Source: a virus. Taken from it: a DNA stretch of 61,584 nt. Below the pieces are notes generated by a model. That model was not told where the DNA came from. It did not search any database and worked only from the letters and a program-made list of their open reading frames with translations. A program made the translations under genes and the position numbers. The stretch spans positions 1 to 61,584 of IMG/VR virus record IMGVR_UViG_3300025120_013662; one strand, given 5' to 3'. Positions 1 through 61,584 of the stretch are shown here, in pieces. Every line of letters starts with the position of its first letter. The first letter of the stretch is position 1.

Positions 1-591
1 CAACAGAGGGCCAAACGTGATTTTAAGCTCAAAGAGTGGCTTGTAAGTGGTTTGGAAATCGTTCCCGACCTTTACCGCTGCTTGACCGAGAAGTTCGGCA
101 AGCTGGGAGAGGACTGGGAAGTGCTCAAAGCCGAAGAACAACTCTATGTGCCCATCACCGAATTCACGGAAGCAGAAAAAAAGTTTAAAGGCTTTATTGA
201 CCTTGTGGTCTACTCCAAGAAGGATGAAAAGATTCATCTGATTGACTGGAAGACCTGTTCGTGGGGATGGAAGCGTGAAAAGAAGAGCGATACCATCTTA
301 GCTTACCAGTTGGTTTATTACAAACATTTTTATGCTCGCAAGTACGAGGTAGAACCCAAGGATATTGATTGTCATTTTGTTTTACTCAAGCGTACAGCAA
401 AGGCCGGCAAGAAGGCAGAATTCGTTAGAGTGACGGCTGCGAAAAAAAGAACGACAGATGCCCTTAACGCTTTGACTAAAGCACTGCATAATATCAACAA
501 ACAGAATTATATTAAAAATCGTACCGCTTGTACAAGCTGCAAAGACCGTTTTGGAACTTGTGAATTTTATCAGACGGAATATTGTTTATAG
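1..591 (+). CDS. PD-(D/E)XK nuclease, 5'-truncated by window edge
   Basis: The frame is open to base 1, so the start lies outside the window; 196 codons plus stop remain. The visible core fits the PD-(D/E)XK fold: a Glu-rich strand (near nt 133-150), GFIDLVV with its Asp at about nt 199, then LIDWKT with the D-x-K pair at nt 244-252, then a Gln-containing helix (AYQLVYY). The C-terminus has CTSC, a further Cys and a final Cys (nt 529-588), like the Fe-S cluster Cys of Cas4/AddB/RecB-type nucleases. The likely role is phage DNA processing, such as exonuclease action in recombination or host DNA degradation. Its codons look GC-richer than those of the island that follows. The nuclease family is well supported; the exact role is inferred. 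Confidence 0.8.
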   Translation, partial: QQRAKRDFKLKEWLVSGLEIVPDLYRCLTEKFGKLGEDWEVLKAEEQLYVPITEFTEAEKKFKGFIDLVVYSKKDEKIHLIDWKTCSWGWKREKKSDTILAYQLVYYKHFYARKYEVEPKDIDCHFVLLKRTAKAGKKAEFVRVTAAKKRTTDALNALTKALHNINKQNYIKNRTACTSCKDRFGTCEFYQTEYCL

Positions 592-602
592 GGAGTAACA
601 AC

Positions 603-1865
603 TTGTCAGAAAAAAAGATTAAAGTATTAACAATTAGTGATCACCCTCTTTTACCATCGGGGGTAGGAACTCAAACCAAGTATGTAATAGAGGCACTGTT
701 ACAGACAGGAAGATTTGAGGTTATATCATTAGGAGGTGCAGTTCAGCATCCAGATTATACTCCTTCTAAAACCGAACAGTATGGTGACGATTGGGTTATC
801 TTCCCTGTTGACGGGTACAGCAACGCAGACCAAGTTAGAGCCACGTTGTTACACCATAAGCCAGATATTTTATGGTTTATGACCGATCCACGTTTTTATG
901 AATGGCTTTGGACAATAGAAGATGAAATAAGGAGTTTAGTTCCTACAGTTTATTACCACGTATGGGATAATTATCCTTATCCGTCCTATAATAAACGATG
1001 GTATGAGTCTACGGATGTTATTGCTACTATCTCTAAGGTTACTAGCGATATTGTACAAACAGTATCCCCAGACACAGAAGAAGAATATGTTCCGCATGCG
1101 GTTAATACAACTATTTTCCGAAAAATGTTTGCCCCCCAAGAACTAGAAATAGTTAAAACTATGAGGGAAGACAACTGTAAAAATAAGATGGTCTTCTTTT
1201 GGAATAATCGTAATGCTCGACGAAAACAAAGTGGCAGTTTAATTTTTTGGTGGAAAAAGTTCTTAGATAAAGTAGGTCACGACAAAGCAACTTTGATTAT
1301 GCACACAGATGTAAATGATCAACACGGACAGCCGTTGAATTATCTGTTGCAGCAACTTGATTTAACTTCTGGTCAGGTTCAGTTCTCAACACAAAAGATG
1401 CCACCTGAACAATTGGCGATGTTTTATAATATGGCAGATTGTACAATCAATATTGCCGACGCTGAAGGTTTTGGTTTGGCGACTTTGGAATCTTTGGCTT
1501 GTGAGACACCTATCATAGTTACAATGACAGGCGGACTTCAGGAACAGGTCACAGATGGAGAGAACTGGTTTGGTATTGGTATAGAACCATCTTCTAGGGC
1601 AGTTATCGGAGGAGGTAATGTCCCATTTATTTGTGAAGACAGAATCAACGAGGATGACTTTGTTGATGCTCTTGTCAAAATCTATGAGATGTCAGCCGAA
1701 GAAAGGAACGCCCTTGGTGCAGCCGGTCGAGGACACGTAATGAAAAATTACAATTTTGACCAGTTTAAGTATCAGTGGATTAATCTGATGGAAAATGTTC
1801 ACGAAAAATACGGTTCGTGGGATACGAGAAAAAACTATAAGAGTTGGGAATTAAAAGAATTATGA
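603..1865 (+). CDS. GT4-type (group 1) glycosyltransferase
   Basis: 420 aa if started at TTG 603, which follows GGGAG (591-595) at a good distance; a TTG at 582 in the same frame has no ribosome site. The N-terminus (KIKVLTISDHPLLPSGVGTQT) is a GT-B first strand with the Gly-rich loop of GT4 enzymes. The C-terminal half has ADAEGFGLATLESLACETP, the E-x7-E nucleotide-sugar binding motif. It should transfer a sugar from an NDP-sugar to an unknown acceptor in the cytosol. It is the first gene of the carbohydrate island and is coupled to the next gene by an ATGA overlap. No membrane segment is seen. Confidence 0.85.
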   Translation: MSEKKIKVLTISDHPLLPSGVGTQTKYVIEALLQTGRFEVISLGGAVQHPDYTPSKTEQYGDDWVIFPVDGYSNADQVRATLLHHKPDILWFMTDPRFYEWLWTIEDEIRSLVPTVYYHVWDNYPYPSYNKRWYESTDVIATISKVTSDIVQTVSPDTEEEYVPHAVNTTIFRKMFAPQELEIVKTMREDNCKNKMVFFWNNRNARRKQSGSLIFWWKKFLDKVGHDKATLIMHTDVNDQHGQPLNYLLQQLDLTSGQVQFSTQKMPPEQLAMFYNMADCTINIADAEGFGLATLESLACETPIIVTMTGGLQEQVTDGENWFGIGIEPSSRAVIGGGNVPFICEDRINEDDFVDALVKIYEMSAEERNALGAAGRGHVMKNYNFDQFKYQWINLMENVHEKYGSWDTRKNYKSWELKEL

Positions 1866-3151
1866 AAAGAGTTTTATTAAGAGGTCCAGTACTAAGCCGT
1901 AGTGGATATGGTGAACACGCAAGGTTTATCTTTAGAGCATTAATGGATAATCCATCTCATTTTGATGTTCACGTTGAACCAACTCCTTGGGGTGCTTCAA
2001 GTTGGATAATGAAAGACACAGAAGAAACTAAGTTAATTAAAACTTGTATAGAAAAGCACAATATGTATAAGGATGTATATCCTACTTATGATATTTCTTT
2101 TCAGGTTATGATCCCAAACGAGTGGCAAAAAATAGCGAAGGTAAACATAGGAATTACTGCCGCTGTTGAGACCGATAGAGCTTCTGGCCAATGGATACAA
2201 GCTTGTAATACAGTTGTAGATAAAGTTTTGGTGGTTTCGGAACATGCAAAGAAGTCTTTGGTAGATCCAATATATACGATTTTAAATGAACAGACTAAAC
2301 AGCCAGTAGGTGCATTAAAATGCACGGTTCCTGTAGAAGTAGTTGGGTATCCTGTTAAGTATCACGATCAAGTTGATTTAGAACTAGAGTTAAAGAACGA
2401 TTTTAACTTTATGACTGTGGCACAAGACAGTCCCAGAAAAAATTTAGTAAATTCTATTAAATGGTTTCTGGACGAGTTTAAAGACGATGATGTTGGGTTG
2501 GTGATTAAGTGTCACAAGATGAACCATTCGGTACCAGATAAGTTTCATGTAACAGATTTTCTAACGGGTATTGTTAATGCCCCGGAGTACGAAGATAGAA
2601 AATGTAATGTTTACCTTTTACACGGTAATTTAACTGACGGAGAATTACATTCTTTATATAAACATCCTAAGATAAAATCTTATTTTACAGCTACTCACGG
2701 AGAGGGTTTTGGCCTTCCTATATACGAAGCAGCATATAGTGGATTACCTATTGCCGCACCTGCTTGGTCAGGACAGGTTGACTTTTTATACGCTAATCAG
2801 AAGAATAAAAAATCTGGTAAGACAAAAAAGGTTCCAATGTTTTCAAAAATTAGATATGAACTAAAGGAAATTCAGCCTGAAGCTGTCTGGGATGGTGTTC
2901 TGGTAGCAGAGTCGAAATGGTGTTATGTGGAGGAAGACCACTTCAAAAAAACACTTAGAGAATGTTATAACAAGAACAATGTGAAGAAGAAACAAGCAGA
3001 AGAGCTAAAGGTCTACCTAGAAAAAGAGTTTTCTGCTGAAAACCAATATAAAAAGTTCTTTGACTCAGTCAATGAGTATCTGACTACCCCGGACGAAGAA
3101 GACGCCGGCGAATGGCAAAACATCTTGAATAAAGTTGTGAGCTATGATTAG
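1862..3151 (+). CDS. GT4-type glycosyltransferase
   Basis: 429 aa from ATG 1862, which overlaps the upstream stop (ATGA); a TTG 18 nt earlier in frame is less likely. The N-terminus VLLRGPVLSRSGYGEHAR is the GT4 donor-domain loop (SGYGEH is common in this family). The C-terminal half carries THGEGFGLPIYEAAYSGLP, the GT4 E-x7-E motif, followed by a Pro-rich acceptor loop. The neighbouring transferases differ from it clearly, so this is not a recent duplicate. Donor and acceptor sugars cannot be read from the sequence. Cytosolic; no signal peptide or membrane helix. Confidence 0.85.
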   Translation: MKRVLLRGPVLSRSGYGEHARFIFRALMDNPSHFDVHVEPTPWGASSWIMKDTEETKLIKTCIEKHNMYKDVYPTYDISFQVMIPNEWQKIAKVNIGITAAVETDRASGQWIQACNTVVDKVLVVSEHAKKSLVDPIYTILNEQTKQPVGALKCTVPVEVVGYPVKYHDQVDLELELKNDFNFMTVAQDSPRKNLVNSIKWFLDEFKDDDVGLVIKCHKMNHSVPDKFHVTDFLTGIVNAPEYEDRKCNVYLLHGNLTDGELHSLYKHPKIKSYFTATHGEGFGLPIYEAAYSGLPIAAPAWSGQVDFLYANQKNKKSGKTKKVPMFSKIRYELKEIQPEAVWDGVLVAESKWCYVEEDHFKKTLRECYNKNNVKKKQAEELKVYLEKEFSAENQYKKFFDSVNEYLTTPDEEDAGEWQNILNKVVSYD

Positions 3152-4808
3152 AGAGGTAGTATTTGTTTCTGATTTCTTCTTAGAACAAGGAGTTAATGGC
3201 GGCGCTGAATTTTATAACGATAACTTAATGAGTCTCTTAACCGACTCATATTCGTTTACAAAAGTTCAATGTACTCAGTTAACTCCTTCTTTTATATTAG
3301 AGAATAAGGATAAGTTCTTTATTGTTGCAAACTTTATGACCCTTACAGAAGAAAACAAAGAACTCTTAAAGAAAGAAGTAGAATACATAATTTTAGAGCA
3401 TGATCATAAATATGCTGCCAACAATAACCCAGCATTTTTTGATAATTTTTTAGTACCAGAAAATATGGTAATAAATAAAGACTTTTTCTCTAAAGCTAGG
3501 GCTGTATTATGCCAGAGCAAGCTTCATTCTGAAATTGTTCAAAAGAATTTAGTTGGATCAAACATTTGTAACCTTGGAGGTAATCTATGGACGGATTACC
3601 AAATAGAAGTACTTAGGGAAAGCATGAACAATGAAAAGACTATTGATTATGCAATAATGGAATCATCGAATAGAAATAAAGGAATGCCTTTTGCAATTGA
3701 GTATTGCCGGCAAAAAAATATTCAATATACGATGATCAAAAATCAGTCATATGAGGATTTTGTTAAAGAGTTATCAAAGGTTGACAGTTTAGTTTTCTTC
3801 CCACAATGGATCGAATCATACAGTAGGGTTGCTTTAGAGGCTAGGATCTTAGGTTGTAAGCTCATAACTAATGGTATGCTAGGCGTTGCTAGTGAGGATT
3901 ATTTTTCAAGTAAACCTCAACAGTTAATAGACATATTGAGTGAAAATAATAAAAGTATACTAGATGTTTTCCGAAATGCACTAGAAGGAAAGTATGATAA
4001 GATAGATTTTCTTCCTCCAATTGAATTTCCCAAGATTACGATTCTTGGTACAATGTATAATGGATCAAAATATATTAGAAGCTTTTTGGATAGTATTGTT
4101 TCTCAAACAAACTTTAGTAATTGTGAACTTATTATCATAGATGCCAACTCACCTGATAATGAGTATGAAATAATAAAAGAATACACGGCCACTTATGATA
4201 ATATCATATACAAAAGAATGGACGAAAAGATTAGTATTGCCGAAGCTTTAAACATCGGCATAGAGATGAGCACGGGAGACTTTTTAACATTCGGGCTTAT
4301 AGATGATATAAGAGATCCTGATTGTTTGTCTATCTTGTCTAAACATTTGCATTTAAATCCGGGTATTGATTTAGTGTATGGGCAATGCTTGCAAACAGAC
4401 AGCCCAAATGAGACAATGGATAATAACACTTCAGATGACAAATTTTACGAACATTCTACTTATGATTTTTCCAAAAATAGTATGATAAAGTGTTTACCCG
4501 GACCAATGCCATTGTGGAGAAAAGAAATGCACAAAAAATGTGGTTTATTTAATAAAAACTATATCTTTTCAAATGATTGGGATATGTGGCTTAGAGCGGT
4601 GGACAATGGTTCAAAGTTTAAGAAAATTGAAGCTGTTGTCGGACTATATTTAGCTGGAGGATTATCCCAGAGTGAAACAACAAACTTAAACCAACGCAAA
4701 GAAGAAGCCAAGCTTTTTTATAAATATAAACATTTGTTTGGGACAAAGAACGTGAATTCATATACATCATATTTTGAACAATTTACTGGAGAAACCAATG
4801 AGCAATAA
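3144..4808 (+). CDS. Two-domain glycosyltransferase (GT4-like + GT2)
   Basis: 554 aa, ATG 3144 overlapping the previous stop by 8 nt. Residues 1-285 look like a degenerate GT-B/GT4 domain: FVSDFFLEQGVNGGAEFYN at the start and PQWIESYSRVALEARILGC near 240, which retains part of the Glu-containing donor motif. Residues from about 293 are a clear GT2 (GT-A) domain: ITILGTMYNGSKYI, then ELIIIDANSPDN, then a GDFLTFGLIDD segment in the position of the DxD metal motif, and a late WDMWLRA segment. A fused pair could add two sugars in sequence, or the first half could be an acceptor-binding remnant. The donor is unknown. Confidence 0.8.
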   Translation: MIREVVFVSDFFLEQGVNGGAEFYNDNLMSLLTDSYSFTKVQCTQLTPSFILENKDKFFIVANFMTLTEENKELLKKEVEYIILEHDHKYAANNNPAFFDNFLVPENMVINKDFFSKARAVLCQSKLHSEIVQKNLVGSNICNLGGNLWTDYQIEVLRESMNNEKTIDYAIMESSNRNKGMPFAIEYCRQKNIQYTMIKNQSYEDFVKELSKVDSLVFFPQWIESYSRVALEARILGCKLITNGMLGVASEDYFSSKPQQLIDILSENNKSILDVFRNALEGKYDKIDFLPPIEFPKITILGTMYNGSKYIRSFLDSIVSQTNFSNCELIIIDANSPDNEYEIIKEYTATYDNIIYKRMDEKISIAEALNIGIEMSTGDFLTFGLIDDIRDPDCLSILSKHLHLNPGIDLVYGQCLQTDSPNETMDNNTSDDKFYEHSTYDFSKNSMIKCLPGPMPLWRKEMHKKCGLFNKNYIFSNDWDMWLRAVDNGSKFKKIEAVVGLYLAGGLSQSETTNLNQRKEEAKLFYKYKHLFGTKNVNSYTSYFEQFTGETNEQ

Positions 4809-5211
4809 GGAAAGAAAATACCTTCCAACATTATCTGAGTTAGTTGACCGACTTTCTATCGCACAATTGAAAGAAGTATTTATAGCAGAGCATAAAGAAG
4901 AATATGCGAAAGAGATTGAAGATATTGTACACGATATCCAAATGTGCCTTGATAGTACTGATGGCGCAATTGGTTCTGATGTAATCCGTGCGATTGTAGT
5001 TTTGTCACAAATGAATTTACACATTTGGCACAATGAATCAAATTATAGAAAAGGGATCAAGGATGGAAACGACCTTGAATTAACACACGGATTAAACGGG
5101 ATTAGAAACACTGCAAAGAATAAGATTCAGGAAATTTGTGGTGGCAGAAAAGATTATAAAATTGACTGTTTAGCAGCAGACTTTAAGGACTGGGAGATTA
5201 GCTGGAAATGA
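4798..5211 (+). CDS. Conserved small protein of glycan clusters, function unknown
   Basis: 137 aa from ATG 4798, preceded by GGAG and overlapping the upstream stop by 11 nt; an in-frame TTG at 4774 is an unlikely start. The sequence opens with PTLSELVDRLSIAQLKEVF and continues with a mostly helical body containing paired Trp/His residues (LHIWHNESNYRKG) and ending in DWEISWK. I recall similar proteins beside sugar-nucleotide genes in phages and bacteria but know no assigned function. There is no catalytic motif, membrane segment or Cys cluster. Its tight coupling on both sides says it is expressed with the island enzymes. Confidence 0.6.
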   Translation: MSNKERKYLPTLSELVDRLSIAQLKEVFIAEHKEEYAKEIEDIVHDIQMCLDSTDGAIGSDVIRAIVVLSQMNLHIWHNESNYRKGIKDGNDLELTHGLNGIRNTAKNKIQEICGGRKDYKIDCLAADFKDWEISWK

Positions 5212-6134
5212 AAGTATTAATTACTGGTGGTGCAGGTTATATTGGAAGTGAACTAACAGATGTCTTGTTGAAGGATGGTCACGAAGTAGTTGCATATGAT
5301 AACTTAATGTATGATGCAACTAGTTTGCTTCGATATACTACAAACGATAATTTTGATTTTGTAAATGCTGATGTAAGAGACTTAAATACGCTAAAAAGAT
5401 ATGCATCAAAATCAGATATTATTATTCCTCTGGCCGCCTTGGTTGGATTTCCTCTGTGTGATCAAGACCCTCGTGCAGCCAAAGAGATCAACTTTGAAGT
5501 TAATGAATGGTTAGCAAAAAATAAGTCAAAAGACCAGAGGATAATTTACCCCTGCACCAACTCTGGATATGGAACGGGTGACGGAGCGGTATGCACAGAG
5601 GAATCCCCACTCAACCCAATTTCTTTATATGGCAGAACAAAAGTAGATGCAGAAACAGCCATAAGAGAAGTTGAAAACCACCTGACTTTTCGTTTGGCTA
5701 CAGTTTTTGGACCATCTTCTAGGATGAGAACTGATTTATTGGTAAACAATTTTGTATTAAAGGCTCTTAGGGATCGAGTACTTGTATTGTACGAATGTGA
5801 GTTTATGAGAAATTATGTCCATATACATGATGTATGTGATTCTTTCAAGTATGTGATTGATAACTGGGACACTTGCAAAAATGAGACTTACAATATCGGT
5901 AATGATACTATTAATATGAATAAGCTTCAATTGGCACAGAAAATAAAAGAGCATTTACCATTAGAAATTATTAAAGCTGAATTTACTTCTGACCCTGATG
6001 TACGAGATTATGAAGTCAGTAGTCAAAAAGCATATGATAAGGGAATGATTTGTAATAGAGATTTAGATGTTGGGATCACCCAGTTGATTAAAAGTTATAA
6101 GATTATTGAATCTCCTTGGTATGCGAATTATTAA
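5208..6134 (+). CDS. NAD-dependent epimerase/dehydratase (extended SDR)
   Basis: 308 aa, ATG 5208 in an ATGA overlap. The Rossmann motif GGAGYIG is at residues 7-13, with an acidic YDN at the end of strand 2 typical of NAD-binding extended SDRs. The catalytic YxxxK is Y141-K145 in SLYGRTK, and the Ser/Thr partner is in PCTNSGYG near 117. NYVHIHDV near 203 is the usual substrate-domain motif. It most likely epimerises, dehydrates or reduces an NDP-hexose. Which of these cannot be fixed without comparison; no feature marks it as GalE or RmlB. Confidence 0.8.
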   Translation: MKVLITGGAGYIGSELTDVLLKDGHEVVAYDNLMYDATSLLRYTTNDNFDFVNADVRDLNTLKRYASKSDIIIPLAALVGFPLCDQDPRAAKEINFEVNEWLAKNKSKDQRIIYPCTNSGYGTGDGAVCTEESPLNPISLYGRTKVDAETAIREVENHLTFRLATVFGPSSRMRTDLLVNNFVLKALRDRVLVLYECEFMRNYVHIHDVCDSFKYVIDNWDTCKNETYNIGNDTINMNKLQLAQKIKEHLPLEIIKAEFTSDPDVRDYEVSSQKAYDKGMICNRDLDVGITQLIKSYKIIESPWYANY

Positions 6135-6154
6135 TAAAAACAGGAGATTCATAA

Positions 6155-7669
6155 ATGGCTTCCAATAATGTAGATGTTTTATACGTGCAACCAAACGGGG
6201 CTGGTATAATATATCAAGAACTAAGTAAAAACTATTCTGCTATTGAACCACCAATCTGGGCGGGGTTACTAGCTCAACATTCTCGTAAAAATGGGTTTTC
6301 TGTTGCAATTTTAGATTGTGAAGCTGAGCGTCTAAATCCAGATGAGAGTGCTAAAAGAATATTGGATATAAATCCACGCCTTGTGGCAATGGTTATCTAT
6401 GGGCAACAGCCATCAGCATCCACACAAAATATGTATGGGGCTAGCGTTTTATGCGACAAACTTAAAGATTCTGGATCATCTTCAAAGATTGTTCTTATCG
6501 GACTCCACCCTTCGGCTTCTTCTAGAGAAACAATGAATAGTGAAAAAGCAGATTTTGTTTGTCAAGGAGAGGGGGCATATACTGTTGATGGATTATTGCA
6601 AAGTGATATGGACAATCCAATTCACTTAGATAAAATTCCGGGATTATGGTACAGGGATAATGGCGATATAATTTGTACCCGTCCGGCTCCAGTTGTCCCG
6701 CAGAAAGAACTTGAACACGAACTACCGGGGATGGCTTGGGATCTATTGCCTATGCACCTATATCGAACGGCCAATTGGCATGCTATGTCTAATAACAATG
6801 ACAGGGAACCGTTTGCCTCACTTTATACCAGTCTCGGGTGCCCTTATCAGTGTACATTTTGTTGCATTAACGCCCCTTTCGGGAACAATAACGTAGAAAA
6901 TGGACTACAATCAAAGAGTCGATTTAGGTGGTGGGACGTAGATTTCACTATGGGTGAATTTCAAAAAATTCATGATATGGGAATCCGCAACGTAAAAATA
7001 GCTGATGAAATGTTTGTTCTAAGAAAGGATCACTTTCTAGAGATTTGTAAAAAATTAAAAGAAAGAGAATTTGATTTCAATATTTGGGCTTATGCTCGCA
7101 TCGATACAGTTCGTCCAGAGTATTTAGACGCTCTTAGGGATGCTGGCGTTAATTGGTTAGCTTTAGGAATTGAATCGGGTAACGCTACCGTAAGAAAAGA
7201 TGTGATTAAGGGCAAATTTACAGAGGTAAATATTAGAGATTTAGTCCAAGAAATTAGGAACTCAGGTATAAATGTTATAGGTAATTACATTTTTGGACTT
7301 CCAGAAGACACAGCAGACACCATGAAAGACACGCTTGACATGGCAAATGATCTTAATTGTGAATTTTCTAACTTTTACTGTACAATGGCTTATCCCGGCT
7401 CAGCATTACATATTCAAGCTAAAAAGGAAGGCTGGGATCTTCCAGATAGTTATCAGGCTTATTCACAACACTCATATGAAATCAAGCCATTAGCTACTAA
7501 ACATATTACTGCAAGAGAAGTTGTAGAATTTAGGGACAATGCTTTTAATTCACATTATAACAGACCTGAATATCATGATATGATTAGAAGTAAATTTGGT
7601 CAATCTACCGTAGATGAAATTAAGAATATGACTAAGATAAAACTAAAACGAAAAATACTAGGAGATTAA
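6155..7669 (+). CDS. B12-binding-domain radical SAM enzyme
   Basis: 504 aa; ATG 6155 follows CAGGAG. Residues 5-170 form a Rossmann-like B12-binding domain (DVLYVQPN, ending in VLIGLHPSASS and CQGEGAYTV, as in BchE/HpnJ-type proteins). The radical SAM cluster motif is C229-x3-C233-x2-C236 in GCPYQCTFCC. ARIDTVRPEYL and GIESGNATVRKDV are conserved radical SAM barrel segments. Family members do methyl transfer to unactivated carbon, ring contraction or cyclisation using cobalamin and SAM. The place next to TPP enzyme genes and glycosyltransferases suggests a sugar or lipid substrate, but this is inference. It requires an anaerobic or well-protected Fe-S cluster and host cobalamin. Confidence 0.88.
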   Translation: MASNNVDVLYVQPNGAGIIYQELSKNYSAIEPPIWAGLLAQHSRKNGFSVAILDCEAERLNPDESAKRILDINPRLVAMVIYGQQPSASTQNMYGASVLCDKLKDSGSSSKIVLIGLHPSASSRETMNSEKADFVCQGEGAYTVDGLLQSDMDNPIHLDKIPGLWYRDNGDIICTRPAPVVPQKELEHELPGMAWDLLPMHLYRTANWHAMSNNNDREPFASLYTSLGCPYQCTFCCINAPFGNNNVENGLQSKSRFRWWDVDFTMGEFQKIHDMGIRNVKIADEMFVLRKDHFLEICKKLKEREFDFNIWAYARIDTVRPEYLDALRDAGVNWLALGIESGNATVRKDVIKGKFTEVNIRDLVQEIRNSGINVIGNYIFGLPEDTADTMKDTLDMANDLNCEFSNFYCTMAYPGSALHIQAKKEGWDLPDSYQAYSQHSYEIKPLATKHITAREVVEFRDNAFNSHYNRPEYHDMIRSKFGQSTVDEIKNMTKIKLKRKILGD

Positions 7670-7670
7670 A

Positions 7671-8288
7671 GTGGCACTCTACACTAAAGATCAGTTAATT
7701 GCTTTTGAAGATATGATCGCTGCACATTTTAATAACGCAAAGATAAAAGCCCCTGTTCATCTTTATAATGATAATGAAGAACAGATTATTGAGATTTTTG
7801 ATCGATTTAATATTGGCAAGGACGATTGGGTTTTCGGATCTTGGAGAAGTCATTATCAATGTCTCCTGAAAGGTGTTCCTTCAGAAGAAGTCGAGCAAGC
7901 ATGTTTAGATGGCAGATCAATATCCCTCTGTTTTAATGAACATAATGTTTTTAACTCAGGGATTGTAACTGGAGCTATTCCCATTGCCGTGGGTGCTGCT
8001 CTTAGTATTAAAAAATCCGGAGGAAGTGGAAGGGTATTTTGTTTTATGGGGGATATGACTTCTGAAACCGGACAAGCCCATGAATGTATCAAATATTCTA
8101 GAAACCACGAACTTCCAATTCATTTTGTCATAGAGGATAATGGCAAGTCAGTTTGTACAGATACACGAGCTACGTGGAACTCTTCAGTCTTAACTTATGA
8201 AGGCGTACAAGATGAATATGTAACATATTATAGATACAATCTAGACAAGTATCCTCACGCAGGCGCTGGCTCTAGAGTACAATTTTAA
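7671..8288 (+). CDS. TPP-dependent enzyme, alpha (PP-domain) subunit
   Basis: 205 aa from GTG 7671, one base after the previous stop and preceded by AGGAG. It resembles E1-alpha/transketolase N-terminal proteins: SHYQCLLKG near 60, NSGIVTGAIPIAVGAALS near 95, and the TPP-Mg motif GDM (127-129) through IEDNGKS (N157). E1-alpha is usually about 330 aa, so this is a minimal PP domain. The following gene supplies the Pyr domain, so the two should form one heteromeric TPP enzyme that decarboxylates a 2-oxoacid or moves a two-carbon unit. No lipoyl E2 or E3 gene is nearby, which argues against a full dehydrogenase complex. Confidence 0.82.
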   Translation: MALYTKDQLIAFEDMIAAHFNNAKIKAPVHLYNDNEEQIIEIFDRFNIGKDDWVFGSWRSHYQCLLKGVPSEEVEQACLDGRSISLCFNEHNVFNSGIVTGAIPIAVGAALSIKKSGGSGRVFCFMGDMTSETGQAHECIKYSRNHELPIHFVIEDNGKSVCTDTRATWNSSVLTYEGVQDEYVTYYRYNLDKYPHAGAGSRVQF

Positions 8289-8299
8289 AGGTATAAAAA

Positions 8300-8839
8300 A
8301 TGGTTAAATACTTTGATGAACTAAAACGTGCTATGGAATATTTGGGAGAACAAGAAGACACAGTTTTCTTGGGGCAGGCTGTGGCCTACAAGGGAACAGC
8401 AATGTCTAATACACTAAAAGACATAGATCCAGAAAAATTGATTGAGATGCCTGTCTGCGAAGAAATGCAGATGGGAATTACTAACGGTCTGGCAGTCACT
8501 GGAAAGGTGCCAATAAGTGTTTATCCACGATGGAATTTTCTTATTCTTGCTGCCAATCAGTTAATCAACCACTTGGACCGTATGCCAACGTTTACTCACG
8601 GTGAATATTACCCTAAGGTAATCATCAGAACCGGAATTGGTTCCGAACGACCCTTAAATCCCCAAGCTCAGCATGTTGGAGACTTTACAGAGGGTTTTAG
8701 ACTAATGTTGAAGAATACTGAAATTATCAGACTGAAAGAACCAGAAGATATTTTTCCAGCATATCAAAAAGCATACAACAGAACTGATGGTAAGAACACT
8801 ATTCTGGTTGAGTATGGTGATTTTTATAATGAAAAATAA
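8300..8839 (+). CDS. TPP-dependent enzyme, beta (Pyr-domain) subunit
   Basis: 179 aa, ATG 8300. It matches the Pyr domain of transketolase/E1-beta: FLGQAVAYKG at the start, then EMPVCEEMQMGITNGLA, where E54 aligns with the catalytic Glu that contacts the TPP aminopyrimidine, then RTGIGSERPLNPQAQHVGDF, the characteristic loop before the His-containing segment. The C-terminal regulatory domain of normal E1-beta (about 325 aa) is absent. Together with the upstream gene it makes a compact two-gene enzyme of about 384 residues. Substrate unknown; in a glycan island a branched or two-carbon-extended sugar is possible. Confidence 0.8.
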   Translation: MVKYFDELKRAMEYLGEQEDTVFLGQAVAYKGTAMSNTLKDIDPEKLIEMPVCEEMQMGITNGLAVTGKVPISVYPRWNFLILAANQLINHLDRMPTFTHGEYYPKVIIRTGIGSERPLNPQAQHVGDFTEGFRLMLKNTEIIRLKEPEDIFPAYQKAYNRTDGKNTILVEYGDFYNEK

Positions 8840-9794
8840 ATCTGTGAAGGTTCTTTTTATAACTGAAAAGTGGTGCGAGGCTAATCCCCAAATGGGATTG
8901 ACTAACAATTACCATAATCTATTTGGTTCTCTAAACAGTTGTGAATTCAATAACGTAGAATTTAGTGTAGCCCATATGGATGAATATGCTCTAGTAAAAA
9001 AACAGCATATTGACACATTTATTCCCACTCTCTGTGAGAGAGAAAAGCCAGATATAGTTATTTTCTCATTGTTGGGAAAATCACATCTTAATCCCACAGA
9101 CAAGAGTTATGAATATTTCAGAGAATTAGGATGTAAGATTATCTTTATGTGGCCTGATATGCGACCTGACTGGGGGATATCTGAAGTCTCTGAATTAGAA
9201 AGTAAAGGATATGCAGATCTTCATGTTTGTTGGGGGTCTGAAAAGATTATTCCTACATCTTATGGAGAGAAGATGTTATGGTTATGGGCACCTCAGGACA
9301 AGAATCTCTATAAACCAACTGAAGACCAAGATATACCTGTAAGTTTTATTGGAAGCACTCGGCACCAAGAAAGACAGGTTTATCTCAATCAGTTGGTAAG
9401 TTCGGGAACTCAAATTCTAATAAAAGGTGGACAACGAGAACAGGGGTTAACACCCTCAGAATATTCTTCTTATATTCGCAGGAGTAAAATAAGCATTAAC
9501 TTTCCGGGATCAGATGTCGGCGACCAATGTAAAGGTCGGGTGTGGGAAATATTAGCCAGCCGCTCTATGATGCTGGAGAGAAAAAATGATTCTACTAGTA
9601 AAATGCTGACTCCGGGTGAGGATTATGTAGAGTACGAGAATGTTGAAGATCTAAAGAACAAGATTAATTATTACTTAAACAATCCAGAAGAAAGAGATAA
9701 GATCGCCTCACGGGGACACGAGACTTACAAAGAAAAGTATACGGCAACTCACTTCTGGAAAAAAACATTTGGAGCTATAGGATATGAAATATGA
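8829..9794 (+). CDS. CgeB-like glycosyltransferase (GT-B)
   Basis: 321 aa from ATG 8829, which overlaps the TPP beta stop by 11 nt; an ATG at 8787 in frame would reach far into the upstream gene. The C-terminal half is typical of the Glyco_trans_1_2/CgeB group: VSFIGSTRHQERQVYL, YIRRSKISINFPGS, then GRVWEILASRSMML and a final YLNNPEERDKIASRGHE. The N-terminal half has the GT-B strand VLFITEKWCEANP and FMWPDMRPDWG. This group transfers sugars to proteins or small acceptors in spores, phages and capsules. The 11-nt overlap suggests coupled translation. Confidence 0.75.
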   Translation: MKNKSVKVLFITEKWCEANPQMGLTNNYHNLFGSLNSCEFNNVEFSVAHMDEYALVKKQHIDTFIPTLCEREKPDIVIFSLLGKSHLNPTDKSYEYFRELGCKIIFMWPDMRPDWGISEVSELESKGYADLHVCWGSEKIIPTSYGEKMLWLWAPQDKNLYKPTEDQDIPVSFIGSTRHQERQVYLNQLVSSGTQILIKGGQREQGLTPSEYSSYIRRSKISINFPGSDVGDQCKGRVWEILASRSMMLERKNDSTSKMLTPGEDYVEYENVEDLKNKINYYLNNPEERDKIASRGHETYKEKYTATHFWKKTFGAIGYEI

Positions 9795-10614
9795 TGTATC
9801 GGTTTTAATGCCGGCTATTAGAACACACAATTGGTTGATGTTGTATGGAAGTTTATTTAATTCCTGCCGAAACCACAGTTTTGAATTGGTGCTAGTAAGT
9901 CCTTTTGACTTACCTGACAATATGAAACATTTTGATAACATTACACACATAAAGGATTTCGGTGCCCCAACTCGTGCAGCCCAAATCGGTGCTATTGCTT
10001 GTCAGGGAAGGTTGACATACCATTGTGTTGACGATGCTATCTTTTTACCAAACGCTATTGATACTGCAATCGAAACATATGATTCTATTTGTGGAAAAAA
10101 AGATGTCATAAATATGAGATACAGAGAAGGGGCAGAATATTCTGGGCAAACATTGCCCCCTCATTTCTGGACAGCTTGGGCTCACGATGAATTAAGGCTT
10201 CCCGGAATACCTCAACATTATAAGATTTCATTGCATCATATGATGAGTACGGAATACTTCAAAGAGTTGGGCGGATGGGATTGTCAGTTTGAATATATTA
10301 ATCATCCACTGCACGACCTAATGTTCAGAGTACAGGCCGACGGCGGAAAGTTATATGATTCAAAATTAGATGCGACAACCTGCAATCACTTTGTAGGAAA
10401 GACAGTCGATCACGCACCAATTTTTGATGCTCAGACTTTCTTTGACAAGCCAATATTTGATACAATGTACGCAACCCCAGAAATTGCAACTACGAGAATC
10501 CATCTTGAGCTAGACAACTGGAAAAACTCTCCAGAAGTTTGGGAACGAAGATTTAAGAAAGATACAAAAGAGGAAATAGCAAAAAGTTACAAGGAGATGG
10601 GCTATGTCGGATAA
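9784..10614 (+). CDS. GT2-like glycosyltransferase, paralogue 1 of 3
   Basis: 276 aa, ATG 9784, 11-nt overlap with the CgeB-like gene. The N-terminus YDVSVLMPAIRTHNW is a GT-A first strand. The segment KDFGAPTRAAQIGA followed by CQGRLTYHCVDDAIF gives the nucleotide-binding and DxD-like acidic site (VDDA). Later GGWDCQFE and the C-terminal DNWKNSPEVWERRFKK are shared closely with the proteins at 12970 and 13754. These three form one subfamily made by duplication in this phage lineage. The donor is unknown; the terminal WERRF motif is not a feature I recognise from standard GT2 enzymes. Confidence 0.78.
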   Translation: MKYDVSVLMPAIRTHNWLMLYGSLFNSCRNHSFELVLVSPFDLPDNMKHFDNITHIKDFGAPTRAAQIGAIACQGRLTYHCVDDAIFLPNAIDTAIETYDSICGKKDVINMRYREGAEYSGQTLPPHFWTAWAHDELRLPGIPQHYKISLHHMMSTEYFKELGGWDCQFEYINHPLHDLMFRVQADGGKLYDSKLDATTCNHFVGKTVDHAPIFDAQTFFDKPIFDTMYATPEIATTRIHLELDNWKNSPEVWERRFKKDTKEEIAKSYKEMGYVG

Positions 10615-11170
10615 CAAACTGGTGAAACTTAACATTGGCTCCGGCGATAAGAAAATGTATGGCTTTGTAAATGTTGATCTCAGAAAAGAGACAGAGCCAG
10701 ATGTTATATGTGATGTAACGAAGATTCATGAAAAGTTTGAAGATGTAGACCTTATATATGCTTGCCACGTTTTAGAGCATTTCCCAAAAAAATCATCCAC
10801 TCATTTTAAAAATACTTGGTCTGAAGCTCTTAAGAGTTGGTTTGACTCCTTAAAGCCCGGTGGAATATTGAGGATAGCCATCCCTGATTTCCGAGCAGTA
10901 TGTGAACAATATCTAATAGATGGCAATTTAGAAAATATACATTGTCTTCTATATGGTGGACAAAAATACGATTTTGATTTCCACTTCCACTGTTGGGATT
11001 TTGAAGAGATCGAGAAAGATCTGCAAAAGATTGGTTTCAAGACAGTTAGAAGGTATGACTGGAGAAAAACAGAGCATTCGCACGTAGATGACTACAGTCA
11101 GGCATATCTTCCACATATGGACAAAACTAACGGTAAACTTATGAGTTTAAATGTGGAGGCCATAAAATGA
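10604..11170 (+). CDS. Class I SAM-dependent methyltransferase-like protein
   Basis: 188 aa from ATG 10604 with an 11-nt overlap. KLNIGSGDKKMYGFVNVDL is motif I plus the acidic end of strand 2 that binds SAM. DLIYACHVLEHFPKK is motif IV of the predicted SAM-methyltransferase group found in LPS and capsule clusters, followed by LKPGGILRIAIPDF, the usual post-motif strand. It probably methylates a sugar hydroxyl or phosphate of the glycan made by this island, although many such proteins have no proven substrate. Cytosolic; no membrane segment. Confidence 0.8.
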   Translation: MSDNKLVKLNIGSGDKKMYGFVNVDLRKETEPDVICDVTKIHEKFEDVDLIYACHVLEHFPKKSSTHFKNTWSEALKSWFDSLKPGGILRIAIPDFRAVCEQYLIDGNLENIHCLLYGGQKYDFDFHFHCWDFEEIEKDLQKIGFKTVRRYDWRKTEHSHVDDYSQAYLPHMDKTNGKLMSLNVEAIK

Positions 11171-11952
11171 AGATAGGTATTATTGGGCTTGGAGTTGTGG
11201 GCAATGCTTGTAAGTTTGGTTTTGAGAAAAACGGACATAACGTAAAAGTTCACGATATAAAATTAAATACTTCTATTTCTGATGTACTAGCTACTGAAAT
11301 TGTTTTTATATGTGTTCCAACACCAGAATCTAGAGATGGAAGCTGTGACACTTCTATAGTTGAGAGCGTAATCTCTGAATTACACAGTGTCAGTTATAAA
11401 GGACACATTGCTATCAAATCAACAGTAGCGCCGGGAACAACAGACAAACTATCAACCCTATTGGGCACACAAGTTAGTTTCGTCCCGGAATTCCTAAGAG
11501 AAAGATGTGCAATTACCGATTTTACAGAACATCACGATGTCTGTATGATTGGAACACACAGTGACGATGCGTATAAGAAGATAAAAGAAGCTCACGGTAG
11601 GCTGCCAGATAAGTTTGTTAGATTAACTCCAGCCGAAGCAGAGTTTTCCAAGTATTTTAATAATGTGTATAATGCTACCCTAGTTGTTTTTGCTAATAGT
11701 TTTTATGAAGCTTGCAAGGCTAGCGGTGTAAATTATGCAAACATAAAAAACGCAGTGGTGCAGAGAAAACACATCTCTGATAATTATCTAGAATGCAATG
11801 ACAATTTCAGAGGATTTGGTGGTATGTGTCTGCCAAAAGATACGGCTGCGCTGGCAAAGATCTGTAAAGACTTGCCAGTTAGATTTTTTGACAGCCTGTT
11901 AGAAGAAAACAGAAAATACAAAACAACAGTTTTTGATGGTATGAGGGAATAA
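11167..11952 (+). CDS. UDP-sugar/GDP-mannose 6-dehydrogenase family, short form
   Basis: 261 aa, ATGA overlap at 11167. The NAD-binding motif GLGVVG is at residues 7-12. FICVPTP, KSTVAPGTTDKL and FVPEFLRE are family signatures. K162 and N166 (SKYFNNVYNA) and the catalytic Cys C221 in GFGGMCLPKDT are all present. Normal enzymes are about 390-440 aa and end in a UDP-sugar-binding Rossmann domain, but this one stops just after the central helix domain. The catalytic residues are intact, so it may be active as a reduced form or oxidise a different sugar. The usual product would be a uronic acid. Confidence 0.82.
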   Translation: MKIGIIGLGVVGNACKFGFEKNGHNVKVHDIKLNTSISDVLATEIVFICVPTPESRDGSCDTSIVESVISELHSVSYKGHIAIKSTVAPGTTDKLSTLLGTQVSFVPEFLRERCAITDFTEHHDVCMIGTHSDDAYKKIKEAHGRLPDKFVRLTPAEAEFSKYFNNVYNATLVVFANSFYEACKASGVNYANIKNAVVQRKHISDNYLECNDNFRGFGGMCLPKDTAALAKICKDLPVRFFDSLLEENRKYKTTVFDGMRE

Positions 11953-11954
11953 TA

Positions 11955-12980
11955 ATGAAGAAAAAGATTTTAATCACAGGAAGTCAGGGATTTATCGGAT
12001 CATATTTGTGTTCTGAGTTACTGGAGAAGGGTTATAGTATTATAGGAATTGATAATTTCTCAAAATATGGCCCGGTCACTAGACCTCACGATAACCATCC
12101 AGATTTTCATTTATTGGAGATGGATGTTCTTGATGTTGACACTAAAAACCCACCATCTGAAATGCTTGATGTCGAGTATATCATCGCCGCTGCTGCTATG
12201 ATTGGCGGTATTAGTTATTTTCATAAGTATGCTTATGATTTATTGGCTACAAACGAAAGAATAATGGCAAATACTTTTGATCTTGCGATCAATCTTAATA
12301 AGAATCATAACCTAAAAAGAATTCTAGTGCTATCAAGTAGTATGGTATATGAGTCCACAGATCTATATCCAACTCCTGAGGAAGAAATTGAAAGATGTCC
12401 ACCTCCATATAGCACTTACGGATTTCAAAAACTGGCAACAGAATATTTTTGTAAAGGTGCTTATGAGCAGTATGGTGTTCCTTATAGTATTATTAGACCT
12501 TTTAATTGTGTAGGCGTTGGAGAAGAAGAGGCTATTGGCGAGGATAAGATTAAAAGCGGAAACATTAATTTAATGCTGAGCCATGTTCTTCCAGATATAA
12601 TTAATAAGATATTAAAGGGTCAAAGTCCATTGCACATTCTTGGCGATGGTAGACAAGTTAGGTGTTACACTAACGGTAAGGACATCGCTAGGGGTATTCG
12701 CCTTTGTTTGGAGAGTCCGGCAGCCGAGAATGAAGATTTCAATATTTCAACCTCTAGGGCAACAACTGTTTTAGAACTGGCAGAAATAGTGTGGAATCTT
12801 GTTAACAAAGAAGAGGAATTTTCATATACTAGTGATGAGCCTTATGAATATGATGTTCAAAAAAGAATTCCCGATGTTTCGAAAGCAAAGAATATTTTGG
12901 GATTTGAGGCGCAAATATCTTTAGAAGATTCGGTTAACGAAGTTTTAGAATATATGGTGAACAAAAATAATGAAGCCTGA
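11955..12980 (+). CDS. NDP-sugar epimerase/dehydratase (extended SDR)
   Basis: 341 aa, ATG 11955, two bases after the dehydrogenase stop. GSQGFIG (residues 9-15) is the NAD motif and GIDNFS ends strand 2 with an Asp. The active site reads SSSMVYES and Y155-x3-K159 in TYGFQKL. RPFNCVGVGE and GDGRQVRCYTNGKDIARG are typical of UDP-sugar 4-epimerase and UDP-glucuronate-decarboxylase-like SDRs. Its position after a UDP-sugar dehydrogenase homologue suggests it works on that product, for example C4 epimerisation of a uronic acid, but this is inferred from order only. Confidence 0.8.
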   Translation: MKKKILITGSQGFIGSYLCSELLEKGYSIIGIDNFSKYGPVTRPHDNHPDFHLLEMDVLDVDTKNPPSEMLDVEYIIAAAAMIGGISYFHKYAYDLLATNERIMANTFDLAINLNKNHNLKRILVLSSSMVYESTDLYPTPEEEIERCPPPYSTYGFQKLATEYFCKGAYEQYGVPYSIIRPFNCVGVGEEEAIGEDKIKSGNINLMLSHVLPDIINKILKGQSPLHILGDGRQVRCYTNGKDIARGIRLCLESPAAENEDFNISTSRATTVLELAEIVWNLVNKEEEFSYTSDEPYEYDVQKRIPDVSKAKNILGFEAQISLEDSVNEVLEYMVNKNNEA

Positions 12981-13764
12981 ATTATCGATAATATTACCCA
13001 GTATCCGAACTGAAAGATTAGAAAGTCTTTACGAATCTATTTTAAAGTCAACTAAAAGAACTTTTGAATTAATTATTTGCGGACCTAATCAGTTACCTGA
13101 ATCTCTAAAAGATCTTAAGAATATTAAATTTGTAAAAGATTACGGATCACCTGTTAGAGCTTCTAATATTGCTGCATCTCTTTGCGAGGGCAAGATATAT
13201 ACTTGGTTCGCAGATGATTGTATATTATTTGAGGATTCATTAGATAAGTGCATTGACCAATTTGAATTATTAGGCAGCGACCCTTCAAATGTGTTGGTGG
13301 CCAAGTATTATGAAGGACAAGAGGGCAGCACTGAAAGAGAAACGCTACAACCTGATGAATATTTTAAAATAAGATCAACTCCTGCGTCTTCTCCATACCT
13401 ACCACAAGATTGGTGGCTATTCAATATAGCATTTCTACATGCTGACTTCTTTAACTCTTTGGGGGGTTGGGATTGTTCTTATGAGGGGACTTGGGCATCA
13501 CATGCAGATATGGCAATACGTGCTCAATTTATGGGTGCAAAAGTAACGATGGCTCAGGTTCCTCTGTTTACTTGTGATCATATGCCCGGAGGCACAGGAG
13601 ATCATATGCCAATATTTATATGCCAACATCAACATGATGAACCATTGTTGCATCAGAGATATAGAGATCCTAATTGGACTTCAAATATTAACTCTCGTTT
13701 AGCAATGGATAATTGGAAAAAAGCCCCCACAGTGTGGGAGAGGAGATTTAAAAATGACAGCTAG
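12970..13764 (+). CDS. GT2-like glycosyltransferase, paralogue 2 of 3
   Basis: 264 aa, ATG 12970, 11-nt overlap. It has the same architecture as the genes at 9784 and 13754: PELSIILPSIRTERLESLY first strand, KDYGSPVRASNIAA, then YTWFADDCILF with an acidic pair in the DxD position, GGWDCSYE in the middle and a C-terminal DNWKKAPTVWERRFKN. It is the most diverged of the three. The presence of several paralogues suggests successive additions in one glycan, or different donors, with a common acceptor-binding C-terminus. Confidence 0.77.
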   Translation: MKPELSIILPSIRTERLESLYESILKSTKRTFELIICGPNQLPESLKDLKNIKFVKDYGSPVRASNIAASLCEGKIYTWFADDCILFEDSLDKCIDQFELLGSDPSNVLVAKYYEGQEGSTERETLQPDEYFKIRSTPASSPYLPQDWWLFNIAFLHADFFNSLGGWDCSYEGTWASHADMAIRAQFMGAKVTMAQVPLFTCDHMPGGTGDHMPIFICQHQHDEPLLHQRYRDPNWTSNINSRLAMDNWKKAPTVWERRFKNDS

Positions 13765-14530
13765 GTATGACGTTTCTATATGTATGCCAGCCCACAGATC
13801 TCAAATGTGGGAATCAATGTATTCTTCCCTTGCCGCCTCAGCCGCTCCATATACTTGGGAATTGGTGATCGTTGGCCCGAACTACCCATCAGCAGAGTTG
13901 ATGAGTAAATCAAATTTTAAATTTTTAAAAGATTTCGGAACTCCAACTCGATGTGCTCAAATGGCAACCCTCTTGGCTGAGGGTGAATTTATGATGTGGG
14001 GTTCAGATGATGGAAGATTTCTACCCGGAGCGATCAAGGAGTGTATCGATCTTCGTAAGACTCTGAAAAAAGAAGACGTTGTTGTTGTAAGATATTCTGA
14101 GGGAGAAAATTATTCTGGAAAGATGCCCCCAGATGATTACTGGAAAGCTTGGACACACCCTGACCAAAGATTGCCCGGTATTCCAGAAGATTCAATGATA
14201 GCACCTGTGGGTATGTATAGTACAGATTTTTTTAGGTACCTTGGTGGTTGGGATTGCAGGTTTGAACATTTAAATATGTGCTGTCACGATCTTGCCTTCC
14301 GAGCGCAGAGAGTGGGCGGAAAAGTATATCTTTCTCCCAGTTTGGTATTAGAGTGTGATTGGAATCCGGGTCAAGGAGACCACATTCCAGTCCAAGAAGC
14401 TTACCACGCAAATGATGCACCGTTGTTTGCTTCAATCTATTCTCAGGATCAGTCAGGTAGGATTCAATTGCCATATGATAACTGGACACTTAGCCCACCA
14501 GTCTGGGAAAGAAGGTTTAGAAATCGATGA
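13754..14530 (+). CDS. GT2-like glycosyltransferase, paralogue 3 of 3
   Basis: 258 aa, ATG 13754, directly after paralogue 2 with an 11-nt overlap. Key segments are YDVSICMPAHRSQMWESMY, KDFGTPTRCAQMA, MMWGSDDGRF as the acidic metal-site segment, GGWDCRFE and the end TLSPPVWERRFRN. It is closer to the gene at 9784 than to its direct neighbour in the PTR and LPGIPE segments (KAWTHPDQRLPGIPE here, TAWAHDELRLPGIPQ there), so the tandem position does not mirror the duplication order. Donor and acceptor unknown. Confidence 0.77.
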   Translation: MTARYDVSICMPAHRSQMWESMYSSLAASAAPYTWELVIVGPNYPSAELMSKSNFKFLKDFGTPTRCAQMATLLAEGEFMMWGSDDGRFLPGAIKECIDLRKTLKKEDVVVVRYSEGENYSGKMPPDDYWKAWTHPDQRLPGIPEDSMIAPVGMYSTDFFRYLGGWDCRFEHLNMCCHDLAFRAQRVGGKVYLSPSLVLECDWNPGQGDHIPVQEAYHANDAPLFASIYSQDQSGRIQLPYDNWTLSPPVWERRFRNR

Positions 14531-15456
14531 CAAAAAGGATATTGGTTACAGGTGGAAGAGGATTAGTCGGATCGGCAATAAGGGATATATCAAGTCTATA
14601 TCCACAATACGATTTTATATTCACACACAGAGAGGAATATGATCTCACAAAAGAATCACACATTGATAAATTGTTTTTAAAGAAAAAGCCAGATTATGTA
14701 ATTCATACCGCTGCCCGAGTTGGCGGTATTGGAAAGAACTTAAACACTCCGGCACAACAATATTTTGACAATATATTAATGAATACATATATGATACACT
14801 ATGCTCATGAGCACAATGTAGAAAAATTGATAGCTTTTTCATCTGTGTGTGCTTTCCCTGCTGACAGTGAGATTTTAAAAGAAGAATCATTACACGACGG
14901 CGCTCCTTTCGAAGCCCACGGATCATATGCCTATTCTAAGAGGATGGTAGATGTTCAAATTGAAGCCTATCGGAAACAATATAACAGACAGTATTGTTCC
15001 GTAATTCCCGGAAACATTTTTGGTGAAAACGATAACTTTAATCTTGAAGATGGACATGTTGTTCCAAGTTTAATCCATAAGGGTTATTTGGCAAAGCAAA
15101 ATAATACGTCTTTAGAGGTTTGGGGTGATGGAACACCAACAAGGGAATTTTTATATGCTCAAGATGTTGCTAGAGCCTGTGTAGAGCTATTTGAAAAAGA
15201 ATCTCTACCACAAAAAATAATTGTTTCTGGAGATCAAGAGATAACAATCAAATCCTTGATAGAGAGAATATCTCAGGTATATGGATTGGACAATATAAAG
15301 TGGTTAACAGATAAGCCAAACGGGCAGATGAAGAGGCCATCTAGTAAAGAAATACTGAAAAAAACACTTCCTAATTTACAATTTACCGATATTGATGTAG
15401 CATTAGAAAACACAATCAGGTGGTTTGAAAAGAATTATCCGGAAGTTAGAAAATGA
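14527..15456 (+). CDS. GDP-L-fucose synthase / GDP-L-colitose synthase-like reductase-epimerase
   Basis: 309 aa, ATGA overlap. Clear Fcl (WcaG) family: GGRGLVGS NAD(P) motif at 9-16, AARVGGIGKNLNTPAQQYFD, SSVCAFP (S105/S106, C108), Y134-x3-K138, GNIFGENDNFNLEDGHVVP with the catalytic His at 177, and GDGTPTREFLYAQD. Fcl and ColC both epimerise at C5 (Fcl also at C3) and reduce C4 of a GDP-4-keto sugar made by Gmd. Because a ColD-like dehydratase gene lies two genes downstream, the ColC reaction (GDP-L-colitose formation) is as likely as L-fucose. Family confidence is high; the choice between products is open. Confidence 0.85.
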   Translation: MTKRILVTGGRGLVGSAIRDISSLYPQYDFIFTHREEYDLTKESHIDKLFLKKKPDYVIHTAARVGGIGKNLNTPAQQYFDNILMNTYMIHYAHEHNVEKLIAFSSVCAFPADSEILKEESLHDGAPFEAHGSYAYSKRMVDVQIEAYRKQYNRQYCSVIPGNIFGENDNFNLEDGHVVPSLIHKGYLAKQNNTSLEVWGDGTPTREFLYAQDVARACVELFEKESLPQKIIVSGDQEITIKSLIERISQVYGLDNIKWLTDKPNGQMKRPSSKEILKKTLPNLQFTDIDVALENTIRWFEKNYPEVRK

Positions 15457-16424
15457 AAAAAGCATTAATCACGGGGATAAATGGACAAGACGGATCTTAT
15501 TTGGCGGAACTTCTTCTGAATAAGGGGTATGAAGTTCACGGAACTTTAAAAAGAAATTCAATACCAGAAAATCAAACAGCCAGAATTGAACACCTTTACC
15601 CTATAATAAAGAATAATCTTTATCATGCTGATATGTGTGATATGTCTTCCCTACTTAATGTCATTCTCAAAGTAAACCCAGATGAAATTTATAATCTAGC
15701 CGCTCAAAGCCACGTAAAAGTTAGTTTTGATCAGCCAATATACACAACTGATACGATTGTAAAGGGAACTCTAAATCTTTTAGAAATAATAAGACTGGTT
15801 AATCAGGACATTAAATTATATCAAGCAAGTAGTTCGGAAATGTTTGGTAATTCTATTGACAGCGATGGATACCAAAGGGAAACTACACCAATGATTCCAG
15901 TAAGTCCATATGCGTGCGCTAAAATGTGTGCATATAATCTTGTTGGTTGCTATAGAAATTCATACGATATTTTTGGTTCAAATGGAATTTTATTTAATCA
16001 TGAATCGCCTCGCAGGGGAACTAGCTTTGTGACCAATAAGGTGGTTATGGGCGCAGTTAAGATCAAAAAAGGATTACAAGACAAATTAACTCTAGGAAAT
16101 CTTGATAGCACAAGAGACTGGGGCCACGCCAAAGACTATGTTAAAATAATGTGGCAACTTTTGCAGCTTGACCACTCTGATGATTACGTCTGCTCCACAG
16201 GAATTTCACATAGCGTTAGAGAATTGTGCGATTATACATTCTCTCAGCTAGGTATGAATTATTTAGATTATGTTGAACAAGACCAAAAGTTTATGAGACC
16301 TTTAGAATTAAATCATTTAAAAGGAAGCACGGGTAAACTAAAAGAAGTTATTGATGTACAATTTGAATATACATTCGAATCTATGTTAGATGAGATGATC
16401 GAATACTGGTCAGATAAACTATAA
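15453..16424 (+). CDS. gmd: GDP-mannose 4,6-dehydratase
   Basis: 323 aa, ATGA overlap with the Fcl-like gene. ALITGINGQDGSYLAELL at the start is the Gmd NADP motif, and TLKRNS is the cofactor phosphate-binding region. The active site reads SSSEMFG (S127/E129) and Y153-x3-K157 in SPYACAKMCAY; FNHESPRRG and LDSTRDWGHAKDYV are GDP-mannose-binding signatures. It converts GDP-D-mannose to GDP-4-keto-6-deoxy-D-mannose. At 323 aa it is somewhat shorter than bacterial Gmd (about 370). No ManB or ManC is encoded here, so GDP-mannose must come from the host or from elsewhere in the phage genome. Confidence 0.92.
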   Translation: MKKALITGINGQDGSYLAELLLNKGYEVHGTLKRNSIPENQTARIEHLYPIIKNNLYHADMCDMSSLLNVILKVNPDEIYNLAAQSHVKVSFDQPIYTTDTIVKGTLNLLEIIRLVNQDIKLYQASSSEMFGNSIDSDGYQRETTPMIPVSPYACAKMCAYNLVGCYRNSYDIFGSNGILFNHESPRRGTSFVTNKVVMGAVKIKKGLQDKLTLGNLDSTRDWGHAKDYVKIMWQLLQLDHSDDYVCSTGISHSVRELCDYTFSQLGMNYLDYVEQDQKFMRPLELNHLKGSTGKLKEVIDVQFEYTFESMLDEMIEYWSDKL

Positions 16425-16439
16425 CCAAACGGAGTAAAC

Positions 16440-17600
16440 GTGAATATTAAGTACCCACTTGCAAAAGAAACTATTAACGAAGAAGACATTGATGCGTTGT
16501 GTCAGTGGTTAAAGGGATATCCTCGCCTTACCAAGGGAGATCTTACTTGGGAAGTAGAAGATGCTTGGGCTAATTTTATTGGAACTAAAAGAGCAGTGTT
16601 CAATAATTCAGGATCATCAGCTAATTTGCTTATGGTATATACCGCAATGATGGCAGGAAGAATTAAGAACAAAAAGATCGCTGTTCCGGCAGTGGGCTGG
16701 GTAACGACGATATCTCCGGCAATTCAACTGGGGCTACAGCCTATTATGGTTGGAACCGATCCAAACACTTATGGAATGGATTTAGACCAACTAGAGAGAA
16801 TTTGTGAAGAGGATAGGCCAGATGCTGTTATCTTTGTGCAGGTTCTTGGTGTACCTCATTACAAAGAAAGACTTTTAAGTCTTAAAGAGAAGTATGGCTT
16901 TTGCCTACTTGAAGATTCTTGCGCTGCTTTAGGCGCAGCATACAAAGACGGAACCAGAGTTGGATCTATTGGTGATATGGCTTCTTTCTCTTTTTACTTT
17001 GGACATCAGCTATCGACAATCGAAGGCGGAATGGTGAACACCGACGACGAAGAACTATATGAAATGTTGTTGATGCTCAGGAGCCACGGATGGGGCAAAG
17101 ATTTAAATGAGGAAGCATACTCTAAACTTATGGACGATCATGATGTTGATGATTTTCATAAGCCATTCACCTTTTTTGTTCCCGGATTTAACCTTAGAGC
17201 AACGGATCTTCAGGCTTTTCTAGGTCTTCGACAAATTAAAAAAGCAGAATGGGTTTCTAAGCGAAGAAATGAAAATCACCTTCACTATGCGAAGAACCTC
17301 GAAGGTCACTTTGAGTTTCAAGACTGGGGGGACACTGTCCCGGTATCAATCTCTTTTGGCGCTCTAGCCACTAGTACGGAACATAGAAAAGAGATTGTAA
17401 ATAGACTAGTTGAGAATGGAATTGAGACAAGAGTCTTTGCTGCTGGCAATTTAGGTCTTCATCCGTTTTGGGTTGAGAGATACGGAGAGTTTCACGATCC
17501 AATGAGCGACAGAATTCACTCAACAGGATTCTTTGTGCCCAATTACCCAGAGATGAGTTTCGAGGACATCGACTTTATCTGTGATGTGATCAAGGGATAA
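16440..17600 (+). CDS. ColD-like PLP-dependent GDP-4-keto-6-deoxymannose 3-dehydratase
   Basis: 386 aa from GTG 16440, preceded by GGAG. It is a DegT/DnrJ/EryC1 fold protein: NNSGSSANLL phosphate loop (near 55-64), EDSCAALGA with the PLP-binding Asp D159, and FYFGHQLSTIEGGM where a sugar aminotransferase would have its PLP Lys. H189 sits in that place, exactly as in ColD (His188), whose length of 388 aa also matches. ColD removes the 3-OH of GDP-4-keto-6-deoxymannose, the product of Gmd encoded just upstream. The alternative, GDP-perosamine synthase, would need Lys here. Fe-S dehydratases (E1/AscC) are longer, with added Cys motifs. Confidence 0.87.
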   Translation: MNIKYPLAKETINEEDIDALCQWLKGYPRLTKGDLTWEVEDAWANFIGTKRAVFNNSGSSANLLMVYTAMMAGRIKNKKIAVPAVGWVTTISPAIQLGLQPIMVGTDPNTYGMDLDQLERICEEDRPDAVIFVQVLGVPHYKERLLSLKEKYGFCLLEDSCAALGAAYKDGTRVGSIGDMASFSFYFGHQLSTIEGGMVNTDDEELYEMLLMLRSHGWGKDLNEEAYSKLMDDHDVDDFHKPFTFFVPGFNLRATDLQAFLGLRQIKKAEWVSKRRNENHLHYAKNLEGHFEFQDWGDTVPVSISFGALATSTEHRKEIVNRLVENGIETRVFAAGNLGLHPFWVERYGEFHDPMSDRIHSTGFFVPNYPEMSFEDIDFICDVIKG

Positions 17601-18346
17601 TGAAGATACTTGTTATTGGGGAGAGTTGCAATGATATTTTTATCTATGGAGCTTGTGACAGATTAGCCCCTGCTGCTCCTGTGCCAGTTTTTCGAAAAGA
17701 GCCGCATCTAAATGATATGAAAATATCAACTGGTGGTATGGCAATGAATGTATATAATAACATATCATCCTTCGGTGACAATGTAGAAATTATTACTAAT
17801 AAAAATTGGGAAGATATTTCAAAAAAAAGATATGTTGACTATAGGACAAATTATATAGTTTTAAGAGTGGATACAGGTGACCACGCATATGGAAGTGTTG
17901 ATCTGGACTCAATTAACTTTGATGATTATGAAGCTGTAATAATATCAGACTATGATAAAGGATATCTTTCTGAAGAAGACATCGAAAAGATCTCTGAAAG
18001 CCACCCACTTACTTTCTTAGATACTAAAAAAATACTAGATGTTTGGGCAGAGAAAATTACATTCATTAAGATAAATAATTTCGAGTTTGATCGCACTAAA
18101 AATGTACTACCTCCTAATTTTGTTAATAAGATGGTGGTAACCCTAGGACCTGACGGTTGTCGGTATTTAGACAGGGTTTTCCCGGTGCCAAAAGTCGATA
18201 TAAGAGATACCTCTGGTGCTGGTGACACTTTCATTGCTGGGCTTGTTTCTTCGTACATAAAACACCGGTCTATTGAAAGAGCAATAGAGTTTGCTAATAC
18301 CTGCGCCACAAGTGTTGTCCAGAAAAAAGGAATTGGAATAGTATGA
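17600..18346 (+). CDS. PfkB-type sugar kinase, HldE kinase-domain-like
   Basis: 248 aa; ATG 17600 shares its A with the previous TAA. ILVIGESCNDIFIYG and RLAPAAPVPVF are the start of the HldE/RfaE domain I (heptose-7-phosphate kinase), followed by STGGMAMNVYNNISSFG for substrate binding. VTLGPDGCRYL and DTSGAGDTFIAG with catalytic base D209 are PfkB signature 2. Domain I of HldE is about 320 aa, so this form is short. It likely phosphorylates D-glycero-D-manno-heptose 7-phosphate (or a related sugar) at C1. The next gene encodes the partner nucleotidyltransferase domain. Confidence 0.83.
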   Translation: MKILVIGESCNDIFIYGACDRLAPAAPVPVFRKEPHLNDMKISTGGMAMNVYNNISSFGDNVEIITNKNWEDISKKRYVDYRTNYIVLRVDTGDHAYGSVDLDSINFDDYEAVIISDYDKGYLSEEDIEKISESHPLTFLDTKKILDVWAEKITFIKINNFEFDRTKNVLPPNFVNKMVVTLGPDGCRYLDRVFPVPKVDIRDTSGAGDTFIAGLVSSYIKHRSIERAIEFANTCATSVVQKKGIGIV

Positions 18347-18735
18347 AAAATATTTGGGTAAACGGATGTTTTGATATACTACACATAGGGCATTTAGAAA
18401 TGTTACAATTTGCTAGATCCCTTGGGGATAATCTTAGAGTAGGTATAGACTCAGATGATAAGGTTAAAATAGACAAAGGATTGAGTAGGCCTTTTAATAC
18501 ACAGCAGAATAGAAAATCTATGTTAGAGGGTTTTTCCTGTGTTGACGAAGTTGTTATTTTCAATACCCCAAAAGAACTAGAGGATATGGTTAAAGAATAT
18601 TCCCCTGAAGCAATGGTGGTAGGATCTGATTGGAGAGAAAAACCGGTTATCGGATCATCACACACTAATGAGGTTGTATATTTTGATCGCATAGGGGATC
18701 ATTCAACTACCGCTATCTTGGAGAGGCAAAAATGA
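18343..18735 (+). CDS. HldE C-terminal-like nucleotidyltransferase
   Basis: 130 aa, ATGA overlap with the kinase gene. VNGCFDILHIGHLEML contains the HxGH nucleotide-binding motif (residues 14-17) of the cytidylyltransferase-like superfamily, followed by VGIDSDDKV, RPFNTQQNRKSMLEG (RfaE domain II signature) and VGSDWREKPVIG. It would transfer AMP (or another NMP) to heptose 1-phosphate to give the activated sugar. In most Gram-negative bacteria the two domains are fused as HldE; in this phage they are two genes with a 4-nt overlap, as in bacteria with separate HldA and HldC. Confidence 0.85.
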   Translation: MKNIWVNGCFDILHIGHLEMLQFARSLGDNLRVGIDSDDKVKIDKGLSRPFNTQQNRKSMLEGFSCVDEVVIFNTPKELEDMVKEYSPEAMVVGSDWREKPVIGSSHTNEVVYFDRIGDHSTTAILERQK

Positions 18736-19055
18736 CGACATATATCTTCGACATTGATGGAACCATATGTAACTCAAGCGGCGGTGATTACTCTACTGCA
18801 ACTCCAAAAGAAAATAGAATTAAAAAAGTAAATCAACTGTACGGCGAGGGACATACAATTATCTTCCTGACGGCTAGAGGAATGGGGCGTTTTAATAATA
18901 ACTCATTACTAGCAAACGAAGAATTTTATGACTTAACTTTGGGACAACTAAATGACTGGGGAGTTAATTATCATAAATTGTTCCTTGGTAAACCTGCCGG
19001 GGATGCTTACATAGATGACAAAGGGATAAATGATTATGACTTCTTCAAAGATTAA
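18732..19055 (+). CDS. Small HAD-family hydrolase
   Basis: 107 aa, ATGA overlap at 18732. TYIFDIDGT gives HAD motif I (D7, D9), FLTARG is motif II-like, and YIDDKGIND near the end is motif IV. There is no cap domain. Such short HAD proteins occur in capsule and LPS clusters. Next to heptose kinase and nucleotidyltransferase genes, the obvious possible role is the phosphatase step (heptose 1,7-bisphosphate 7-phosphatase, GmhB), but GmhB is about 190 aa with zinc-binding Cys that are absent here. The substrate therefore remains open. Confidence 0.72.
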   Translation: MTTYIFDIDGTICNSSGGDYSTATPKENRIKKVNQLYGEGHTIIFLTARGMGRFNNNSLLANEEFYDLTLGQLNDWGVNYHKLFLGKPAGDAYIDDKGINDYDFFKD

Positions 19056-19392
19056 ACACGTACCCAAAGGGTGGGGCTATGAAAAATGGATTGTCAACAA
19101 AGAAGAATATTGTGGAAAACTTCTTTATTTTGAAAAAGGCAAAAGATGCTCTTGGCACTACCATAAAATAAAAGATGAAGTATTTTATTTACAATCTGGC
19201 AAAATGATTGTAAAATTCGGAGAGGACGAGGACATTAATAAAGCGGAAGAGTTAGAACTACTACCCGGAATGAACTTTCACGTCTCACGAGAATTAAAAC
19301 ATCAAATGATAGCAGTAGAAGATTCCGAATTATTTGAGTTTTCTACGGAACATTTTGACTCAGACAGCTATAGAATTAAAAAAGGAGATTAA
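19036..19392 (+). CDS. Cupin-domain protein, mannose-6-P isomerase type II-like fold
   Basis: 118 aa from ATG 19036; an ATG two codons earlier (19030) is equally possible, with AGGG at 19022 giving too short or normal spacing respectively. HVPKGWGYEKWIVN followed by CSWHYHKIKDEVFYLQSGKM provides the cupin metal ligands (H-x-H and Glu), and LPGMNFHVSRELKHQMIA provides the distal His. It resembles the C-terminal cupin of ManC/ManA type II, but lacks the nucleotidyltransferase domain. It could isomerise a sugar phosphate for the nearby heptose or GDP-mannose routes. It overlaps the HAD gene and ends the island. Confidence 0.7.
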   Translation: MTSSKIKHVPKGWGYEKWIVNKEEYCGKLLYFEKGKRCSWHYHKIKDEVFYLQSGKMIVKFGEDEDINKAEELELLPGMNFHVSRELKHQMIAVEDSELFEFSTEHFDSDSYRIKKGD

Positions 19393-19395
19393 AAA

Positions 19396-19578
19396 ATGAA
19401 ACTATCCAACCAAGCTATCGGCGCTCTTCTGATGACATTACAGAAGTGTTTAACAGAAGAAACAGATATTACAGAATTACTTTCAGAGTGGGATCTGGAT
19501 GTAAAGGATAATCAAGTTATTGTATTAAACCCCCCGGTTGTAAAAAAGACTGAACCTAATCTTTTTGAAGTGCCCTGA
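19396..19578 (+). CDS. Hypothetical phage protein, 60 aa
   Basis: ATG 19396 lies 3 nt after the cupin stop and has a strong AAAGGAG site in the end of that gene. The protein starts with a helical segment (LSNQAIGALLMTLQKCLTEE), then a short strand region with NQVIVLNPP. There is no motif I can assign. The stop overlaps the next ATG (TGATG), so it belongs to the small phage operon that leads to the late sigma factor rather than to the sugar island by content. Confidence 0.6.
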   Translation: MKLSNQAIGALLMTLQKCLTEETDITELLSEWDLDVKDNQVIVLNPPVVKKTEPNLFEVP

Positions 19579-19841
19579 TGCCTCGATATATTTACAAGTG
19601 CGAAGAGTGTGAGGTTGTTTTCGAAATATCACACGGGTTCAGACAGGATCCAACTCCTTGCCCTGAATGTAACAAAACAGAGTTTCTTAAAAAACAATTA
19701 ACGACTCCAATTTCACTTGTAAAGAAAAATTTCCAAACAAGCAAGAAGTCAATCGGAAGTGTTGTAAATGAAACAATAGAAGAAACCAAAGAAGATATCA
19801 AGAAAGAAAAAGAAGCTATGAAGAAAAGGATCAAGAAATGA
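19578..19841 (+). CDS. FmdB-type zinc-ribbon protein
   Basis: 87 aa. The N-terminal 35 residues match the FmdB zinc ribbon: RYIYKCEECEVVFE and CPECNK, giving two CxxC pairs (C8/C11 and C28/C31). The remainder is a charged Lys/Glu-rich helix likely to be a coiled coil. Such short proteins are common in T4-like phages and bacteria; a role in regulation is often stated but not proven. It overlaps both neighbours (TGATG and ATGA), so all three small genes are coupled. Confidence 0.75.
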   Translation: MPRYIYKCEECEVVFEISHGFRQDPTPCPECNKTEFLKKQLTTPISLVKKNFQTSKKSIGSVVNETIEETKEDIKKEKEAMKKRIKK

Positions 19842-20152
19842 TTTACACCATCTTAGCATTAAGTCTTTTACTAAATGTTTTTTCTTTTTGGTATATCAGA
19901 GAACTTTTAAAAAGATTTAGTTTTTTCTCGGACAACATAACAAATTTTCATAGTACAGTTGTAAATTATGAGAACCATTTAAAGAATATTTATGAGCTAG
20001 AGGTTTTCTATGGGGATGAAACTTTAGGTGGTTTACTAACCCATACCAAAGAATTAAAAAATGACATAGGATCATATAGGGAGGTTTTTTCATTAGAGGA
20101 TTTCCAAGACAGCAATTTATTAATTGAGGAAGAAGATAATGAAGAAATCTAA
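19838..20152 (+). CDS. Small membrane-anchored protein with helical tail
   Basis: 104 aa. Residues 2-20 (IYTILALSLLLNVFSFWYI) form one N-terminal transmembrane helix. The rest is polar and helical with an acidic end (LLIEEEDNEEI). It resembles small T4-like phage proteins of unknown role encoded near gene 55, but I do not recognise a family. It could anchor a helper to the inner membrane. The stop lies inside the sigma factor gene. Confidence 0.6.
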   Translation: MIYTILALSLLLNVFSFWYIRELLKRFSFFSDNITNFHSTVVNYENHLKNIYELEVFYGDETLGGLLTHTKELKNDIGSYREVFSLEDFQDSNLLIEEEDNEEI

Positions 20153-20837
20153 AAAGAAAAAGGGAACTTCAAACCATTATTTTACGTTAGATACAGAGAG
20201 GGCAATATTGGATTTTTGCAGTAGCGAAGATCACGCCACTAGAGAATCTCTTTATATAAAAGAAATACAGCCTGCATTTAATGAAATGGTTGATAAGATT
20301 GTTTATACATACAAGTATACAAACCTTGAAAATATAGACAGGCTCAAAGATGATTGTAAGATTTGGCTTACTACTATACTTGGGAAGTTTAACCCTGATA
20401 AGGGAACAAAGGCTTTTTCTTATTTTTCAGTCGTAACAAAGAATTGGTTTACACACAAGGCCAAAAAACAAAACCAGAAAAACAAAAGAGAAGTTAATTA
20501 TGATTCGATGATTCATGAAGTTGAAGTTGTTGACTCACTCAGAGAAGACGATTTCATTAAAAAAGCAGAAGATCAGCAATTTTGGGAAATTTTGTTAACT
20601 GAGGTTGAGTTATGGCAGCATCTGCATCTTAAGGATAATGAACAAAAAGTATTAGATGCTGTTCTGACTCTAATGAAAAACATAGAGCAAATAGAAATCT
20701 TCAACAAAAAAGCAGTTTATCTTTACATGCGTGAGATAACTGGACTAAATACAAAGCAGATAGTTAGCTGCTTAAACAAGATGAGAATAAGATATCGGAC
20801 ATTTAAGAAGAAATGGGATGCGGGAGAAATTAAATAG
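20139..20837 (+). CDS. 55: T4 gp55-like late-transcription sigma factor
   Basis: 232 aa from ATG 20139 with GAGG at 20126; a TTG at 20124 in frame is less likely. The Lys-rich N-terminus is followed by FNPDKGTKAFSYFSVVTKNWF, a sigma region 2-like segment that matches gp55 (Asn-Pro, then AFxYF, then the conserved N). The C-terminal part has helix-turn-helix-like TGLNTKQIVSCLNKMRIRYRTFKKKW. gp55 directs host RNA polymerase to late promoters of TATAAATA type with gp33 and the gp45 clamp. Its presence upstream of the virion block fits control of that block. Confidence 0.8.
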   Translation: MKKSKKKKGTSNHYFTLDTERAILDFCSSEDHATRESLYIKEIQPAFNEMVDKIVYTYKYTNLENIDRLKDDCKIWLTTILGKFNPDKGTKAFSYFSVVTKNWFTHKAKKQNQKNKREVNYDSMIHEVEVVDSLREDDFIKKAEDQQFWEILLTEVELWQHLHLKDNEQKVLDAVLTLMKNIEQIEIFNKKAVYLYMREITGLNTKQIVSCLNKMRIRYRTFKKKWDAGEIK

Positions 20838-20870
20838 GCGTCTAATTATTACACAAGCTAGGGGAGTAAT

Positions 20871-21167
20871 ATGAAGAAGAGCCTTAACGATTTAATAGAA
20901 CAAGCGTTAGAGAATATAAAGAACGACAGACAAGAAACAGAAATACTTTTGTCTGAGTTAAAAGAATATATGAATATATCTCGTGAGAGATACGCTGATT
21001 CGGGTCCGGTCGCCGCAAAATTTGTGGAAACATTACAAAGAAGTAATGAACAATTGGTAAAAATTGCTACCCTAGTACACAAAAAAGAAAGTGTCTCTGG
21101 GGAGGCTTCCTTATCTGATTCAGATAAAGATAATTTATTTGATATTATCAACGGTGGCGAAAAATGA
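20871..21167 (+). CDS. Hypothetical helical protein, 98 aa
   Basis: ATG 20871 has GGGGAG eight bases upstream. The sequence is mostly charged helix (MKKSLNDLIEQALENIKNDR), probably a coiled coil, with a short Gly-Asp-rich end (LFDIINGGEK). No known motif. It lies between the sigma factor and the tail hydrolase gene, whose ATG overlaps its stop, so it is probably a late gene, perhaps a tail or head assembly factor. Confidence 0.55.
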   Translation: MKKSLNDLIEQALENIKNDRQETEILLSELKEYMNISRERYADSGPVAAKFVETLQRSNEQLVKIATLVHKKESVSGEASLSDSDKDNLFDIINGGEK

Positions 21168-22390
21168 CAAAAAATCTTAACGCCTATAATCGAAGACTTG
21201 AAAAGCCGTGGTCTGCTGAAAATAGAAATTCATATATCGCTGAAGAGGCGGAACGTCATAGAGTAGATAGCTGGGAAGGTCGAGCCGGATCTCAATTTGC
21301 TATAGTAAAATCTGCGGAAACAACTGATATACTTAATACATTTACAGATACCAAAGCCCCTCCGGGTTCTTTTCAGTATTCAGTTCGAGCTTATATCCCC
21401 AAGGTAATGGGGTATTTTTCTGAACCAGTGGCAGGCTCACAAAAACAACTTATAGAAGCAACCTGTCCAGAATTTATAGGGCCTAGTGAAACAGCCCCCC
21501 AGCCCGGCGAGCAAGCTGAGGTTGCTTTCTTTGATCCAAAAAATACTTCACAGAAGTTTAATAACGGAAAATTTTTAAAAGTTGTAGCGGCGGGGGTGTT
21601 TGTGGACACTCGATCAAAAGTGGTACCTTGTGCTTTAATCCCTGCTGTAAAAGGTCCAACGGCAAGTCCTGTAGCTACACCAGTCCCTGAGATCAAAAAC
21701 CCCGCCAAAAAAACAGGCGGATCTGGAGGGACGGCACCCGGTATGATAGGTCTTGATGGAAACCCCATTCCGGAACAAGCTTCTACGCCGCCACAAACCG
21801 ACTCTAATAGAATTGCTCCTGTGCAATTGGGATATACAGTTTGTGACTCGAACTATAGCGTTTCGGAATTTACCACGGCTAATGAGCAAGTTGCTAGCGC
21901 AAGGAAAAGCATAGCCAGTAATAAAAAGTTTAAACCTCGTTTTCCATCAGCGCCATCATATCCATATGGTAGTAGATTTGGGCAAAGACCAAAAGCTACA
22001 GGAGAACCCGGAGTAGAAGGACATTCAGGTGTGGATATTAAATGCCCAACAGGAACACCAATTTTGTCAGTCCTTCCCGGAAAAGTTGTTGGGGTTAATA
22101 AGTCTAACGACGAGCAAAGAGGTGGATTATGGGTTAAAGTTGAACATCCTAAATTTGGCAATATATGCACCTTTTATGGGCACTTGAATAATGTTTTGGT
22201 AAGTAGAGGTGACACGGTAGATTATGGTACTCAGATAGGCATAAGCGGAAACACTGGAAGGTCAACTGGCCCGCACCTTCATTTTGAACTTAGAAGAAAC
22301 AAGACCGATAATAGAAGTAACAAGGATCCTGTAAAGTTCCTTGCCATGGACCTTGAGGTTGGTATTTCTTATGCGGACATCCCTTCATAA
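21164..22390 (+). CDS. Baseplate hub-type protein with M23 peptidase domain
   Basis: 408 aa, ATGA overlap. Residues 65-160 (from SFQYSVRAYIPK to VPCALIP) look like an OB-type virion hub domain as in gp5 of T4. A Pro/Gly/Thr-rich linker covers 165-215. The C-terminal M23 domain has H287-x3-D291 (HSGVD) and H371-x-H373 (HLHFE), the zinc ligands of LytM-type endopeptidases. T4 uses a lysozyme in this place; here a peptide cross-link endopeptidase would open the cell wall during injection. The gene lies just upstream of a spike-like gene and the gp25/gp6 region, which supports a baseplate role. Confidence 0.82.
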   Translation: MTKNLNAYNRRLEKPWSAENRNSYIAEEAERHRVDSWEGRAGSQFAIVKSAETTDILNTFTDTKAPPGSFQYSVRAYIPKVMGYFSEPVAGSQKQLIEATCPEFIGPSETAPQPGEQAEVAFFDPKNTSQKFNNGKFLKVVAAGVFVDTRSKVVPCALIPAVKGPTASPVATPVPEIKNPAKKTGGSGGTAPGMIGLDGNPIPEQASTPPQTDSNRIAPVQLGYTVCDSNYSVSEFTTANEQVASARKSIASNKKFKPRFPSAPSYPYGSRFGQRPKATGEPGVEGHSGVDIKCPTGTPILSVLPGKVVGVNKSNDEQRGGLWVKVEHPKFGNICTFYGHLNNVLVSRGDTVDYGTQIGISGNTGRSTGPHLHFELRRNKTDNRSNKDPVKFLAMDLEVGISYADIPS

Positions 22391-23292
22391 TGGCTAAAAT
22401 AAGATCCTTAATACTCGACGGATTAAGCGAAAACCCGAAGAGGCCAAGACATACAGGATTAACAGTTGATGTAAATCATACTGGTATATACGGCGACCCT
22501 CTTATTGAGGCAGTACCCACTTATAATAGATCAAGCTCAGAGAAAGTTCATTCTGGAAAAAATAATACGTTTATAGTTTTTGGACGAGACAGACCTAGAG
22601 ATTTAAGTAGTGGTAATGGTGGGCAGCCAATTAGCCACTGTGGATGTATAGATATCATTGCAGGAATGTCTGGGATATTAACCCGTGAAGCTAACTCTTC
22701 CGGAGAACAAGTAGTCACAGACAAGAGCCCGGAATTTGACGCAGCAAGAATATACATATCTCAAAGAGCAAAAGACATCGACTCTACAGAATATTTTGGT
22801 ATTGCGGAAGGTAAAGTCGGATTTTCTCCTCAAAGATCAGCTATAGCGATTAAGGCGGACGCTGTAAGAATCATCGGGAGAGAGGGTATAAAGATAGTAA
22901 CAGGAACTGATACCAGAAATTCCTTAGGTTTAAAAATAGATGATTTAATATTTGGCATTGATTTGATTGCCGGCAATAATGATCAGGATTTACAACCATT
23001 AGTTAAGGGAAAAAATTTACAAATAGCATTAATGCAGAATTTAGATTTAATTTCTGATATCAATGCCGTGATTACAAAATTGTGTGAAATAAAACTTCAA
23101 GAGACACTACCCATAGCCGCCGCAGCGGTTGCCTCTGGTGTCCCTTCTTCTGCTCCTGCAACTCTCGCTAACTTGACACTGTTAATTGGGGATTTGCAAG
23201 CAAATCAAAAAAACCTATGGTCCCACGGGAAAAACTTTTTATCTCCAATTGGAGATGGTTATATAAACAGTAAGTTTAATAACACTAACTAA
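22390..23292 (+). CDS. Spike-like baseplate protein
   Basis: 300 aa, ATG overlapping the previous TAA. Residues 120-180 hold alternating beta strands such as SAIAIKADAVRIIGREGIKI, a pattern I associate with phage spike beta-helix domains. Cys-His at SHCGCIDI near 80 may bind a metal. The C-terminal 60 residues are helical with Ala-rich segments. By gene order it would sit next to the M23 hub protein at the tail tip. The spike call rests on beta pattern and position only. Confidence 0.5.
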   Translation: MAKIRSLILDGLSENPKRPRHTGLTVDVNHTGIYGDPLIEAVPTYNRSSSEKVHSGKNNTFIVFGRDRPRDLSSGNGGQPISHCGCIDIIAGMSGILTREANSSGEQVVTDKSPEFDAARIYISQRAKDIDSTEYFGIAEGKVGFSPQRSAIAIKADAVRIIGREGIKIVTGTDTRNSLGLKIDDLIFGIDLIAGNNDQDLQPLVKGKNLQIALMQNLDLISDINAVITKLCEIKLQETLPIAAAAVASGVPSSAPATLANLTLLIGDLQANQKNLWSHGKNFLSPIGDGYINSKFNNTN

Positions 23293-23305
23293 AGTAATAT
23301 ATTAT

Positions 23306-26300
23306 ATGACAATAACACGAAGACAGAGAAATATCATTAACCCATTTGCTAATTCATTACTGGTGGCAAGTGGAATAGATTATTCTTATGAGGATCCAAG
23401 AAACTCTTGGGTTATACAGGGTATTCACGACATTTATTTAAATTTTGGTGAGTTGCCCGTTATCGGATCAACTCTTCTAGCGGGATCAGGTTTAGCGGAA
23501 GATACATTTTTGTCCCTACAGGACGCCAAAGCTTACTCTGCCCTTTATCCACAAAATGCTAAAACTGTCATCGATGGCGATCTTTTTTCTCTTGAGGAGT
23601 GTACACCACTAGAGTCAGAAGAACAATTAGCAGCCATAGCTCAGATACTGATAACGGATAATAGTTCTGTAGTTTATTCGACCTCTACAACAGAGGAAGC
23701 TCAACGCCCAGAAAATCAAGGGGCTATTTCAGAGATTAGCGGATCATCGACTCCAAGCGATCAACAAATTTTATTGCAATCTGCGGCACAGTTGCCTTCA
23801 ATAAACTATGACCAATCAATAGAAACATTATCTAAACTCAGAAAAACCTTCCAATATCCATCGAATACAGTTTTAGACGCACCTCTACAGACTGAGGTTA
23901 ACAGCATTAACTCATCTTTGTTGTTGCAGTCAGATGGGGTTGACCTGTATGACTGGCAAAATAATGCTTTAGCAGGAAACCAATCAGAAGTCAAGTATTA
24001 TAATTCCTTAGAACAAATGTATTATTTTGTGAAGAGGACAAATTCTATAGAACCTGAAGGATATGATAATTATACAGAGAATCAATCGACCATAGACAGA
24101 GTAGTTGAAGCTAAGAATTATGGACTAACAAAAATTTTGGGCATAGCTGGTAAGTTGTCTGATGAAAACTTGGCACAGATATTAGATCCGGGAGATGATA
24201 TTTCTTCTCCCTTGGAATTTAGGAGCTTCTTAAGTGTACGTCCGGGTTCTCGTTGGGTGTATGCTGTTAGGTTAGGGAAAGAGTTTGTAGATGAATTAGA
24301 AGGTGCGGGCGTCGATGCATCTCTTGCTGATGAACAATACTCTCCATATAAAAAATCTAAGATACTATTGTCCTTAGTTACAGGGGGTCCATTTAGATAT
24401 TCTTCTTTTACTATTTCATCAATTGAGTCAAAAATAGAAAAGCTTCTGTATATTCTCCGTCAATATAGATCGTTGATGCTTATAGAAAACATAACACCAG
24501 ATATGATTGGTGGGTTTAATATTTCCTCCGAAATACAGTCTTTACAAACATTGCAAGAAAGACTTCAAGCATTTTTCACCTACAATAATGTTGAGATAAC
24601 AAGTCCGGAAAATGATTATGTTGAGTTTGTTTTTTCGCCCAATATGACTTTATCTCATGTCTTTTATAATGGCTCTTTGCATACCCAAGCAATTGGCAAT
24701 ACAGTCTTCACAAAGCCTAAATCAGGAGGTGATGCACCGACACCAGTATCTTCGGAAGCTTATACAAATGTATTTAATGGTGTTTCACCTTATTTGTGGG
24801 GTTTTCTATATAAATCATTCGATATAGTAAATGAAACAAAAGATAAGATAATAGCAGATTGGCCAACTTGGTCTGATTTTCTTAACAGGTATACCATCCC
24901 AAGCGTTAACATAAATCCGTCAAAAATAAGTGAGGAAAGAAAAAAGAAATCGTTAAAGATCGCTCCCCCTCCAAATATATTCTCATTGATCGACAGGGTA
25001 GCCAAACCTACCTCAACTCAGGCAACAGAAATATTCAATAAAAGAGAGTTATATCAAAATATTGTAAGTGCTGGTGCTTCTTGTGGTACTGGACAGGCTC
25101 AAATATTTAATGATATTATAATGTTTGCTAATTTGGTGAACGGTAAGGCATCTTTAAAATCAATTATAAGAACTGCGGTGCTTAGGTATAAAGGCGAGAT
25201 ACTTCAAAGTAAGGTCGTCCAGAATAGATTAAAGAACGAAAACAATGAAAGTTATTCTGAGATTGTGGATGTTGGTATTAATCGAGGCATAAGATATTTA
25301 GATAATCCCAGTGCTACAGACCAAGCCTTACGGGATGCGGAGGAGTTTGTCAACAGAGAATTGGCTTGTATTGTAGATGTGATAGGTGAATTTATTGAGG
25401 ATAGCGTATTGAAGCCAAACGGCAATCCTCCGTTAATATCTAGAGCGTTGAGAAGTCCTGCTGCCAGACCAGCACTATCTTTCAAGTTTAGGAAGACACC
25501 CTCTAGAAATATGTGGAAAGCTTGGACTAGCTTGTTGGATAGGCTTTTGACACAATTCGTTAAACAATTGATGTATGGTATTTTAAGAGATACCCTGAAA
25601 GCATCATTGGGTTGTGGACCAGACCAGCCAAATAACCCCGCAGCAGGCTTGAAATCTGCTATAAAATCATTAGATTATGGGCAGGCTGATCTCAATCAAT
25701 ATACAGAAGGCATTGACCTTATAGAGCTTGCACAAAAATTTGGGCTGTCTAATAAAGATATCGAAGTAGTGAATGACAAAGAAACAATAACCATGTCACC
25801 GCCACGGATAGAACAACTAGAACAACTGCATAGCGATGTATCAAATATAACAACTCCTGATGAACTTAAACTTTTGCTAGAGGGGGATGCTACAGATGAG
25901 TTGTTATCATTAATAAACGAAATGATAAATTCTGGAGAGATTGACACTGAGGGGTTTGACGGAGACACAACGGCAGCAATCGAGAGATTCCAACAATACG
26001 GAGGATATTATACAGCTTGGACCGGTCTTAGTGTTGTAGCTGGGGCTGTTGCTGCTGCAACAATAACACCTCTGGAAAAAACACCACTCTTAATGGCCCA
26101 AAGACAAGAGTCCTTACTCCCCGGCGATGAAAGATACGCTGTTCTTGGATTTAGCAATTCTGTACTGAGAGAATATTTTCAAGCTCTTGGCGATGAGATA
26201 GGGCAAGCAAAATTGGACCTCTTGGATCGACCTGCTGAAGGTGACGAGTCAACTAGCGCAGAAGATGCTTATTGTGAAGACATATCACCTTTCAGGGTAG

Positions 26301-28747
26301 ACGCTTTATTAACAAGAGAACAGTTAGAACGCCAGTATGACGATATCATAGAGGCTAAAATGAAGCAGATAGACTCCTTGTGTAATCTTGGGGATTTACC
26401 TAGCCTACAATTTCAGATGGACTCCTTTATTAATGGTCTTCCAAGTGCAGGATGGTATGATAGTATATTAGCTTTCATAGCTAGGATAAGTAATGAGTTG
26501 GCAGACCTTTTAGCCAAGTCATTGTTTGGGGACGACGAAACAGAGACGTGGTCACCTCGTGCCGAAAATTTTAATGATACTAAATTTGGACAGGCCTTAA
26601 ACGCTCAATTGGCAAATCAGTTGCCGAATAGGTTGAACTCTTTTACACAATATCCGTTTATTGACGATATATTTGAAACAAGGTCAGAAACTTTAGTAAC
26701 TCAAATTGAAGCACAGCGTTTATTTCCAGATAACGTTCTCGGCCCCCGACTTGCAGACCTACCCAACACTAGAATAAACATAGAGTGGGGACCAAGGACA
26801 CCTTCTGTAAATTTAGATATCCCGCCAGTAGGATCTGAGACAGTAAGAATATATTTTGCAGCTTCTCCTAATCGAATTGGTGATTTAATAGCAGAAGCAC
26901 CGATAGCTGCCGATGAGAATGTCCTAGAAGGTTTAAGATTACGTGGACTAAGACTGTCAAACGGTAATCCGGGAGCCTTGGCTCAGGTCGATGGAATACT
27001 AGGAATCCCACCATTTATATCCGACGGCGTCAACGCTGCCGTCGGCCACTATACCCGAGGTCTCCAAGGTCATCATCTGATAGTGGATCAGATAATACTG
27101 CCACCGTACCATAAATTGGCACATACCAACAATACGATACGAAAGCTTATCTCAAATTTTTATTACTCAGAAATCGGGCGCTCCAGACTTCCGCTATTTT
27201 TAAAAGATCTTCTTGCCCCGGTTTTTATTTCTGATAGTGATAATTGTGCTACTACGAGGGATGAATCAATTGCCTTGGCAGCACTAAATGGTATACAAAG
27301 TAGGGTCATCACCTTTTTTATGAATGTTGGTCCGTTGATGACGACTTTTCTGGGTTGGTCGGCTCCTACAACTATAAACATAATAACCACATATTTGTCA
27401 AATAAAATAATTAAAGAGTTAAAAGAAAAGGTTATCTATGGACCGTATTTGCAATCTATGGAAAAAGTAAAACTTGTCTATCATTCCGAGGACCAAGAAG
27501 GGGATAAACTTTTCCTACCAGAAAATTTGAACAATGAAGATATTCTTAGGGCTGTTATCAGACAATTTATAGAAAAATTAATCTTGAAGATAGGCAGCCG
27601 AGGGGTGTTTAGAGTAAATCAAAATCCTTTAGACTCATCTTTAAATGAAGACGGGGAAGAGCAAATACAGTGGACTTGGTACACACAGATGATTGAAGCT
27701 CTAAGAGTAGAGCTTTTGACATTACCTCACGGCGAGGGATTCTTTGGAGTGAGCGACCGTGAACGAGCAAATTTGGAAAACAACGATCGTGCTTGGCTTC
27801 AGCAGGCTTTATATTATTTACCTATTCCAATATTATATGGTGGCTATATAGTTCATTTTGATGCATCAATAGATTTGATGGGGAAATATCCCAAGTTTAC
27901 ACTTGAGTCAACAAGACGCTCTGCATACGCTGACGATAGGTTGTTGGGATCCTTAAATGATAATTATGTGCCGGCTTTTTCTACAGTATTTGCAAACTTG
28001 CCATACACTTACATTTCTGAGGATGGACAAGATACAACTGAATTTTGGACACCTGCTCAAGTAGACAAAAGAATTTTGGAACTAGAAGAAAATATCATAT
28101 TGCAATCTGAACGTGCTTTAACAGTGAGTGAATTCACAGAGGAAGACGCTCAAGAATTAGAGGGACTTGCTGACGATATACGGGATATTATCACAAATTC
28201 AATAGCAAACTTGCCAGATGCTAATGATCCTAGGGTTTTGGAATATGAGAATGTTTTTGGTAATAGGTCGATATTTAGGACATATTATAGCCCACCCGAT
28301 AATAATAGAATAGATTTTTTAGTAGGGAGAGAGTTTATGTCGGTACTGGTGCCTGAGAATCAAGAAGTATTTCTCTCAGGCGAAGTTGAAGATGTCGGCA
28401 GCGGAAGACTTAGGGGAAATGATCGCCGAGAGAGGGTTTTAGTAATTTGGGAGGCTTTACAGGCAATGCGCCGTTCTCGTTTTGGGCAAGCCCTGAGAAG
28501 AGAAGGGGCGGGTGATGGTCTGAACGTCAGGCAAACCCTAGCCCGCAACGGCGCACTTCTATGGCTTAGAGAATATCAGAACAATCTTCCATACGAGCAA
28601 GTTCTGGCAAACTACTTAAGAGAAGCAACCCTTGTAGAAAATAGAGATACTGGATTGGCAGCTTTGAGGACTATTAGAGAAACAATAAAGAATAACACTG
28701 TGGAATTAAACTCACTGAGGTATATTTTGGGAGGTAAGGATGAGTAA
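23306..28747 (+). CDS. Giant virion/baseplate protein (1813 aa), unknown
   Basis: Long open frame starting at ATG 23306 with only a weak ribosome site. It is a mix of beta-rich and helical parts with no signal peptide. An Ala/Gly-rich hydrophobic stretch (near 910) reads YTAWTGLSVVAGAVAAATI, but there is no true membrane pattern around it. Its location between the spike-like protein and gp25 makes a baseplate hub or wedge role likely; T4 has gp27, gp48, gp53 and gp54 in this functional set but none this large. I recognise no domain. Average codon use matches the neighbouring structural genes. Confidence 0.65.
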   Translation: MTITRRQRNIINPFANSLLVASGIDYSYEDPRNSWVIQGIHDIYLNFGELPVIGSTLLAGSGLAEDTFLSLQDAKAYSALYPQNAKTVIDGDLFSLEECTPLESEEQLAAIAQILITDNSSVVYSTSTTEEAQRPENQGAISEISGSSTPSDQQILLQSAAQLPSINYDQSIETLSKLRKTFQYPSNTVLDAPLQTEVNSINSSLLLQSDGVDLYDWQNNALAGNQSEVKYYNSLEQMYYFVKRTNSIEPEGYDNYTENQSTIDRVVEAKNYGLTKILGIAGKLSDENLAQILDPGDDISSPLEFRSFLSVRPGSRWVYAVRLGKEFVDELEGAGVDASLADEQYSPYKKSKILLSLVTGGPFRYSSFTISSIESKIEKLLYILRQYRSLMLIENITPDMIGGFNISSEIQSLQTLQERLQAFFTYNNVEITSPENDYVEFVFSPNMTLSHVFYNGSLHTQAIGNTVFTKPKSGGDAPTPVSSEAYTNVFNGVSPYLWGFLYKSFDIVNETKDKIIADWPTWSDFLNRYTIPSVNINPSKISEERKKKSLKIAPPPNIFSLIDRVAKPTSTQATEIFNKRELYQNIVSAGASCGTGQAQIFNDIIMFANLVNGKASLKSIIRTAVLRYKGEILQSKVVQNRLKNENNESYSEIVDVGINRGIRYLDNPSATDQALRDAEEFVNRELACIVDVIGEFIEDSVLKPNGNPPLISRALRSPAARPALSFKFRKTPSRNMWKAWTSLLDRLLTQFVKQLMYGILRDTLKASLGCGPDQPNNPAAGLKSAIKSLDYGQADLNQYTEGIDLIELAQKFGLSNKDIEVVNDKETITMSPPRIEQLEQLHSDVSNITTPDELKLLLEGDATDELLSLINEMINSGEIDTEGFDGDTTAAIERFQQYGGYYTAWTGLSVVAGAVAAATITPLEKTPLLMAQRQESLLPGDERYAVLGFSNSVLREYFQALGDEIGQAKLDLLDRPAEGDESTSAEDAYCEDISPFRVDALLTREQLERQYDDIIEAKMKQIDSLCNLGDLPSLQFQMDSFINGLPSAGWYDSILAFIARISNELADLLAKSLFGDDETETWSPRAENFNDTKFGQALNAQLANQLPNRLNSFTQYPFIDDIFETRSETLVTQIEAQRLFPDNVLGPRLADLPNTRINIEWGPRTPSVNLDIPPVGSETVRIYFAASPNRIGDLIAEAPIAADENVLEGLRLRGLRLSNGNPGALAQVDGILGIPPFISDGVNAAVGHYTRGLQGHHLIVDQIILPPYHKLAHTNNTIRKLISNFYYSEIGRSRLPLFLKDLLAPVFISDSDNCATTRDESIALAALNGIQSRVITFFMNVGPLMTTFLGWSAPTTINIITTYLSNKIIKELKEKVIYGPYLQSMEKVKLVYHSEDQEGDKLFLPENLNNEDILRAVIRQFIEKLILKIGSRGVFRVNQNPLDSSLNEDGEEQIQWTWYTQMIEALRVELLTLPHGEGFFGVSDRERANLENNDRAWLQQALYYLPIPILYGGYIVHFDASIDLMGKYPKFTLESTRRSAYADDRLLGSLNDNYVPAFSTVFANLPYTYISEDGQDTTEFWTPAQVDKRILELEENIILQSERALTVSEFTEEDAQELEGLADDIRDIITNSIANLPDANDPRVLEYENVFGNRSIFRTYYSPPDNNRIDFLVGREFMSVLVPENQEVFLSGEVEDVGSGRLRGNDRRERVLVIWEALQAMRRSRFGQALRREGAGDGLNVRQTLARNGALLWLREYQNNLPYEQVLANYLREATLVENRDTGLAALRTIRETIKNNTVELNSLRYILGGKDE

Positions 28748-29141
28748 ATTACAAGGTATTTCAGTTAAAATTCCTCTTGTTTATAGTCAAGAGGATGGTC
28801 CTTACGAATTAAATAAGAATATTGGCGATGTGGTTAAACAAAACTTAAAGAACTTAATTTTAACTAATCCCGGCGAGAGACCAATGATTCGAGACTTTGG
28901 AGTAGGCTTTCATAGGTTACTATTTGAGCCAGTAAACTCAAGACTTTTAGAACGAATAAATACAAATATATTGAAGCAGGTAGGGAAGTACATGCCGTTT
29001 TTAAACATTGAAGATGTTATCTTTATAACCTCTGATGAAAACGATGGAATTTCCAATAATGAAATCTCGGTTACAATAAAATATAACCTAGGAGATTTAA
29101 ATCCTACCGAGACACTGACAATAACTTCTAATAACGACTAA
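28740..29141 (+). CDS. 25: Baseplate wedge protein, gp25/GPW family
   Basis: 133 aa, ATG 28740 with an 8-nt overlap and GGGAGG just upstream. The signature NLILTNPGERPMIRDFGVGF followed by LLFEPVN is the conserved gp25/GPW core, including the EPR-like region. gp25 (P2 gpW) joins gp6 and gp7 to form the core of each baseplate wedge and triggers sheath polymerisation. The gene order gp25 then gp6 matches P2 W-J and T4-like cores. Confidence 0.92.
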   Translation: MSKLQGISVKIPLVYSQEDGPYELNKNIGDVVKQNLKNLILTNPGERPMIRDFGVGFHRLLFEPVNSRLLERINTNILKQVGKYMPFLNIEDVIFITSDENDGISNNEISVTIKYNLGDLNPTETLTITSNND

Positions 29142-29169
29142 TTAATAAGTAAAATCAGGAAACTTAAAT

Positions 29170-30963
29170 ATGGCAAAAAAACCAATCAACTATACTAGTA
29201 GAGACTTCTCATCTATAAAAGATGATTTGGTTAACTATGCAAAGCGTTATTACCCAGATACTTTCAAGGATTTCAATGAGGCATCTTTCGGTGCGCTAAT
29301 GCTTGATATGGTTTCATATGTCGGCGATCAGTTGTCGTTCTATACTGATTTTCAAGCAAATGAAAGTTTCATAGATAGTGCAATACAATATGAGAACGTT
29401 GTCCGTCTTGCTAAACAAATGGGCTTTAAATTTCCGGGAGCAGCAACAGCATCTGGTGTTTGTTCTTTTTACGTGTTAGTGCCAGCCAATATAAACGGTA
29501 GAGGTCCAGATATAAATTATTTTCCGATTCTTCAGCGAGGATCTCTTTTATCTGCTGGTGGTGGTGCAGTATATACTCTTAATGAAAGTGTTGATTTTAC
29601 GGAATCTAGTAACGAAATAACTGTGGCCCGAGTAGATGAAAGCACTGGTGCTCCTACTTTTTTTGCCATAAAGGCTTTGGGAGAAGTAATTTCAGGACAA
29701 AGATTCTCAGACATTGTAACTGTTAGTGACTATGAGAGATTCAGAAGAATTCAACTTTCTAGAAAAAATATAACAGAAGTTATATCAATTAAAGATTCTC
29801 AAGGGCACGAATATTATGAAGTTGAGCATTTGTCTCAAGATGTAGTATATTTGGAATCTACCAATTACGAAACATCAAGAGAGGCAGTGCCGTACATTAT
29901 GAAAGTAAAGCCAGTTCCAAGAAGGTTTATAACTGAAAATGATACAAACGGCAATACCTTTGTTCAGTTTGGGTATGGATCGGAAGAAAACATCACAGGA
30001 GATCTTATAGTTGATCCTGCCGACGTTGTATTGGAAGTGTCCGGCAGAACTTATATATCTAGTCAGACCTTTGACCCTACAAATTTAATAAAATCAGATA
30101 AATTTGGTGTTGCTCCTACTGATACAACTTTGACAATCACATATGCAGCAAATACTGTAAATAATATCAACTCTGCTGTTAATTCAGTTACTTCTGTAAT
30201 AGACCCAATATTTACATTTAAAAATGAGTCTTCTCTTACTCGGGATATTATAAATATTGTAGAAACTTCTCTGGAGGTTACTAACGATACGCCAATACTT
30301 GGAGATTCATCTCAACTTTCGAAGGAAGAGATAAGAAATATGGCTTTCTCTACTTTCTCGTCACAGAATAGAGCAGTAACAAGATCTGATTATATAAACT
30401 TATGTTATAGAATGCCATCAAAGTTTGGAAAAATAAAACGAGTAAATGTAATCCAAGATAAAGATTCTTTTAAAAGAAATTTAAACATCTACATTCTTTC
30501 TGAGAATATAGCTGGAAATCTTACTGTTGCAAATTCTTTACTAAAACAAAATCTAAAAACTTGGTTATCATCGAAAAGAATGGTAAACGACACAGTAGAT
30601 ATTTTAGATGCAAACATTATTAATTATGGAATTGAGTTTGAAGTTTTGACAGATCTGAACGTAAACAGATTCCAAGTGCTTCAGGATTGTATACAATTTC
30701 TAAAAGATAATCTTCTAAACGTTAAGAGCGATATAGGTGAGGCATTGTATGTCTCAGAAATATATAAGCTACTTAACGAGGTAGAGGGCGTTACAGATGC
30801 TACTGACGTAAGGCTTGTGAACAAGATTGGTGGAGATTATAGTAACTATGTTTTTGATATTGATGAGAACTTATCAAATGATGGAAGATTTTTGATTGTT
30901 CCGGAAAATGCAGTTGCAGAGATTCTTATTCCGGATCAAGATATAACAGGAACAATTAAATAA
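29170..30963 (+). CDS. 6: Baseplate wedge protein, gp6/gpJ family
   Basis: 597 aa, ATG 29170. INYTSRDFSSIKDDLVNY then FKDFNEASFGALMLDMVSYV and DQLSFYTDFQANESF is the N-terminal signature of T4 gp6/P2 gpJ. The middle has NTFVQFGYGSEENITGDL and the C-terminal half has TRSDYINLCYRMPSKFGKIK and YVSEIYKLLNEVEGVTDATD, both typical of baseplate J proteins. gp6 dimers form the ring that holds wedges together. Length is close to T4 gp6 (660 aa). Confidence 0.92.
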   Translation: MAKKPINYTSRDFSSIKDDLVNYAKRYYPDTFKDFNEASFGALMLDMVSYVGDQLSFYTDFQANESFIDSAIQYENVVRLAKQMGFKFPGAATASGVCSFYVLVPANINGRGPDINYFPILQRGSLLSAGGGAVYTLNESVDFTESSNEITVARVDESTGAPTFFAIKALGEVISGQRFSDIVTVSDYERFRRIQLSRKNITEVISIKDSQGHEYYEVEHLSQDVVYLESTNYETSREAVPYIMKVKPVPRRFITENDTNGNTFVQFGYGSEENITGDLIVDPADVVLEVSGRTYISSQTFDPTNLIKSDKFGVAPTDTTLTITYAANTVNNINSAVNSVTSVIDPIFTFKNESSLTRDIINIVETSLEVTNDTPILGDSSQLSKEEIRNMAFSTFSSQNRAVTRSDYINLCYRMPSKFGKIKRVNVIQDKDSFKRNLNIYILSENIAGNLTVANSLLKQNLKTWLSSKRMVNDTVDILDANIINYGIEFEVLTDLNVNRFQVLQDCIQFLKDNLLNVKSDIGEALYVSEIYKLLNEVEGVTDATDVRLVNKIGGDYSNYVFDIDENLSNDGRFLIVPENAVAEILIPDQDITGTIK

Positions 30964-32444
30964 TGGCTATTAAGAGATATTTCCTAACAAAAGATACTAC
31001 AATAACAAACGCTTTTAAGTCAGACCTACTTACGAGAGGCACTGGTTCAAATATGGGTGCATCAGATATACTTGAAACTTTCGTTATCCATGGTCAGACA
31101 AGCGCTTCTGTTAATGCCACGAATGCTGAACAATCACGAGTGCTGGTACAGTTTCCTATAGTTCAATTGTTAGATGATATAACAACTGGTATAGTTCCAT
31201 CTAGTAGCGTGAGTTATCACTTGAGAATGTTTAATGCTCCTCACGGCGATACAACCCCCCTTAGTTATAGTTTAGATTTCTCTATGGTTAGTGGTGCTGC
31301 TTGGGCTGAAGGCCGAGGTCTCGATATGGAACAATATTCAGACTTGGGTGAAGCTAACTGGGTAGCCGCTATAGAGGGAACAAACTGGCAAGCAACTGGT
31401 GGCGACTATTATAGAAATGGTGCGTATAGCGCAAGTTATTTCTTTTCAGGAGGACTAGAAGATGTTGACCTGAACGTAGACTTTGCCATTAATAAGTGGC
31501 GATCCGGTGCGAACGCAAACTATGGATTATTACTGAAGCATAGGGACAATGTAATTTCAGGGAATGAAGGAACTTTTTATACTAAAAAGTTCTTTAGTCG
31601 AACTAGCGACTTTTTCTTCAAGAGGCCTTACCTTGAGGCAAGGTGGGATTCTTCAAGAAAAGATAACCGTGGCAATTGTGTCTTATCCAGTGCCCTTGCC
31701 CCTGCAAGTGATAACTTAAACACAATATTTTTATATAATAATATACGAGGAGAACTCAAAGATATACCTAGACTTGCTGGCCCCGGTCAAAAACTATTAG
31801 TTAGTTTTTATAGTAGCAGTGCAGGTGCCCCCACGGGCAACGTTTTGAGAGTCATAGATTCTAGCGGTGCTCTAGTAACTAATGTGACCGGAGGGTTACT
31901 GTCCGAAAATGGTGTAAATATAACCGGGACTTATAGTTGCTCTTTCGCCATTACCAGTAGTTTTGAATATGTTCAAGATGTTTGGCATTCAGGCGGAGTT
32001 GAATACTTTACAGGGTCGATTGTTCCTATTCCTATGTCTGCTAGCTATTTAATATATGAAGATGAGTATGTGACAGATGTTACAAATCTCAGAGATTCGT
32101 ACATTAGAGGACAGAAGCCAAGGCTAAGAGTCTTTTCTAGGAAGAAAAATTGGCAACCAAATATCTATTCAGTAGCAACAGCAGAAATAGAGCCAGAGAT
32201 TATTGAAAATTCTTTTTATCGTTTGTCTAGAACTATAGACAATCTTGAAATTATACCTTTTGGTACAGGAAGTCAAAATCATACCAGATTGTCATATGAT
32301 GTTAGCGGAAGTTATTTTGAATTGGACACTTCAACTTTAGAGTCTGGGTATTCTTATGATCTTCAATTTGTGTACCAACTTCAAGGGCAATACCGTCAGC
32401 AAACAGAAACTTTTAAGTTTAGAATAGAAGAAGAAGCCTTATGA
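30963..32444 (+). CDS. Virion protein with CBM96/DNRLRE-like fold
   Basis: 493 aa, ATG 30963 overlapping the gp6 stop (TAATG). The N-terminal half follows the pattern of DNRLRE/CBM96 carbohydrate-binding domains: SRVLVQFPI, then VSYHLRMFNA, then MVSGAAWAEGRGLDMEQYSD and ANWVAAIEGTNWQATGGD. That family stabilises or binds polysaccharide. The remainder is beta-rich with Ser/Gly-rich turns. It sits between gp6 and the giant wedge protein, so it may be an adaptor or host-surface binder of the tail. The fold call is by sequence pattern, from memory. Confidence 0.6.
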   Translation: MAIKRYFLTKDTTITNAFKSDLLTRGTGSNMGASDILETFVIHGQTSASVNATNAEQSRVLVQFPIVQLLDDITTGIVPSSSVSYHLRMFNAPHGDTTPLSYSLDFSMVSGAAWAEGRGLDMEQYSDLGEANWVAAIEGTNWQATGGDYYRNGAYSASYFFSGGLEDVDLNVDFAINKWRSGANANYGLLLKHRDNVISGNEGTFYTKKFFSRTSDFFFKRPYLEARWDSSRKDNRGNCVLSSALAPASDNLNTIFLYNNIRGELKDIPRLAGPGQKLLVSFYSSSAGAPTGNVLRVIDSSGALVTNVTGGLLSENGVNITGTYSCSFAITSSFEYVQDVWHSGGVEYFTGSIVPIPMSASYLIYEDEYVTDVTNLRDSYIRGQKPRLRVFSRKKNWQPNIYSVATAEIEPEIIENSFYRLSRTIDNLEIIPFGTGSQNHTRLSYDVSGSYFELDTSTLESGYSYDLQFVYQLQGQYRQQTETFKFRIEEEAL

Positions 32445-35400
32445 CCAAGTCTAAACTGTTTCAAAACAGCAAGCAAGCAACTACAGTTGGGAAGTACTTA
32501 AAGAGTACATCGGCTGGTAACGTAGGCGAGGGGATAGAATCTTCTGCTCATCTTAGTGAAAGTATAAAGAGAATACAAACTTTTCTACCAGATACAAATT
32601 ATTCTGATCCGGAGAATTTTGTAAAATATGGCTCCGCAGAAAAATATTATAGGGATTCTTTTGATTACATAACAAACTATTATCCATATGATGGATCCGC
32701 CTTAGAAAAAGTAAAATTTTATAATGACTTAAATCCTCTTGAGAAATATATTTTTGAGGAAAAATACCCAACAGCAACTGGGTTTATATCGATTGGTTCG
32801 GATTATGGAACACCAGTATCTCATTCTTCGGGCTACTTTGCGCCTCAAGATTCAACTTATAACCAATACCTTCAGGCCAAAGGTGGTCCATATTCTGGAA
32901 CTATTTATTCTACTTCAGATTATCGGGTAAATAATTTAGGATTTTGTGGACCTTCCGGTTCCACTGTTGAATTCTTTTTAAGAAAAAATAATACTGGGGA
33001 TGGATATCCTGCGGGATCTGTTTCTGGTAAAGAAGTGGTTGTTGATATATGGAACGGAGTAACCTCATCGGCACCGTCATTCGGGAGGATGACAATTTTA
33101 TGCAAATCAGGTTCGCAGGATAGATTTTATGTAACACTACAATCAGGCACCCACGGTGCCGGTGTTGCAGGTGTTCAGGAGCTTCCTGTTCCTACCACTG
33201 GTGGATTAAATATTGCTGATGGTCAGTGGAGAAATTATTCGTTTGCTTTCGCTAATAGCGGTTCGAATACAATGCTTGATTTTTATGTAAACGGACAATG
33301 TGTTGGCCCTCAAATAAATATTAACTCACTTATTGGAGAAGTCACGGGTGCTTTAGTAGCTAATATAGGATCATTGCGTGGTGATGTTTATGGTCCAAAT
33401 AATAAAAACCGAGGCGCTCTAGAGGGCTATGGAAAGCTTACAGGCTCTATCGACGAATTTAGATTTTGGAAAAAAAGCCGTTCGGGCGAAGAGATAGGAA
33501 GACATTGGTTTACTGGGGTTCACGGCGGCGCAGATAAGCACCTTGCTAATGTTGATCTGGGTCTTTATTATAAATTTAATGAAGGTATAACTTTAACAAG
33601 TAGTATAGATCAGATTGCTCTTGATTATTCTGGTCGTGTATCAAATGGATCGATTATAGGATATGATGCTCAAGTAAGAAATACTGGATCTTCTATCAAT
33701 GAGCTATCTTTGTCCTCCATAAGAGAGGTTGAGGACCCAATAGTAAGAAGTTCTAATATAAAAGTACTGGAAGATAAAAATATATTAGTAACTTCAGGTA
33801 GTAACTATGATTATACTAACAATTCAAGAATTATAAATTCTATTCCTTCTTGGATCGTAGAAGAGGATGAAAATAACGGGGGAGAACTATCTTCTTTATC
33901 TCAGATCGTTTCGAGCTATTTTGACACTTTGTTTGGACAAATAACGGCACTAAGAAGAATAAAAGACAAACAATATGTTTCTGGTTCTATCTCTGGCAGT
34001 ATAAACGAATTCCCACACAATGAAAGATTAATTCAGGGTATGGGACTAGAGGCTCCTGAAATATTTGAAAACATTGGCGCTCTGGAATTATATTCACAGA
34101 GAGATGAGCAAATTAATTTTGATCAGCCTATATCAAATATTAAAAATTCAATCTATAAAAATCTATACAACAATTTAAATGAAATATATAAATCAAAAGG
34201 TACAGCCGAAGCAATAAGAAATTATATACGATGTTATGGAGTAGGAGAAGATATAATCTCTCTGAACGCATATGGAAATAATGTTGAATATTTTTTACAG
34301 AGCAACTATAAAGCTGGCACTACTCCTAAGAAGTATGCTGATTTTTCAGGACGTAGACGTAGATCAGACGTTACAGCTTCAATCTATCAGTATTATGATT
34401 CTAACGTTCAGGGTTCCCATGGAATAATTGCCGGAACTCATGCATCCGCTTCAGCCTTTACAATTGAGTATGAAGCTCTCTTTCCAGATAATTCAGTAAT
34501 CGATAATTTAGAGCACGACCCAGTTGAAGTAGTTACAGCATCTTTATTTGGATTTCACACCCCAAGAGGCGCTTTCAGCGCTTCAGTATCTGAAGTAGAT
34601 GACCTTACATGGCATTCAATGGGGGGACCTATAAAAGATGATGGTCTACAGGTTTATGCAATTAAATCTCCTGCGGAATTTGCAGAAGTGTCAAATCCTG
34701 CACATAAGGTAAGAGACGTTTATTTTGCTGTTAAGAACAGGGCTGGAACAACTCTCCTGACTAGTGATATTTATCGTAATGTTTATAGTGACCAGAAATG
34801 GAATTTAGCACTTAGCGTAAGGAATGAATTATACCCCTTCGCTCAGGAAGTAAGCGGAACAACTATAGGTTCTGCTGCCGCTAAGAAAAACCATAAGTTT
34901 ATTCTAGAACTTTACGGATCAAATTATGACGGTGGTACCAAAAGAGAGAGCTTCAAAACCACCACTACTTTGCAGTGGCCAAGTGGCTCCGCTGAAATAA
35001 CATCTTCTAAAAGACTGTATATGGGTGCCCACAGAACAAACTATACAGGAACTGTTTTGGAAAATTCTGATGTTCACGGAACTAGTTTAAGATATTGGAC
35101 TGATTACTTACCAACAGGGACAGTTGATCTTCACGCTCGTGATGCTGATAGCTATGGAAGATTAAATCCATATAGACAAGCCTATAGTTTTCAGACGCCA
35201 AATAGACCAGCAGCTTACATACCAGAAATCTCAACGTTGGCTTTAAACTGGGATTTTGCAAATGTAACAGGCTCAGACGCATCTGGAAGATTTCTGGTAT
35301 CTGATTTTTCTTCGGGGTCGTTTGCTCCAGAGATCGCCGCTACAGCATTAATTACAATCACAGGAGCAGGGGATCTAGTAGATGGTCAAAAATTCACTAT

Positions 35401-38400
35401 TAGAGACACCGCCGGAAGAGATCATACTTTTGCAATCGAAGACGCAAATGATAATACGGCAAATAATCTTATCGGTGTTGATACGGCTCAGGGCGATGAT
35501 GATGATGGCGCAGCAGCAGTTCAGTTTGCCGCAGCTATAAACGCCGGAACTTGTGCAACTACAATAACTGCTGTACGTGCTGGAGCGACAGTTATTTTAA
35601 CTCAAGATGTAGTCGGCGCTCGTGGCAATAGGTCCAACGATGATGCCGCTGCCGGAGTTACTGTAGGTGATTTCACCGGGGGCAAGGATAGTTATGAGTC
35701 AAGCTACCAAGGAATTCTTAGTGACATAAATTTACGTCAACATACGGGTAGGGGAGATTTCTTTGCTCCAAATGATACCCCAATAAGAAAACAATATGTT
35801 TATACTGAAAAACTACAATTACCAGAATATGTGACTGACGACGATATGATCCGCATCCTAGACAAAGATGTTGATACCTTTACGCTCGAAAGTCGTCCAA
35901 TGAATTACTTTTTTGCTCTAGAGAAAAGTGTTTACCAAAGTGTATCTAAGAGAATGCTACAGATGTTTGCATCAATCGATGAGTTTAATAATCTTATTGG
36001 AGAGCCAGTAAACAAATATAGGGGCAGATACAAATCTCTAGAAAAACTAAGAGAACTTTTCTTTAGGAATGTTTCTTCTGACAGGGTAGATTTACAAAAA
36101 TATGTAGCTTTCTATAAGTGGATCGACTCATCTATGGGACGAATGATAGAAGAGATGTTCCCTGCTTCTGCTCGTGTTGCAGACAATGTTAGAACAGTTA
36201 TTGAAAGTCACGCTCTTGAAAGATCAAAGATTTCTTATAAATATCCCGGAAGCAGTAAGAGGTATTTCCCAATTCTTTCTGGTACAGCAAAAAGCAATGG
36301 TGGTAGTGTTTGTATCGATACTCCCGGCTGGAAGTTTAATCACGCTCCAGTAAACAGAAAACAAAGTACAAATGCTTATTGGTGGAAATATCGAGCACCA
36401 AGAAATAGTATTCCTACTCCAGAAACTAATGTAAGTTGGATAACTGATGGAAGACAAACCGTATTTAATGCCTTAAGAAGAGAAGTTTCTGGAAGTCAAT
36501 TAGTCTGCGTATCTTCCGATATTTTAATGGGTAATAAAGAATATTTTAATAAAGTAAATAACATAACAGACTTTACTTTTGGAGAGTTTAAGCCTTTACC
36601 TGATATTGTTGATGCTATAGAACCAAATACTAAAAAAGAATTTCCATTTTTTGCTTCTCTTATAAAATCTACGGATGGAGATGCTGGAACTTTCTCAGGC
36701 AAGATGATTGCACCATTTAGAGCTATTAGCTCCTCTATTGAAACAGGAATTTTTGGTAATATTGGCGGCACTATCAAAAATGTTGATTTTGTTAATCTTC
36801 ACAATGATGAAGTCTATAACAAAGATATTGGAACCCCTATGCAAGGACCCTATACTAACGAGCACGTTGGTGGGATTCAAGCAAGACATAATAGACCTTT
36901 GCGTCTGAACAATATAACGACCAAAAGAAAAGAGTCATTCAACCTCTTGGTGGCTCCCGCTACAGGGGCTTTTACAACAATAGAAGTTACAGACGATGGA
37001 TCTTTCAGTATAGATGATTATCACGGTAAAACTATAACTCTATCTGCCGGAGGAGTTGATTATAGCGCAACAGTAAGTAAAACGACTGCTGCTGCATCAA
37101 CCTCTAAAACAGTCATAGGTATTTCAGGATCTTCAAACAAAGGATTAGTCGCACAATCTTTAATGGGCAGTCTGCTCGCATCTATTAATGCGGATGGTCT
37201 TCCTGTAACCGTAGAATTTACGGACTCAGGTGCTACTGCTAGTAAAATTAAAGTTACAAGCTTGGCTCTCGATAATTCTATGGACGCAATAGCTTTTGCT
37301 GGAACTTGGCCATCTACGGATGCCTTAATGGAGCCTAATCCTCCTACTTTCACCTTCTTGGCGAATGGAACAGCCGATGTCTTTAGGAACCTTGCTGGGT
37401 CATTAAAGACTAGTGCCGTAGGATTTGAAGATATATCTCATGGGCAATACTTCAGGGGTGGTGGAGTAAAGTCACCAGTAAACATTTCGAATATAGCATC
37501 CATAACAGGGTCTACCGGTATAGACGTTTCTTCTGGTGCTGGTGTCAAAACATTAGGAAACTTTTCAAACAAGTATGAAGTTGTACACGGTTTTGGTCGA
37601 GAATTTGCTAATATGGACTTTGTATTTAATAACAGTTCTTATTACAGTTCTGGAATCCCAAGTGCCTTTCTAACTACTCCGTCAATGCGTACTGTCTCTA
37701 CTCAAACAGGTTCGGCAGACTATGATGCGCCTAGGCAACGATCAGCTAGAATAACAAATAAAACTATTATTGCTACTCGATTTGCTGCGCCCGGAAGTAA
37801 GTTAGATTCAAAACAACAGTTCCGTGATGTAGCTTCGGATCAAATGTCCCCGAATAATGCGCTACCATTTCGAAACTTGGGAGTTAGAAAACCATATTTA
37901 GGAGCATTAAACAGTCACACTAGATGGGGTGGCTTCTCTGGTTCCAGTCCTTTTGTTCTTGATACTTTTAGAGCCGACGATAGCCATGGCTTCTTTGGTC
38001 GTCAGGAGCCATTAAAAGAGTTAAATGATGGACTTGATCTTTTCGGGTTTGCTGCTTGTTCTATAACATTTTCTAATGCTCAGTTTGCTAACGGAAACAC
38101 CTTGACGTTAAACGTCGCAGGACACACATATTCAGCAGCGGTGAATACATCTGTAAATCCGGGCTCCTCAACTGTTACGGTAATAGGTTTAAATGGCGTA
38201 TCATCTGGCGGCGGCGGTGCGAATGATGCAGCTATTGCTACAGCATTAGCTACAAGCCTTTCTCAATGGGTTTCACAATTGGTGGGCGGCGCACAAAGGC
38301 CGTTCGTGCCGATATTGGCTTCAAATGTAGTAAGAGTTCTAAGAAAAGACATGGGTGGCTCGGAAGACGGAAAGGTTTTTGAAGGAGCACTTACAGGAAA

Positions 38401-41400
38401 GACTGGTGTTTCTGTAGCGGGCTTTGCCGCAGTTGACCCAACTACACTCGCAGCTTCAGCCTACCAAAAGGCATCTGCGATGCCTCATCATAAGACCCAG
38501 AGAAATGCCGTAGAAAGAATAAGGCTTGGACTAGCACCTTCATTCCCCCCACAGTTTCCACCAGAGTCTTCTAGATTAATATCGGGATCAACTTTTGATA
38601 CCGGTTTAATTACGAGACCAATACCACAAGCAGATAGGTCAAGCTGGTTCCAATCACTTTCGGGTTCAGATTATAACAATTATCAAAGCTATGTTATTTC
38701 AAGTTCAAGATATCCATCTAGCATAACGATCCCTTCGGCATCTTTGACAACACCGGGAGCGCATGCATTGGGCGCTATTATCGTTGTTGGCAACACTTCA
38801 TCTGACTGGGATGGAAAAACTATAGATATTGAAGATGCTCTTTCAAAAGCTACAAGGTTTACGGCTGACGATAGTGTGGCGTATGGTGCATTCAGTCGAA
38901 CTGCTGGTAATCCAGTTGTATATACATACGGTGTCGATGCTGATGGCGGCGTTGAAAATAAAGCGTTCGTTGCCGGCTCGTTGTTATTAGCTATGGAGGC
39001 AGCTAACGCTGCAAATGATATGGCAATAACAGTTAGTATAGATCAATCAGGAGCGAACCCTATCATTGGTCTTCGCCAAACTTATAGAGGAACCGCAGGA
39101 AACAATACGATCGAGGGAACTGCGTTTGAGGGCGGTGGCTCTCTTGCCGGTGCGTCGGGCTTTGCTAATGGCAGTAACGATGTGCCAATATTGGCTGAAT
39201 TAGGGCAAGCACCATTTAGTGGGACAACATTCCAAAACCCCCGGAGTGGCGGTGATCCTGTATATGTTGGTAGGTATTTAACTTCATTTTTCTCTGCAAG
39301 TTACTCCGTCCTGACCGGATCTGGTGGACAGCGTGAGTTTCCTTGGTCTAGGCAAATAGGCTTTGTGCCATGGCAACAGCTTCGAGCAGGCAATACTAAC
39401 CTAGGGAGATACTACCGGCAGAACAATCTTTATGAAATTTCACCAGCTAGATACGCTCCTACCTTTTTGGCAAATGGTCAAGAACAAATGAACACAACCC
39501 CCCAAACACAACTTGGGGTACCTTTTAGGGCGCATTATGACCGTTTAAACAACGACCCAGCTAACTTCCCGGCTACGGCTGGAATATACTATAAAGACCA
39601 ACGAGCAGTCAAGAAAAGAGTCTTGAAATCGTTTATCGAGCCACCTGTTACTTCAAAATACAAGCCTTTGTTACATCAAATATCAACGTTCCGGGGGATT
39701 GCGGATGCCAATATAGCAACTTCAGATAAAAAATCTGATGTTTCTTTGTTGTATTCTTATGGGAACACGTTAATGGGATTTGCTAATAAAGATTTAAATA
39801 TTGAGATTGGATCACAGAAAAATAAAAATCATCTTTTAGGTTCGATAAGAAGGCCTTATGAGATATTAAGAGACAATTATATCGAAAACGTGATGTCTGG
39901 CACAGACGGTGTTAATATTATAAAAATGTTTGTATACTCGGAAACAATTTATCCAAAGGACAGGTATGGATATTTATCAGGTACTCGAAGCCGCCGAGCA
40001 TTCAAAAATAGATTTTGGCGAGATGATATTTCTTTTGATGAAAATTTAAAAACTTCTGGCATCGGCGGGACCACTGCTGTGAACTCAGCAGGGCTCTTTA
40101 GCACCATTGCTATAAGTAGATTTAATAGACAAATGAAAAGAATGGAGGTAGGAGTTCTTCCAACTCCAAATTCATCATCTCAGGGTGCTGTTTATATGTC
40201 ATCTCAACAAATATGGGGCGAAACAACGGGTTCATCCGCCTTAGAGGCATTATATGGTTCCGCTTCTATCTGGCCAATGGACTCATATCTATATTCTGAC
40301 GCAGTGGCAGCCAATGAATTTACATCAACCGGATCATATCCGGTGGGTATTGTGGGTAATCTTGCTGCTGGAGAACTAATGACGCCATGGCACGGGAGAC
40401 CTATACAGGATACTGCTAGCGATGCAGCGTATAAGCTTTATGCTGAATCTCAGTTCATAGGAGCACAATATATTTACACGGTGCCGTGGATTGATGGATC
40501 TCCTAGTAATACTAGAAGTTTCCTAGGTTATGCACCGGGTGCGGCTATAACAAGACCACCTTGGACAGCAGGAAGGGAGAGAAGGTTTGTCGATGGACCA
40601 ACTAAGGGACAACTCAACGAGGGCCGAGCACCTTTTTATGACACTTATGAAACTTGGGCAGACGATGTAAGAGCGCAGGGGCAAGGACATACAATTATTC
40701 CAGAGTTCAGAATTAGTGAACATGTGGAGGCTTATTCTACAGGTAGTGCGGATCAAGAAGTCCGCCGAGTTCTTGAACTAACTGGAGCCAGTCTTGGTGT
40801 TTCTACCGGCGAACAGTCTACATTTATTGATAGGTATTCACAAACTGATAAGCTTGAGTTCCTTGACACATTTATAAAAAATGGTAGTAAAGATTTATCT
40901 TTTAACAAATACCCAAAACACTTAGAGCTAAAAACTGATGCTATTGTAAAGCTTTTGCCTTACGATGGTTTTTATCCGGTACTTAGAACTGTGCAAATCG
41001 CAACGATGTTCTCTCAGTCGTATACTAAGACAAAACCACATTACCAAACAGGGGAAAATGACGTTTGGGTTGTTGGCTATTCAGGTGCTTCGGGATCTAT
41101 ATTCAAACCAGATAGTTTTAGACCTTTGCTTCGTCCGTTTTTTGCTCCCGGAATTTTGTATAATTCAATTAAATCTGGACTAGCTGTAGACTATCCCATC
41201 CGCCGTGGCGGATTAGGAACTAGGGGTGATGATGGTCAATTCCATAGAATTAGTAACTATTTGACTAATACAAATTCTGCTGGTTTCCAAGCTCTTCAGG
41301 GTCCTCTAAGTGGCGCATTATGGACTTCTGGAACAGCAGACTCAAGCAGGTATGTGGGTCAAATTCCGGGGAACACAAGAAGAAGATCAAATGGACAATT

Positions 41401-43708
41401 CGACTGGTACAATACAACAGTCGTAGTTGACGTAGATGGTTCTGATTCAGCCCACCAACATACTTATGGTGAAGATATCAGGAAATTCTTCTGGTCTGAA
41501 AGAGTAGCCTTTGAGGATCTTCTAAATCCAAAAAAAGTTTTAGAAGATACCGCATATGGCGGGATAGCATCCTCAGATGTAAACTATAATTTACATAGGG
41601 ATTGTACAGGAAGTATTTCTGGAACTATTAATGATGGGCTTTATAAGAAGGCTATATCAAATTTCTTAGCATCTGTGCCCGAGTTTTTCCTAAAGAAGAA
41701 ATCTAATCGATTTGGGAGTGAAGGATACCTTACCAAGTTTGTCTCACGTCTTGGAGCGGGAGCTAATGAAAATAACGTATCTGGAATAGAAAAAAGAACT
41801 GTTACCGTAAATACAAATACTGCGTATGTGATGGAGATAGGGTTACTAAAAACAGAACAGTTCAATCTATACAGTAATCCTTATGCTTTTGGCGTACCAA
41901 CGGCAACAGGGTCTAATGGCTGGGACCATGGTCTTCCGCTGGCAGACCGACCTGTTGGCACAAGTTGGCCCTTGCACCGTGGTGAGTTTGCGCCATTCAC
42001 TCCTCCATATTATTACGGACCAAGTACTGTAACAATTACGTATATGCCAACAACTGCGGATTTAGGCGGACAAACAGTGGGAGAAGTTTCACTGGATGAT
42101 ATCATTGGCGAAGCAGCACAAAGAACATATGTTACATTTGGCAACGAAAGCGGAAGTCTATACGATTTCTCGTCCGGATCCTTTGTAGACGTTTCGGGGA
42201 CTACTGTTTCGACGTCCAAGCAGCCATTCTATGGCTGGAATCGGGCATGGCAAAACAGGATGGACATTGATGCTTCAATAACTATTGATAATAGACATCC
42301 AATAGAAAACTCATATTATTCTCCTAGGGATCCGAACAAGTGGGTGATTATGCCAAAGTGGGAATGCCCAGTATTAGATTTTCCAAAAACTCAAACATTC
42401 ACTAATGGAATTAGAAGCACAGACTATGATTTCTCTTCCTCTATTGGTAGCAGTAAAACAGAGTTTAGTAACGGTCCACGAGAAAATCTTGATGTCAGTA
42501 CTTCTGGAATGTGGCACCAATATGGAACTTTGCCTGATGCAAATCAGGGAATTTATATATACATAAAAGACATTACACCCACTGAAACTGAAACAAAATT
42601 AGTGGGGTTCTCGACCGCTGGCGGTTATGCCACAGTTAAGAAGCTACCTAAATTTGTGATTGATTCAGAGCGTGCAATTTCTTCTTTGGCAACGCTGACA
42701 GGGTTTGATCCAGACGAGGTCATGACCGACGGATTTGAAATCTCTAAAGCAAAACGTGTTGGACAACTTGCCTCTAATCAAGAAAAAAGTATTTCCGAAG
42801 CAGTAATAGCAATGCCATACTATGAAGATCCAGAAACAAATGCTCCAACTGCTATAACGCTCAGAGCAAACCTCACCCGCCTAGGTCCAAAAGTTAAAGA
42901 ATTCCGTAGAGCTTTCACTAAATATTCTTTGCCGCCAGCTTTGTCTAGAAAATTGGTTCCTATGATTCCTAAAAAATATCCTTTAATATCACAGGATATA
43001 AATCCATTTAGTGAAGATGATTATGAAAAAGCTCTTACTTCTGGTGATGATACAACGGTTCCTGTGATATATTTGTTTGAGCATAGTATAAATTTATCAA
43101 CACAAGATTTAGCAGATATATGGCAAGGCATCTTGCCTGACATTGGACACTCTCTAAAAACAAGTGTAACTTCAATAGACCATTATATGCCGAGGTCATC
43201 AGCAAGGAATAGAAGAAGGAATACAGAAAATAAATTTCCTGAAATCTTATCAAAGCAGATAGAGCTTGATCTTCCTGATGGACAAAGAACCGGGATACCA
43301 AGGCCTGATTTGTTAGATATATCTCCCTCCTTTGAAAAAGATGGATTTCATCCAGAGATTAAGTGGCTAGTGTTCAAGGTGAAGCAAAAAGGTATTGGTA
43401 GTTATAAAGAATTTATGCAAAAAGAAATCGAGGGCTATGCTGGAGATACTTATGAAAAAGTATTTGGACGAGTATCAAGAGAAGGTATGACTCCGGCAGA
43501 AGAGCAAGCACAAAATCAAATTGAGGATGCTTGGGCTGCACAAACGTATAAAAATACTTTTGGAATAACTGACGAAAATGGTGGACCAACATATAACTGG
43601 CCATATGATTATTTCTCTCTAATAGAGAGCGCAAAAATTACATCAAAGGTTGGATTTAGACCAGACCTTGATCAAGAATTTAGAGATTATGAAGATGGTG
43701 AGGAGTAA
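32441..43708 (+). CDS. Giant virion protein (3755 aa), gp7/gpI position, with lectin-like and repeated modules
   Basis: ATG 32441, ATGA overlap. Residues 165-360 look like a concanavalin A/LamG fold (STVEFFLRKNN, then WRNYSFAF, then GSIDEFRFWKKSRSGEEIG). Residues 490-610 include LYNNLNEIYKSKGTAEAIR and YGVGEDIISLNAYG, which resemble the gpI/gp7 wedge initiator (RGT...lG segment). A second ConA-like segment runs from about 675 to 900. Four related modules of 120-145 aa are inserted further on (see repeats). The C-terminus is helical. gp25, gp6 then this protein matches P2 W-J-I order, so it is likely the wedge backbone with added receptor-binding domains. T4 gp7 is only 1032 aa. Confidence 0.72.
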   Translation: MTKSKLFQNSKQATTVGKYLKSTSAGNVGEGIESSAHLSESIKRIQTFLPDTNYSDPENFVKYGSAEKYYRDSFDYITNYYPYDGSALEKVKFYNDLNPLEKYIFEEKYPTATGFISIGSDYGTPVSHSSGYFAPQDSTYNQYLQAKGGPYSGTIYSTSDYRVNNLGFCGPSGSTVEFFLRKNNTGDGYPAGSVSGKEVVVDIWNGVTSSAPSFGRMTILCKSGSQDRFYVTLQSGTHGAGVAGVQELPVPTTGGLNIADGQWRNYSFAFANSGSNTMLDFYVNGQCVGPQININSLIGEVTGALVANIGSLRGDVYGPNNKNRGALEGYGKLTGSIDEFRFWKKSRSGEEIGRHWFTGVHGGADKHLANVDLGLYYKFNEGITLTSSIDQIALDYSGRVSNGSIIGYDAQVRNTGSSINELSLSSIREVEDPIVRSSNIKVLEDKNILVTSGSNYDYTNNSRIINSIPSWIVEEDENNGGELSSLSQIVSSYFDTLFGQITALRRIKDKQYVSGSISGSINEFPHNERLIQGMGLEAPEIFENIGALELYSQRDEQINFDQPISNIKNSIYKNLYNNLNEIYKSKGTAEAIRNYIRCYGVGEDIISLNAYGNNVEYFLQSNYKAGTTPKKYADFSGRRRRSDVTASIYQYYDSNVQGSHGIIAGTHASASAFTIEYEALFPDNSVIDNLEHDPVEVVTASLFGFHTPRGAFSASVSEVDDLTWHSMGGPIKDDGLQVYAIKSPAEFAEVSNPAHKVRDVYFAVKNRAGTTLLTSDIYRNVYSDQKWNLALSVRNELYPFAQEVSGTTIGSAAAKKNHKFILELYGSNYDGGTKRESFKTTTTLQWPSGSAEITSSKRLYMGAHRTNYTGTVLENSDVHGTSLRYWTDYLPTGTVDLHARDADSYGRLNPYRQAYSFQTPNRPAAYIPEISTLALNWDFANVTGSDASGRFLVSDFSSGSFAPEIAATALITITGAGDLVDGQKFTIRDTAGRDHTFAIEDANDNTANNLIGVDTAQGDDDDGAAAVQFAAAINAGTCATTITAVRAGATVILTQDVVGARGNRSNDDAAAGVTVGDFTGGKDSYESSYQGILSDINLRQHTGRGDFFAPNDTPIRKQYVYTEKLQLPEYVTDDDMIRILDKDVDTFTLESRPMNYFFALEKSVYQSVSKRMLQMFASIDEFNNLIGEPVNKYRGRYKSLEKLRELFFRNVSSDRVDLQKYVAFYKWIDSSMGRMIEEMFPASARVADNVRTVIESHALERSKISYKYPGSSKRYFPILSGTAKSNGGSVCIDTPGWKFNHAPVNRKQSTNAYWWKYRAPRNSIPTPETNVSWITDGRQTVFNALRREVSGSQLVCVSSDILMGNKEYFNKVNNITDFTFGEFKPLPDIVDAIEPNTKKEFPFFASLIKSTDGDAGTFSGKMIAPFRAISSSIETGIFGNIGGTIKNVDFVNLHNDEVYNKDIGTPMQGPYTNEHVGGIQARHNRPLRLNNITTKRKESFNLLVAPATGAFTTIEVTDDGSFSIDDYHGKTITLSAGGVDYSATVSKTTAAASTSKTVIGISGSSNKGLVAQSLMGSLLASINADGLPVTVEFTDSGATASKIKVTSLALDNSMDAIAFAGTWPSTDALMEPNPPTFTFLANGTADVFRNLAGSLKTSAVGFEDISHGQYFRGGGVKSPVNISNIASITGSTGIDVSSGAGVKTLGNFSNKYEVVHGFGREFANMDFVFNNSSYYSSGIPSAFLTTPSMRTVSTQTGSADYDAPRQRSARITNKTIIATRFAAPGSKLDSKQQFRDVASDQMSPNNALPFRNLGVRKPYLGALNSHTRWGGFSGSSPFVLDTFRADDSHGFFGRQEPLKELNDGLDLFGFAACSITFSNAQFANGNTLTLNVAGHTYSAAVNTSVNPGSSTVTVIGLNGVSSGGGGANDAAIATALATSLSQWVSQLVGGAQRPFVPILASNVVRVLRKDMGGSEDGKVFEGALTGKTGVSVAGFAAVDPTTLAASAYQKASAMPHHKTQRNAVERIRLGLAPSFPPQFPPESSRLISGSTFDTGLITRPIPQADRSSWFQSLSGSDYNNYQSYVISSSRYPSSITIPSASLTTPGAHALGAIIVVGNTSSDWDGKTIDIEDALSKATRFTADDSVAYGAFSRTAGNPVVYTYGVDADGGVENKAFVAGSLLLAMEAANAANDMAITVSIDQSGANPIIGLRQTYRGTAGNNTIEGTAFEGGGSLAGASGFANGSNDVPILAELGQAPFSGTTFQNPRSGGDPVYVGRYLTSFFSASYSVLTGSGGQREFPWSRQIGFVPWQQLRAGNTNLGRYYRQNNLYEISPARYAPTFLANGQEQMNTTPQTQLGVPFRAHYDRLNNDPANFPATAGIYYKDQRAVKKRVLKSFIEPPVTSKYKPLLHQISTFRGIADANIATSDKKSDVSLLYSYGNTLMGFANKDLNIEIGSQKNKNHLLGSIRRPYEILRDNYIENVMSGTDGVNIIKMFVYSETIYPKDRYGYLSGTRSRRAFKNRFWRDDISFDENLKTSGIGGTTAVNSAGLFSTIAISRFNRQMKRMEVGVLPTPNSSSQGAVYMSSQQIWGETTGSSALEALYGSASIWPMDSYLYSDAVAANEFTSTGSYPVGIVGNLAAGELMTPWHGRPIQDTASDAAYKLYAESQFIGAQYIYTVPWIDGSPSNTRSFLGYAPGAAITRPPWTAGRERRFVDGPTKGQLNEGRAPFYDTYETWADDVRAQGQGHTIIPEFRISEHVEAYSTGSADQEVRRVLELTGASLGVSTGEQSTFIDRYSQTDKLEFLDTFIKNGSKDLSFNKYPKHLELKTDAIVKLLPYDGFYPVLRTVQIATMFSQSYTKTKPHYQTGENDVWVVGYSGASGSIFKPDSFRPLLRPFFAPGILYNSIKSGLAVDYPIRRGGLGTRGDDGQFHRISNYLTNTNSAGFQALQGPLSGALWTSGTADSSRYVGQIPGNTRRRSNGQFDWYNTTVVVDVDGSDSAHQHTYGEDIRKFFWSERVAFEDLLNPKKVLEDTAYGGIASSDVNYNLHRDCTGSISGTINDGLYKKAISNFLASVPEFFLKKKSNRFGSEGYLTKFVSRLGAGANENNVSGIEKRTVTVNTNTAYVMEIGLLKTEQFNLYSNPYAFGVPTATGSNGWDHGLPLADRPVGTSWPLHRGEFAPFTPPYYYGPSTVTITYMPTTADLGGQTVGEVSLDDIIGEAAQRTYVTFGNESGSLYDFSSGSFVDVSGTTVSTSKQPFYGWNRAWQNRMDIDASITIDNRHPIENSYYSPRDPNKWVIMPKWECPVLDFPKTQTFTNGIRSTDYDFSSSIGSSKTEFSNGPRENLDVSTSGMWHQYGTLPDANQGIYIYIKDITPTETETKLVGFSTAGGYATVKKLPKFVIDSERAISSLATLTGFDPDEVMTDGFEISKAKRVGQLASNQEKSISEAVIAMPYYEDPETNAPTAITLRANLTRLGPKVKEFRRAFTKYSLPPALSRKLVPMIPKKYPLISQDINPFSEDDYEKALTSGDDTTVPVIYLFEHSINLSTQDLADIWQGILPDIGHSLKTSVTSIDHYMPRSSARNRRRNTENKFPEILSKQIELDLPDGQRTGIPRPDLLDISPSFEKDGFHPEIKWLVFKVKQKGIGSYKEFMQKEIEGYAGDTYEKVFGRVSREGMTPAEEQAQNQIEDAWAAQTYKNTFGITDENGGPTYNWPYDYFSLIESAKITSKVGFRPDLDQEFRDYEDGEE
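35328..35695 (+). repeat. Repeated beta module 1 in giant virion protein
   Basis: Encodes the segment from EIAATALITITGAGDLVDGQ to FTGGKDS. It has the pattern A-x-I-x-I-x(6)-DG-x(2)-F-x-I-x-D, then an Ala-rich helix (AAVQFAAAINAG), then TVILTQDVVGARGN. It is one of four diverged copies inserted in the same gene. Confidence 0.65.
36960..37380 (+). repeat. Repeated beta module 2 in giant virion protein
   Basis: Encodes a diverged copy: TTIEVTDDGSFSIDDYHGK, TITLSAGGVDYSATV, a helix AQSLMGSLLASINADG, then ASKIKVTSLALDNSMDA. The order of strand, helix and strand matches module 1, but few residues are identical. Confidence 0.55.
38056..38435 (+). repeat. Repeated beta module 3 in giant virion protein
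   Basis: Encodes CSITFSNAQFANGNTLTLNV, AGHTYSAAVN, a helix NDAAIATALATSLSQWVSQL and a strand NVVRVLRKDMGGSEDGKVFE. It has the same overall order as modules 1 and 4, with the position 1 motif N-G-N-T-L-T-L in place of D-G-x-x-I-x-I. Confidence 0.55.
38752..39183 (+). repeat. Repeated beta module 4 in giant virion protein
   Basis: Encodes ALGAIIVVGNTSSDWDGKTI, DIEDALSKATRFTADD, a helix AGSLLLAMEAANAAND, then PIIGLRQTYRGTAGNNTIEG and FANGSND. The end R-G-T-A-G-N-N is close to G-A-R-G-N-R-S of module 1. Confidence 0.6.
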
Positions 43709-43715
43709 TTAAGAT

Positions 43716-44588
43716 ATGTCCCGTTTTTTTAATCAAAAAGAGGAAGTTATTCAAATTGAACTTACTTCTTACGGAAAGAGTAAGCTTGCGAACGGCGAGT
43801 TCAATCCAGCCTTTTATGCTTTTTATGATGATGGCGTCGTATATGATGGGATGTTTGCTGGTATAGTTGAAACACAAAACGATGTTGTGGATAGAATCGT
43901 AGAAACCCCTCGCTTAACGCCTCAGACAAGGTTTACTTCCTCAGCGGGACAAAACAGTACCATAGGATTAGAGGTGCAAGAATACGATTCTTTAACAACT
44001 GCTAATTCAAAATTCTTTAAAGTTCTTGGGGATTCTGCCCCTTGGGCCTCAAATATTCCTGCTTGGCAAATATACAATCTCTCTGGTAGTAACGGGTTTT
44101 CTGGCAGCGTACAATATAAGAGTGAAATGTCTATACCAAAATTCTCTTCTAATCTGGAGATAAACTATACAGTATCACTGGGCGATAACGAGGAAGAAAT
44201 TTCAACGTTAGTGGGAAATGATAAAATATTATTGGATATTAAAGAGTTAAATACAGTATTTAAAAATAATGAAAACTTTGAAATCGAAGTGTTTAAAGTA
44301 GAGGATAGTGGTAACGGTCGCCTAATACCTTTGAAATTCCTGAATGAAGCGACAGAAAACGCAACTTATCTTGCTCTACAAAGAGACCCTTTTATATTTA
44401 AAAATGGATTAGCTCCCAACGAAGAGGAAATAAATTTAGAATACCCAACTTTAGATAGTTCATATGTAGATTACTATTTAACAATAAGGGTTGACGATGA
44501 AATTGAAGATATACCTAGAATTTCAAAAACTTCTTTGTACGCTGGTAAAGAAGATAGCCTTCCAAACGCTATTTGTGAAGACGAATAG
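43716..44588 (+). CDS. Tail-type virion protein, 290 aa
   Basis: ATG 43716 is preceded by GGAG (43702-43705). The N-terminus VIQIELTSYGKSKLANGEF and FYAFYDDGVVYDG follows the pattern LT-x(2)-G-x(3)-L-x(2)-G-x-F seen also at the start of the protein at 52099. The rest is beta-rich. I recall this N-terminal pattern from marine T4-like virion proteins, but know no defined function. It lies between two giant structural proteins, so it is a baseplate or tail component by context. Confidence 0.6.
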   Translation: MSRFFNQKEEVIQIELTSYGKSKLANGEFNPAFYAFYDDGVVYDGMFAGIVETQNDVVDRIVETPRLTPQTRFTSSAGQNSTIGLEVQEYDSLTTANSKFFKVLGDSAPWASNIPAWQIYNLSGSNGFSGSVQYKSEMSIPKFSSNLEINYTVSLGDNEEEISTLVGNDKILLDIKELNTVFKNNENFEIEVFKVEDSGNGRLIPLKFLNEATENATYLALQRDPFIFKNGLAPNEEEINLEYPTLDSSYVDYYLTIRVDDEIEDIPRISKTSLYAGKEDSLPNAICEDE

Positions 44589-44608
44589 AACAACAAGAGG
44601 AAAACTGA

Positions 44609-47600
44609 ATGCCAAATAGAAGCTCATGTCGAATTGAAAATATTATGCCAAGTGTTACGATTGATTCGGTAACCCTTGAGAATACTATAGAAGACGATAA
44701 TGAGGTCGTATCCATCATTGTGGAGGCAAAAACTCAAGAAAAGATATCTGGTAGAGAAGCTCAGAGATGGTATTCAGATATAGATTTTTCCAGATTTGTC
44801 AGAGTAAGAATTGTTGCTTGTCTGGACGCTACGCAGGCACCTTCATTGGACTATTTACAGCAAAGATTCAATGAATACATTGATTTGTCCGAGGCTGGGA
44901 TTGCTGATCTTAACGCACAAGATTTTGTAAAATCTCAATACAATAAAATGGGTCCAATAAATGGAGACGATTTTAGCCGACTAGCTAGATCTCCCGAGGG
45001 TCCTATTGTACAAATACCCTTGAATCAAGATTTAATAGCCGAAGCTGCCAGTGATCAAGATGGAAATCTAGTACCAGAAGATGGAATTTTAAGACCATAC
45101 TATGTTCAGTCTCCACAAGAAAGGTTTTCAAATAGCCGAACTTTGGCACTACCTCAGGAAAATAATTTATCCGGAATAATTCTTTTTGATGATTCTCTTA
45201 AGGATTTGTTATTACTTGATGCTGAGGGCGAAGTGCCGGCAAGAGAAGTGCAGCAGATTGCAAGAAACATTGTCAATCAAGAAGAGACTTTTCTATATGA
45301 TGAGGTACCCTTACAAACAATAAAACTTTCAGTTGGCCCCGGCACTATTTATCCGGATGGTCAATTATCTCATTTAAGTTTATATGCTTTTTCATATATT
45401 GATTACGGACTTTTCGTAGAACAGGTAGGAGTAGAAGAAGAAAATGAGAACATGCAGTTTAGGTATATTCTAAACTCTTTAAATTCTGGTATGGGAAAGG
45501 TTAATAACTCAACCGTCATCGGAAAGCAGACCTCATATGATCCTATAGAAATTAGAACAACAGAATCAACAGAAGGATTAGTTGAATATGTTTCAACCAA
45601 TCAATCTATTGGTAACATTTCTGACCGCATTGGCGAGACGACAACCTTACAATTAAATTCCCCACAACAGAATCTGTTGTTTGACCTCAGAAGAACAAAT
45701 TTTCCAAAATTTGATAGATTTAAAACAAAATTTTATGATTCTTTTTACGGTTCTTTGGATAATTCCTTGTTGGGAAAAAGTAACTTAAAGATAATACATA
45801 ACGATAATTTCTTCTCTGACTTTTGGTTCTCAAAAGATGATGATGATAATATTCGGTATACTTACGCATTTAATATTTTATCATTCTTAGCACAAAATAG
45901 TAAATTCCCAAGATTATATACAAATAGAGAAACTTCTGAAGAGTTACTCGGCGGCGGTGACATTATTCAATTTAATGAAGTTGTTGACGAGCGAGCTAGG
46001 GTTTTAAATATAGAAGCAAAAAAGCGTCTAGTAGATTTTAATGCTTTTACAAATGATAACGATCTTGGCACAGTTGTCCGTCAAAAGAGAAAAACCTTAG
46101 AAGCTCACTTAACAGAAAAAATTATACAATCTCCTAAAATTCTTCCGAATATAAGACTTCCGGGACAAGGGCAAGACCCAATATCAGCTTTCCGAGGTAG
46201 CGGGATAACTTTTTATGAGGGGTATGATTCTCTAGAGAGTGAACATCTTTTGCAAAATGTATCCAAATACCAGTATGGGTTTAAGTGTTATGTATCAGAC
46301 CCAGCCCAGCTTTATATAGAAAGAAGCTTGCAAAGACTAATTGGAGCAGAAGGTTTAGTAAATGAATACTACAATACTGTTATAAATTCTTTGAATCTTT
46401 ATGACCCAGCCACAGGAAAAATAACAAAAGACCCTAGCGAAATAACTATTGATAATATTCCAGCCAATGATTTATTAGCGGAGCAAGTTCGAATCTTTGT
46501 TTCTTACTTGAGAAAATATAGAGTACCAATTAAAAAATCAGAGTTTAAGGGAACAGAGATAGGAAATGTTTCTATACGTGACTATCGTTCTGTTGAGTCC
46601 GTTCTTTTATCTTTAGTAAATTCTCCCTTTCCCGGTGCAGTTAAGCAAGTAGCAGATACTATTGGTATGCTGGTATCTGATTTGGCTTCAATAGTCGGAA
46701 CCCTTAATCCAAAAGGTGCAACATACGAAGCATCTGGTGAAAAATTTACCTTAGAAAATTCGACTACTCCTGTCGCTATTCGAGAGGCAGAAAATTATTT
46801 TGATGAGACAGTAGAAGCCGGTGTCACAAAAGGACTTGGATACGACTATTTTGGTGATTTCAAAAGAGACCTATTAACAACAGAGATAGAGCAAAACCAA
46901 GGGCAAGATATTCGAGGTAGAATTCTTAGAGAAGTTGGAGAACCAGTAGGTCCAACTAGAATACCTGTCGAAATATATCGCACAAGGGTCGGTCGTGAAT
47001 TTAATAAGTATTTTTGCCGAGCTATAGAAGCTGCCCAGCCAGAAGATAATGGTCCTATAGTGTATGAGCAGATGGAATATCAAGATCCTGCTTATAGGTA
47101 TTTATCTCCTGTGTTTATCCGCCGCCCCGGAAAAGAAAGAATAGATCAGTTAAGCTATTTCCCTATAACAAACGATGTAAATGCTCCTTACAATTTTGAT
47201 GAATATGCAGATTTTTTTGCAGATATTATAAAATCAAAACGTTCTATGAAGTATGCAGAAAAACCTTATTACGAGTTAGTGACTGACAATACAATTGATT
47301 CTCTACAAATAAAAACAGCTAATTCTCTCATAGAAACATTAAGTATAGATCACGGCTGTACAGTGTTGGAACAAATAGATCAACAATTTACAGTGCCCAG
47401 CCCTACAACTATTTCACCGGCTACGACAGTTACGTTTAGTACACAAGAGCTTTTACCGAGTATCTTAGGTGGCAATAATCTTGGAATCGCTGCTTCTGAG
47501 TTTAGTGCGCAGTCAATACAAGATGCTTTGGACGAGCAACGTTTGTCTGACGAGTCACAAAACCCTGCAAGACTATCAGAAGCTCTTGGTCCTGCTACAA

Positions 47601-49303
47601 AGTTATTATTTACTTTAGTCGGAGAGCTTGAGATTCAGCCAACTCCAGATAGTATTTCTTATTATGAAGAAAATTTTAATTCATCAACTCGCATGAAACA
47701 AATTTTCGAAGCCGACCACCGGAATGTCAAGCAGCTAATTGAGACACCTCAACTTGGCTTTATCCCGAACCAACTCAAGTCTATGTTAGTTTGGTCCACA
47801 TCTATTCCAGAACAGGCACTTGGGGAGGTCGGTCCAAAATTTGATGCAAGAAGAGTTCTCTTGCGACAGCAAGATATGCTTGTACCTTCAGATGGTTCAC
47901 CTTTTGACCCATCAATTTACTCTACATATTATGACCCTGCTGGTGATAATCCTCATTTCTTGATGACAAGAGACCCAATGAAGATATACTCTAAATTCTT
48001 AGCTTTTTGGATGAATTATAAACAATTAGGTATTGTTGAATATTTGTCACATTTTGATAGTGTGTCCCCAACATTCAGGATTGATGGTGATGATGATTTA
48101 GTTAGAGGCAGCAAGCTGGGCCGACCAGTTTGGATGAAGATGACGGCAGACATTGCCGATCAGTTATCAAGTGGTCAACTCGGCATTGGAAATGTTCTTT
48201 GTCGCATTCGAACGGCGTCTAACGAAGATGTTCTTGCCGATGGGTCATTGACTGATAGAGTTAATGAGGAAACAAGAAACCGGGGCGAAGGACAGGGCGA
48301 ACGTGATAATAACCAAGCATTTGACCCATTCCCAGTTGATGAGCTACCTGCAATTGATTTTGATTTTCAAGCCTTCAGAACTCCCCTTATTTTAAGACCT
48401 AGAGATATTCCCAGTCTCGCCCCGCCAGTTAATTTTCAACCTCCGGGATTTCCAAGGCCCTCAATTCTTAGTCCTGTTGCTCCAGTACAGCTAAACCAAC
48501 CCGGATTAGCTACTCCCAACTTAGTATCACCTAGGTTGGCTACTCCTAACTTAGTATCACCTAGGTTGGCTACTCCTAACTTAGTATCACCTTTATTAGC
48601 CACTCCTAGTCTTGCATCTCCAGTAACAAGAACGCAAAATACTCGCCAACGGACAGCACAGGCTCAACGACAGTCACCACAGGTTCAACAAAATAATGGG
48701 CAAGGTTCACAATTTTCAGTGGCTTTACCTAGAAGACAGCAATTTAGTTTTGCCGGCGGTGGCGCAAGAAACGTATCAGTATCCCGAGGAGTCTCACCCC
48801 GAGGTAGACTTTATCAAGCGGCTCCTAATTCAAGAAACACGAGAGAACAAGACAGAGAAGTAGACCAAGAGCAGGTAGATCAGGATATACAAAATTATGG
48901 ACTGCACGGTGCTGATCAATCAGAAAACTCTCAAACAATTTCAGATGATTTGGTTAGAAGTTTAGTTGAGAACAACTTTGAGTTTTTATCTAGAAAAGAA
49001 ATATTCAATTTACCTATATACCATGAATATTTTTATATGAGTTTTGGGTATTCTATACCGGACCCGGACAGAAGAACTGAATTACTCGGAGAAAGAGAGA
49101 TACCTCAGATGCGAATACCGGCAGAAGAGGTCAGATTAGAGGCCCCAGATGGTCTTCCAAATGTTTCTCGACAGGAAGCTGACAGAGTGCAACGAGAGGC
49201 ACAAGCTCAAGCTGGCTCTCCACCTGAGAGAAGGGTTCGACAAGATGCACAAGCACAGGGCTCTAGACGTAATATTAATACACGAGGCATCGGCAGATTA
49301 TGA
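44609..49303 (+). CDS. Giant virion protein (1564 aa) with LATPNLVSPR repeats
   Basis: ATG 44609 with AAGAGG upstream. The N-terminus SVTIDSVTLENTIEDDNEVV is a beta segment. Residues 1-1210 are mixed alpha/beta without a domain I know. From about 1225 the chain is Pro-rich (RPRDIPSLAPPVNFQPPGF), then has four 10-residue repeats (about 1300-1339), then a Gln/Arg-rich disordered region and a final charged Gln/Arg/Ala-rich tail. The C-terminal part is probably flexible. Likely tail or baseplate component by location; function unknown. Confidence 0.62.
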   Translation: MPNRSSCRIENIMPSVTIDSVTLENTIEDDNEVVSIIVEAKTQEKISGREAQRWYSDIDFSRFVRVRIVACLDATQAPSLDYLQQRFNEYIDLSEAGIADLNAQDFVKSQYNKMGPINGDDFSRLARSPEGPIVQIPLNQDLIAEAASDQDGNLVPEDGILRPYYVQSPQERFSNSRTLALPQENNLSGIILFDDSLKDLLLLDAEGEVPAREVQQIARNIVNQEETFLYDEVPLQTIKLSVGPGTIYPDGQLSHLSLYAFSYIDYGLFVEQVGVEEENENMQFRYILNSLNSGMGKVNNSTVIGKQTSYDPIEIRTTESTEGLVEYVSTNQSIGNISDRIGETTTLQLNSPQQNLLFDLRRTNFPKFDRFKTKFYDSFYGSLDNSLLGKSNLKIIHNDNFFSDFWFSKDDDDNIRYTYAFNILSFLAQNSKFPRLYTNRETSEELLGGGDIIQFNEVVDERARVLNIEAKKRLVDFNAFTNDNDLGTVVRQKRKTLEAHLTEKIIQSPKILPNIRLPGQGQDPISAFRGSGITFYEGYDSLESEHLLQNVSKYQYGFKCYVSDPAQLYIERSLQRLIGAEGLVNEYYNTVINSLNLYDPATGKITKDPSEITIDNIPANDLLAEQVRIFVSYLRKYRVPIKKSEFKGTEIGNVSIRDYRSVESVLLSLVNSPFPGAVKQVADTIGMLVSDLASIVGTLNPKGATYEASGEKFTLENSTTPVAIREAENYFDETVEAGVTKGLGYDYFGDFKRDLLTTEIEQNQGQDIRGRILREVGEPVGPTRIPVEIYRTRVGREFNKYFCRAIEAAQPEDNGPIVYEQMEYQDPAYRYLSPVFIRRPGKERIDQLSYFPITNDVNAPYNFDEYADFFADIIKSKRSMKYAEKPYYELVTDNTIDSLQIKTANSLIETLSIDHGCTVLEQIDQQFTVPSPTTISPATTVTFSTQELLPSILGGNNLGIAASEFSAQSIQDALDEQRLSDESQNPARLSEALGPATKLLFTLVGELEIQPTPDSISYYEENFNSSTRMKQIFEADHRNVKQLIETPQLGFIPNQLKSMLVWSTSIPEQALGEVGPKFDARRVLLRQQDMLVPSDGSPFDPSIYSTYYDPAGDNPHFLMTRDPMKIYSKFLAFWMNYKQLGIVEYLSHFDSVSPTFRIDGDDDLVRGSKLGRPVWMKMTADIADQLSSGQLGIGNVLCRIRTASNEDVLADGSLTDRVNEETRNRGEGQGERDNNQAFDPFPVDELPAIDFDFQAFRTPLILRPRDIPSLAPPVNFQPPGFPRPSILSPVAPVQLNQPGLATPNLVSPRLATPNLVSPRLATPNLVSPLLATPSLASPVTRTQNTRQRTAQAQRQSPQVQQNNGQGSQFSVALPRRQQFSFAGGGARNVSVSRGVSPRGRLYQAAPNSRNTREQDREVDQEQVDQDIQNYGLHGADQSENSQTISDDLVRSLVENNFEFLSRKEIFNLPIYHEYFYMSFGYSIPDPDRRTELLGEREIPQMRIPAEEVRLEAPDGLPNVSRQEADRVQREAQAQAGSPPERRVRQDAQAQGSRRNINTRGIGRL
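48506..48625 (+). repeat. Tandem repeat, 4 x 30 bp
   Basis: Four consecutive 30-base units begin at 48506, 48536, 48566 and 48596. Units 1-3 differ by only a few bases (TTAGC/TTGGC at the start, CCC/CCT inside), and unit 4 is more diverged. They encode LATPNLVSPR twice, then LATPNLVSPL and LATPSLASPV. The near identity of units 1-3 suggests recent slippage expansion in frame. Confidence 0.95.
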
Positions 49304-52011
49304 CAGGCATCAAAAGAACTATAACCTGTCGTCGGCCAACAACAAACCTTGACCCTTTGTTGAGGGCTTGGAATAATTTTCCATCAAACACTCCACCGGC
49401 AGATAGTCAACCAAATACTCCAGATTCACCACTCAATGGGATGCTCGGCGGACGCTGGGGGAAAATGATAAAATGGGACGCTATAACTCAAGACCCCGGC
49501 GCTGCTGAGTGGCGCAGAGCCCCACTATCAGATAATACTGAGAGGATTTGGTACAGTTATGCTGGATTCACGCCACAGGGCGGCGACCAAGAATTCGGAC
49601 CTGCAAGACTAGAAACAGCCGCACAACAGATTAATTGGAGCAACGCCTTTGACGGCGACCTCGCCCGAATAAGTTTTGAAGAATTTTCCAGAAACCCAAG
49701 TTATGATCAAGTGAAGTTCCCGGATTACAATATAGCTAGGTCAATATCTCAATTAGGTTTAGCTGGCTCAGGTTTGGATGACGCACCTCCTCCGGAGTAT
49801 GAGTTCTATGATTTCAGTACGGATGCCCCATACGCAAAAACCTATCTCTTAGACGAGATTTTAGATAGCCTGAGAGAGGGTAGAGAAGGTGGATATAAAA
49901 TAAAATCAGCAGCTACAATAAACCCGGAGTATAATTTCTTTTCCGAGAAATATGAAACAGCGATTGCGTCATCTGGTGTGCCCGAGGCTGTGCTTCCAAA
50001 TATGTATATTTATAGCTTTATGAGCGATAACAATGATAATTTAAACAGACCAGACTGGCAAAATGGCGAACGTGAAGCAGAACTTACAGGACGAAATTAC
50101 GATCGTCTTATAACATTAGAAGAGTTTTCCGGGGAGATCTTACCAAGGTTAAATTCAGAAGATAACGGATTCGAAGAAAATTATTTAGAAAATTACGCTA
50201 ATGCGGTTGACAATGTAATTATTGATTTTACAAGCAGTTTGGCAAGAGATTTTCGAACCACTATTTCTCCTGCTAGTGAAATGAATTTTTATGATAGTCT
50301 TAATAATAGAAAAACACAATTCCCAATGTATATTGAGTTGACCATTCCAACCTTTTCGGTTTTGGAAAATTCAATTACCCATATGATGGGAACATCAACA
50401 ACCAGCACTGGTATGTTGAATAGTTTAGTATCTACTCCCTCAACTAATCAAACCTTTAATTGTTCTTCTACTTTTTTCAAGGATAATAACTCCGTAAGAG
50501 ATCAGCAGCGTGCAGTTCTAATTTCATACTTAGCTCCGGATTTTGATGCCCGAACAAATCAAAACAACCAATCAGTGTCTATAAAAACGACACAACTGGA
50601 AGAGCCTGTATATGATTTTGATGAGTGGATGAATGGAGTTATGGATGATATTGAGACTATGGTTGTGAGCCCTGACGGACAAGAAAGGGTGATGGGACAG
50701 TGTGCAAGATTTAGAGACAGGATGATGGTTCAGGCGATGAGGAATAATATTTCTTCCTTGGCTCGATCAAATGCTCGTAGTTATACAGACATGATTTCTG
50801 GTAAATTGTGTAAGAATGAAACCATTGCGTATAAGCTAATTAAGAAGAATAGAAGGGATGAAATTATTCAAACTTTCTACTTGCCAAACACAAGCTATAC
50901 TGATACAATTAAATTTGTAGATACTCAAGTTAAATACAACAAGGATTACAAGTATGACCTTAAAGCCTATGCAGTCGTGTACGGATCAAAATATGTATTC
51001 AGAACAAGGGAGAGGACATATCCTGCATTTGGGGAAAACGAGAATTTGCAACGTCCTGCATCGGATCCAATATATTTTGTTTTTGATGTAGAGACAATAC
51101 CAAATCCAAAAGTTGTAGAATATACAATCTTTTCTGATTCTTACAAGGTACAAACAGATACCTTTCTGAGTTCTGGAGTTTCTTTTCCTCTGGTTAAGGT
51201 GTTAGATCGACCACCGATGCCTCCAGAGATGCAGGTAATTCCGTACAGAAATAATTACCAACAAGTATTAATAAATATCCAGCCGGGTTCAGGTGCTCGC
51301 CTTGGTCAGGACGCTGTAGATTTTATACCTTTAGACGAGGATGATCTAGGAGGAACTACTGGCCGCAATGCTATTGCTGTTCATCAAAAACAATTTGAAA
51401 ACTTTGATCTGATCGCTCCAAAGCTAGAGTTTAAATCAGAATCAGCAGCAGAAACAAAAAGGGTTGAAATATACAGAACAACAGAAATGCCGTTGAACGT
51501 AGAAAAGTATAATGATGCGTACAGATCTTTTGGCAGCGTTGCTCATAAAGTTTTGGATATTTCGCAAAACGAAGAACTGCCGGAAGAAGAGGCTGCGGAA
51601 GCTTTTGATTGTATTGATGATTTGGACCCTAATATAACATATTATTATACATGCCGAACGATCGATGTTCATAATAAAAAGTCAAACCCTTCAGCAATTT
51701 ATCAGGTTAAGTTAAACTATGAAGGCGGCGTTTATTACCCAACCATAGAAGCTTATCAGCCAAACATGGAGGACAGAAAAAGTCCAACTAAACCAATGGC
51801 TCGTTTTTTAGAAGTAAAAGCTTCAGACCTGCAATCCTATGTCTATAACTCTCTAGATGATGATGGTAATGTAATAAGCGAAAGAGGAGTTGTTTCCGAG
51901 TCTAGAGATCAGGTACAAAATAATCACTTTTTAGTACGTGTGACTTCTAAAGACACGGGCAGAAAATTTGAAATTAATCTAGTATTTAACAAAGGACAAG
52001 TATCTGATTAG
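49300..52011 (+). CDS. Virion protein (903 aa) with FN3-like C-terminal part
   Basis: ATG 49300 overlaps the previous stop (ATGA). The N-terminal 80 residues contain a Pro/Ser-rich linker and a Gly/Trp segment (NGMLGGRWGKMIKWD). The C-terminal third looks like tandem beta-sandwich (fibronectin III-like) domains: RVEIYRTTEMPLN, then DDLDPNITYYYTCRTIDVHN, then NPSAIYQVKL, with the typical YYY-x-R-x-D strand. Probably a tail or baseplate structural protein. It is followed by the largest gap of the window (87 nt), which may mark a new late transcript. Confidence 0.62.
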   Translation: MTGIKRTITCRRPTTNLDPLLRAWNNFPSNTPPADSQPNTPDSPLNGMLGGRWGKMIKWDAITQDPGAAEWRRAPLSDNTERIWYSYAGFTPQGGDQEFGPARLETAAQQINWSNAFDGDLARISFEEFSRNPSYDQVKFPDYNIARSISQLGLAGSGLDDAPPPEYEFYDFSTDAPYAKTYLLDEILDSLREGREGGYKIKSAATINPEYNFFSEKYETAIASSGVPEAVLPNMYIYSFMSDNNDNLNRPDWQNGEREAELTGRNYDRLITLEEFSGEILPRLNSEDNGFEENYLENYANAVDNVIIDFTSSLARDFRTTISPASEMNFYDSLNNRKTQFPMYIELTIPTFSVLENSITHMMGTSTTSTGMLNSLVSTPSTNQTFNCSSTFFKDNNSVRDQQRAVLISYLAPDFDARTNQNNQSVSIKTTQLEEPVYDFDEWMNGVMDDIETMVVSPDGQERVMGQCARFRDRMMVQAMRNNISSLARSNARSYTDMISGKLCKNETIAYKLIKKNRRDEIIQTFYLPNTSYTDTIKFVDTQVKYNKDYKYDLKAYAVVYGSKYVFRTRERTYPAFGENENLQRPASDPIYFVFDVETIPNPKVVEYTIFSDSYKVQTDTFLSSGVSFPLVKVLDRPPMPPEMQVIPYRNNYQQVLINIQPGSGARLGQDAVDFIPLDEDDLGGTTGRNAIAVHQKQFENFDLIAPKLEFKSESAAETKRVEIYRTTEMPLNVEKYNDAYRSFGSVAHKVLDISQNEELPEEEAAEAFDCIDDLDPNITYYYTCRTIDVHNKKSNPSAIYQVKLNYEGGVYYPTIEAYQPNMEDRKSPTKPMARFLEVKASDLQSYVYNSLDDDGNVISERGVVSESRDQVQNNHFLVRVTSKDTGRKFEINLVFNKGQVSD

Positions 52012-52012
52012 A

Positions 52013-52020
52013 TATAAATC
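52013..52020 (+). promoter_or_regulatory. Possible T4-type late promoter element
   Basis: The 87-nt gap 52012-52098 begins with TATAAATC, a 7/8 match to the T4 late promoter core TATAAATA that gp55 recognises. It lies 79 nt upstream of ATG 52099. The genome is AT-rich, so such matches occur by chance; the placement in the only sizeable gap of the virion block is the reason to list it. No rho-independent terminator is seen in the gap. Confidence 0.3.
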
Positions 52021-52098
52021 CTTAAAAAGGTGAAAAGGATACTATTTAATAAGAACCCGAAAAAAAAGATAGATAAGGTTCTAGAAGAGGAAATATAA

Positions 52099-53139
52099 AT
52101 GGCGTTTTTAGATAACAGTGGTGATATTATTCTCGATGCAGTTTTAACTGATACTGGTCGTAAAAGACTGGCTGCTGGAGATGGAAGTTTTAGAATTGTT
52201 AAATTTGCTCTAGGTGATGACGAGATAGACTATTCTTTGTACAGAAACTCAAACAGTACTGAGGGTCGTCATCCAAGCGGGTCAGCGTATTATGATTTAA
52301 ACATCATGCAAACCCCAGTCCTAGAAGCTTTCACTGACAATGCTTCAGTGCTTAAGTCAAAACTTGTTTCCTATGCACAATCTGATTTACTATATTTGCC
52401 TGTGATAAAAGTTAATAATGTTTTGAATAAGACAGCAAATGAAAACAGTGACTGGTCTGCTTTAGAGACTCCAACTGGTGGATATATTTTATCTGTTGAT
52501 GCTACAACCTCTAATAACTTTTCTAGCAACCTTGTTTCTTTGGATGGGCTTATAAAGACAGATACAACAAATTCGCCTAGTCAAAAACCTGTCTCTCTTG
52601 ACCAAGGTTTGGATAGCACCTTGTTGTCTGTGGCTAACTTGCCGCTTGGAGATCCTCGCCGAGAAACACAATATCTTGTAGAGCTAGACAACCGTCTTCT
52701 GCGCATAATGCCTGTCGGCGGGAATAATACAAGTATGGTGGCCACGCCATCGTATATTGATGATGATAATATAGCGAGTTATTATTTCTCTCTAAATTCT
52801 AATAGCGGATATTTTGGTGGAGCGGATGCTACAAATCTTCCTCGTTTCCAGATCCCAGAAGGAAATACTGGACGAGGCGATCCAAATACTGTTTTAGGAA
52901 ATATATCGACAGGCACTGGACAATACGGAACACGTTTCGGATTTAAGCTAAAATCTTCCCTAGACGCAGAAAATAGTACAAATTTCTTCACAACGCTGGG
53001 TTCAATAACCAGTGATGATTATGATGCTGGTGGTGGGTCTACCACATATCACTTCATAGATTCTACAATTCGCATTACTGGATTTACAACAGGGTATCGA
53101 GTCGATATGCCTGTTCGACTTATTAAGAAAGCAACATAG
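52099..53139 (+). CDS. Tail-type virion protein, 346 aa
   Basis: ATG 52099 follows AGAGGAAATATAA. NIILDAVLTDTGR-like start (here DIILDAVLTDTGRKRLAAG) and FRIVKFALGDDEIDYSLY form an N-terminal motif that is common, from memory, in marine T4-like virion proteins. The middle has LLSVANLPLGDPRRETQYL, and the end STIRITGFTTGYRVDMPVRL is beta-rich. Likely a tail fibre adaptor or baseplate protein. Function not assigned. Confidence 0.62.
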   Translation: MAFLDNSGDIILDAVLTDTGRKRLAAGDGSFRIVKFALGDDEIDYSLYRNSNSTEGRHPSGSAYYDLNIMQTPVLEAFTDNASVLKSKLVSYAQSDLLYLPVIKVNNVLNKTANENSDWSALETPTGGYILSVDATTSNNFSSNLVSLDGLIKTDTTNSPSQKPVSLDQGLDSTLLSVANLPLGDPRRETQYLVELDNRLLRIMPVGGNNTSMVATPSYIDDDNIASYYFSLNSNSGYFGGADATNLPRFQIPEGNTGRGDPNTVLGNISTGTGQYGTRFGFKLKSSLDAENSTNFFTTLGSITSDDYDAGGGSTTYHFIDSTIRITGFTTGYRVDMPVRLIKKAT

Positions 53140-53148
53140 GATTTAACA

Positions 53149-54306
53149 ATGGCTACATCATTTAAGACACTTCTTGGCAGCGACATACAGAATAGCACGA
53201 CTAAACTGCATGAGGCTATTCCAATTACTGGATCGATTATTTCAGGGACATATTCCGAGGGGAATGTTAAAAATTATTCTCATGGAATGTTTCAGTCTGT
53301 ATATGACTATCCCTTTCTGAGTTCATCAGCGAATCATATTTTTGATATCACCGCTGGGTTCACCGGGACTTCGGTTTTGTCTGGTGCCGCAACGATTCAG
53401 AACAAGCAGAAAATACAAATCTACAACCAGATGGCTCAAGTCTTATGTGGACATTCTTCTGTTGGTGAAATTCTTCCCTTTGATATGAGCGGAAACTTTG
53501 CCACATCACCTTTTGATTCTGCCAAGGCGAATCGTGACAAGATGAATTCTGTCTTCTTTATTAACTTTGCTAGATTATTAAACAAGGATGAAATGCAAAA
53601 AGGATCCTTCTTTATGAATTTGGGTGTTAACCCAACGGGTGGTGTTGGATTCTCTGGTAGAGAGCAGTTAATCGTAGCTGATGTCAGTGGTGCTGATAGT
53701 TTCAGGGTCAACTCACCAGCCGGCGAATACAATTTCTTGTTTGTTACCTCCAGTGGTCCATCTGGATGTCTTATGACTCAATTTGATAACCATCCCTGTG
53801 GTCTAATTTTCTATCAAGCTGGTATAGCAGTTCTCACGTCCTCGTTGTTCGAAAGCTATAATAGTGGTGGATTCCTAAACAACAGATTGCTTGGCGCTGG
53901 CTCAGGCGCTGGTTTCCCTAAACTTAATGGACTTATTTTCCAAAATGGTGCTGAGTTTAATAAGAATGTCAAGCAAGTTTTGACTGGTACTTTCATATCG
54001 TCATCGGCGGATGGATTAAGAAACCGGATACAGAGAATTTCTTTTGCTAACACGACTGATCTAAACTCAACAATTTATTTCTGCCGAGCAAACTCAAACG
54101 AGTTTAACTACAGTAGTAACCCAACATACCTAAAAGATAGTCAGGTGAGAGTTAAGGAAGTACAGGCTGATGAGCCAGTTTCTTATATTACCACAGTTGG
54201 TCTTTATGGTGCAAATAATGAAATGTTGGCTACAGCAAAAATAAGCGAACCACTTAAGAAAACTCCTTCTAACGAGTTTACCCTGCGAGTCAGGCTAGAT
54301 TATTAG
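53149..54306 (+). CDS. Virion protein, paralogue of 54320 (385 aa)
   Basis: ATG 53149 after AGGAT. The centre has MQKGSFFMNLGVNP, then GLIFYQAGIAVLTSSLFES, and the C-terminus TVGLYGANNEMLATAKISEP with a final LRVRLDY. Each of these segments has a counterpart in the next gene (QKGSVNLKFFFTG, VVLYNEGFVLLTSSLVLS, SIGIFDEQKNLIGVAKLANP, KLKLDF), so they are tandem paralogues. Probably tail or fibre-attachment protein; the C-terminal strand motif suggests a shared interface. Confidence 0.65.
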   Translation: MATSFKTLLGSDIQNSTTKLHEAIPITGSIISGTYSEGNVKNYSHGMFQSVYDYPFLSSSANHIFDITAGFTGTSVLSGAATIQNKQKIQIYNQMAQVLCGHSSVGEILPFDMSGNFATSPFDSAKANRDKMNSVFFINFARLLNKDEMQKGSFFMNLGVNPTGGVGFSGREQLIVADVSGADSFRVNSPAGEYNFLFVTSSGPSGCLMTQFDNHPCGLIFYQAGIAVLTSSLFESYNSGGFLNNRLLGAGSGAGFPKLNGLIFQNGAEFNKNVKQVLTGTFISSSADGLRNRIQRISFANTTDLNSTIYFCRANSNEFNYSSNPTYLKDSQVRVKEVQADEPVSYITTVGLYGANNEMLATAKISEPLKKTPSNEFTLRVRLDY

Positions 54307-54319
54307 CAGGGGGTGAAGG

Positions 54320-55486
54320 ATGCCTTACCTCCGGCGCTTTGGCGTAAACGACATATTTAAGAACACCGTTGAGACGCAACCTCAGTATGATGTTACTATG
54401 TACTCTAACAAGGTCTTTATAAACAAAAGGCGTTTTGAAGGACAGAATGTTCCAACTGGAACAATCAGCCTATACGAAATTAATGCGGATCGAGCCACAG
54501 ATTTAATTCATGCGTTTGCAATAAAGGATGGAAATTTTCAATCCTTTGGCCCAATCTCCACAAACGACTATGCTACAGCTTCCTACGGGACAAAAATTTC
54601 ATTAGACTATCCTCTGACTTCAAGTATAGCTCGACAATACATCAGGAGCGAACCCGCTCCCTCTACGACAGATGGTTCAACTGATTCATATTTTACTGTA
54701 AGAAGAAGAATGCTGGCCCTGCAAAGTACTCTTGATTATTATAGACCCTTGAGTCCTTCGTATTCATACCAGAAACATTTTGAAACAGTACCAGTAAATT
54801 TAATAAGCATACCTTCCATTATGTTTGATTCAGGGATACAAAAAGGGTCAGTTAATCTTAAGTTTTTCTTTACTGGAACTTTAGTTGATGAAGCTGTTGA
54901 CAAAAACGAAAACGGCGAACTTATATCTACAACTGGAGCGCTAAGTGGAACCACAGTAGGGGTTGTATTGTACAATGAGGGTTTTGTTTTACTGACTTCT
55001 TCTTTGGTTCTATCAAATGATCTCGATGACTATCTTGGAACAGGAACCAAAGTAAAACCACAATGGACTTATTTCGGCTCATACTATGCTACGGGATCAG
55101 GCGGAGCCGGAGCCACAGGTAGCTCTTATACATTATCCTTTAAGGGCACAAATGAAATCCCAACAACTACTATGTTTGCAGAGGCTACTGCTGGGTCTTT
55201 AAACAATTCTCAGAACCTGACTTGGATAAGTTCATCAAATTCTAATTGGAGAGGTAGAACAAACTCCGATTCTAGTTCTTATGTTGAGCCAAAAGATATT
55301 GTAATAAAAAACACTCTTCAAAGCCAATATTGCAGATATGATGATGAATTTGAAAAACAAGTTTTTATAAGTTCTATTGGGATTTTTGATGAGCAGAAGA
55401 ATTTAATTGGTGTAGCAAAACTAGCGAACCCAGTTAGAAAAAAAGAAACTGACGCTTATACGTTTAAACTTAAATTAGATTTCTGA
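54320..55486 (+). CDS. Virion protein, paralogue of 53149 (388 aa)
   Basis: ATG 54320 with a purine-rich GGGGGTGAAGG site. It starts PYLRRFGVNDIFKNTVETQP, and contains MFDSGIQKGSVNLKFFFTG and a Gly-rich loop (YATGSGGAGATGSSYTLSF). The shared core with the upstream gene is described there; the N-terminal 100 residues differ more. It ends the virion block: the next gene encodes a DNA enzyme and lacks a ribosome site. Confidence 0.65.
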   Translation: MPYLRRFGVNDIFKNTVETQPQYDVTMYSNKVFINKRRFEGQNVPTGTISLYEINADRATDLIHAFAIKDGNFQSFGPISTNDYATASYGTKISLDYPLTSSIARQYIRSEPAPSTTDGSTDSYFTVRRRMLALQSTLDYYRPLSPSYSYQKHFETVPVNLISIPSIMFDSGIQKGSVNLKFFFTGTLVDEAVDKNENGELISTTGALSGTTVGVVLYNEGFVLLTSSLVLSNDLDDYLGTGTKVKPQWTYFGSYYATGSGGAGATGSSYTLSFKGTNEIPTTTMFAEATAGSLNNSQNLTWISSSNSNWRGRTNSDSSSYVEPKDIVIKNTLQSQYCRYDDEFEKQVFISSIGIFDEQKNLIGVAKLANPVRKKETDAYTFKLKLDF

Positions 55487-55498
55487 TATACTACTTGT

Positions 55499-56077
55499 AT
55501 GATATTAGGACTTGATATTTCTACCACCATGGTTGGGGTAGCGATTATTGACAAAGAGACTAGGAAACTTATCCACTGTACTGGGTGGGATATCTCCAAG
55601 ATTACTTCAACATATGAAAAATCAGAATTTATAGGTGCAGAGTTATATTCTCTTCGTTCTGAATTTAATATTGAAAACTTATTTATAGAAACTGCTTTAA
55701 AGAAATTTATGCCGGGACGGTCCAGAGCGGACACTATTATAAAATTAGCTAAGTTTAATGGTATTGTTTCGTGGTTGTGTTATGAGTGTTTTAACTTTGA
55801 GCCAACCCATATTAACGTCAATAGTGCTCGGTCCTTATATGGGCTGTCTTTTCCTAGGGGAACAAAAGGACCCCAAAGAAAAAAGATGGTAATTGAAGCT
55901 GTAATAGATAAAGAGAAGACAGATTTCTCATATGAGATGGCTCGTGGCGGAAGAAATTTTAAAAAAGGCACCGATGATCGTGCTGATGCTGTTGTTATTG
56001 CTCGGGCTGGAGAGTTTATATTGAGGAACCAGAACAACAAAGGCTTCTTGACAGAAAAAATAGTTTTAGTTGATTAA
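55499..56077 (+). CDS. RuvC-fold resolvase-like nuclease
   Basis: 192 aa. ILGLDISTTMVGVAIID places D6 on the first strand of the RNase H/RuvC fold. LFIETAL gives E64, and GTDDRADAVVIARA gives D159/D160 and D163, so the four acidic residues of RuvC are present. HINVNSARSLYG and RKKMVIEA are further RuvC-like parts. It likely resolves branched DNA before packaging, the job done by gp49 (endo VII) in T4. No clear Shine-Dalgarno site precedes ATG 55499; a TATACT lies at 55487-55492, so a short-leader transcript is possible. Confidence 0.78.
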   Translation: MILGLDISTTMVGVAIIDKETRKLIHCTGWDISKITSTYEKSEFIGAELYSLRSEFNIENLFIETALKKFMPGRSRADTIIKLAKFNGIVSWLCYECFNFEPTHINVNSARSLYGLSFPRGTKGPQRKKMVIEAVIDKEKTDFSYEMARGGRNFKKGTDDRADAVVIARAGEFILRNQNNKGFLTEKIVLVD

Positions 56078-56092
56078 CAAACTACTTATTGC

Positions 56093-56533
56093 ATGAAATT
56101 AAGTAAAGATATAATTCGCAATCTTATCAAAGAAGAGATTAGTGAAATGTGCGCTGCGGACCAATACAAGATGGGATCAGACGACAAGCATCAAGATTAT
56201 CATCATCAGGATGATGAAGGTGATATGGCGAAGCGCCAAATGTTCAAGACAGCCGAATATGCTACTGCTATTTTTGATATGATCCAAGACGGTGAACAGT
56301 ATCCAGCTTGGATTCAAAGCAAGATGACGAAGGTAGCAGATTATATCGGAGCAGTCAAGCACTATCTTGAGTATGATCATGTTATGGGAGAAAAGCTTGA
56401 CAAAGACGCCGATGCTGGTGATTATATTAAAGACTTCCGAAAATCTGATGCCCCACAATTCAAGGGCAAGTCAAAAAAGAAAAAGCAACAGATGGCAGTA
56501 GCTGCCTATCTTGATGCGAAAGATAACAAGTAA
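56093..56533 (+). CDS. Tag-A protein, 146 aa, unknown body
   Basis: ATG 56093 lies 15 nt after the RuvC-like stop without a good ribosome site. The N-terminus MKLSKDIIRNLIKEEISEM is tag A, shared in form with genes at 58318, 58842 and 61106. The body has a His/Asp/Gln-rich patch (KHQDYHHQDDEGDMAKRQMF), a helical region (AEYATAIFDMIQDGEQYPAW, then MTKVADYIGAVKHYLEYD) and a Lys-rich end. No enzyme motif. If the tag acts as a capsid-targeting sequence, this would be an internal virion protein. Confidence 0.62.
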   Translation: MKLSKDIIRNLIKEEISEMCAADQYKMGSDDKHQDYHHQDDEGDMAKRQMFKTAEYATAIFDMIQDGEQYPAWIQSKMTKVADYIGAVKHYLEYDHVMGEKLDKDADAGDYIKDFRKSDAPQFKGKSKKKKQQMAVAAYLDAKDNK

Positions 56534-56543
56534 AAATTACTTG
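56527..56543. promoter_or_regulatory. Perfect inverted repeat overlapping stop codon and -35 box
   Basis: CAAGTAA-AAA-TTACTTG, a 7-bp perfect palindrome with a 3-base spacer. It includes the TAA of the upstream gene (56531-56533) and its right arm runs into TTGACC (56541-56546). It could be an operator for the promoter below or a weak hairpin; there is no following T run, so a terminator is unlikely. Confidence 0.5.
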
Positions 56544-56568
56544 ACCTAATCAAAACATATGGTATTAT
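56541..56568 (+). promoter_or_regulatory. Sigma70-like promoter
   Basis: TTGACC at 56541-56546 (5/6 to consensus), a 16-base spacer, and TATTAT at 56563-56568 (5/6). It lies 22 nt upstream of ATG 56591, which has its own GGGAGG site. It would let host RNA polymerase transcribe the nucleotidase, primase and tagged-protein genes early, separately from the late block. It is the only convincing -35/-10 pair I found in a gap. Confidence 0.65.
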
Positions 56569-56590
56569 AGTGTTGAAGGGAGGTGCTCCT

Positions 56591-57196
56591 ATGAGTTACC
56601 AAGTCTTTAGCGATATGGATGGTGTCCTCGTCAATTTCGAGGGTGGCGTTCTAAAATTTATGAACCAACGTTTTCAGGAACTAAAAGATCAACCAGATCA
56701 TCCTGATCACAAACTTGCCCGTTCGGCTGCCAAAGAACTCGGCGGCTGGGACGTCGAGATTAACAAGTGGCACATTGCTCGATCTGATCAAGAAAAAAGC
56801 TTAGCCCGCAACTATCGGGTCCGAGACTTTATGTATCGTCTCGTAGAAGATGATGTAAATCTGTGGGCAAACCTTGAGTGGGAGCGTGGCGGCAAAGAGC
56901 TTTGGAATTATATTAAAGATATTCCCGGTTTGGAGATCTTGTCAGCACCGATGGCCGAAGGTTCCAAGATCGGCAAGCGGATGTGGGTTGAGCGAGAACT
57001 GGGTGTCCCAGTTGAAAAAGTCAATCTAGCTGACAGCAAGAAGTCCTATGGAGTTCACAACGGAAAACAAGGACTTTTGATTGACGACCGTGACAAATAT
57101 GTCAACGAGTTCCGTGACGGCGGCGGCATCGCTATTAAACATAATCCAGATGACGTGGATAATACGATTAGACAACTTAAAGAACTAGGGTTTTGA
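56591..57196 (+). CDS. HAD-family 5'(3')-deoxyribonucleotidase-like protein
   Basis: 201 aa from ATG 56591, seven bases after GGGAGG (56578-56583); a GTG at 56570 overlaps the promoter and is unlikely. FSDMDGVLVNF gives the nucleophile and acid/base Asp (D8, D10). LEILSAPM holds the motif II Ser, and GLLIDDRDKYVNEF the motif IV Asp pair. This is the NT5C-like phage group that dephosphorylates dNMPs or related nucleotides. It is the first gene after the sigma70-like promoter. Codons here are richer in GC than in the virion block. Confidence 0.78.
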   Translation: MSYQVFSDMDGVLVNFEGGVLKFMNQRFQELKDQPDHPDHKLARSAAKELGGWDVEINKWHIARSDQEKSLARNYRVRDFMYRLVEDDVNLWANLEWERGGKELWNYIKDIPGLEILSAPMAEGSKIGKRMWVERELGVPVEKVNLADSKKSYGVHNGKQGLLIDDRDKYVNEFRDGGGIAIKHNPDDVDNTIRQLKELGF

Positions 57197-57360
57197 TAGA
57201 GGACAAATTTGAAATCGGTGAACTTGTTTGGTTTACTTTCGACGGTGCTGTACCACGCTTAGGCGTGGTCAGTGCTATCACGAATTATTATCAGGTTCTA
57301 TTTGGTGACGAAAAATATTGGATTCCTCCTCATCACATCTCTAGGCACGACGGACTGTAA
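57193..57360 (+). CDS. Small protein, 55 aa
   Basis: Starts at TTG 57193, overlapping the previous TGA, with ACTAGGG upstream; stops just before the primase TTG. The peptide begins MIEDKFEIGELVWFTFDG and continues with VVSAITNYYQVLFGDEKYW and PPHHISRHDGL. The beta-rich pattern (VWFTFDG, then QVLFGDEKYWI) resembles a small SH3/KOW-like barrel seen in short phage proteins. Full coding of this interval and coupling on both sides support a real gene. Function unknown. Confidence 0.5.
   Translation: MIEDKFEIGELVWFTFDGAVPRLGVVSAITNYYQVLFGDEKYWIPPHHISRHDGL
57252..57269. other. 7-bp stem-loop inside small gene
   Basis: ACCACGC-TTAG-GCGTGGT is a perfect 7-bp stem with a 4-base loop, within the 55-codon gene upstream of primase. 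It could affect mRNA stability or translation of the primase, but may simply reflect codon choice (encodes part of VPRLGVV). Confidence 0.35.
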
Positions 57361-58308
57361 TTGCTTAACGACCCCAACTCGGCGAAGAAGAAAAGAATCC
57401 TTGATGAAATCCTTGGCACACCTCAGCGCCAAGGCAAGGAATATCTTTACTCTTCCCGGTGTTGCGGACACCACAAGCGCAAACTCTCAGTAAACTTTGA
57501 TAAGAACGTCGGTAAGTGTTGGGCTTGTGACTGGCGCACCAAAAATTTACGACGCATTGTAAGGCGCTGGGGTGATATAAGTCACATCCATAGATGGAAG
57601 GATTTTGACGCCGATATAGAGCTAGGCGACCTAGACAACCTCTTTGCGAAGGAAGAGGAAATAAAACAGCGAATTGACCTTCCAAATGAGTTTCAAACGC
57701 TTACGGGTCGCTCTCACCCACCATCTGCAAGAGTTCCCCTAAACTATCTCCGCAAACGTGCCGTTGTAGAGAAAGACGTCCTCTTTTGGAAGATTGGCTA
57801 CTGCGCTTCTGGGGAATACAAAAATAGAATTATTCTTCCATCATTTGACGACGAAGGTTATTGCAACTTTTTTACGTCCCGCACATATGACCCTAACATC
57901 TGGCCTCCGTATATGAACGGACCCGGCAACAAAGACATTATCTTCAACGAACTTCTGATTGATTGGGAGCGAGAGGTCACTTTGGTTGAGGGTGTCTTCG
58001 ACGCCATCGTTGCTGGCGAGAACAGCATCCCGCTCCTCGGCTCAACCCTCAGAGAAGACAGTAGACTTTTCAGGAAGATCGTAAAGAACGACACACCGGT
58101 CCTACTTGGTTTGGACAACGATGCACACAAAAAAGCTATGAAACTTGTGAAAGCGTTGCTGGCTTATGACGTAGAAGTTCGGCTTATGGACACGTCTGGT
58201 TATAAAGATGTTGGCGTGATGCCTCCTGATATATTCGAGGAACGCAAAGAGAAAGCGCCTTTTATTGATTCCGATGCCTATTTATTCAAGATTGCTTTAA
58301 TGGCATGA
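57361..58308 (+). CDS. DNA primase (zinc ribbon + TOPRIM)
   Basis: 315 aa from TTG 57361, directly after the small gene stop. The N-terminal zinc-binding site is C34/C35-x2-H37/H38 with C53-x2-C56, a CHC2-type ribbon. The TOPRIM core has LVEGVFDAIVAGE (E210, D214) and LLGLDNDAH (D252, D254), giving the Glu and DxD metal site. T4 gp61 is 342 aa with a similar order. It makes RNA primers for lagging-strand replication with a phage helicase, which is not in this window. The TTG start and lack of a clear ribosome site suggest coupling to the small gene. Confidence 0.88.
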   Translation: MLNDPNSAKKKRILDEILGTPQRQGKEYLYSSRCCGHHKRKLSVNFDKNVGKCWACDWRTKNLRRIVRRWGDISHIHRWKDFDADIELGDLDNLFAKEEEIKQRIDLPNEFQTLTGRSHPPSARVPLNYLRKRAVVEKDVLFWKIGYCASGEYKNRIILPSFDDEGYCNFFTSRTYDPNIWPPYMNGPGNKDIIFNELLIDWEREVTLVEGVFDAIVAGENSIPLLGSTLREDSRLFRKIVKNDTPVLLGLDNDAHKKAMKLVKALLAYDVEVRLMDTSGYKDVGVMPPDIFEERKEKAPFIDSDAYLFKIALMA

Positions 58309-58317
58309 GGGCACAAA

Positions 58318-58845
58318 ATGAAAGTAACAATTTCTCAACTTCGGGGTATGGTAGAAGAAGCCTTACTTGACGAGAAGAAGAAAAAGAAGAAGAAGAAAAA
58401 AAAGAAGAAGAAAGGCGGCAAGAAAGACGCCTGCTATCATAAAGTGAAATCACGTTATGACGTATGGCCTTCTGCTTACGCTTCCGGTGCTCTTGTAAAA
58501 TGCCGCAAGGTCGGCGCTGCTAACTGGGGCAACAGCAAAAAAGAAGGCGTTGAGGATGACTACCTCCGCCAACTTGTGGAAGAAGAAATCTCAAAACTTA
58601 AAGAAGCCGACAGCGAAGGACTACGCAAATGGTTCGGTCGCAAGGGTGAAAAAGGAAGTAAGAGTGGCTGGGTAGATTGTAACACCTGTCGTAAAGATAA
58701 AAAGACGGGTAAAAAGAAATGCAGTGCCTGCGGTCGTGAAAGCGGCGAATCACGTTCAAAATATCCGAAGTGCCGACCTACACCCTCAGCGTGTAGCAAG
58801 AGCGGTAACTACGGCAAAAAATCTAAGGCAGGTAAAAAAGGATGA
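58318..58845 (+). CDS. Tag-A protein with poly-lysine tract and Cys-rich domain, 175 aa
   Basis: ATG 58318 has GAGGG upstream. Residues 1-19 form tag A (MKVTISQLRGMVEEALLDE). Residues 20-32 are 13 Lys. Residues 43-72 contain KSRYDVWPSAYASGALVKCR and KVGAANWGN, a motif I recall from many phage proteins. Residues 80-95 hold a second tag-like segment (DDYLRQLVEEEISKLKEA). The end carries CNTCRKDKKTGKKKCSACGR, a two-CxxC zinc-ribbon pattern. A basic, DNA-binding internal virion protein is a fair guess, not proven. Confidence 0.65.
   Translation: MKVTISQLRGMVEEALLDEKKKKKKKKKKKKKGGKKDACYHKVKSRYDVWPSAYASGALVKCRKVGAANWGNSKKEGVEDDYLRQLVEEEISKLKEADSEGLRKWFGRKGEKGSKSGWVDCNTCRKDKKTGKKKCSACGRESGESRSKYPKCRPTPSACSKSGNYGKKSKAGKKG
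58375..58413 (+). repeat. Poly-lysine codon tract (13 Lys)
   Basis: Thirteen consecutive AAA/AAG codons encode residues 20-32 of the tag-A protein. The mixed AAG and AAA use suggests selection for the Lys stretch rather than a single-base slippage run. It may bind DNA or slow translation. Confidence 0.9.
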
Positions 58846-59243
58846 GAATCACGAAATCACAACTACGACAGATTATTAAAGAAGAGGTCTCAAGCGTCCT
58901 CAACGAAGAAGAAGAATATTATCACATTGAAGACGCAACCTATGAAGACGGCACGCTTGCCGAAGACGTAGAGTTTTGGGATGATGTCATAGAAGAGGCA
59001 GAGTACCAAGGACGCAAGGTCACTCTCAATAAGCCCATGCAAGGTGATGTAAAAAAATCTAAAGTTTATGTTAAGAACAAAAAGGGAAATGTAGTCAAAG
59101 TAAACTTTGGTGATCCCAACATGAAGATCAAAAAATCAAACCCTGAAGCTCGTAGCAACTTCCGTGCCCGTCATAACTGTGCGGACAAGATGAAAAAAGG
59201 AGATAAGACAACCGCAGGGTATTGGTCTTGTAAAGCATGGTAA
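58842..59243 (+). CDS. Tag-A protein with C-terminal Cys/Trp domain, 133 aa
   Basis: ATG 58842, ATGA overlap. The N-terminus MRITKSQLRQIIKEEVSSVL is the cleanest tag A. After an acidic helix (VLNEEEEYYHIEDATYEDG), a Lys-rich region leads to KSNPEARSNFRARHNCADKM and a final GYWSCKAW. I recall this last domain as recurrent at the C-terminus of phage and metagenomic proteins of unknown role. The two Cys and paired Trp could bind a metal or stack on nucleic acid. The stop overlaps the next gene (TAATG). Confidence 0.62.
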   Translation: MRITKSQLRQIIKEEVSSVLNEEEEYYHIEDATYEDGTLAEDVEFWDDVIEEAEYQGRKVTLNKPMQGDVKKSKVYVKNKKGNVVKVNFGDPNMKIKKSNPEARSNFRARHNCADKMKKGDKTTAGYWSCKAW

Positions 59244-59707
59244 TGAAAAAATTAATGACAGAGTGGAGAAATTTTCTCCAAGAAGAAATGAAAGTTGTTA
59301 TTGGAGCAGTCAAGGATTATGTTTGTCCCCCTGCAACCCAAGATTTAAAACTCAACACTAAAAACCGTGATGCTGCTATTCACGCAGAGCATATCAAATA
59401 TGGTCCTTTGAACGTTGACGAGCCCGGTGATTACTGGGAAAATATAGCAAAGTATTGGAATACAACTGAGGATGCTGCTAAAAAATCACTATGTTCTAAC
59501 TGTACTGCTTTTGATATTTCCCCTCGAATGAAAGAGTGTATGCCCGGTGTAACCTCTGATGAAGACGGAGAACTTGGCTATTGTTGGATGCACCACTTCA
59601 AATGCCATTCAGCCCGTGCTTGTTACACTTGGGCCAAAGGTGGACCAATTGATGAAGATAGTGTATCTCACGAATGGCAATCCAAGAGCCCATTTTCGGA
59701 AGACTAA
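59243..59707 (+). CDS. Tag-B protein with Cys/His-rich domain, 154 aa
   Basis: ATG 59243 shares its first base with the previous TAA. The N-terminus MKKLMTEWRNFLQEE is tag B, found also at 59709, 60305 and 61396. The body has DAAIHAEHIKYGPLNVDEP, then SLCSNCTAFDIS, CMPG, and GYCWMHHFKCHSARACYTWA: six or more Cys with two His, suited to an Fe-S cluster or zinc site. I recall the domain from other phage proteins without a known function. Confidence 0.62.
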   Translation: MKKLMTEWRNFLQEEMKVVIGAVKDYVCPPATQDLKLNTKNRDAAIHAEHIKYGPLNVDEPGDYWENIAKYWNTTEDAAKKSLCSNCTAFDISPRMKECMPGVTSDEDGELGYCWMHHFKCHSARACYTWAKGGPIDEDSVSHEWQSKSPFSED

Positions 59708-59708
59708 T

Positions 59709-60308
59709 ATGAAAAAGCTAATGACCGAGTGGCGGAACTTTCAAAAAGTTCACAAAGTAAACGAGAAGATTTATAAACAATATGCCTCACGTCTCAGTGA
59801 AGACTCACAGGAGGTTTTCTGGAATTTGTCGGAAGACCAAAAAGTATTTGTTGTTGAAGACTGGATAAGCCAAGGACGCCCAGCCCAGCATCTTACAGAA
59901 GAGAAAATTGCTGACCTTGATGCCGAACAAGCATATAGCACAAAAGTTCGTGGCGTCAATGTTATTATCAATTTAAAAGATACTGACCTTGAGGGAACTC
60001 GGCACAGCAAGGAACGCCAGTTCCGTCACGACGAAAAGATTTCTAATAACGCCATCATCCAAGCAGTTGAAATGGCCATCGGCAAAATCATTCAAGATTA
60101 TGCCAACGGCGAACTTGGAAACGATGAACCCTTTCATATTCGTATGGTGGGCAAAGGCAAGGCTCCAGCCCTCAATGTTATAGCCGTTTTAGATATGCGA
60201 AAAGGTCCGGACACCATAAAAGTAATTACTGTTATGCGTAAGGACGATTTCAAAACAGATACATTTGGCGGCGGTGAACAAAAAACCTACACCGTACAAA
60301 CCCGATGA
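59709..60308 (+). CDS. Tag-B protein with RelE/DUF4258-like C-terminal domain, 199 aa
   Basis: ATG 59709 (the open frame extends upstream but overlaps the previous gene). Tag B is MKKLMTEWRNF. Residues 20-70 are helical (QYASRLSEDSQEVFWNLSED). Residues 94-180 read DLEGTRHSKERQFRHDEKIS, then AVEMAIGKIIQDY, FHIRM, LNVIAVLDM and IKVITVMRKDDF, with the His-x3-Arg-x2-Arg and strand order seen in DUF4258/BrnT-like RNase folds. A toxin-like nuclease delivered with the phage DNA is possible. The fold is inferred from pattern only. Confidence 0.6.
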   Translation: MKKLMTEWRNFQKVHKVNEKIYKQYASRLSEDSQEVFWNLSEDQKVFVVEDWISQGRPAQHLTEEKIADLDAEQAYSTKVRGVNVIINLKDTDLEGTRHSKERQFRHDEKISNNAIIQAVEMAIGKIIQDYANGELGNDEPFHIRMVGKGKAPALNVIAVLDMRKGPDTIKVITVMRKDDFKTDTFGGGEQKTYTVQTR

Positions 60309-61093
60309 AAAAAATAATGGAAAACTGGAGACACTTTAAATCTTCAGAAGAGCCAAGAATAAACAAAGGGGTTGTAAGCTTTTATAAATCACCCCTCCCA
60401 GTCGAGTATATTACAGAAGTTTTGGGAGTTCAAGTACCTCTTAACGAATCTTATACAGAATATTCTCAGACTCTTGTAGAGGAGATAATACAAGAGCAGA
60501 TTTTATTTGAGGGTTTTTTTGACTCTATCAAAGATAAAGCAAAAGAATATGGTCAAGGTCTTATGGATCTATTCACAACTTTAAGAAAAATTGTTGGCAA
60601 TAATTATCTTATTACGAAATTTGTTAGACAATTGAAAATGTATGTTGACAACATAAAACAGAACTTTAGCAACTTCATCCAAAAAGCTTTAGACGAAGTT
60701 CCAAGCTTAGGAACAATGATGACAAAGATAAAAAACGCAATACAAAAAGCATTCTCGATTGTCAATAATGCACGAGGCTGGAAGGGTGCCTTGGCATTGT
60801 CAGGTCTAATAGTAATCTTTACTTATATTCAAGATAAGTTTGGCGATGTTATAAAAAATCTAACAAATGTTGAAGAGAACGCTAAACTTTTATATCAATT
60901 TGTAATTGAAAAATTCAATTTAGAATCTGTTTCTAAAAAAATACTGGGCACGATGACTGATATAAAATCTTATCTTGGTATTCTGGGTCCCATAGTAGGT
61001 GGAGTTAAATTTGTCGCTGATGCTTTGGGATCGATTACTAGACCGTTTGTTGAAAAATATGTAGAAGAAGAGCCCATCGATCTTAACACTTAG
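60305..61093 (+). CDS. Tag-B protein with two hydrophobic segments, 262 aa
   Basis: ATGA overlap at 60305. Tag B variant MKKIMENWRHF. Residues 65-150 are amphipathic helix (FFDSIKDKAKEYGQGLMDLF and similar). Residues 159-175 (WKGALALSGLIVIFTYI) and 222-241 (SYLGILGPIVGGVKFVADAL) are hydrophobic, enough for membrane insertion. A protein that is carried in the virion and inserts in the membrane on entry would fit, but other roles (holin-like, internal scaffold) are possible. Confidence 0.58.
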   Translation: MKKIMENWRHFKSSEEPRINKGVVSFYKSPLPVEYITEVLGVQVPLNESYTEYSQTLVEEIIQEQILFEGFFDSIKDKAKEYGQGLMDLFTTLRKIVGNNYLITKFVRQLKMYVDNIKQNFSNFIQKALDEVPSLGTMMTKIKNAIQKAFSIVNNARGWKGALALSGLIVIFTYIQDKFGDVIKNLTNVEENAKLLYQFVIEKFNLESVSKKILGTMTDIKSYLGILGPIVGGVKFVADALGSITRPFVEKYVEEEPIDLNT

Positions 61094-61105
61094 GAGAAGA
61101 ATAAA

Positions 61106-61399
61106 ATGAAAATTACAAAAGAATATTTGAGAGGTTTGATAAACGAAGAGGTAGAAACTCAACAGCAGCAGGCTAATAAACCCAAACCCGCCGCTCAACA
61201 AGCGGATGTTGAAAAAGTAAAAACTCGACTTGGTGCCGTATCTGGTCTTGAAGATCTATTGGATAAAGTAAATAGCCGAGTAGAGTTTGAGGAATTCCTC
61301 AGAGAGGTTATTAAGCTTGGAACTAAAAATGTTAAATCTCAAGATATTTTGACATCACTCAGGAATGTTTTTGCTGCTCTAAGTAAAGAACTTAAATGA
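61106..61399 (+). CDS. Tag-A protein, 97 aa, helical body
   Basis: ATG 61106 with AGGAG at 61093. Tag A is MKITKEYLRGLINEEVETQ. A Gln/Pro/Ala-rich linker (QQQQANKPKPAAQQADVEK) leads to an alpha-helical domain of about 60 residues (LGAVSGLEDLLDKVNSRVEF and LREVIKLGTKNVKSQDILTS). No known motif. Its stop overlaps the next tag-B gene. Confidence 0.6.
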   Translation: MKITKEYLRGLINEEVETQQQQANKPKPAAQQADVEKVKTRLGAVSGLEDLLDKVNSRVEFEEFLREVIKLGTKNVKSQDILTSLRNVFAALSKELK

Positions 61400-61584
61400 A
61401 AAAGTTGATGACCGAGTGGCGCAACTTTCTCCACGAGGGGAAATACGAAGCAGCCACAACAGAATTGACCCGCAAGGTAATACCTCACGTCAAATATATT
61501 ATTGACGAGGTTATTCCTAGCGATAATGTCCAGAACTCACGCAAGGACTTGATTCTCGTAATCGGCAAGAAATATGAAACAGGT
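61396..61584 (+). CDS. Tag-B protein, 3'-truncated by window edge
   Basis: ATG 61396 in an ATGA overlap; open to the last base (63 codons). Tag B is MKKLMTEWRNFLHEG. The visible body (TELTRKVIPHVKYIIDEVIP, then SRKDLILVIGKKYE) has alternating strands and helix but no motif yet. It shows that the tagged series continues beyond the window. Confidence 0.65.
   Translation, partial: MKKLMTEWRNFLHEGKYEAATTELTRKVIPHVKYIIDEVIPSDNVQNSRKDLILVIGKKYETG

Follow-up and report, generated by a model that had tools for sequence, protein, structure and literature searches.

Does the very long gene that follows gp25 and gp6 in this virus encode a single enlarged wedge protein of the gp7/gpI type that has absorbed surface-binding domains, as a preliminary description drawn from the sequence proposed? 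The window analysed here, the whole 61,584-base linear virus record, holds the gene in one open frame, with a start ATG that shares bases with the stop codon of the preceding gene (ATGA). The product, rich in Gly, Ser and Thr, is 3.6 times the length of T4 gp7 (1032 aa), which bears out the reported length of more than three times gp7. The W-J-I order read from gp25, gp6 and the giant gene is also right, except that a gene not mentioned in that reading intervenes (Table 1). Its 493-aa product was found in all 15 aligned relatives, isolates included, at 24-62% identity; Pfam and PHROG searches gave no match and a PDB search no clear match, and it may be a separate wedge component. The gp6-like protein has full-length tblastn matches at 31-32% identity in Microcystis phage Mel-JY01, Flavobacterium phage immuto and the 484-kb phage LR756508. 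Elsewhere in the window, glycosyltransferase genes and sugar-nucleotide genes form a block (582-9794; phrog_2170, phrog_4356, phrog_540) upstream of the tail genes, and a 262-aa ORF at the record end (60305-61093) has a weak tape-measure profile match (4e-5), although the usual tape-measure position is taken by an 1813-aa gene (23306-28747).

Table 1. Features of the giant gene and its upstream neighbours in the window
Feature	Positions	Strand	Residues	Remarks
gp25-like baseplate wedge / sheath initiator	28740..29141	+		PF04965 E 1.7e-12; phrog_261 2.7e-16
gp6/gpJ-like baseplate wedge protein	29170..30963	+	597 aa	phrog_10646 8.9e-19; phrog_219 2.5e-18
Conserved protein	30963..32444	+	493 aa	between gp6 and the giant gene
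Giant protein	32441..43708	+	3755 aa	single open frame
ConA-like (Laminin_G_3) domain	33074..33496	+	212-352	Pfam E 3.4e-5, 24.5 bits
gpI-like segment I	33731..34360	+	431-640	motif IYKSKGTAEAIRNYIRCYGV; conserved in 98 loci and in Mel-JY01, immuto and LR756508
Segment C	34361..35320	+	641-960	proposed second ConA segment, unsupported
Inserted module M1	35321..35689	+	961-1083	missing in nearly all relatives; same site in L040 and L057
Segment D	35690..36265	+	1084-1275	end of the part in common with isolates; HMM matches in L001, L031 and L032
Junction	36266..36355	+	1276-1305	in 16 relatives the frame divides here into two ORFs
Half B	36356..43705	+	1306-3755	own gene of ~2180 aa in 16 relatives
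Inserted module M2	36950..37363	+	1504-1641	same site in 16 relatives
Inserted module M3	38036..38434	+	1866-1998	same site in 5 relatives
Inserted module M4	38747..39184	+	2103-2248	same site in 8 relatives

Scanning the whole giant protein against Pfam and PHROGs was an approach that we discarded, and as a full-length query the protein found no relatives in viral contigs. The segment aa 434-640 found 29 loci there, and a profile of this segment gave at least 455 confirmed relatives, of which 80 were kept. Our comparisons were made on 98 related IMG/VR loci, with 68 complete loci. No relative of the giant protein was found in the bacterial and archaeal genomes searched, and there is therefore neither a prophage nor a host lead. 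Among GenBank phages the giant protein matched only LR756508. The jumbo 'moraphages' were considered as a home for the family and set aside: gp25 and gp6 are listed for them, and the text offers no link (PMC12619734). In Mel-JY01 (WWT39511.1), immuto (QQO92079.1) and LR756508 the orthologous position is occupied by proteins of 1265-1400 aa that have segments I (aa 431-640) and D (aa 1081-1275) in common with the window protein, from which they differ in having no half B and no detected module. The gene order gp25, gp6, a gene of ~400 aa and the I plus D protein is kept in all three.

The four modules are, by sequence comparison, homologous. Self-BLAST of the giant protein saw no repeat, and 'diverged', the term under which the modules were first described, is therefore apt. 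Leave-one-site-out HMMs, on the other hand, recovered M1 (E 2e-10), M2 (2e-6), M3 (2e-10) and M4 (1e-6), and modules at other sites with E down to 6e-19; the best of 1000 shuffled controls reached E 0.0047-0.2 depending on the model. Modules at sites 313 and 1303 are the exception, being missed by HMMs built without them and linked by weak profile matches only. The profile comparison that the preliminary description had named as a check upheld homology: in hhalign between module site groups, M2 and M3 matched with a probability of 97.6%, M2 and M4 with 87% and other groups with up to 99.5%, and M3 and M4 with only 43%. The modules had no match in Pfam (Ig-like and ConA families included), in PHROGs, in a PDB hmmsearch or by tblastn in 50,697 phage records, and they constitute a module family without an entry in Pfam or PHROGs.

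That the modules are inserted, as had been claimed, is seen from the backbone, which runs through the empty sites of relatives. Across the 98 loci each module is a clean block, either present or missing, with continuous flanking backbone, and relatives with empty sites are 30-48% identical over the whole protein. Mapped onto the backbone, about 90 modules occupy at least 12 sites; in window residues these are 206, 313, 960 (M1), 1303, 1346, 1502 (M2), 1767, 1865 (M3), 2102 (M4), 2682, 3162 and 3315, and site 2682 holds up to three modules in tandem. With the same model, the window has four modules and other complete loci have at most three each. In 20 whole records, the giant gene holds 24 of the 26 modules; the remaining two lie in the gene that immediately follows the giant gene on the contig of L057 (L057:20218-20613) and in a 635-aa ORF on the contig of L027 (G006:7060-7464). 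In L028, site 2682 carries an insertion of ~440 aa made of repeats 'LYVGGEFTKAGN..NNIARWS' that looks propeller-like by eye, and a site that takes modules elsewhere may thus accept unrelated domains.

What kind of domain is it that is inserted? The AlphaFold model of M1, predicted from 61 module sequences, has strands around one helix (pLDDT 89.4, pTM 0.83), and the predicted fold is alpha/beta, contrary to the earlier description of beta modules. Its best solved match in Foldseek is chain 8fqc_I1 of phage Milano (E 5.9e-4, probability 1.00, TM 0.52); the next five matches, with phages 7-7-1 and cyanophage A-1(L) after Milano, are all contractile-tail entries, and the chain lengths of the matches are those of sheath proteins. 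The similarity is to one domain (TM 0.45-0.52). The M1 fold recurs in predicted viral structures, sheath and baseplate J-like proteins among them. On the predicted model, then, the module fold is similar to that of sheath proteins. The Milano sheath protein (gp20) has an external extension domain at residues 91-203 (PMC10811340), and the insertion domain (InD) of the XM1 sheath has been likened to D3 of the flagellar cap protein FliD (PMC10457771). The natural reading of the model is that M1 matches such a sheath outer domain, because domain size and match length fit. The sheath domains have no detectable sequence similarity to the modules, and a sheath protein carries one such domain, whereas the giant baseplate-region protein carries several copies at many sites. 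A second comparison is offered by the Ig-like accessory domains of phage structural proteins, which, as far as Fraser et al. 2006 is relayed in PMC9230969 and PMC10684548, are likewise optional and horizontally exchanged. The modules differ from these in not being Ig-like by Pfam, in having an alpha/beta fold that comes closest, among solved structures, to sheath proteins, and in occupying many internal insertion sites of one protein.

A fold held in common with sheath proteins also suggests another role for the modules, namely that they chiefly stabilise the particle by cementing neighbouring subunits and do not bind the host. Stability is one of the roles proposed for additional sheath domains, whose number rises with genome size (PMC9230969). 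We regard this as rather unlikely, since the presence, number and position of modules vary among near relatives, and in 30 of the 68 complete loci no module was detected, which is hard to reconcile with a structural need. Most likely, the modules would vary the outer surface of the particle. Of the earlier proposal that a wedge backbone has absorbed surface-binding domains, the insertion of modules into a baseplate-region protein stands; surface binding is the part that we infer, as domains with the sheath outer fold may serve either adhesion or particle stability.

The backbone itself is gpI-like in one place. Segment I matches Tail_P2_I (PF09684) at 34181-34273 with 11.2 bits (E 0.011), below the curated cut-off of 20.6 bits, and two relatives score 12.7 and 11.3 bits, also below the cut-off and in segment I only. 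When whole records were searched, the KGT motif of segment I was the sole Tail_P2_I match in the window, in a 210-kb relative (E 0.034) and in LR756508 (E 0.024). Phage Mu, whose gp48 occupies the gpI position, gave no match in the same search. In hhalign against P2 gpI and T4 gp7 the E-values were 0.12-0.46, not significant, with the P2 alignment falling on the KGT motif. Structure prediction in segments, which the preliminary description had called for, succeeded for M1 and gave for segment I an all-helical model of low confidence (pLDDT 56), with which Foldseek found nothing. Because Tail_P2_I is sub-threshold, hhalign is not significant and the structure prediction failed, we call segment I gpI-like by place and motif, a weak sequence-based assignment with family membership below the cut-off. 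The claim that the giant gene is the gp7/gpI-position protein thus holds for its position and for a gpI-like segment, and not for the profile scores or the model. Compared with the BW3 proteins (P2 gpI, XM1 gp17, T4 gp7, Milano BW3), the giant protein has in common its place after gp25 and gp6, a KGT-containing helical motif and a probable role as anchor for receptor-binding parts; in many phages receptor-binding proteins attach to BW3 at the baseplate periphery (PMC10811340). It differs in size (3755 aa, against 176 in P2, 242 in XM1 (PMC10457771) and 1032 in T4), in the extra conserved gene that intervenes, in its fusion to a second large protein and in its sub-threshold sequence membership.

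Two ConA-like segments had also been proposed, and one of them remains. The Laminin_G_3 match at aa 212-352 scores 24.5 bits in the window and 27.8 bits in the relative L003, against a cut-off of 27.6. Segment C has no Pfam or PDB match, and none of 23 family members has a Laminin_G_3/ConA Pfam match there. The PDB search returned nothing usable for the ConA segments, nor for half B, which matched no known family. A ConA-like domain, a Gly/Ser/Thr-rich sequence of huge length, a half B that matches nothing and weak gpI statistics are all what might be expected of a large tail fibre or fibre-network protein encoded after gp6, whose KGT segment would resemble gpI only locally or by chance. That the giant gene is of this kind seems unlikely to us, for segments I and D occupy the same gene position in Mel-JY01, immuto and the 484-kb phage, and Tail_P2_I matches nowhere but in segment I in three genomes.

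We consider it probable that the product of the giant gene is a scaffold at the baseplate periphery which bears exchangeable surface domains and whose first third is of gpI/gp7 type. Gene order and the weak gpI match would place the protein at the wedge periphery of a contractile-tailed phage. The first third would be a wedge protein in the BW3 role, the usual dock of receptor-binding proteins, and would continue within a single chain into another large structural protein. The combined backbone would be fitted with small surface domains, all from one family and with the predicted fold of sheath outer domains. Recombination would add, remove, copy and exchange these domains at a restricted number of positions where insertion is tolerated. 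A protein in the BW3 place would be exposed, and extra domains there would spare the contraction machinery, as has been argued for the sheath (PMC9230969). The modules, presumably exposed on the particle, would vary its outer surface, the benefit being weak host-surface binding or shielding; a role in stabilising the particle is the other that may be envisaged.

The distribution of the modules is in keeping with such movement. L080 has two copies, at sites 206 and 1346, with 87% protein identity and, over 446 bp, 90.6% DNA identity, the latter stopping at the module edges. The L050 copies at sites 1767 and 1865 are 73% identical in protein, and modules of L034 and L074 are 60% alike across different sites and genomes. 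Modules also diverge or are replaced faster than their flanks: for 245 of 281 same-site pairs, identity between the modules is lower than between the sequences that flank them, a descriptive count in which the pairs are not independent owing to kinship. L003 and L016 have same-site modules that are 62% identical between flanks that are 96% identical, while L015 and L016 show the reverse (98% and 88%), and contrasts in both directions are as expected if there is exchange plus fast evolution. On the backbone tree the same-site changes number 3 for 3 carriers at the M1 site, 5 for 6 at M3 and 6 for 9 at M4. A stronger version of this scheme, in which the modules are a mobile protein cassette that a dedicated or strongly favoured recombination route copies among the dozen sites and between phages, we hold to be quite improbable; if true, it would be a domain-level diversity system for the phage contact surface. 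It is very improbable that the modules are old divergent duplicates of one ancestor and that losses only produced the pattern. Some sites (313, 1303, 3162 and 3315) are indeed confined to single clades and require one or two changes on the backbone tree, but the copies within one genome that are 87% and 73% identical, the DNA identity that ends at module edges and the near matches across sites and genomes all speak against it.

The claim of one enlarged wedge backbone does not survive comparison with relatives. Only aa 1-~1275 correspond to the gpI/gp7-position protein of the isolates; for the other ~2480 aa, some members of the family have a gene of its own. M1 is the only window module in the gpI-type part; M2, M3 and M4 are in half B. 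In 16 relatives the frame is broken after segment D, giving proteins of ~1220 and ~2180 aa, and in the seven of these examined closely the ORFs are separated by 25-60 bases, lie in differing frames and include a second gene with a conserved start region. Some other relatives are split at positions other than after segment D, and in the 210-kb relative (L026:13323-18806) half B is in pieces with a 320-aa ORF of a different kind between them. Either fusion or fission of the two halves has therefore taken place. The split after segment D requires two changes on the backbone tree, and fission of a fused gene appears the likelier, which is unproved because that tree is unrooted. We also considered half B as a duplicate of half A and rejected it, as hhalign among all backbone segments gave no signal between the halves while the modules, as a positive control, were detected. 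Unusual length and a gene split in part of the family might raise the suspicion of an assembly or annotation artefact, but with a single ORF of 2793-3951 aa in 49 of the 68 complete relatives, and with split forms that are real genes too, since their start regions are conserved and their frames differ, the probability of this is practically nil.

Among phage tail proteins, it is the receptor-binding ones, that is, fibres and spikes, for which domain shuffling is best known. In the present case a conserved baseplate-region protein gains whole domains at many internal positions, and the empty site, the single copy, tandem copies and fresh duplicates are all seen in a single family that comprises over 450 environmental contigs. 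The phages concerned form a large and as yet uncultured group of tailed phages, and with this family one can ask how much a structural protein will accept, by what route domains move and which benefit extra domains bring. Our results suggest that these phages keep re-dressing the outside of the baseplate with modules that appear and disappear, spread as copies from one fixed position to another and diverge faster than the rest.

Follow-up and report, generated by a model that had tools for sequence, protein, structure and literature searches.

Why should neighbouring phage genes that encode unrelated proteins begin with nearly the same residues? The question is posed by the genes starting at 59243, 59709, 60305 and 61396 of a viral DNA stretch of 61,584 nucleotides (IMG/VR record IMGVR_UViG_3300025120_013662), referred to below as the window. 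An initial annotation, made from the sequence alone, had credited all four with a shared start of 11 to 15 residues and had proposed that this start forms a second, distinct class of N-terminal tag, placed on unrelated bodies and maintained by selection on the peptide. We examined this proposal in the window and in its relatives.

A shared leader at the start of unrelated genes

The 11 residues MKKLMTEWRNF are common, letter for letter, to 59243, 59709 and 61396, whereas 60305 begins with a diverged copy (MKKIMENWRHF) that is identical at 7 of 11 positions; the repeated N-terminus is real. The conserved unit itself measures 14 residues and closes with [LI]xE, its consensus being MK[KL]LLxEWR+[FY][LI]xE (Tag B). 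Another kind of leader, Tag A (MKITKSQLRQIIKE type), heads four neighbouring genes of the window (56093, 58318, 58842 and 61106). The start at 59243 is two codons downstream of that of the longest ORF (59237), the start at 59709 sits within a longer open frame from 59559, and genes overlap at ATGA at 60305 and 61396.

Table 1. Leaders and bodies of the tagged genes in the window.
Feature	Coordinates	Strand	Remarks
Tag A-like leader MKLSKDIIRNLIKE	56093..56134	+	
Tag A-like leader MKVTISQLRGMVEE	58318..58359	+	on Lys-rich protein
Tag A leader MRITKSQLRQIIKE, gene adjoining Tag B genes	58842..58883	+	L004 has the same body with Tag B
Tag B leader MKKLMTEWRNFLQE	59243..59284	+	predicted cut after E14 (FLQE|E)
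Cys-rich (HiPIP-like) cargo body	59285..59707	+	66-95% identical in 46 aligned relatives; leader varies among phages
Tag B leader MKKLMTEWRNFQKV	59709..59750	+	W8 and F11 kept; without LxE at 12-14; next V-N-E at 17-19
Cargo 2 body	59751..60308	+	Pfam: no match above chance level
Diverged Tag B leader MKKIMENWRHFKSS	60305..60346	+	without LxE at 12-14; next [LIV]xE at residue 36
Cargo 3 body	60347..61093	+	tape-measure-like PHROG matches, weak
Tag A leader MKITKEYLRGLINE	61106..61147	+	
Tag B leader MKKLMTEWRNFLHE	61396..61437	+	predicted cut after E14 (FLHE|G)
Cargo 4 body	61438..61584	+	runs off window end; full-length relative L107:2439-3266

The bodies behind the leader are indeed unrelated, and the individual characters first assigned to them fared unevenly. 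The Cys-rich body of 59243 gave no match in Pfam and has seven relatives in the phage collection (35-42% identity) annotated as high potential iron-sulfur protein, in keeping with its first description. A RelE-like nature of 59709 found no support in Pfam or PHROGs, the phage collection giving one weak match for this gene, and the body of 60305, described as membrane-active, returned nothing beyond the PHROG matches of Table 1. The full-length relative of 61396 contains HEIQH and had no relatives in the phage collection. AlphaFold models reached a mean pLDDT of 52 for 59243 and 38 for the relative of 61396, too poor to use. A body of the 59243 type adjoins genes annotated as capsid maturation protease in the Actinomycetia phage DSL-LC01.

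Relatives were gathered through the 59243 body, for which at least 589 of at least 599 matched stretches of viral contigs were confirmed and the best 80 kept. One of the six peptides used to search for this first set of loci was the tag itself, and eight long relatives of 157-193 kb were taken whole. A larger set was collected, among the matches listed, by means of an ATG-anchored tag pattern and was therefore not used for statements on N-terminal position. Every reading frame of 81 sources (2.32 Mb), the window and its relatives, was then scanned with a profile trained on residues 2-11, with a score of at least 18 as cut-off; ORFs of less than 45 aa were never counted as tags. Occurrence at internal positions, which the initial annotation had put forward as the observation that would speak against a tag, was found in none of the 184 Tag B matches, 180 of which lay at a start codon and the other 4 no more than 8 residues from a Met. 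Of the 104 Tag A matches, 90 lay at the start and 10 near a Met, 2 were internal and 2 fell in short ORFs. At least 60 open codons stood upstream of 6 of the 284 kept tags, 4 of them Tag A (two mid-gene in G001, one in G005 and one in L007) and 2 Tag B (L007 and L067), and some of these may be fused proteins. At a score of at least 12 there were 26 Tag B and 53 Tag A matches away from the start, near-start ones included; those scoring 12-18 were treated as chance.

The two classes also emerged without any prior pattern. When the start 14-mers of nine records were compared, 4-65 similar pairs were obtained per record, some of them ordinary paralogues, against 0-1 for an equal number of 14-mers taken at internal Met; the window alone gave 10 pairs against 1, in a run that lacked 59243 as an overlapping gene dropped by ORF selection. 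Tag A and Tag B were the largest clusters of non-paralogous genes in most of these records. Whole records contain 2-9 carriers of Tag B, and the sample holds at least 154 Tag B body families, counted as single-linkage BLAST clusters among which remote kin are perhaps listed separately. A typed tag query found no relatives in the phage collection, and a scan of bacterial genomes for the tag core yielded 19 stretches from unrelated organisms, which we took as chance. These results support a second class of N-terminal tag, distinct from Tag A.

A 14-residue boundary and the exchange of leaders

The information content of Tag B amounts to 2.8 bits at E14, drops to 0.8 at residue 15 and stays at 0.1-0.35 beyond. 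The closing motif resembles the site of the T4 prohead protease gp21, described as cleaving after L/I-x-E (PMC9026906). Among non-redundant Tag B copies, [LIVMF]xE is found exactly at residues 12-14 in 103 of 127, for a background of 151/5705 (2.6%), and the strict form [LI]xE in 93; these residues lie outside the selecting profile, the seeds of which were start 14-mers whose clustering had used them. Tag A presents the same feature, with [LIVMF]xE at 12-14 in 77 of 85 copies (background 2.4%). In the larger set, to which a tag pattern omitting residues 12-14 contributed part of the copies, the motif occupies this position, among the matches listed, in 329 of 403 Tag B and 146 of 157 Tag A copies. 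The 24 Tag B copies devoid of it at 12-14, 59709 and 60305 of the window included, are heterogeneous: nine have the motif one residue later, at 13-15 (FVLTE, YLLSE, FMLQE and others), four have it only at residue 36 or beyond, and another four show none in residues 12-60. An aromatic residue is present at position 8 in 127/127 and at position 11 in 121/127 copies, W8 and F/Y11 being both part of the selecting profile. The Tag A equivalents of the W8, F/Y11, L/I12 and E14 positions are L8, I11, I12 and E14.

The same body can be found behind different leaders. The body of 58842, which carries Tag A in the window, is 98% identical over 108 aa to that of L004:7630, which carries Tag B, and both have L-N-E at the junction of leader and body. 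A second exchange between Tag A and Tag B is seen in G011 and L017 as compared to G008 (51% and 46% identity) and a third between L013 and L076 (40% identity). The 59243 body occurs in 71 copies in the collected loci, of which 46 carry Tag B, 2 (in L062 and L081) a third leader, Tag C (MENFDLKKFITEG type), and 23 neither, three rows of this tally having been reassigned by eye; many of those with neither leader open with a short MIKIRI-type start. A fusion in L008 joins Tag B, ending in YIKE, straight to the second, EK[IM]ADLDAEQ half of the 59709 body, a half that comes after LTE in the window. The three Tag A/Tag B exchanges, the presence of Tag C on the 59243 body and the L008 fusion indicate that the leaders behave as exchangeable modules.

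Head machinery and cargo of the tagged genomes

Peptidase_S77 was detected in 10 of 11 records chosen via the 59243 body and in 9 of 13 chosen via the tag pattern, and Gp23 in 10 of 11 and 8 of 13, respectively. Tag B was seen in 23 of these records, 18 of which match Peptidase_S77 and 17 Gp23; the 24th, G010, has both genes, and Tag C was the only tag seen in the stretch examined. All records without one of the two matches are shorter than 150 kb, and a gp21-type protease and a gp23-type capsid protein are both present in 15/15 Tag B records of at least 150 kb. The genome of the window itself is represented in this co-occurrence only by its 61.6-kb fragment. In 8/8 cases LL[KR]E is found at residue 58-59 of the capsid protein, near the position of FLTE in T4 gp23 (residue 65). 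Scaffolds and small core-like proteins, those found by sequence patterns in the eight genomes, contain more [LI]xE than expected: 110 against 63.7 as a sum over 7 scaffolds that are not each significant singly, and 27 against 8.8 as a sum over 5 core-like proteins. In T4, gp22 is likewise enriched (16 against 5.9), as is gp68, and gp67 is not (3 against 2.5). From the capsid LL[KR]E and the enrichment in scaffold and core proteins, we infer that [LI]xE is the motif of the protease of the tagged phages.

With the exception of one G008 gene located directly after the protease, the scoring tagged genes of the eight relatives lie 9 to 93 kb away from it; in G005, two lower-scoring Tag A-like genes adjoin it. 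The prohead protease had itself seemed by eye to carry Tag B, which was rejected since it ranks only 9-91 of 168-248 with the profile. A small core protein with Tag A is a weak candidate, ranking 8-43 across the five genomes that contained the pattern used to find it. Outside this group of phages, in the uncultured 484-kb phage LR756508, 17 Tag A profile matches fall within 135-234 kb, a region holding the capsid gene (tblastn) and, by eye, protease and scaffold, and two 50-kb control stretches of the same genome gave no Tag A profile matches. Behind the LR756508 capsid gene, inspection by eye showed a series of proteins with ART-like YRGT motifs.

Cargo was surveyed in 72 Tag B proteins, 70 representing Tag B-only families and 2 added by hand, an 80-member chained family having been excluded before representatives were chosen. 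They yielded matches to 20 Pfam families, none of which was represented by more than 2 proteins, and several matches fell below the curated cut-off: ART-PolyVal, Nudix, GNAT, zeta toxin/AAA, protein kinase, ParB-like, SAM lyase, RNA-repair-linked domains and others. Independent arguments have been made that phage heads carry ART, Nudix and 2H proteins (PMC9503650).

Probable function of the leader and known counterparts

Taken together, the sequence comparisons make it very probable that Tag B is an exchangeable and cleavable capsid-targeting leader, similar in function to the CTS of T4, for proteins delivered by the virion. The support for its link to the virion and the prohead is indirect and comes from the protease-type site, the co-occurrence with gp21- and gp23-type genes, the swapping of tags and the type of cargo. 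The 14-residue N-terminus, probably helical, would attach to some part of the prohead core while the head assembles and would thereby draw whatever protein is fused behind it into the head. The S77 prohead protease would then cleave behind the glutamate of [LI]-x-E, residue 14, releasing the body, which would be packaged along with the DNA and would reach the host cell when the phage infects.

The shared 5' ends might instead constitute a DNA or RNA control element, such as a translation start region or a recombination site, with the likeness of the peptides as a by-product. The frequent ATGA overlaps among tagged genes and the shuffling of bodies within clusters would fit such an element, yet the synonymous changes reported in the initial annotation are borne out: 59243 and 61396 differ by 5 synonymous and 0 amino-acid changes over residues 1-11. 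At degenerate sites encoding the same residue, Tag B codons differ in 285 of 654 comparisons, a fraction (0.44) somewhat lower than the 0.59 predicted by independent choice, which leaves some room for an element of this kind; identity in the 40 nt upstream of tagged genes, however, is 31% against 28% when shuffled, with a ribosome-site-like bias only, and the conserved unit closes with a peptide motif. We consider this explanation extremely unlikely. A late-promoter-like motif is modestly enriched before tagged operons (14/41 against 68/420, Fisher p=0.009).

Two other explanations accept that the peptide is what matters. The leader could be an uncut assembly peptide that docks proteins on the core or the shell of the head, the bodies then serving head structure or scaffolding instead of being injected as effectors. 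The Tag B gene directly after the protease in G008 agrees with this possibility, as does the Pfam tally, by which most bodies lack a known enzymatic domain. A peptide that remains uncut would, however, not account for a conserved unit that ends at LxE and keeps this end through one-residue shifts, and ART, Nudix, kinase and zeta-like enzymes would make odd structural parts, so that such a role appears unlikely. It is still less probable that the leader is an amphipathic signal for membrane binding or export that acts within the infected cell: its Lys/Arg, Trp and aliphatic residues could conceivably bind a membrane, but E14 and the LxE motif, the interchange with Tag A and the co-occurrence with S77 and gp23 would then be left unexplained.

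If the capsid-targeting leader is a loading signal, several consequences would follow. Injected phage proteins are usually unknown outside model phages, and those of uncultured marine phages would become listable from sequence; bodies that have no assigned function would become candidates for anti-defence or takeover roles, and for loading foreign proteins into heads the leader itself would be a candidate tool. On a broader level, we see an even chance that a few interchangeable leaders (A, B, probably C and D) serve large marine T4-type phages as a general loading code for well over 100 families of virion-delivered effectors. The leader classes may bind different parts of the core and thereby set the order or the dose of loading, and bodies found with two leader classes offer a natural experiment on what the prohead core recognises.

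The closest counterpart is the CTS that T4 places on IPI, IPII, IPIII and Alt, like Tag B a short N-terminal leader on unrelated bodies, and it is because Tag B is built like this head-loading label that it probably marks delivered proteins. Ip1-3 of T4 are described as having the leader alone in common and as blocking different type IV restriction enzymes (PMC12373910). In the CTS of IPIII, residues 4 and 7 are reported to act mainly in targeting and residues 8 and 10 in processing (PMC9026906); they correspond, with the same spacing, to W8, F/Y11, L/I12 and E14 of Tag B. L/I-x-E closes the leader in T4 IPII and IPIII as it does in Tag B, and the tagged genomes have, like T4, a gp21-type protease and an ART among the cargo, reminiscent of Alt. 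Our N-terminus comparison, when run on T4, recovered IPII and IPIII, together with 61.1 and homing-endonuclease paralogues; IPI was recovered only with a 10-residue comparison and Alt only with its own duplicate. The Tag A and Tag B profiles gave no matches in T4 or in the cultured relative, Flavobacterium phage immuto, which has Tag A/C-like leaders, and since they miss the T4 sequence we claim no common descent with its CTS. We found no virion proteomics of immuto in the literature and, in the open-access literature, no paper describing the tags or their strings and none on N-terminal capsid targeting in marine or metagenomic phages, the search for cyanophages leading only to a T4 review.

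Other systems can be likened to Tag B by description. An N-terminal signal loads the anti-restriction protein DarB of phage P1, and a reporter, into the head; the signal as described serves one protein, unlike Tag B, and its first 30 residues are sufficient (PMC9024508). The propeptides of phiKZ and SPN3US are reported to be removed from head-internal proteins by a prohead protease cutting after x-x-E, in agreement with our reading of Tag B, although the sites given are S/A-x-E or A-x-E and many of the propeptides exceed 100 residues (PMC5694885, PMC9026906). Polyvalent proteins, proposed to be carried into the host together with the phage DNA (PMC5512222, PMC9503650), share domain classes with Tag B cargo; they are large multidomain chains, whereas Tag B cargo consists mostly of small bodies behind a leader. 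Tag B differs from the T4 CTS in its 14 rather than 10 residues and in its nearly invariant W, and what is new here is the scale, with the body families of the sample numbered as above, together with the several interchangeable leader classes, of which the tagged phages, unlike T4, have at least two.

Partner and further leaders

The leader class that partners Tag B, the 14-residue N-terminal leader, is Tag A (MKITKSQLRQIIKEE), which occurs at window 56093-61147 and in loci L098-L172 gathered from relative phages, part of its copies carrying a second L-x-E at about residues 20-22. Longer open frames enclose Tag A copies at 95026 and 188342 of relative G001 and at 14522 of locus L007, and these enclosed copies possibly represent fused tagged proteins, which the protease would separate. 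At 58318-58845 the window encodes a protein with a Tag A-like leader followed by a body that contains 13 consecutive lysines; the PHROG families that it matches have no assigned function.

Another short leader, the fourth, reads M[IK][IKV][KR][IV]..K; it was noticed by eye on bodies of the Cys-rich, HiPIP-like type that follows Tag B at window 59243, with an LKE or IKE end in some copies. Also by eye, a run of ART-like proteins behind the capsid gene of the uncultured 484-kb phage LR756508 (177.7-183.6 kb, L183) was seen to start with M[KR]xK..LLKE, resembling this fourth leader.

Positions of further leaders and of an upstream motif
Feature	Record or locus	Position
Fourth leader, N-termini	L051, L054, L061, L067, L072, L073	
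Fourth leader	G007	10691, 17455
Third leader, immuto	NC_055915	1803, 103806, 117631, 118632
Upstream motif, example	window	before 52099

A candidate late promoter and the sugar-gene run

In our own ranking of 7-mers by enrichment upstream of genes, CTATTTA came first across the eight long relatives and the window. Sites of the form ACTATTTA/CTATTTAT show a strong bias to one orientation in these sequences, 189 of them being forward and 21 reverse; they precede scaffold, sheath and some tagged genes and are a candidate late promoter. By eye, window 582-19392 carries an extended series of genes next to structural genes, with glycosyltransferase, sugar-nucleotide epimerase, radical-SAM, aminotransferase-like and kinase-like members.

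Scaffold ends and leaders in other phages

Scaffold proteins end C-terminally in [RK][MW]xxLAG[IL] in all eight relatives. RMQ[KF]LAGI lies close to the N-terminus of two proteins of Flavobacterium phage immuto (NC_055915 25061, 111675), which perhaps imitate scaffold. In immuto a third leader, MENFDLKKFLVENKLT..., heads differing proteins (L173-L176), several of them close to terminase, protease and capsid genes. In Actinomycetia phage DSL-LC01 (L178 19656-20390), the HiPIP-like body adjoins genes annotated as capsid maturation protease.
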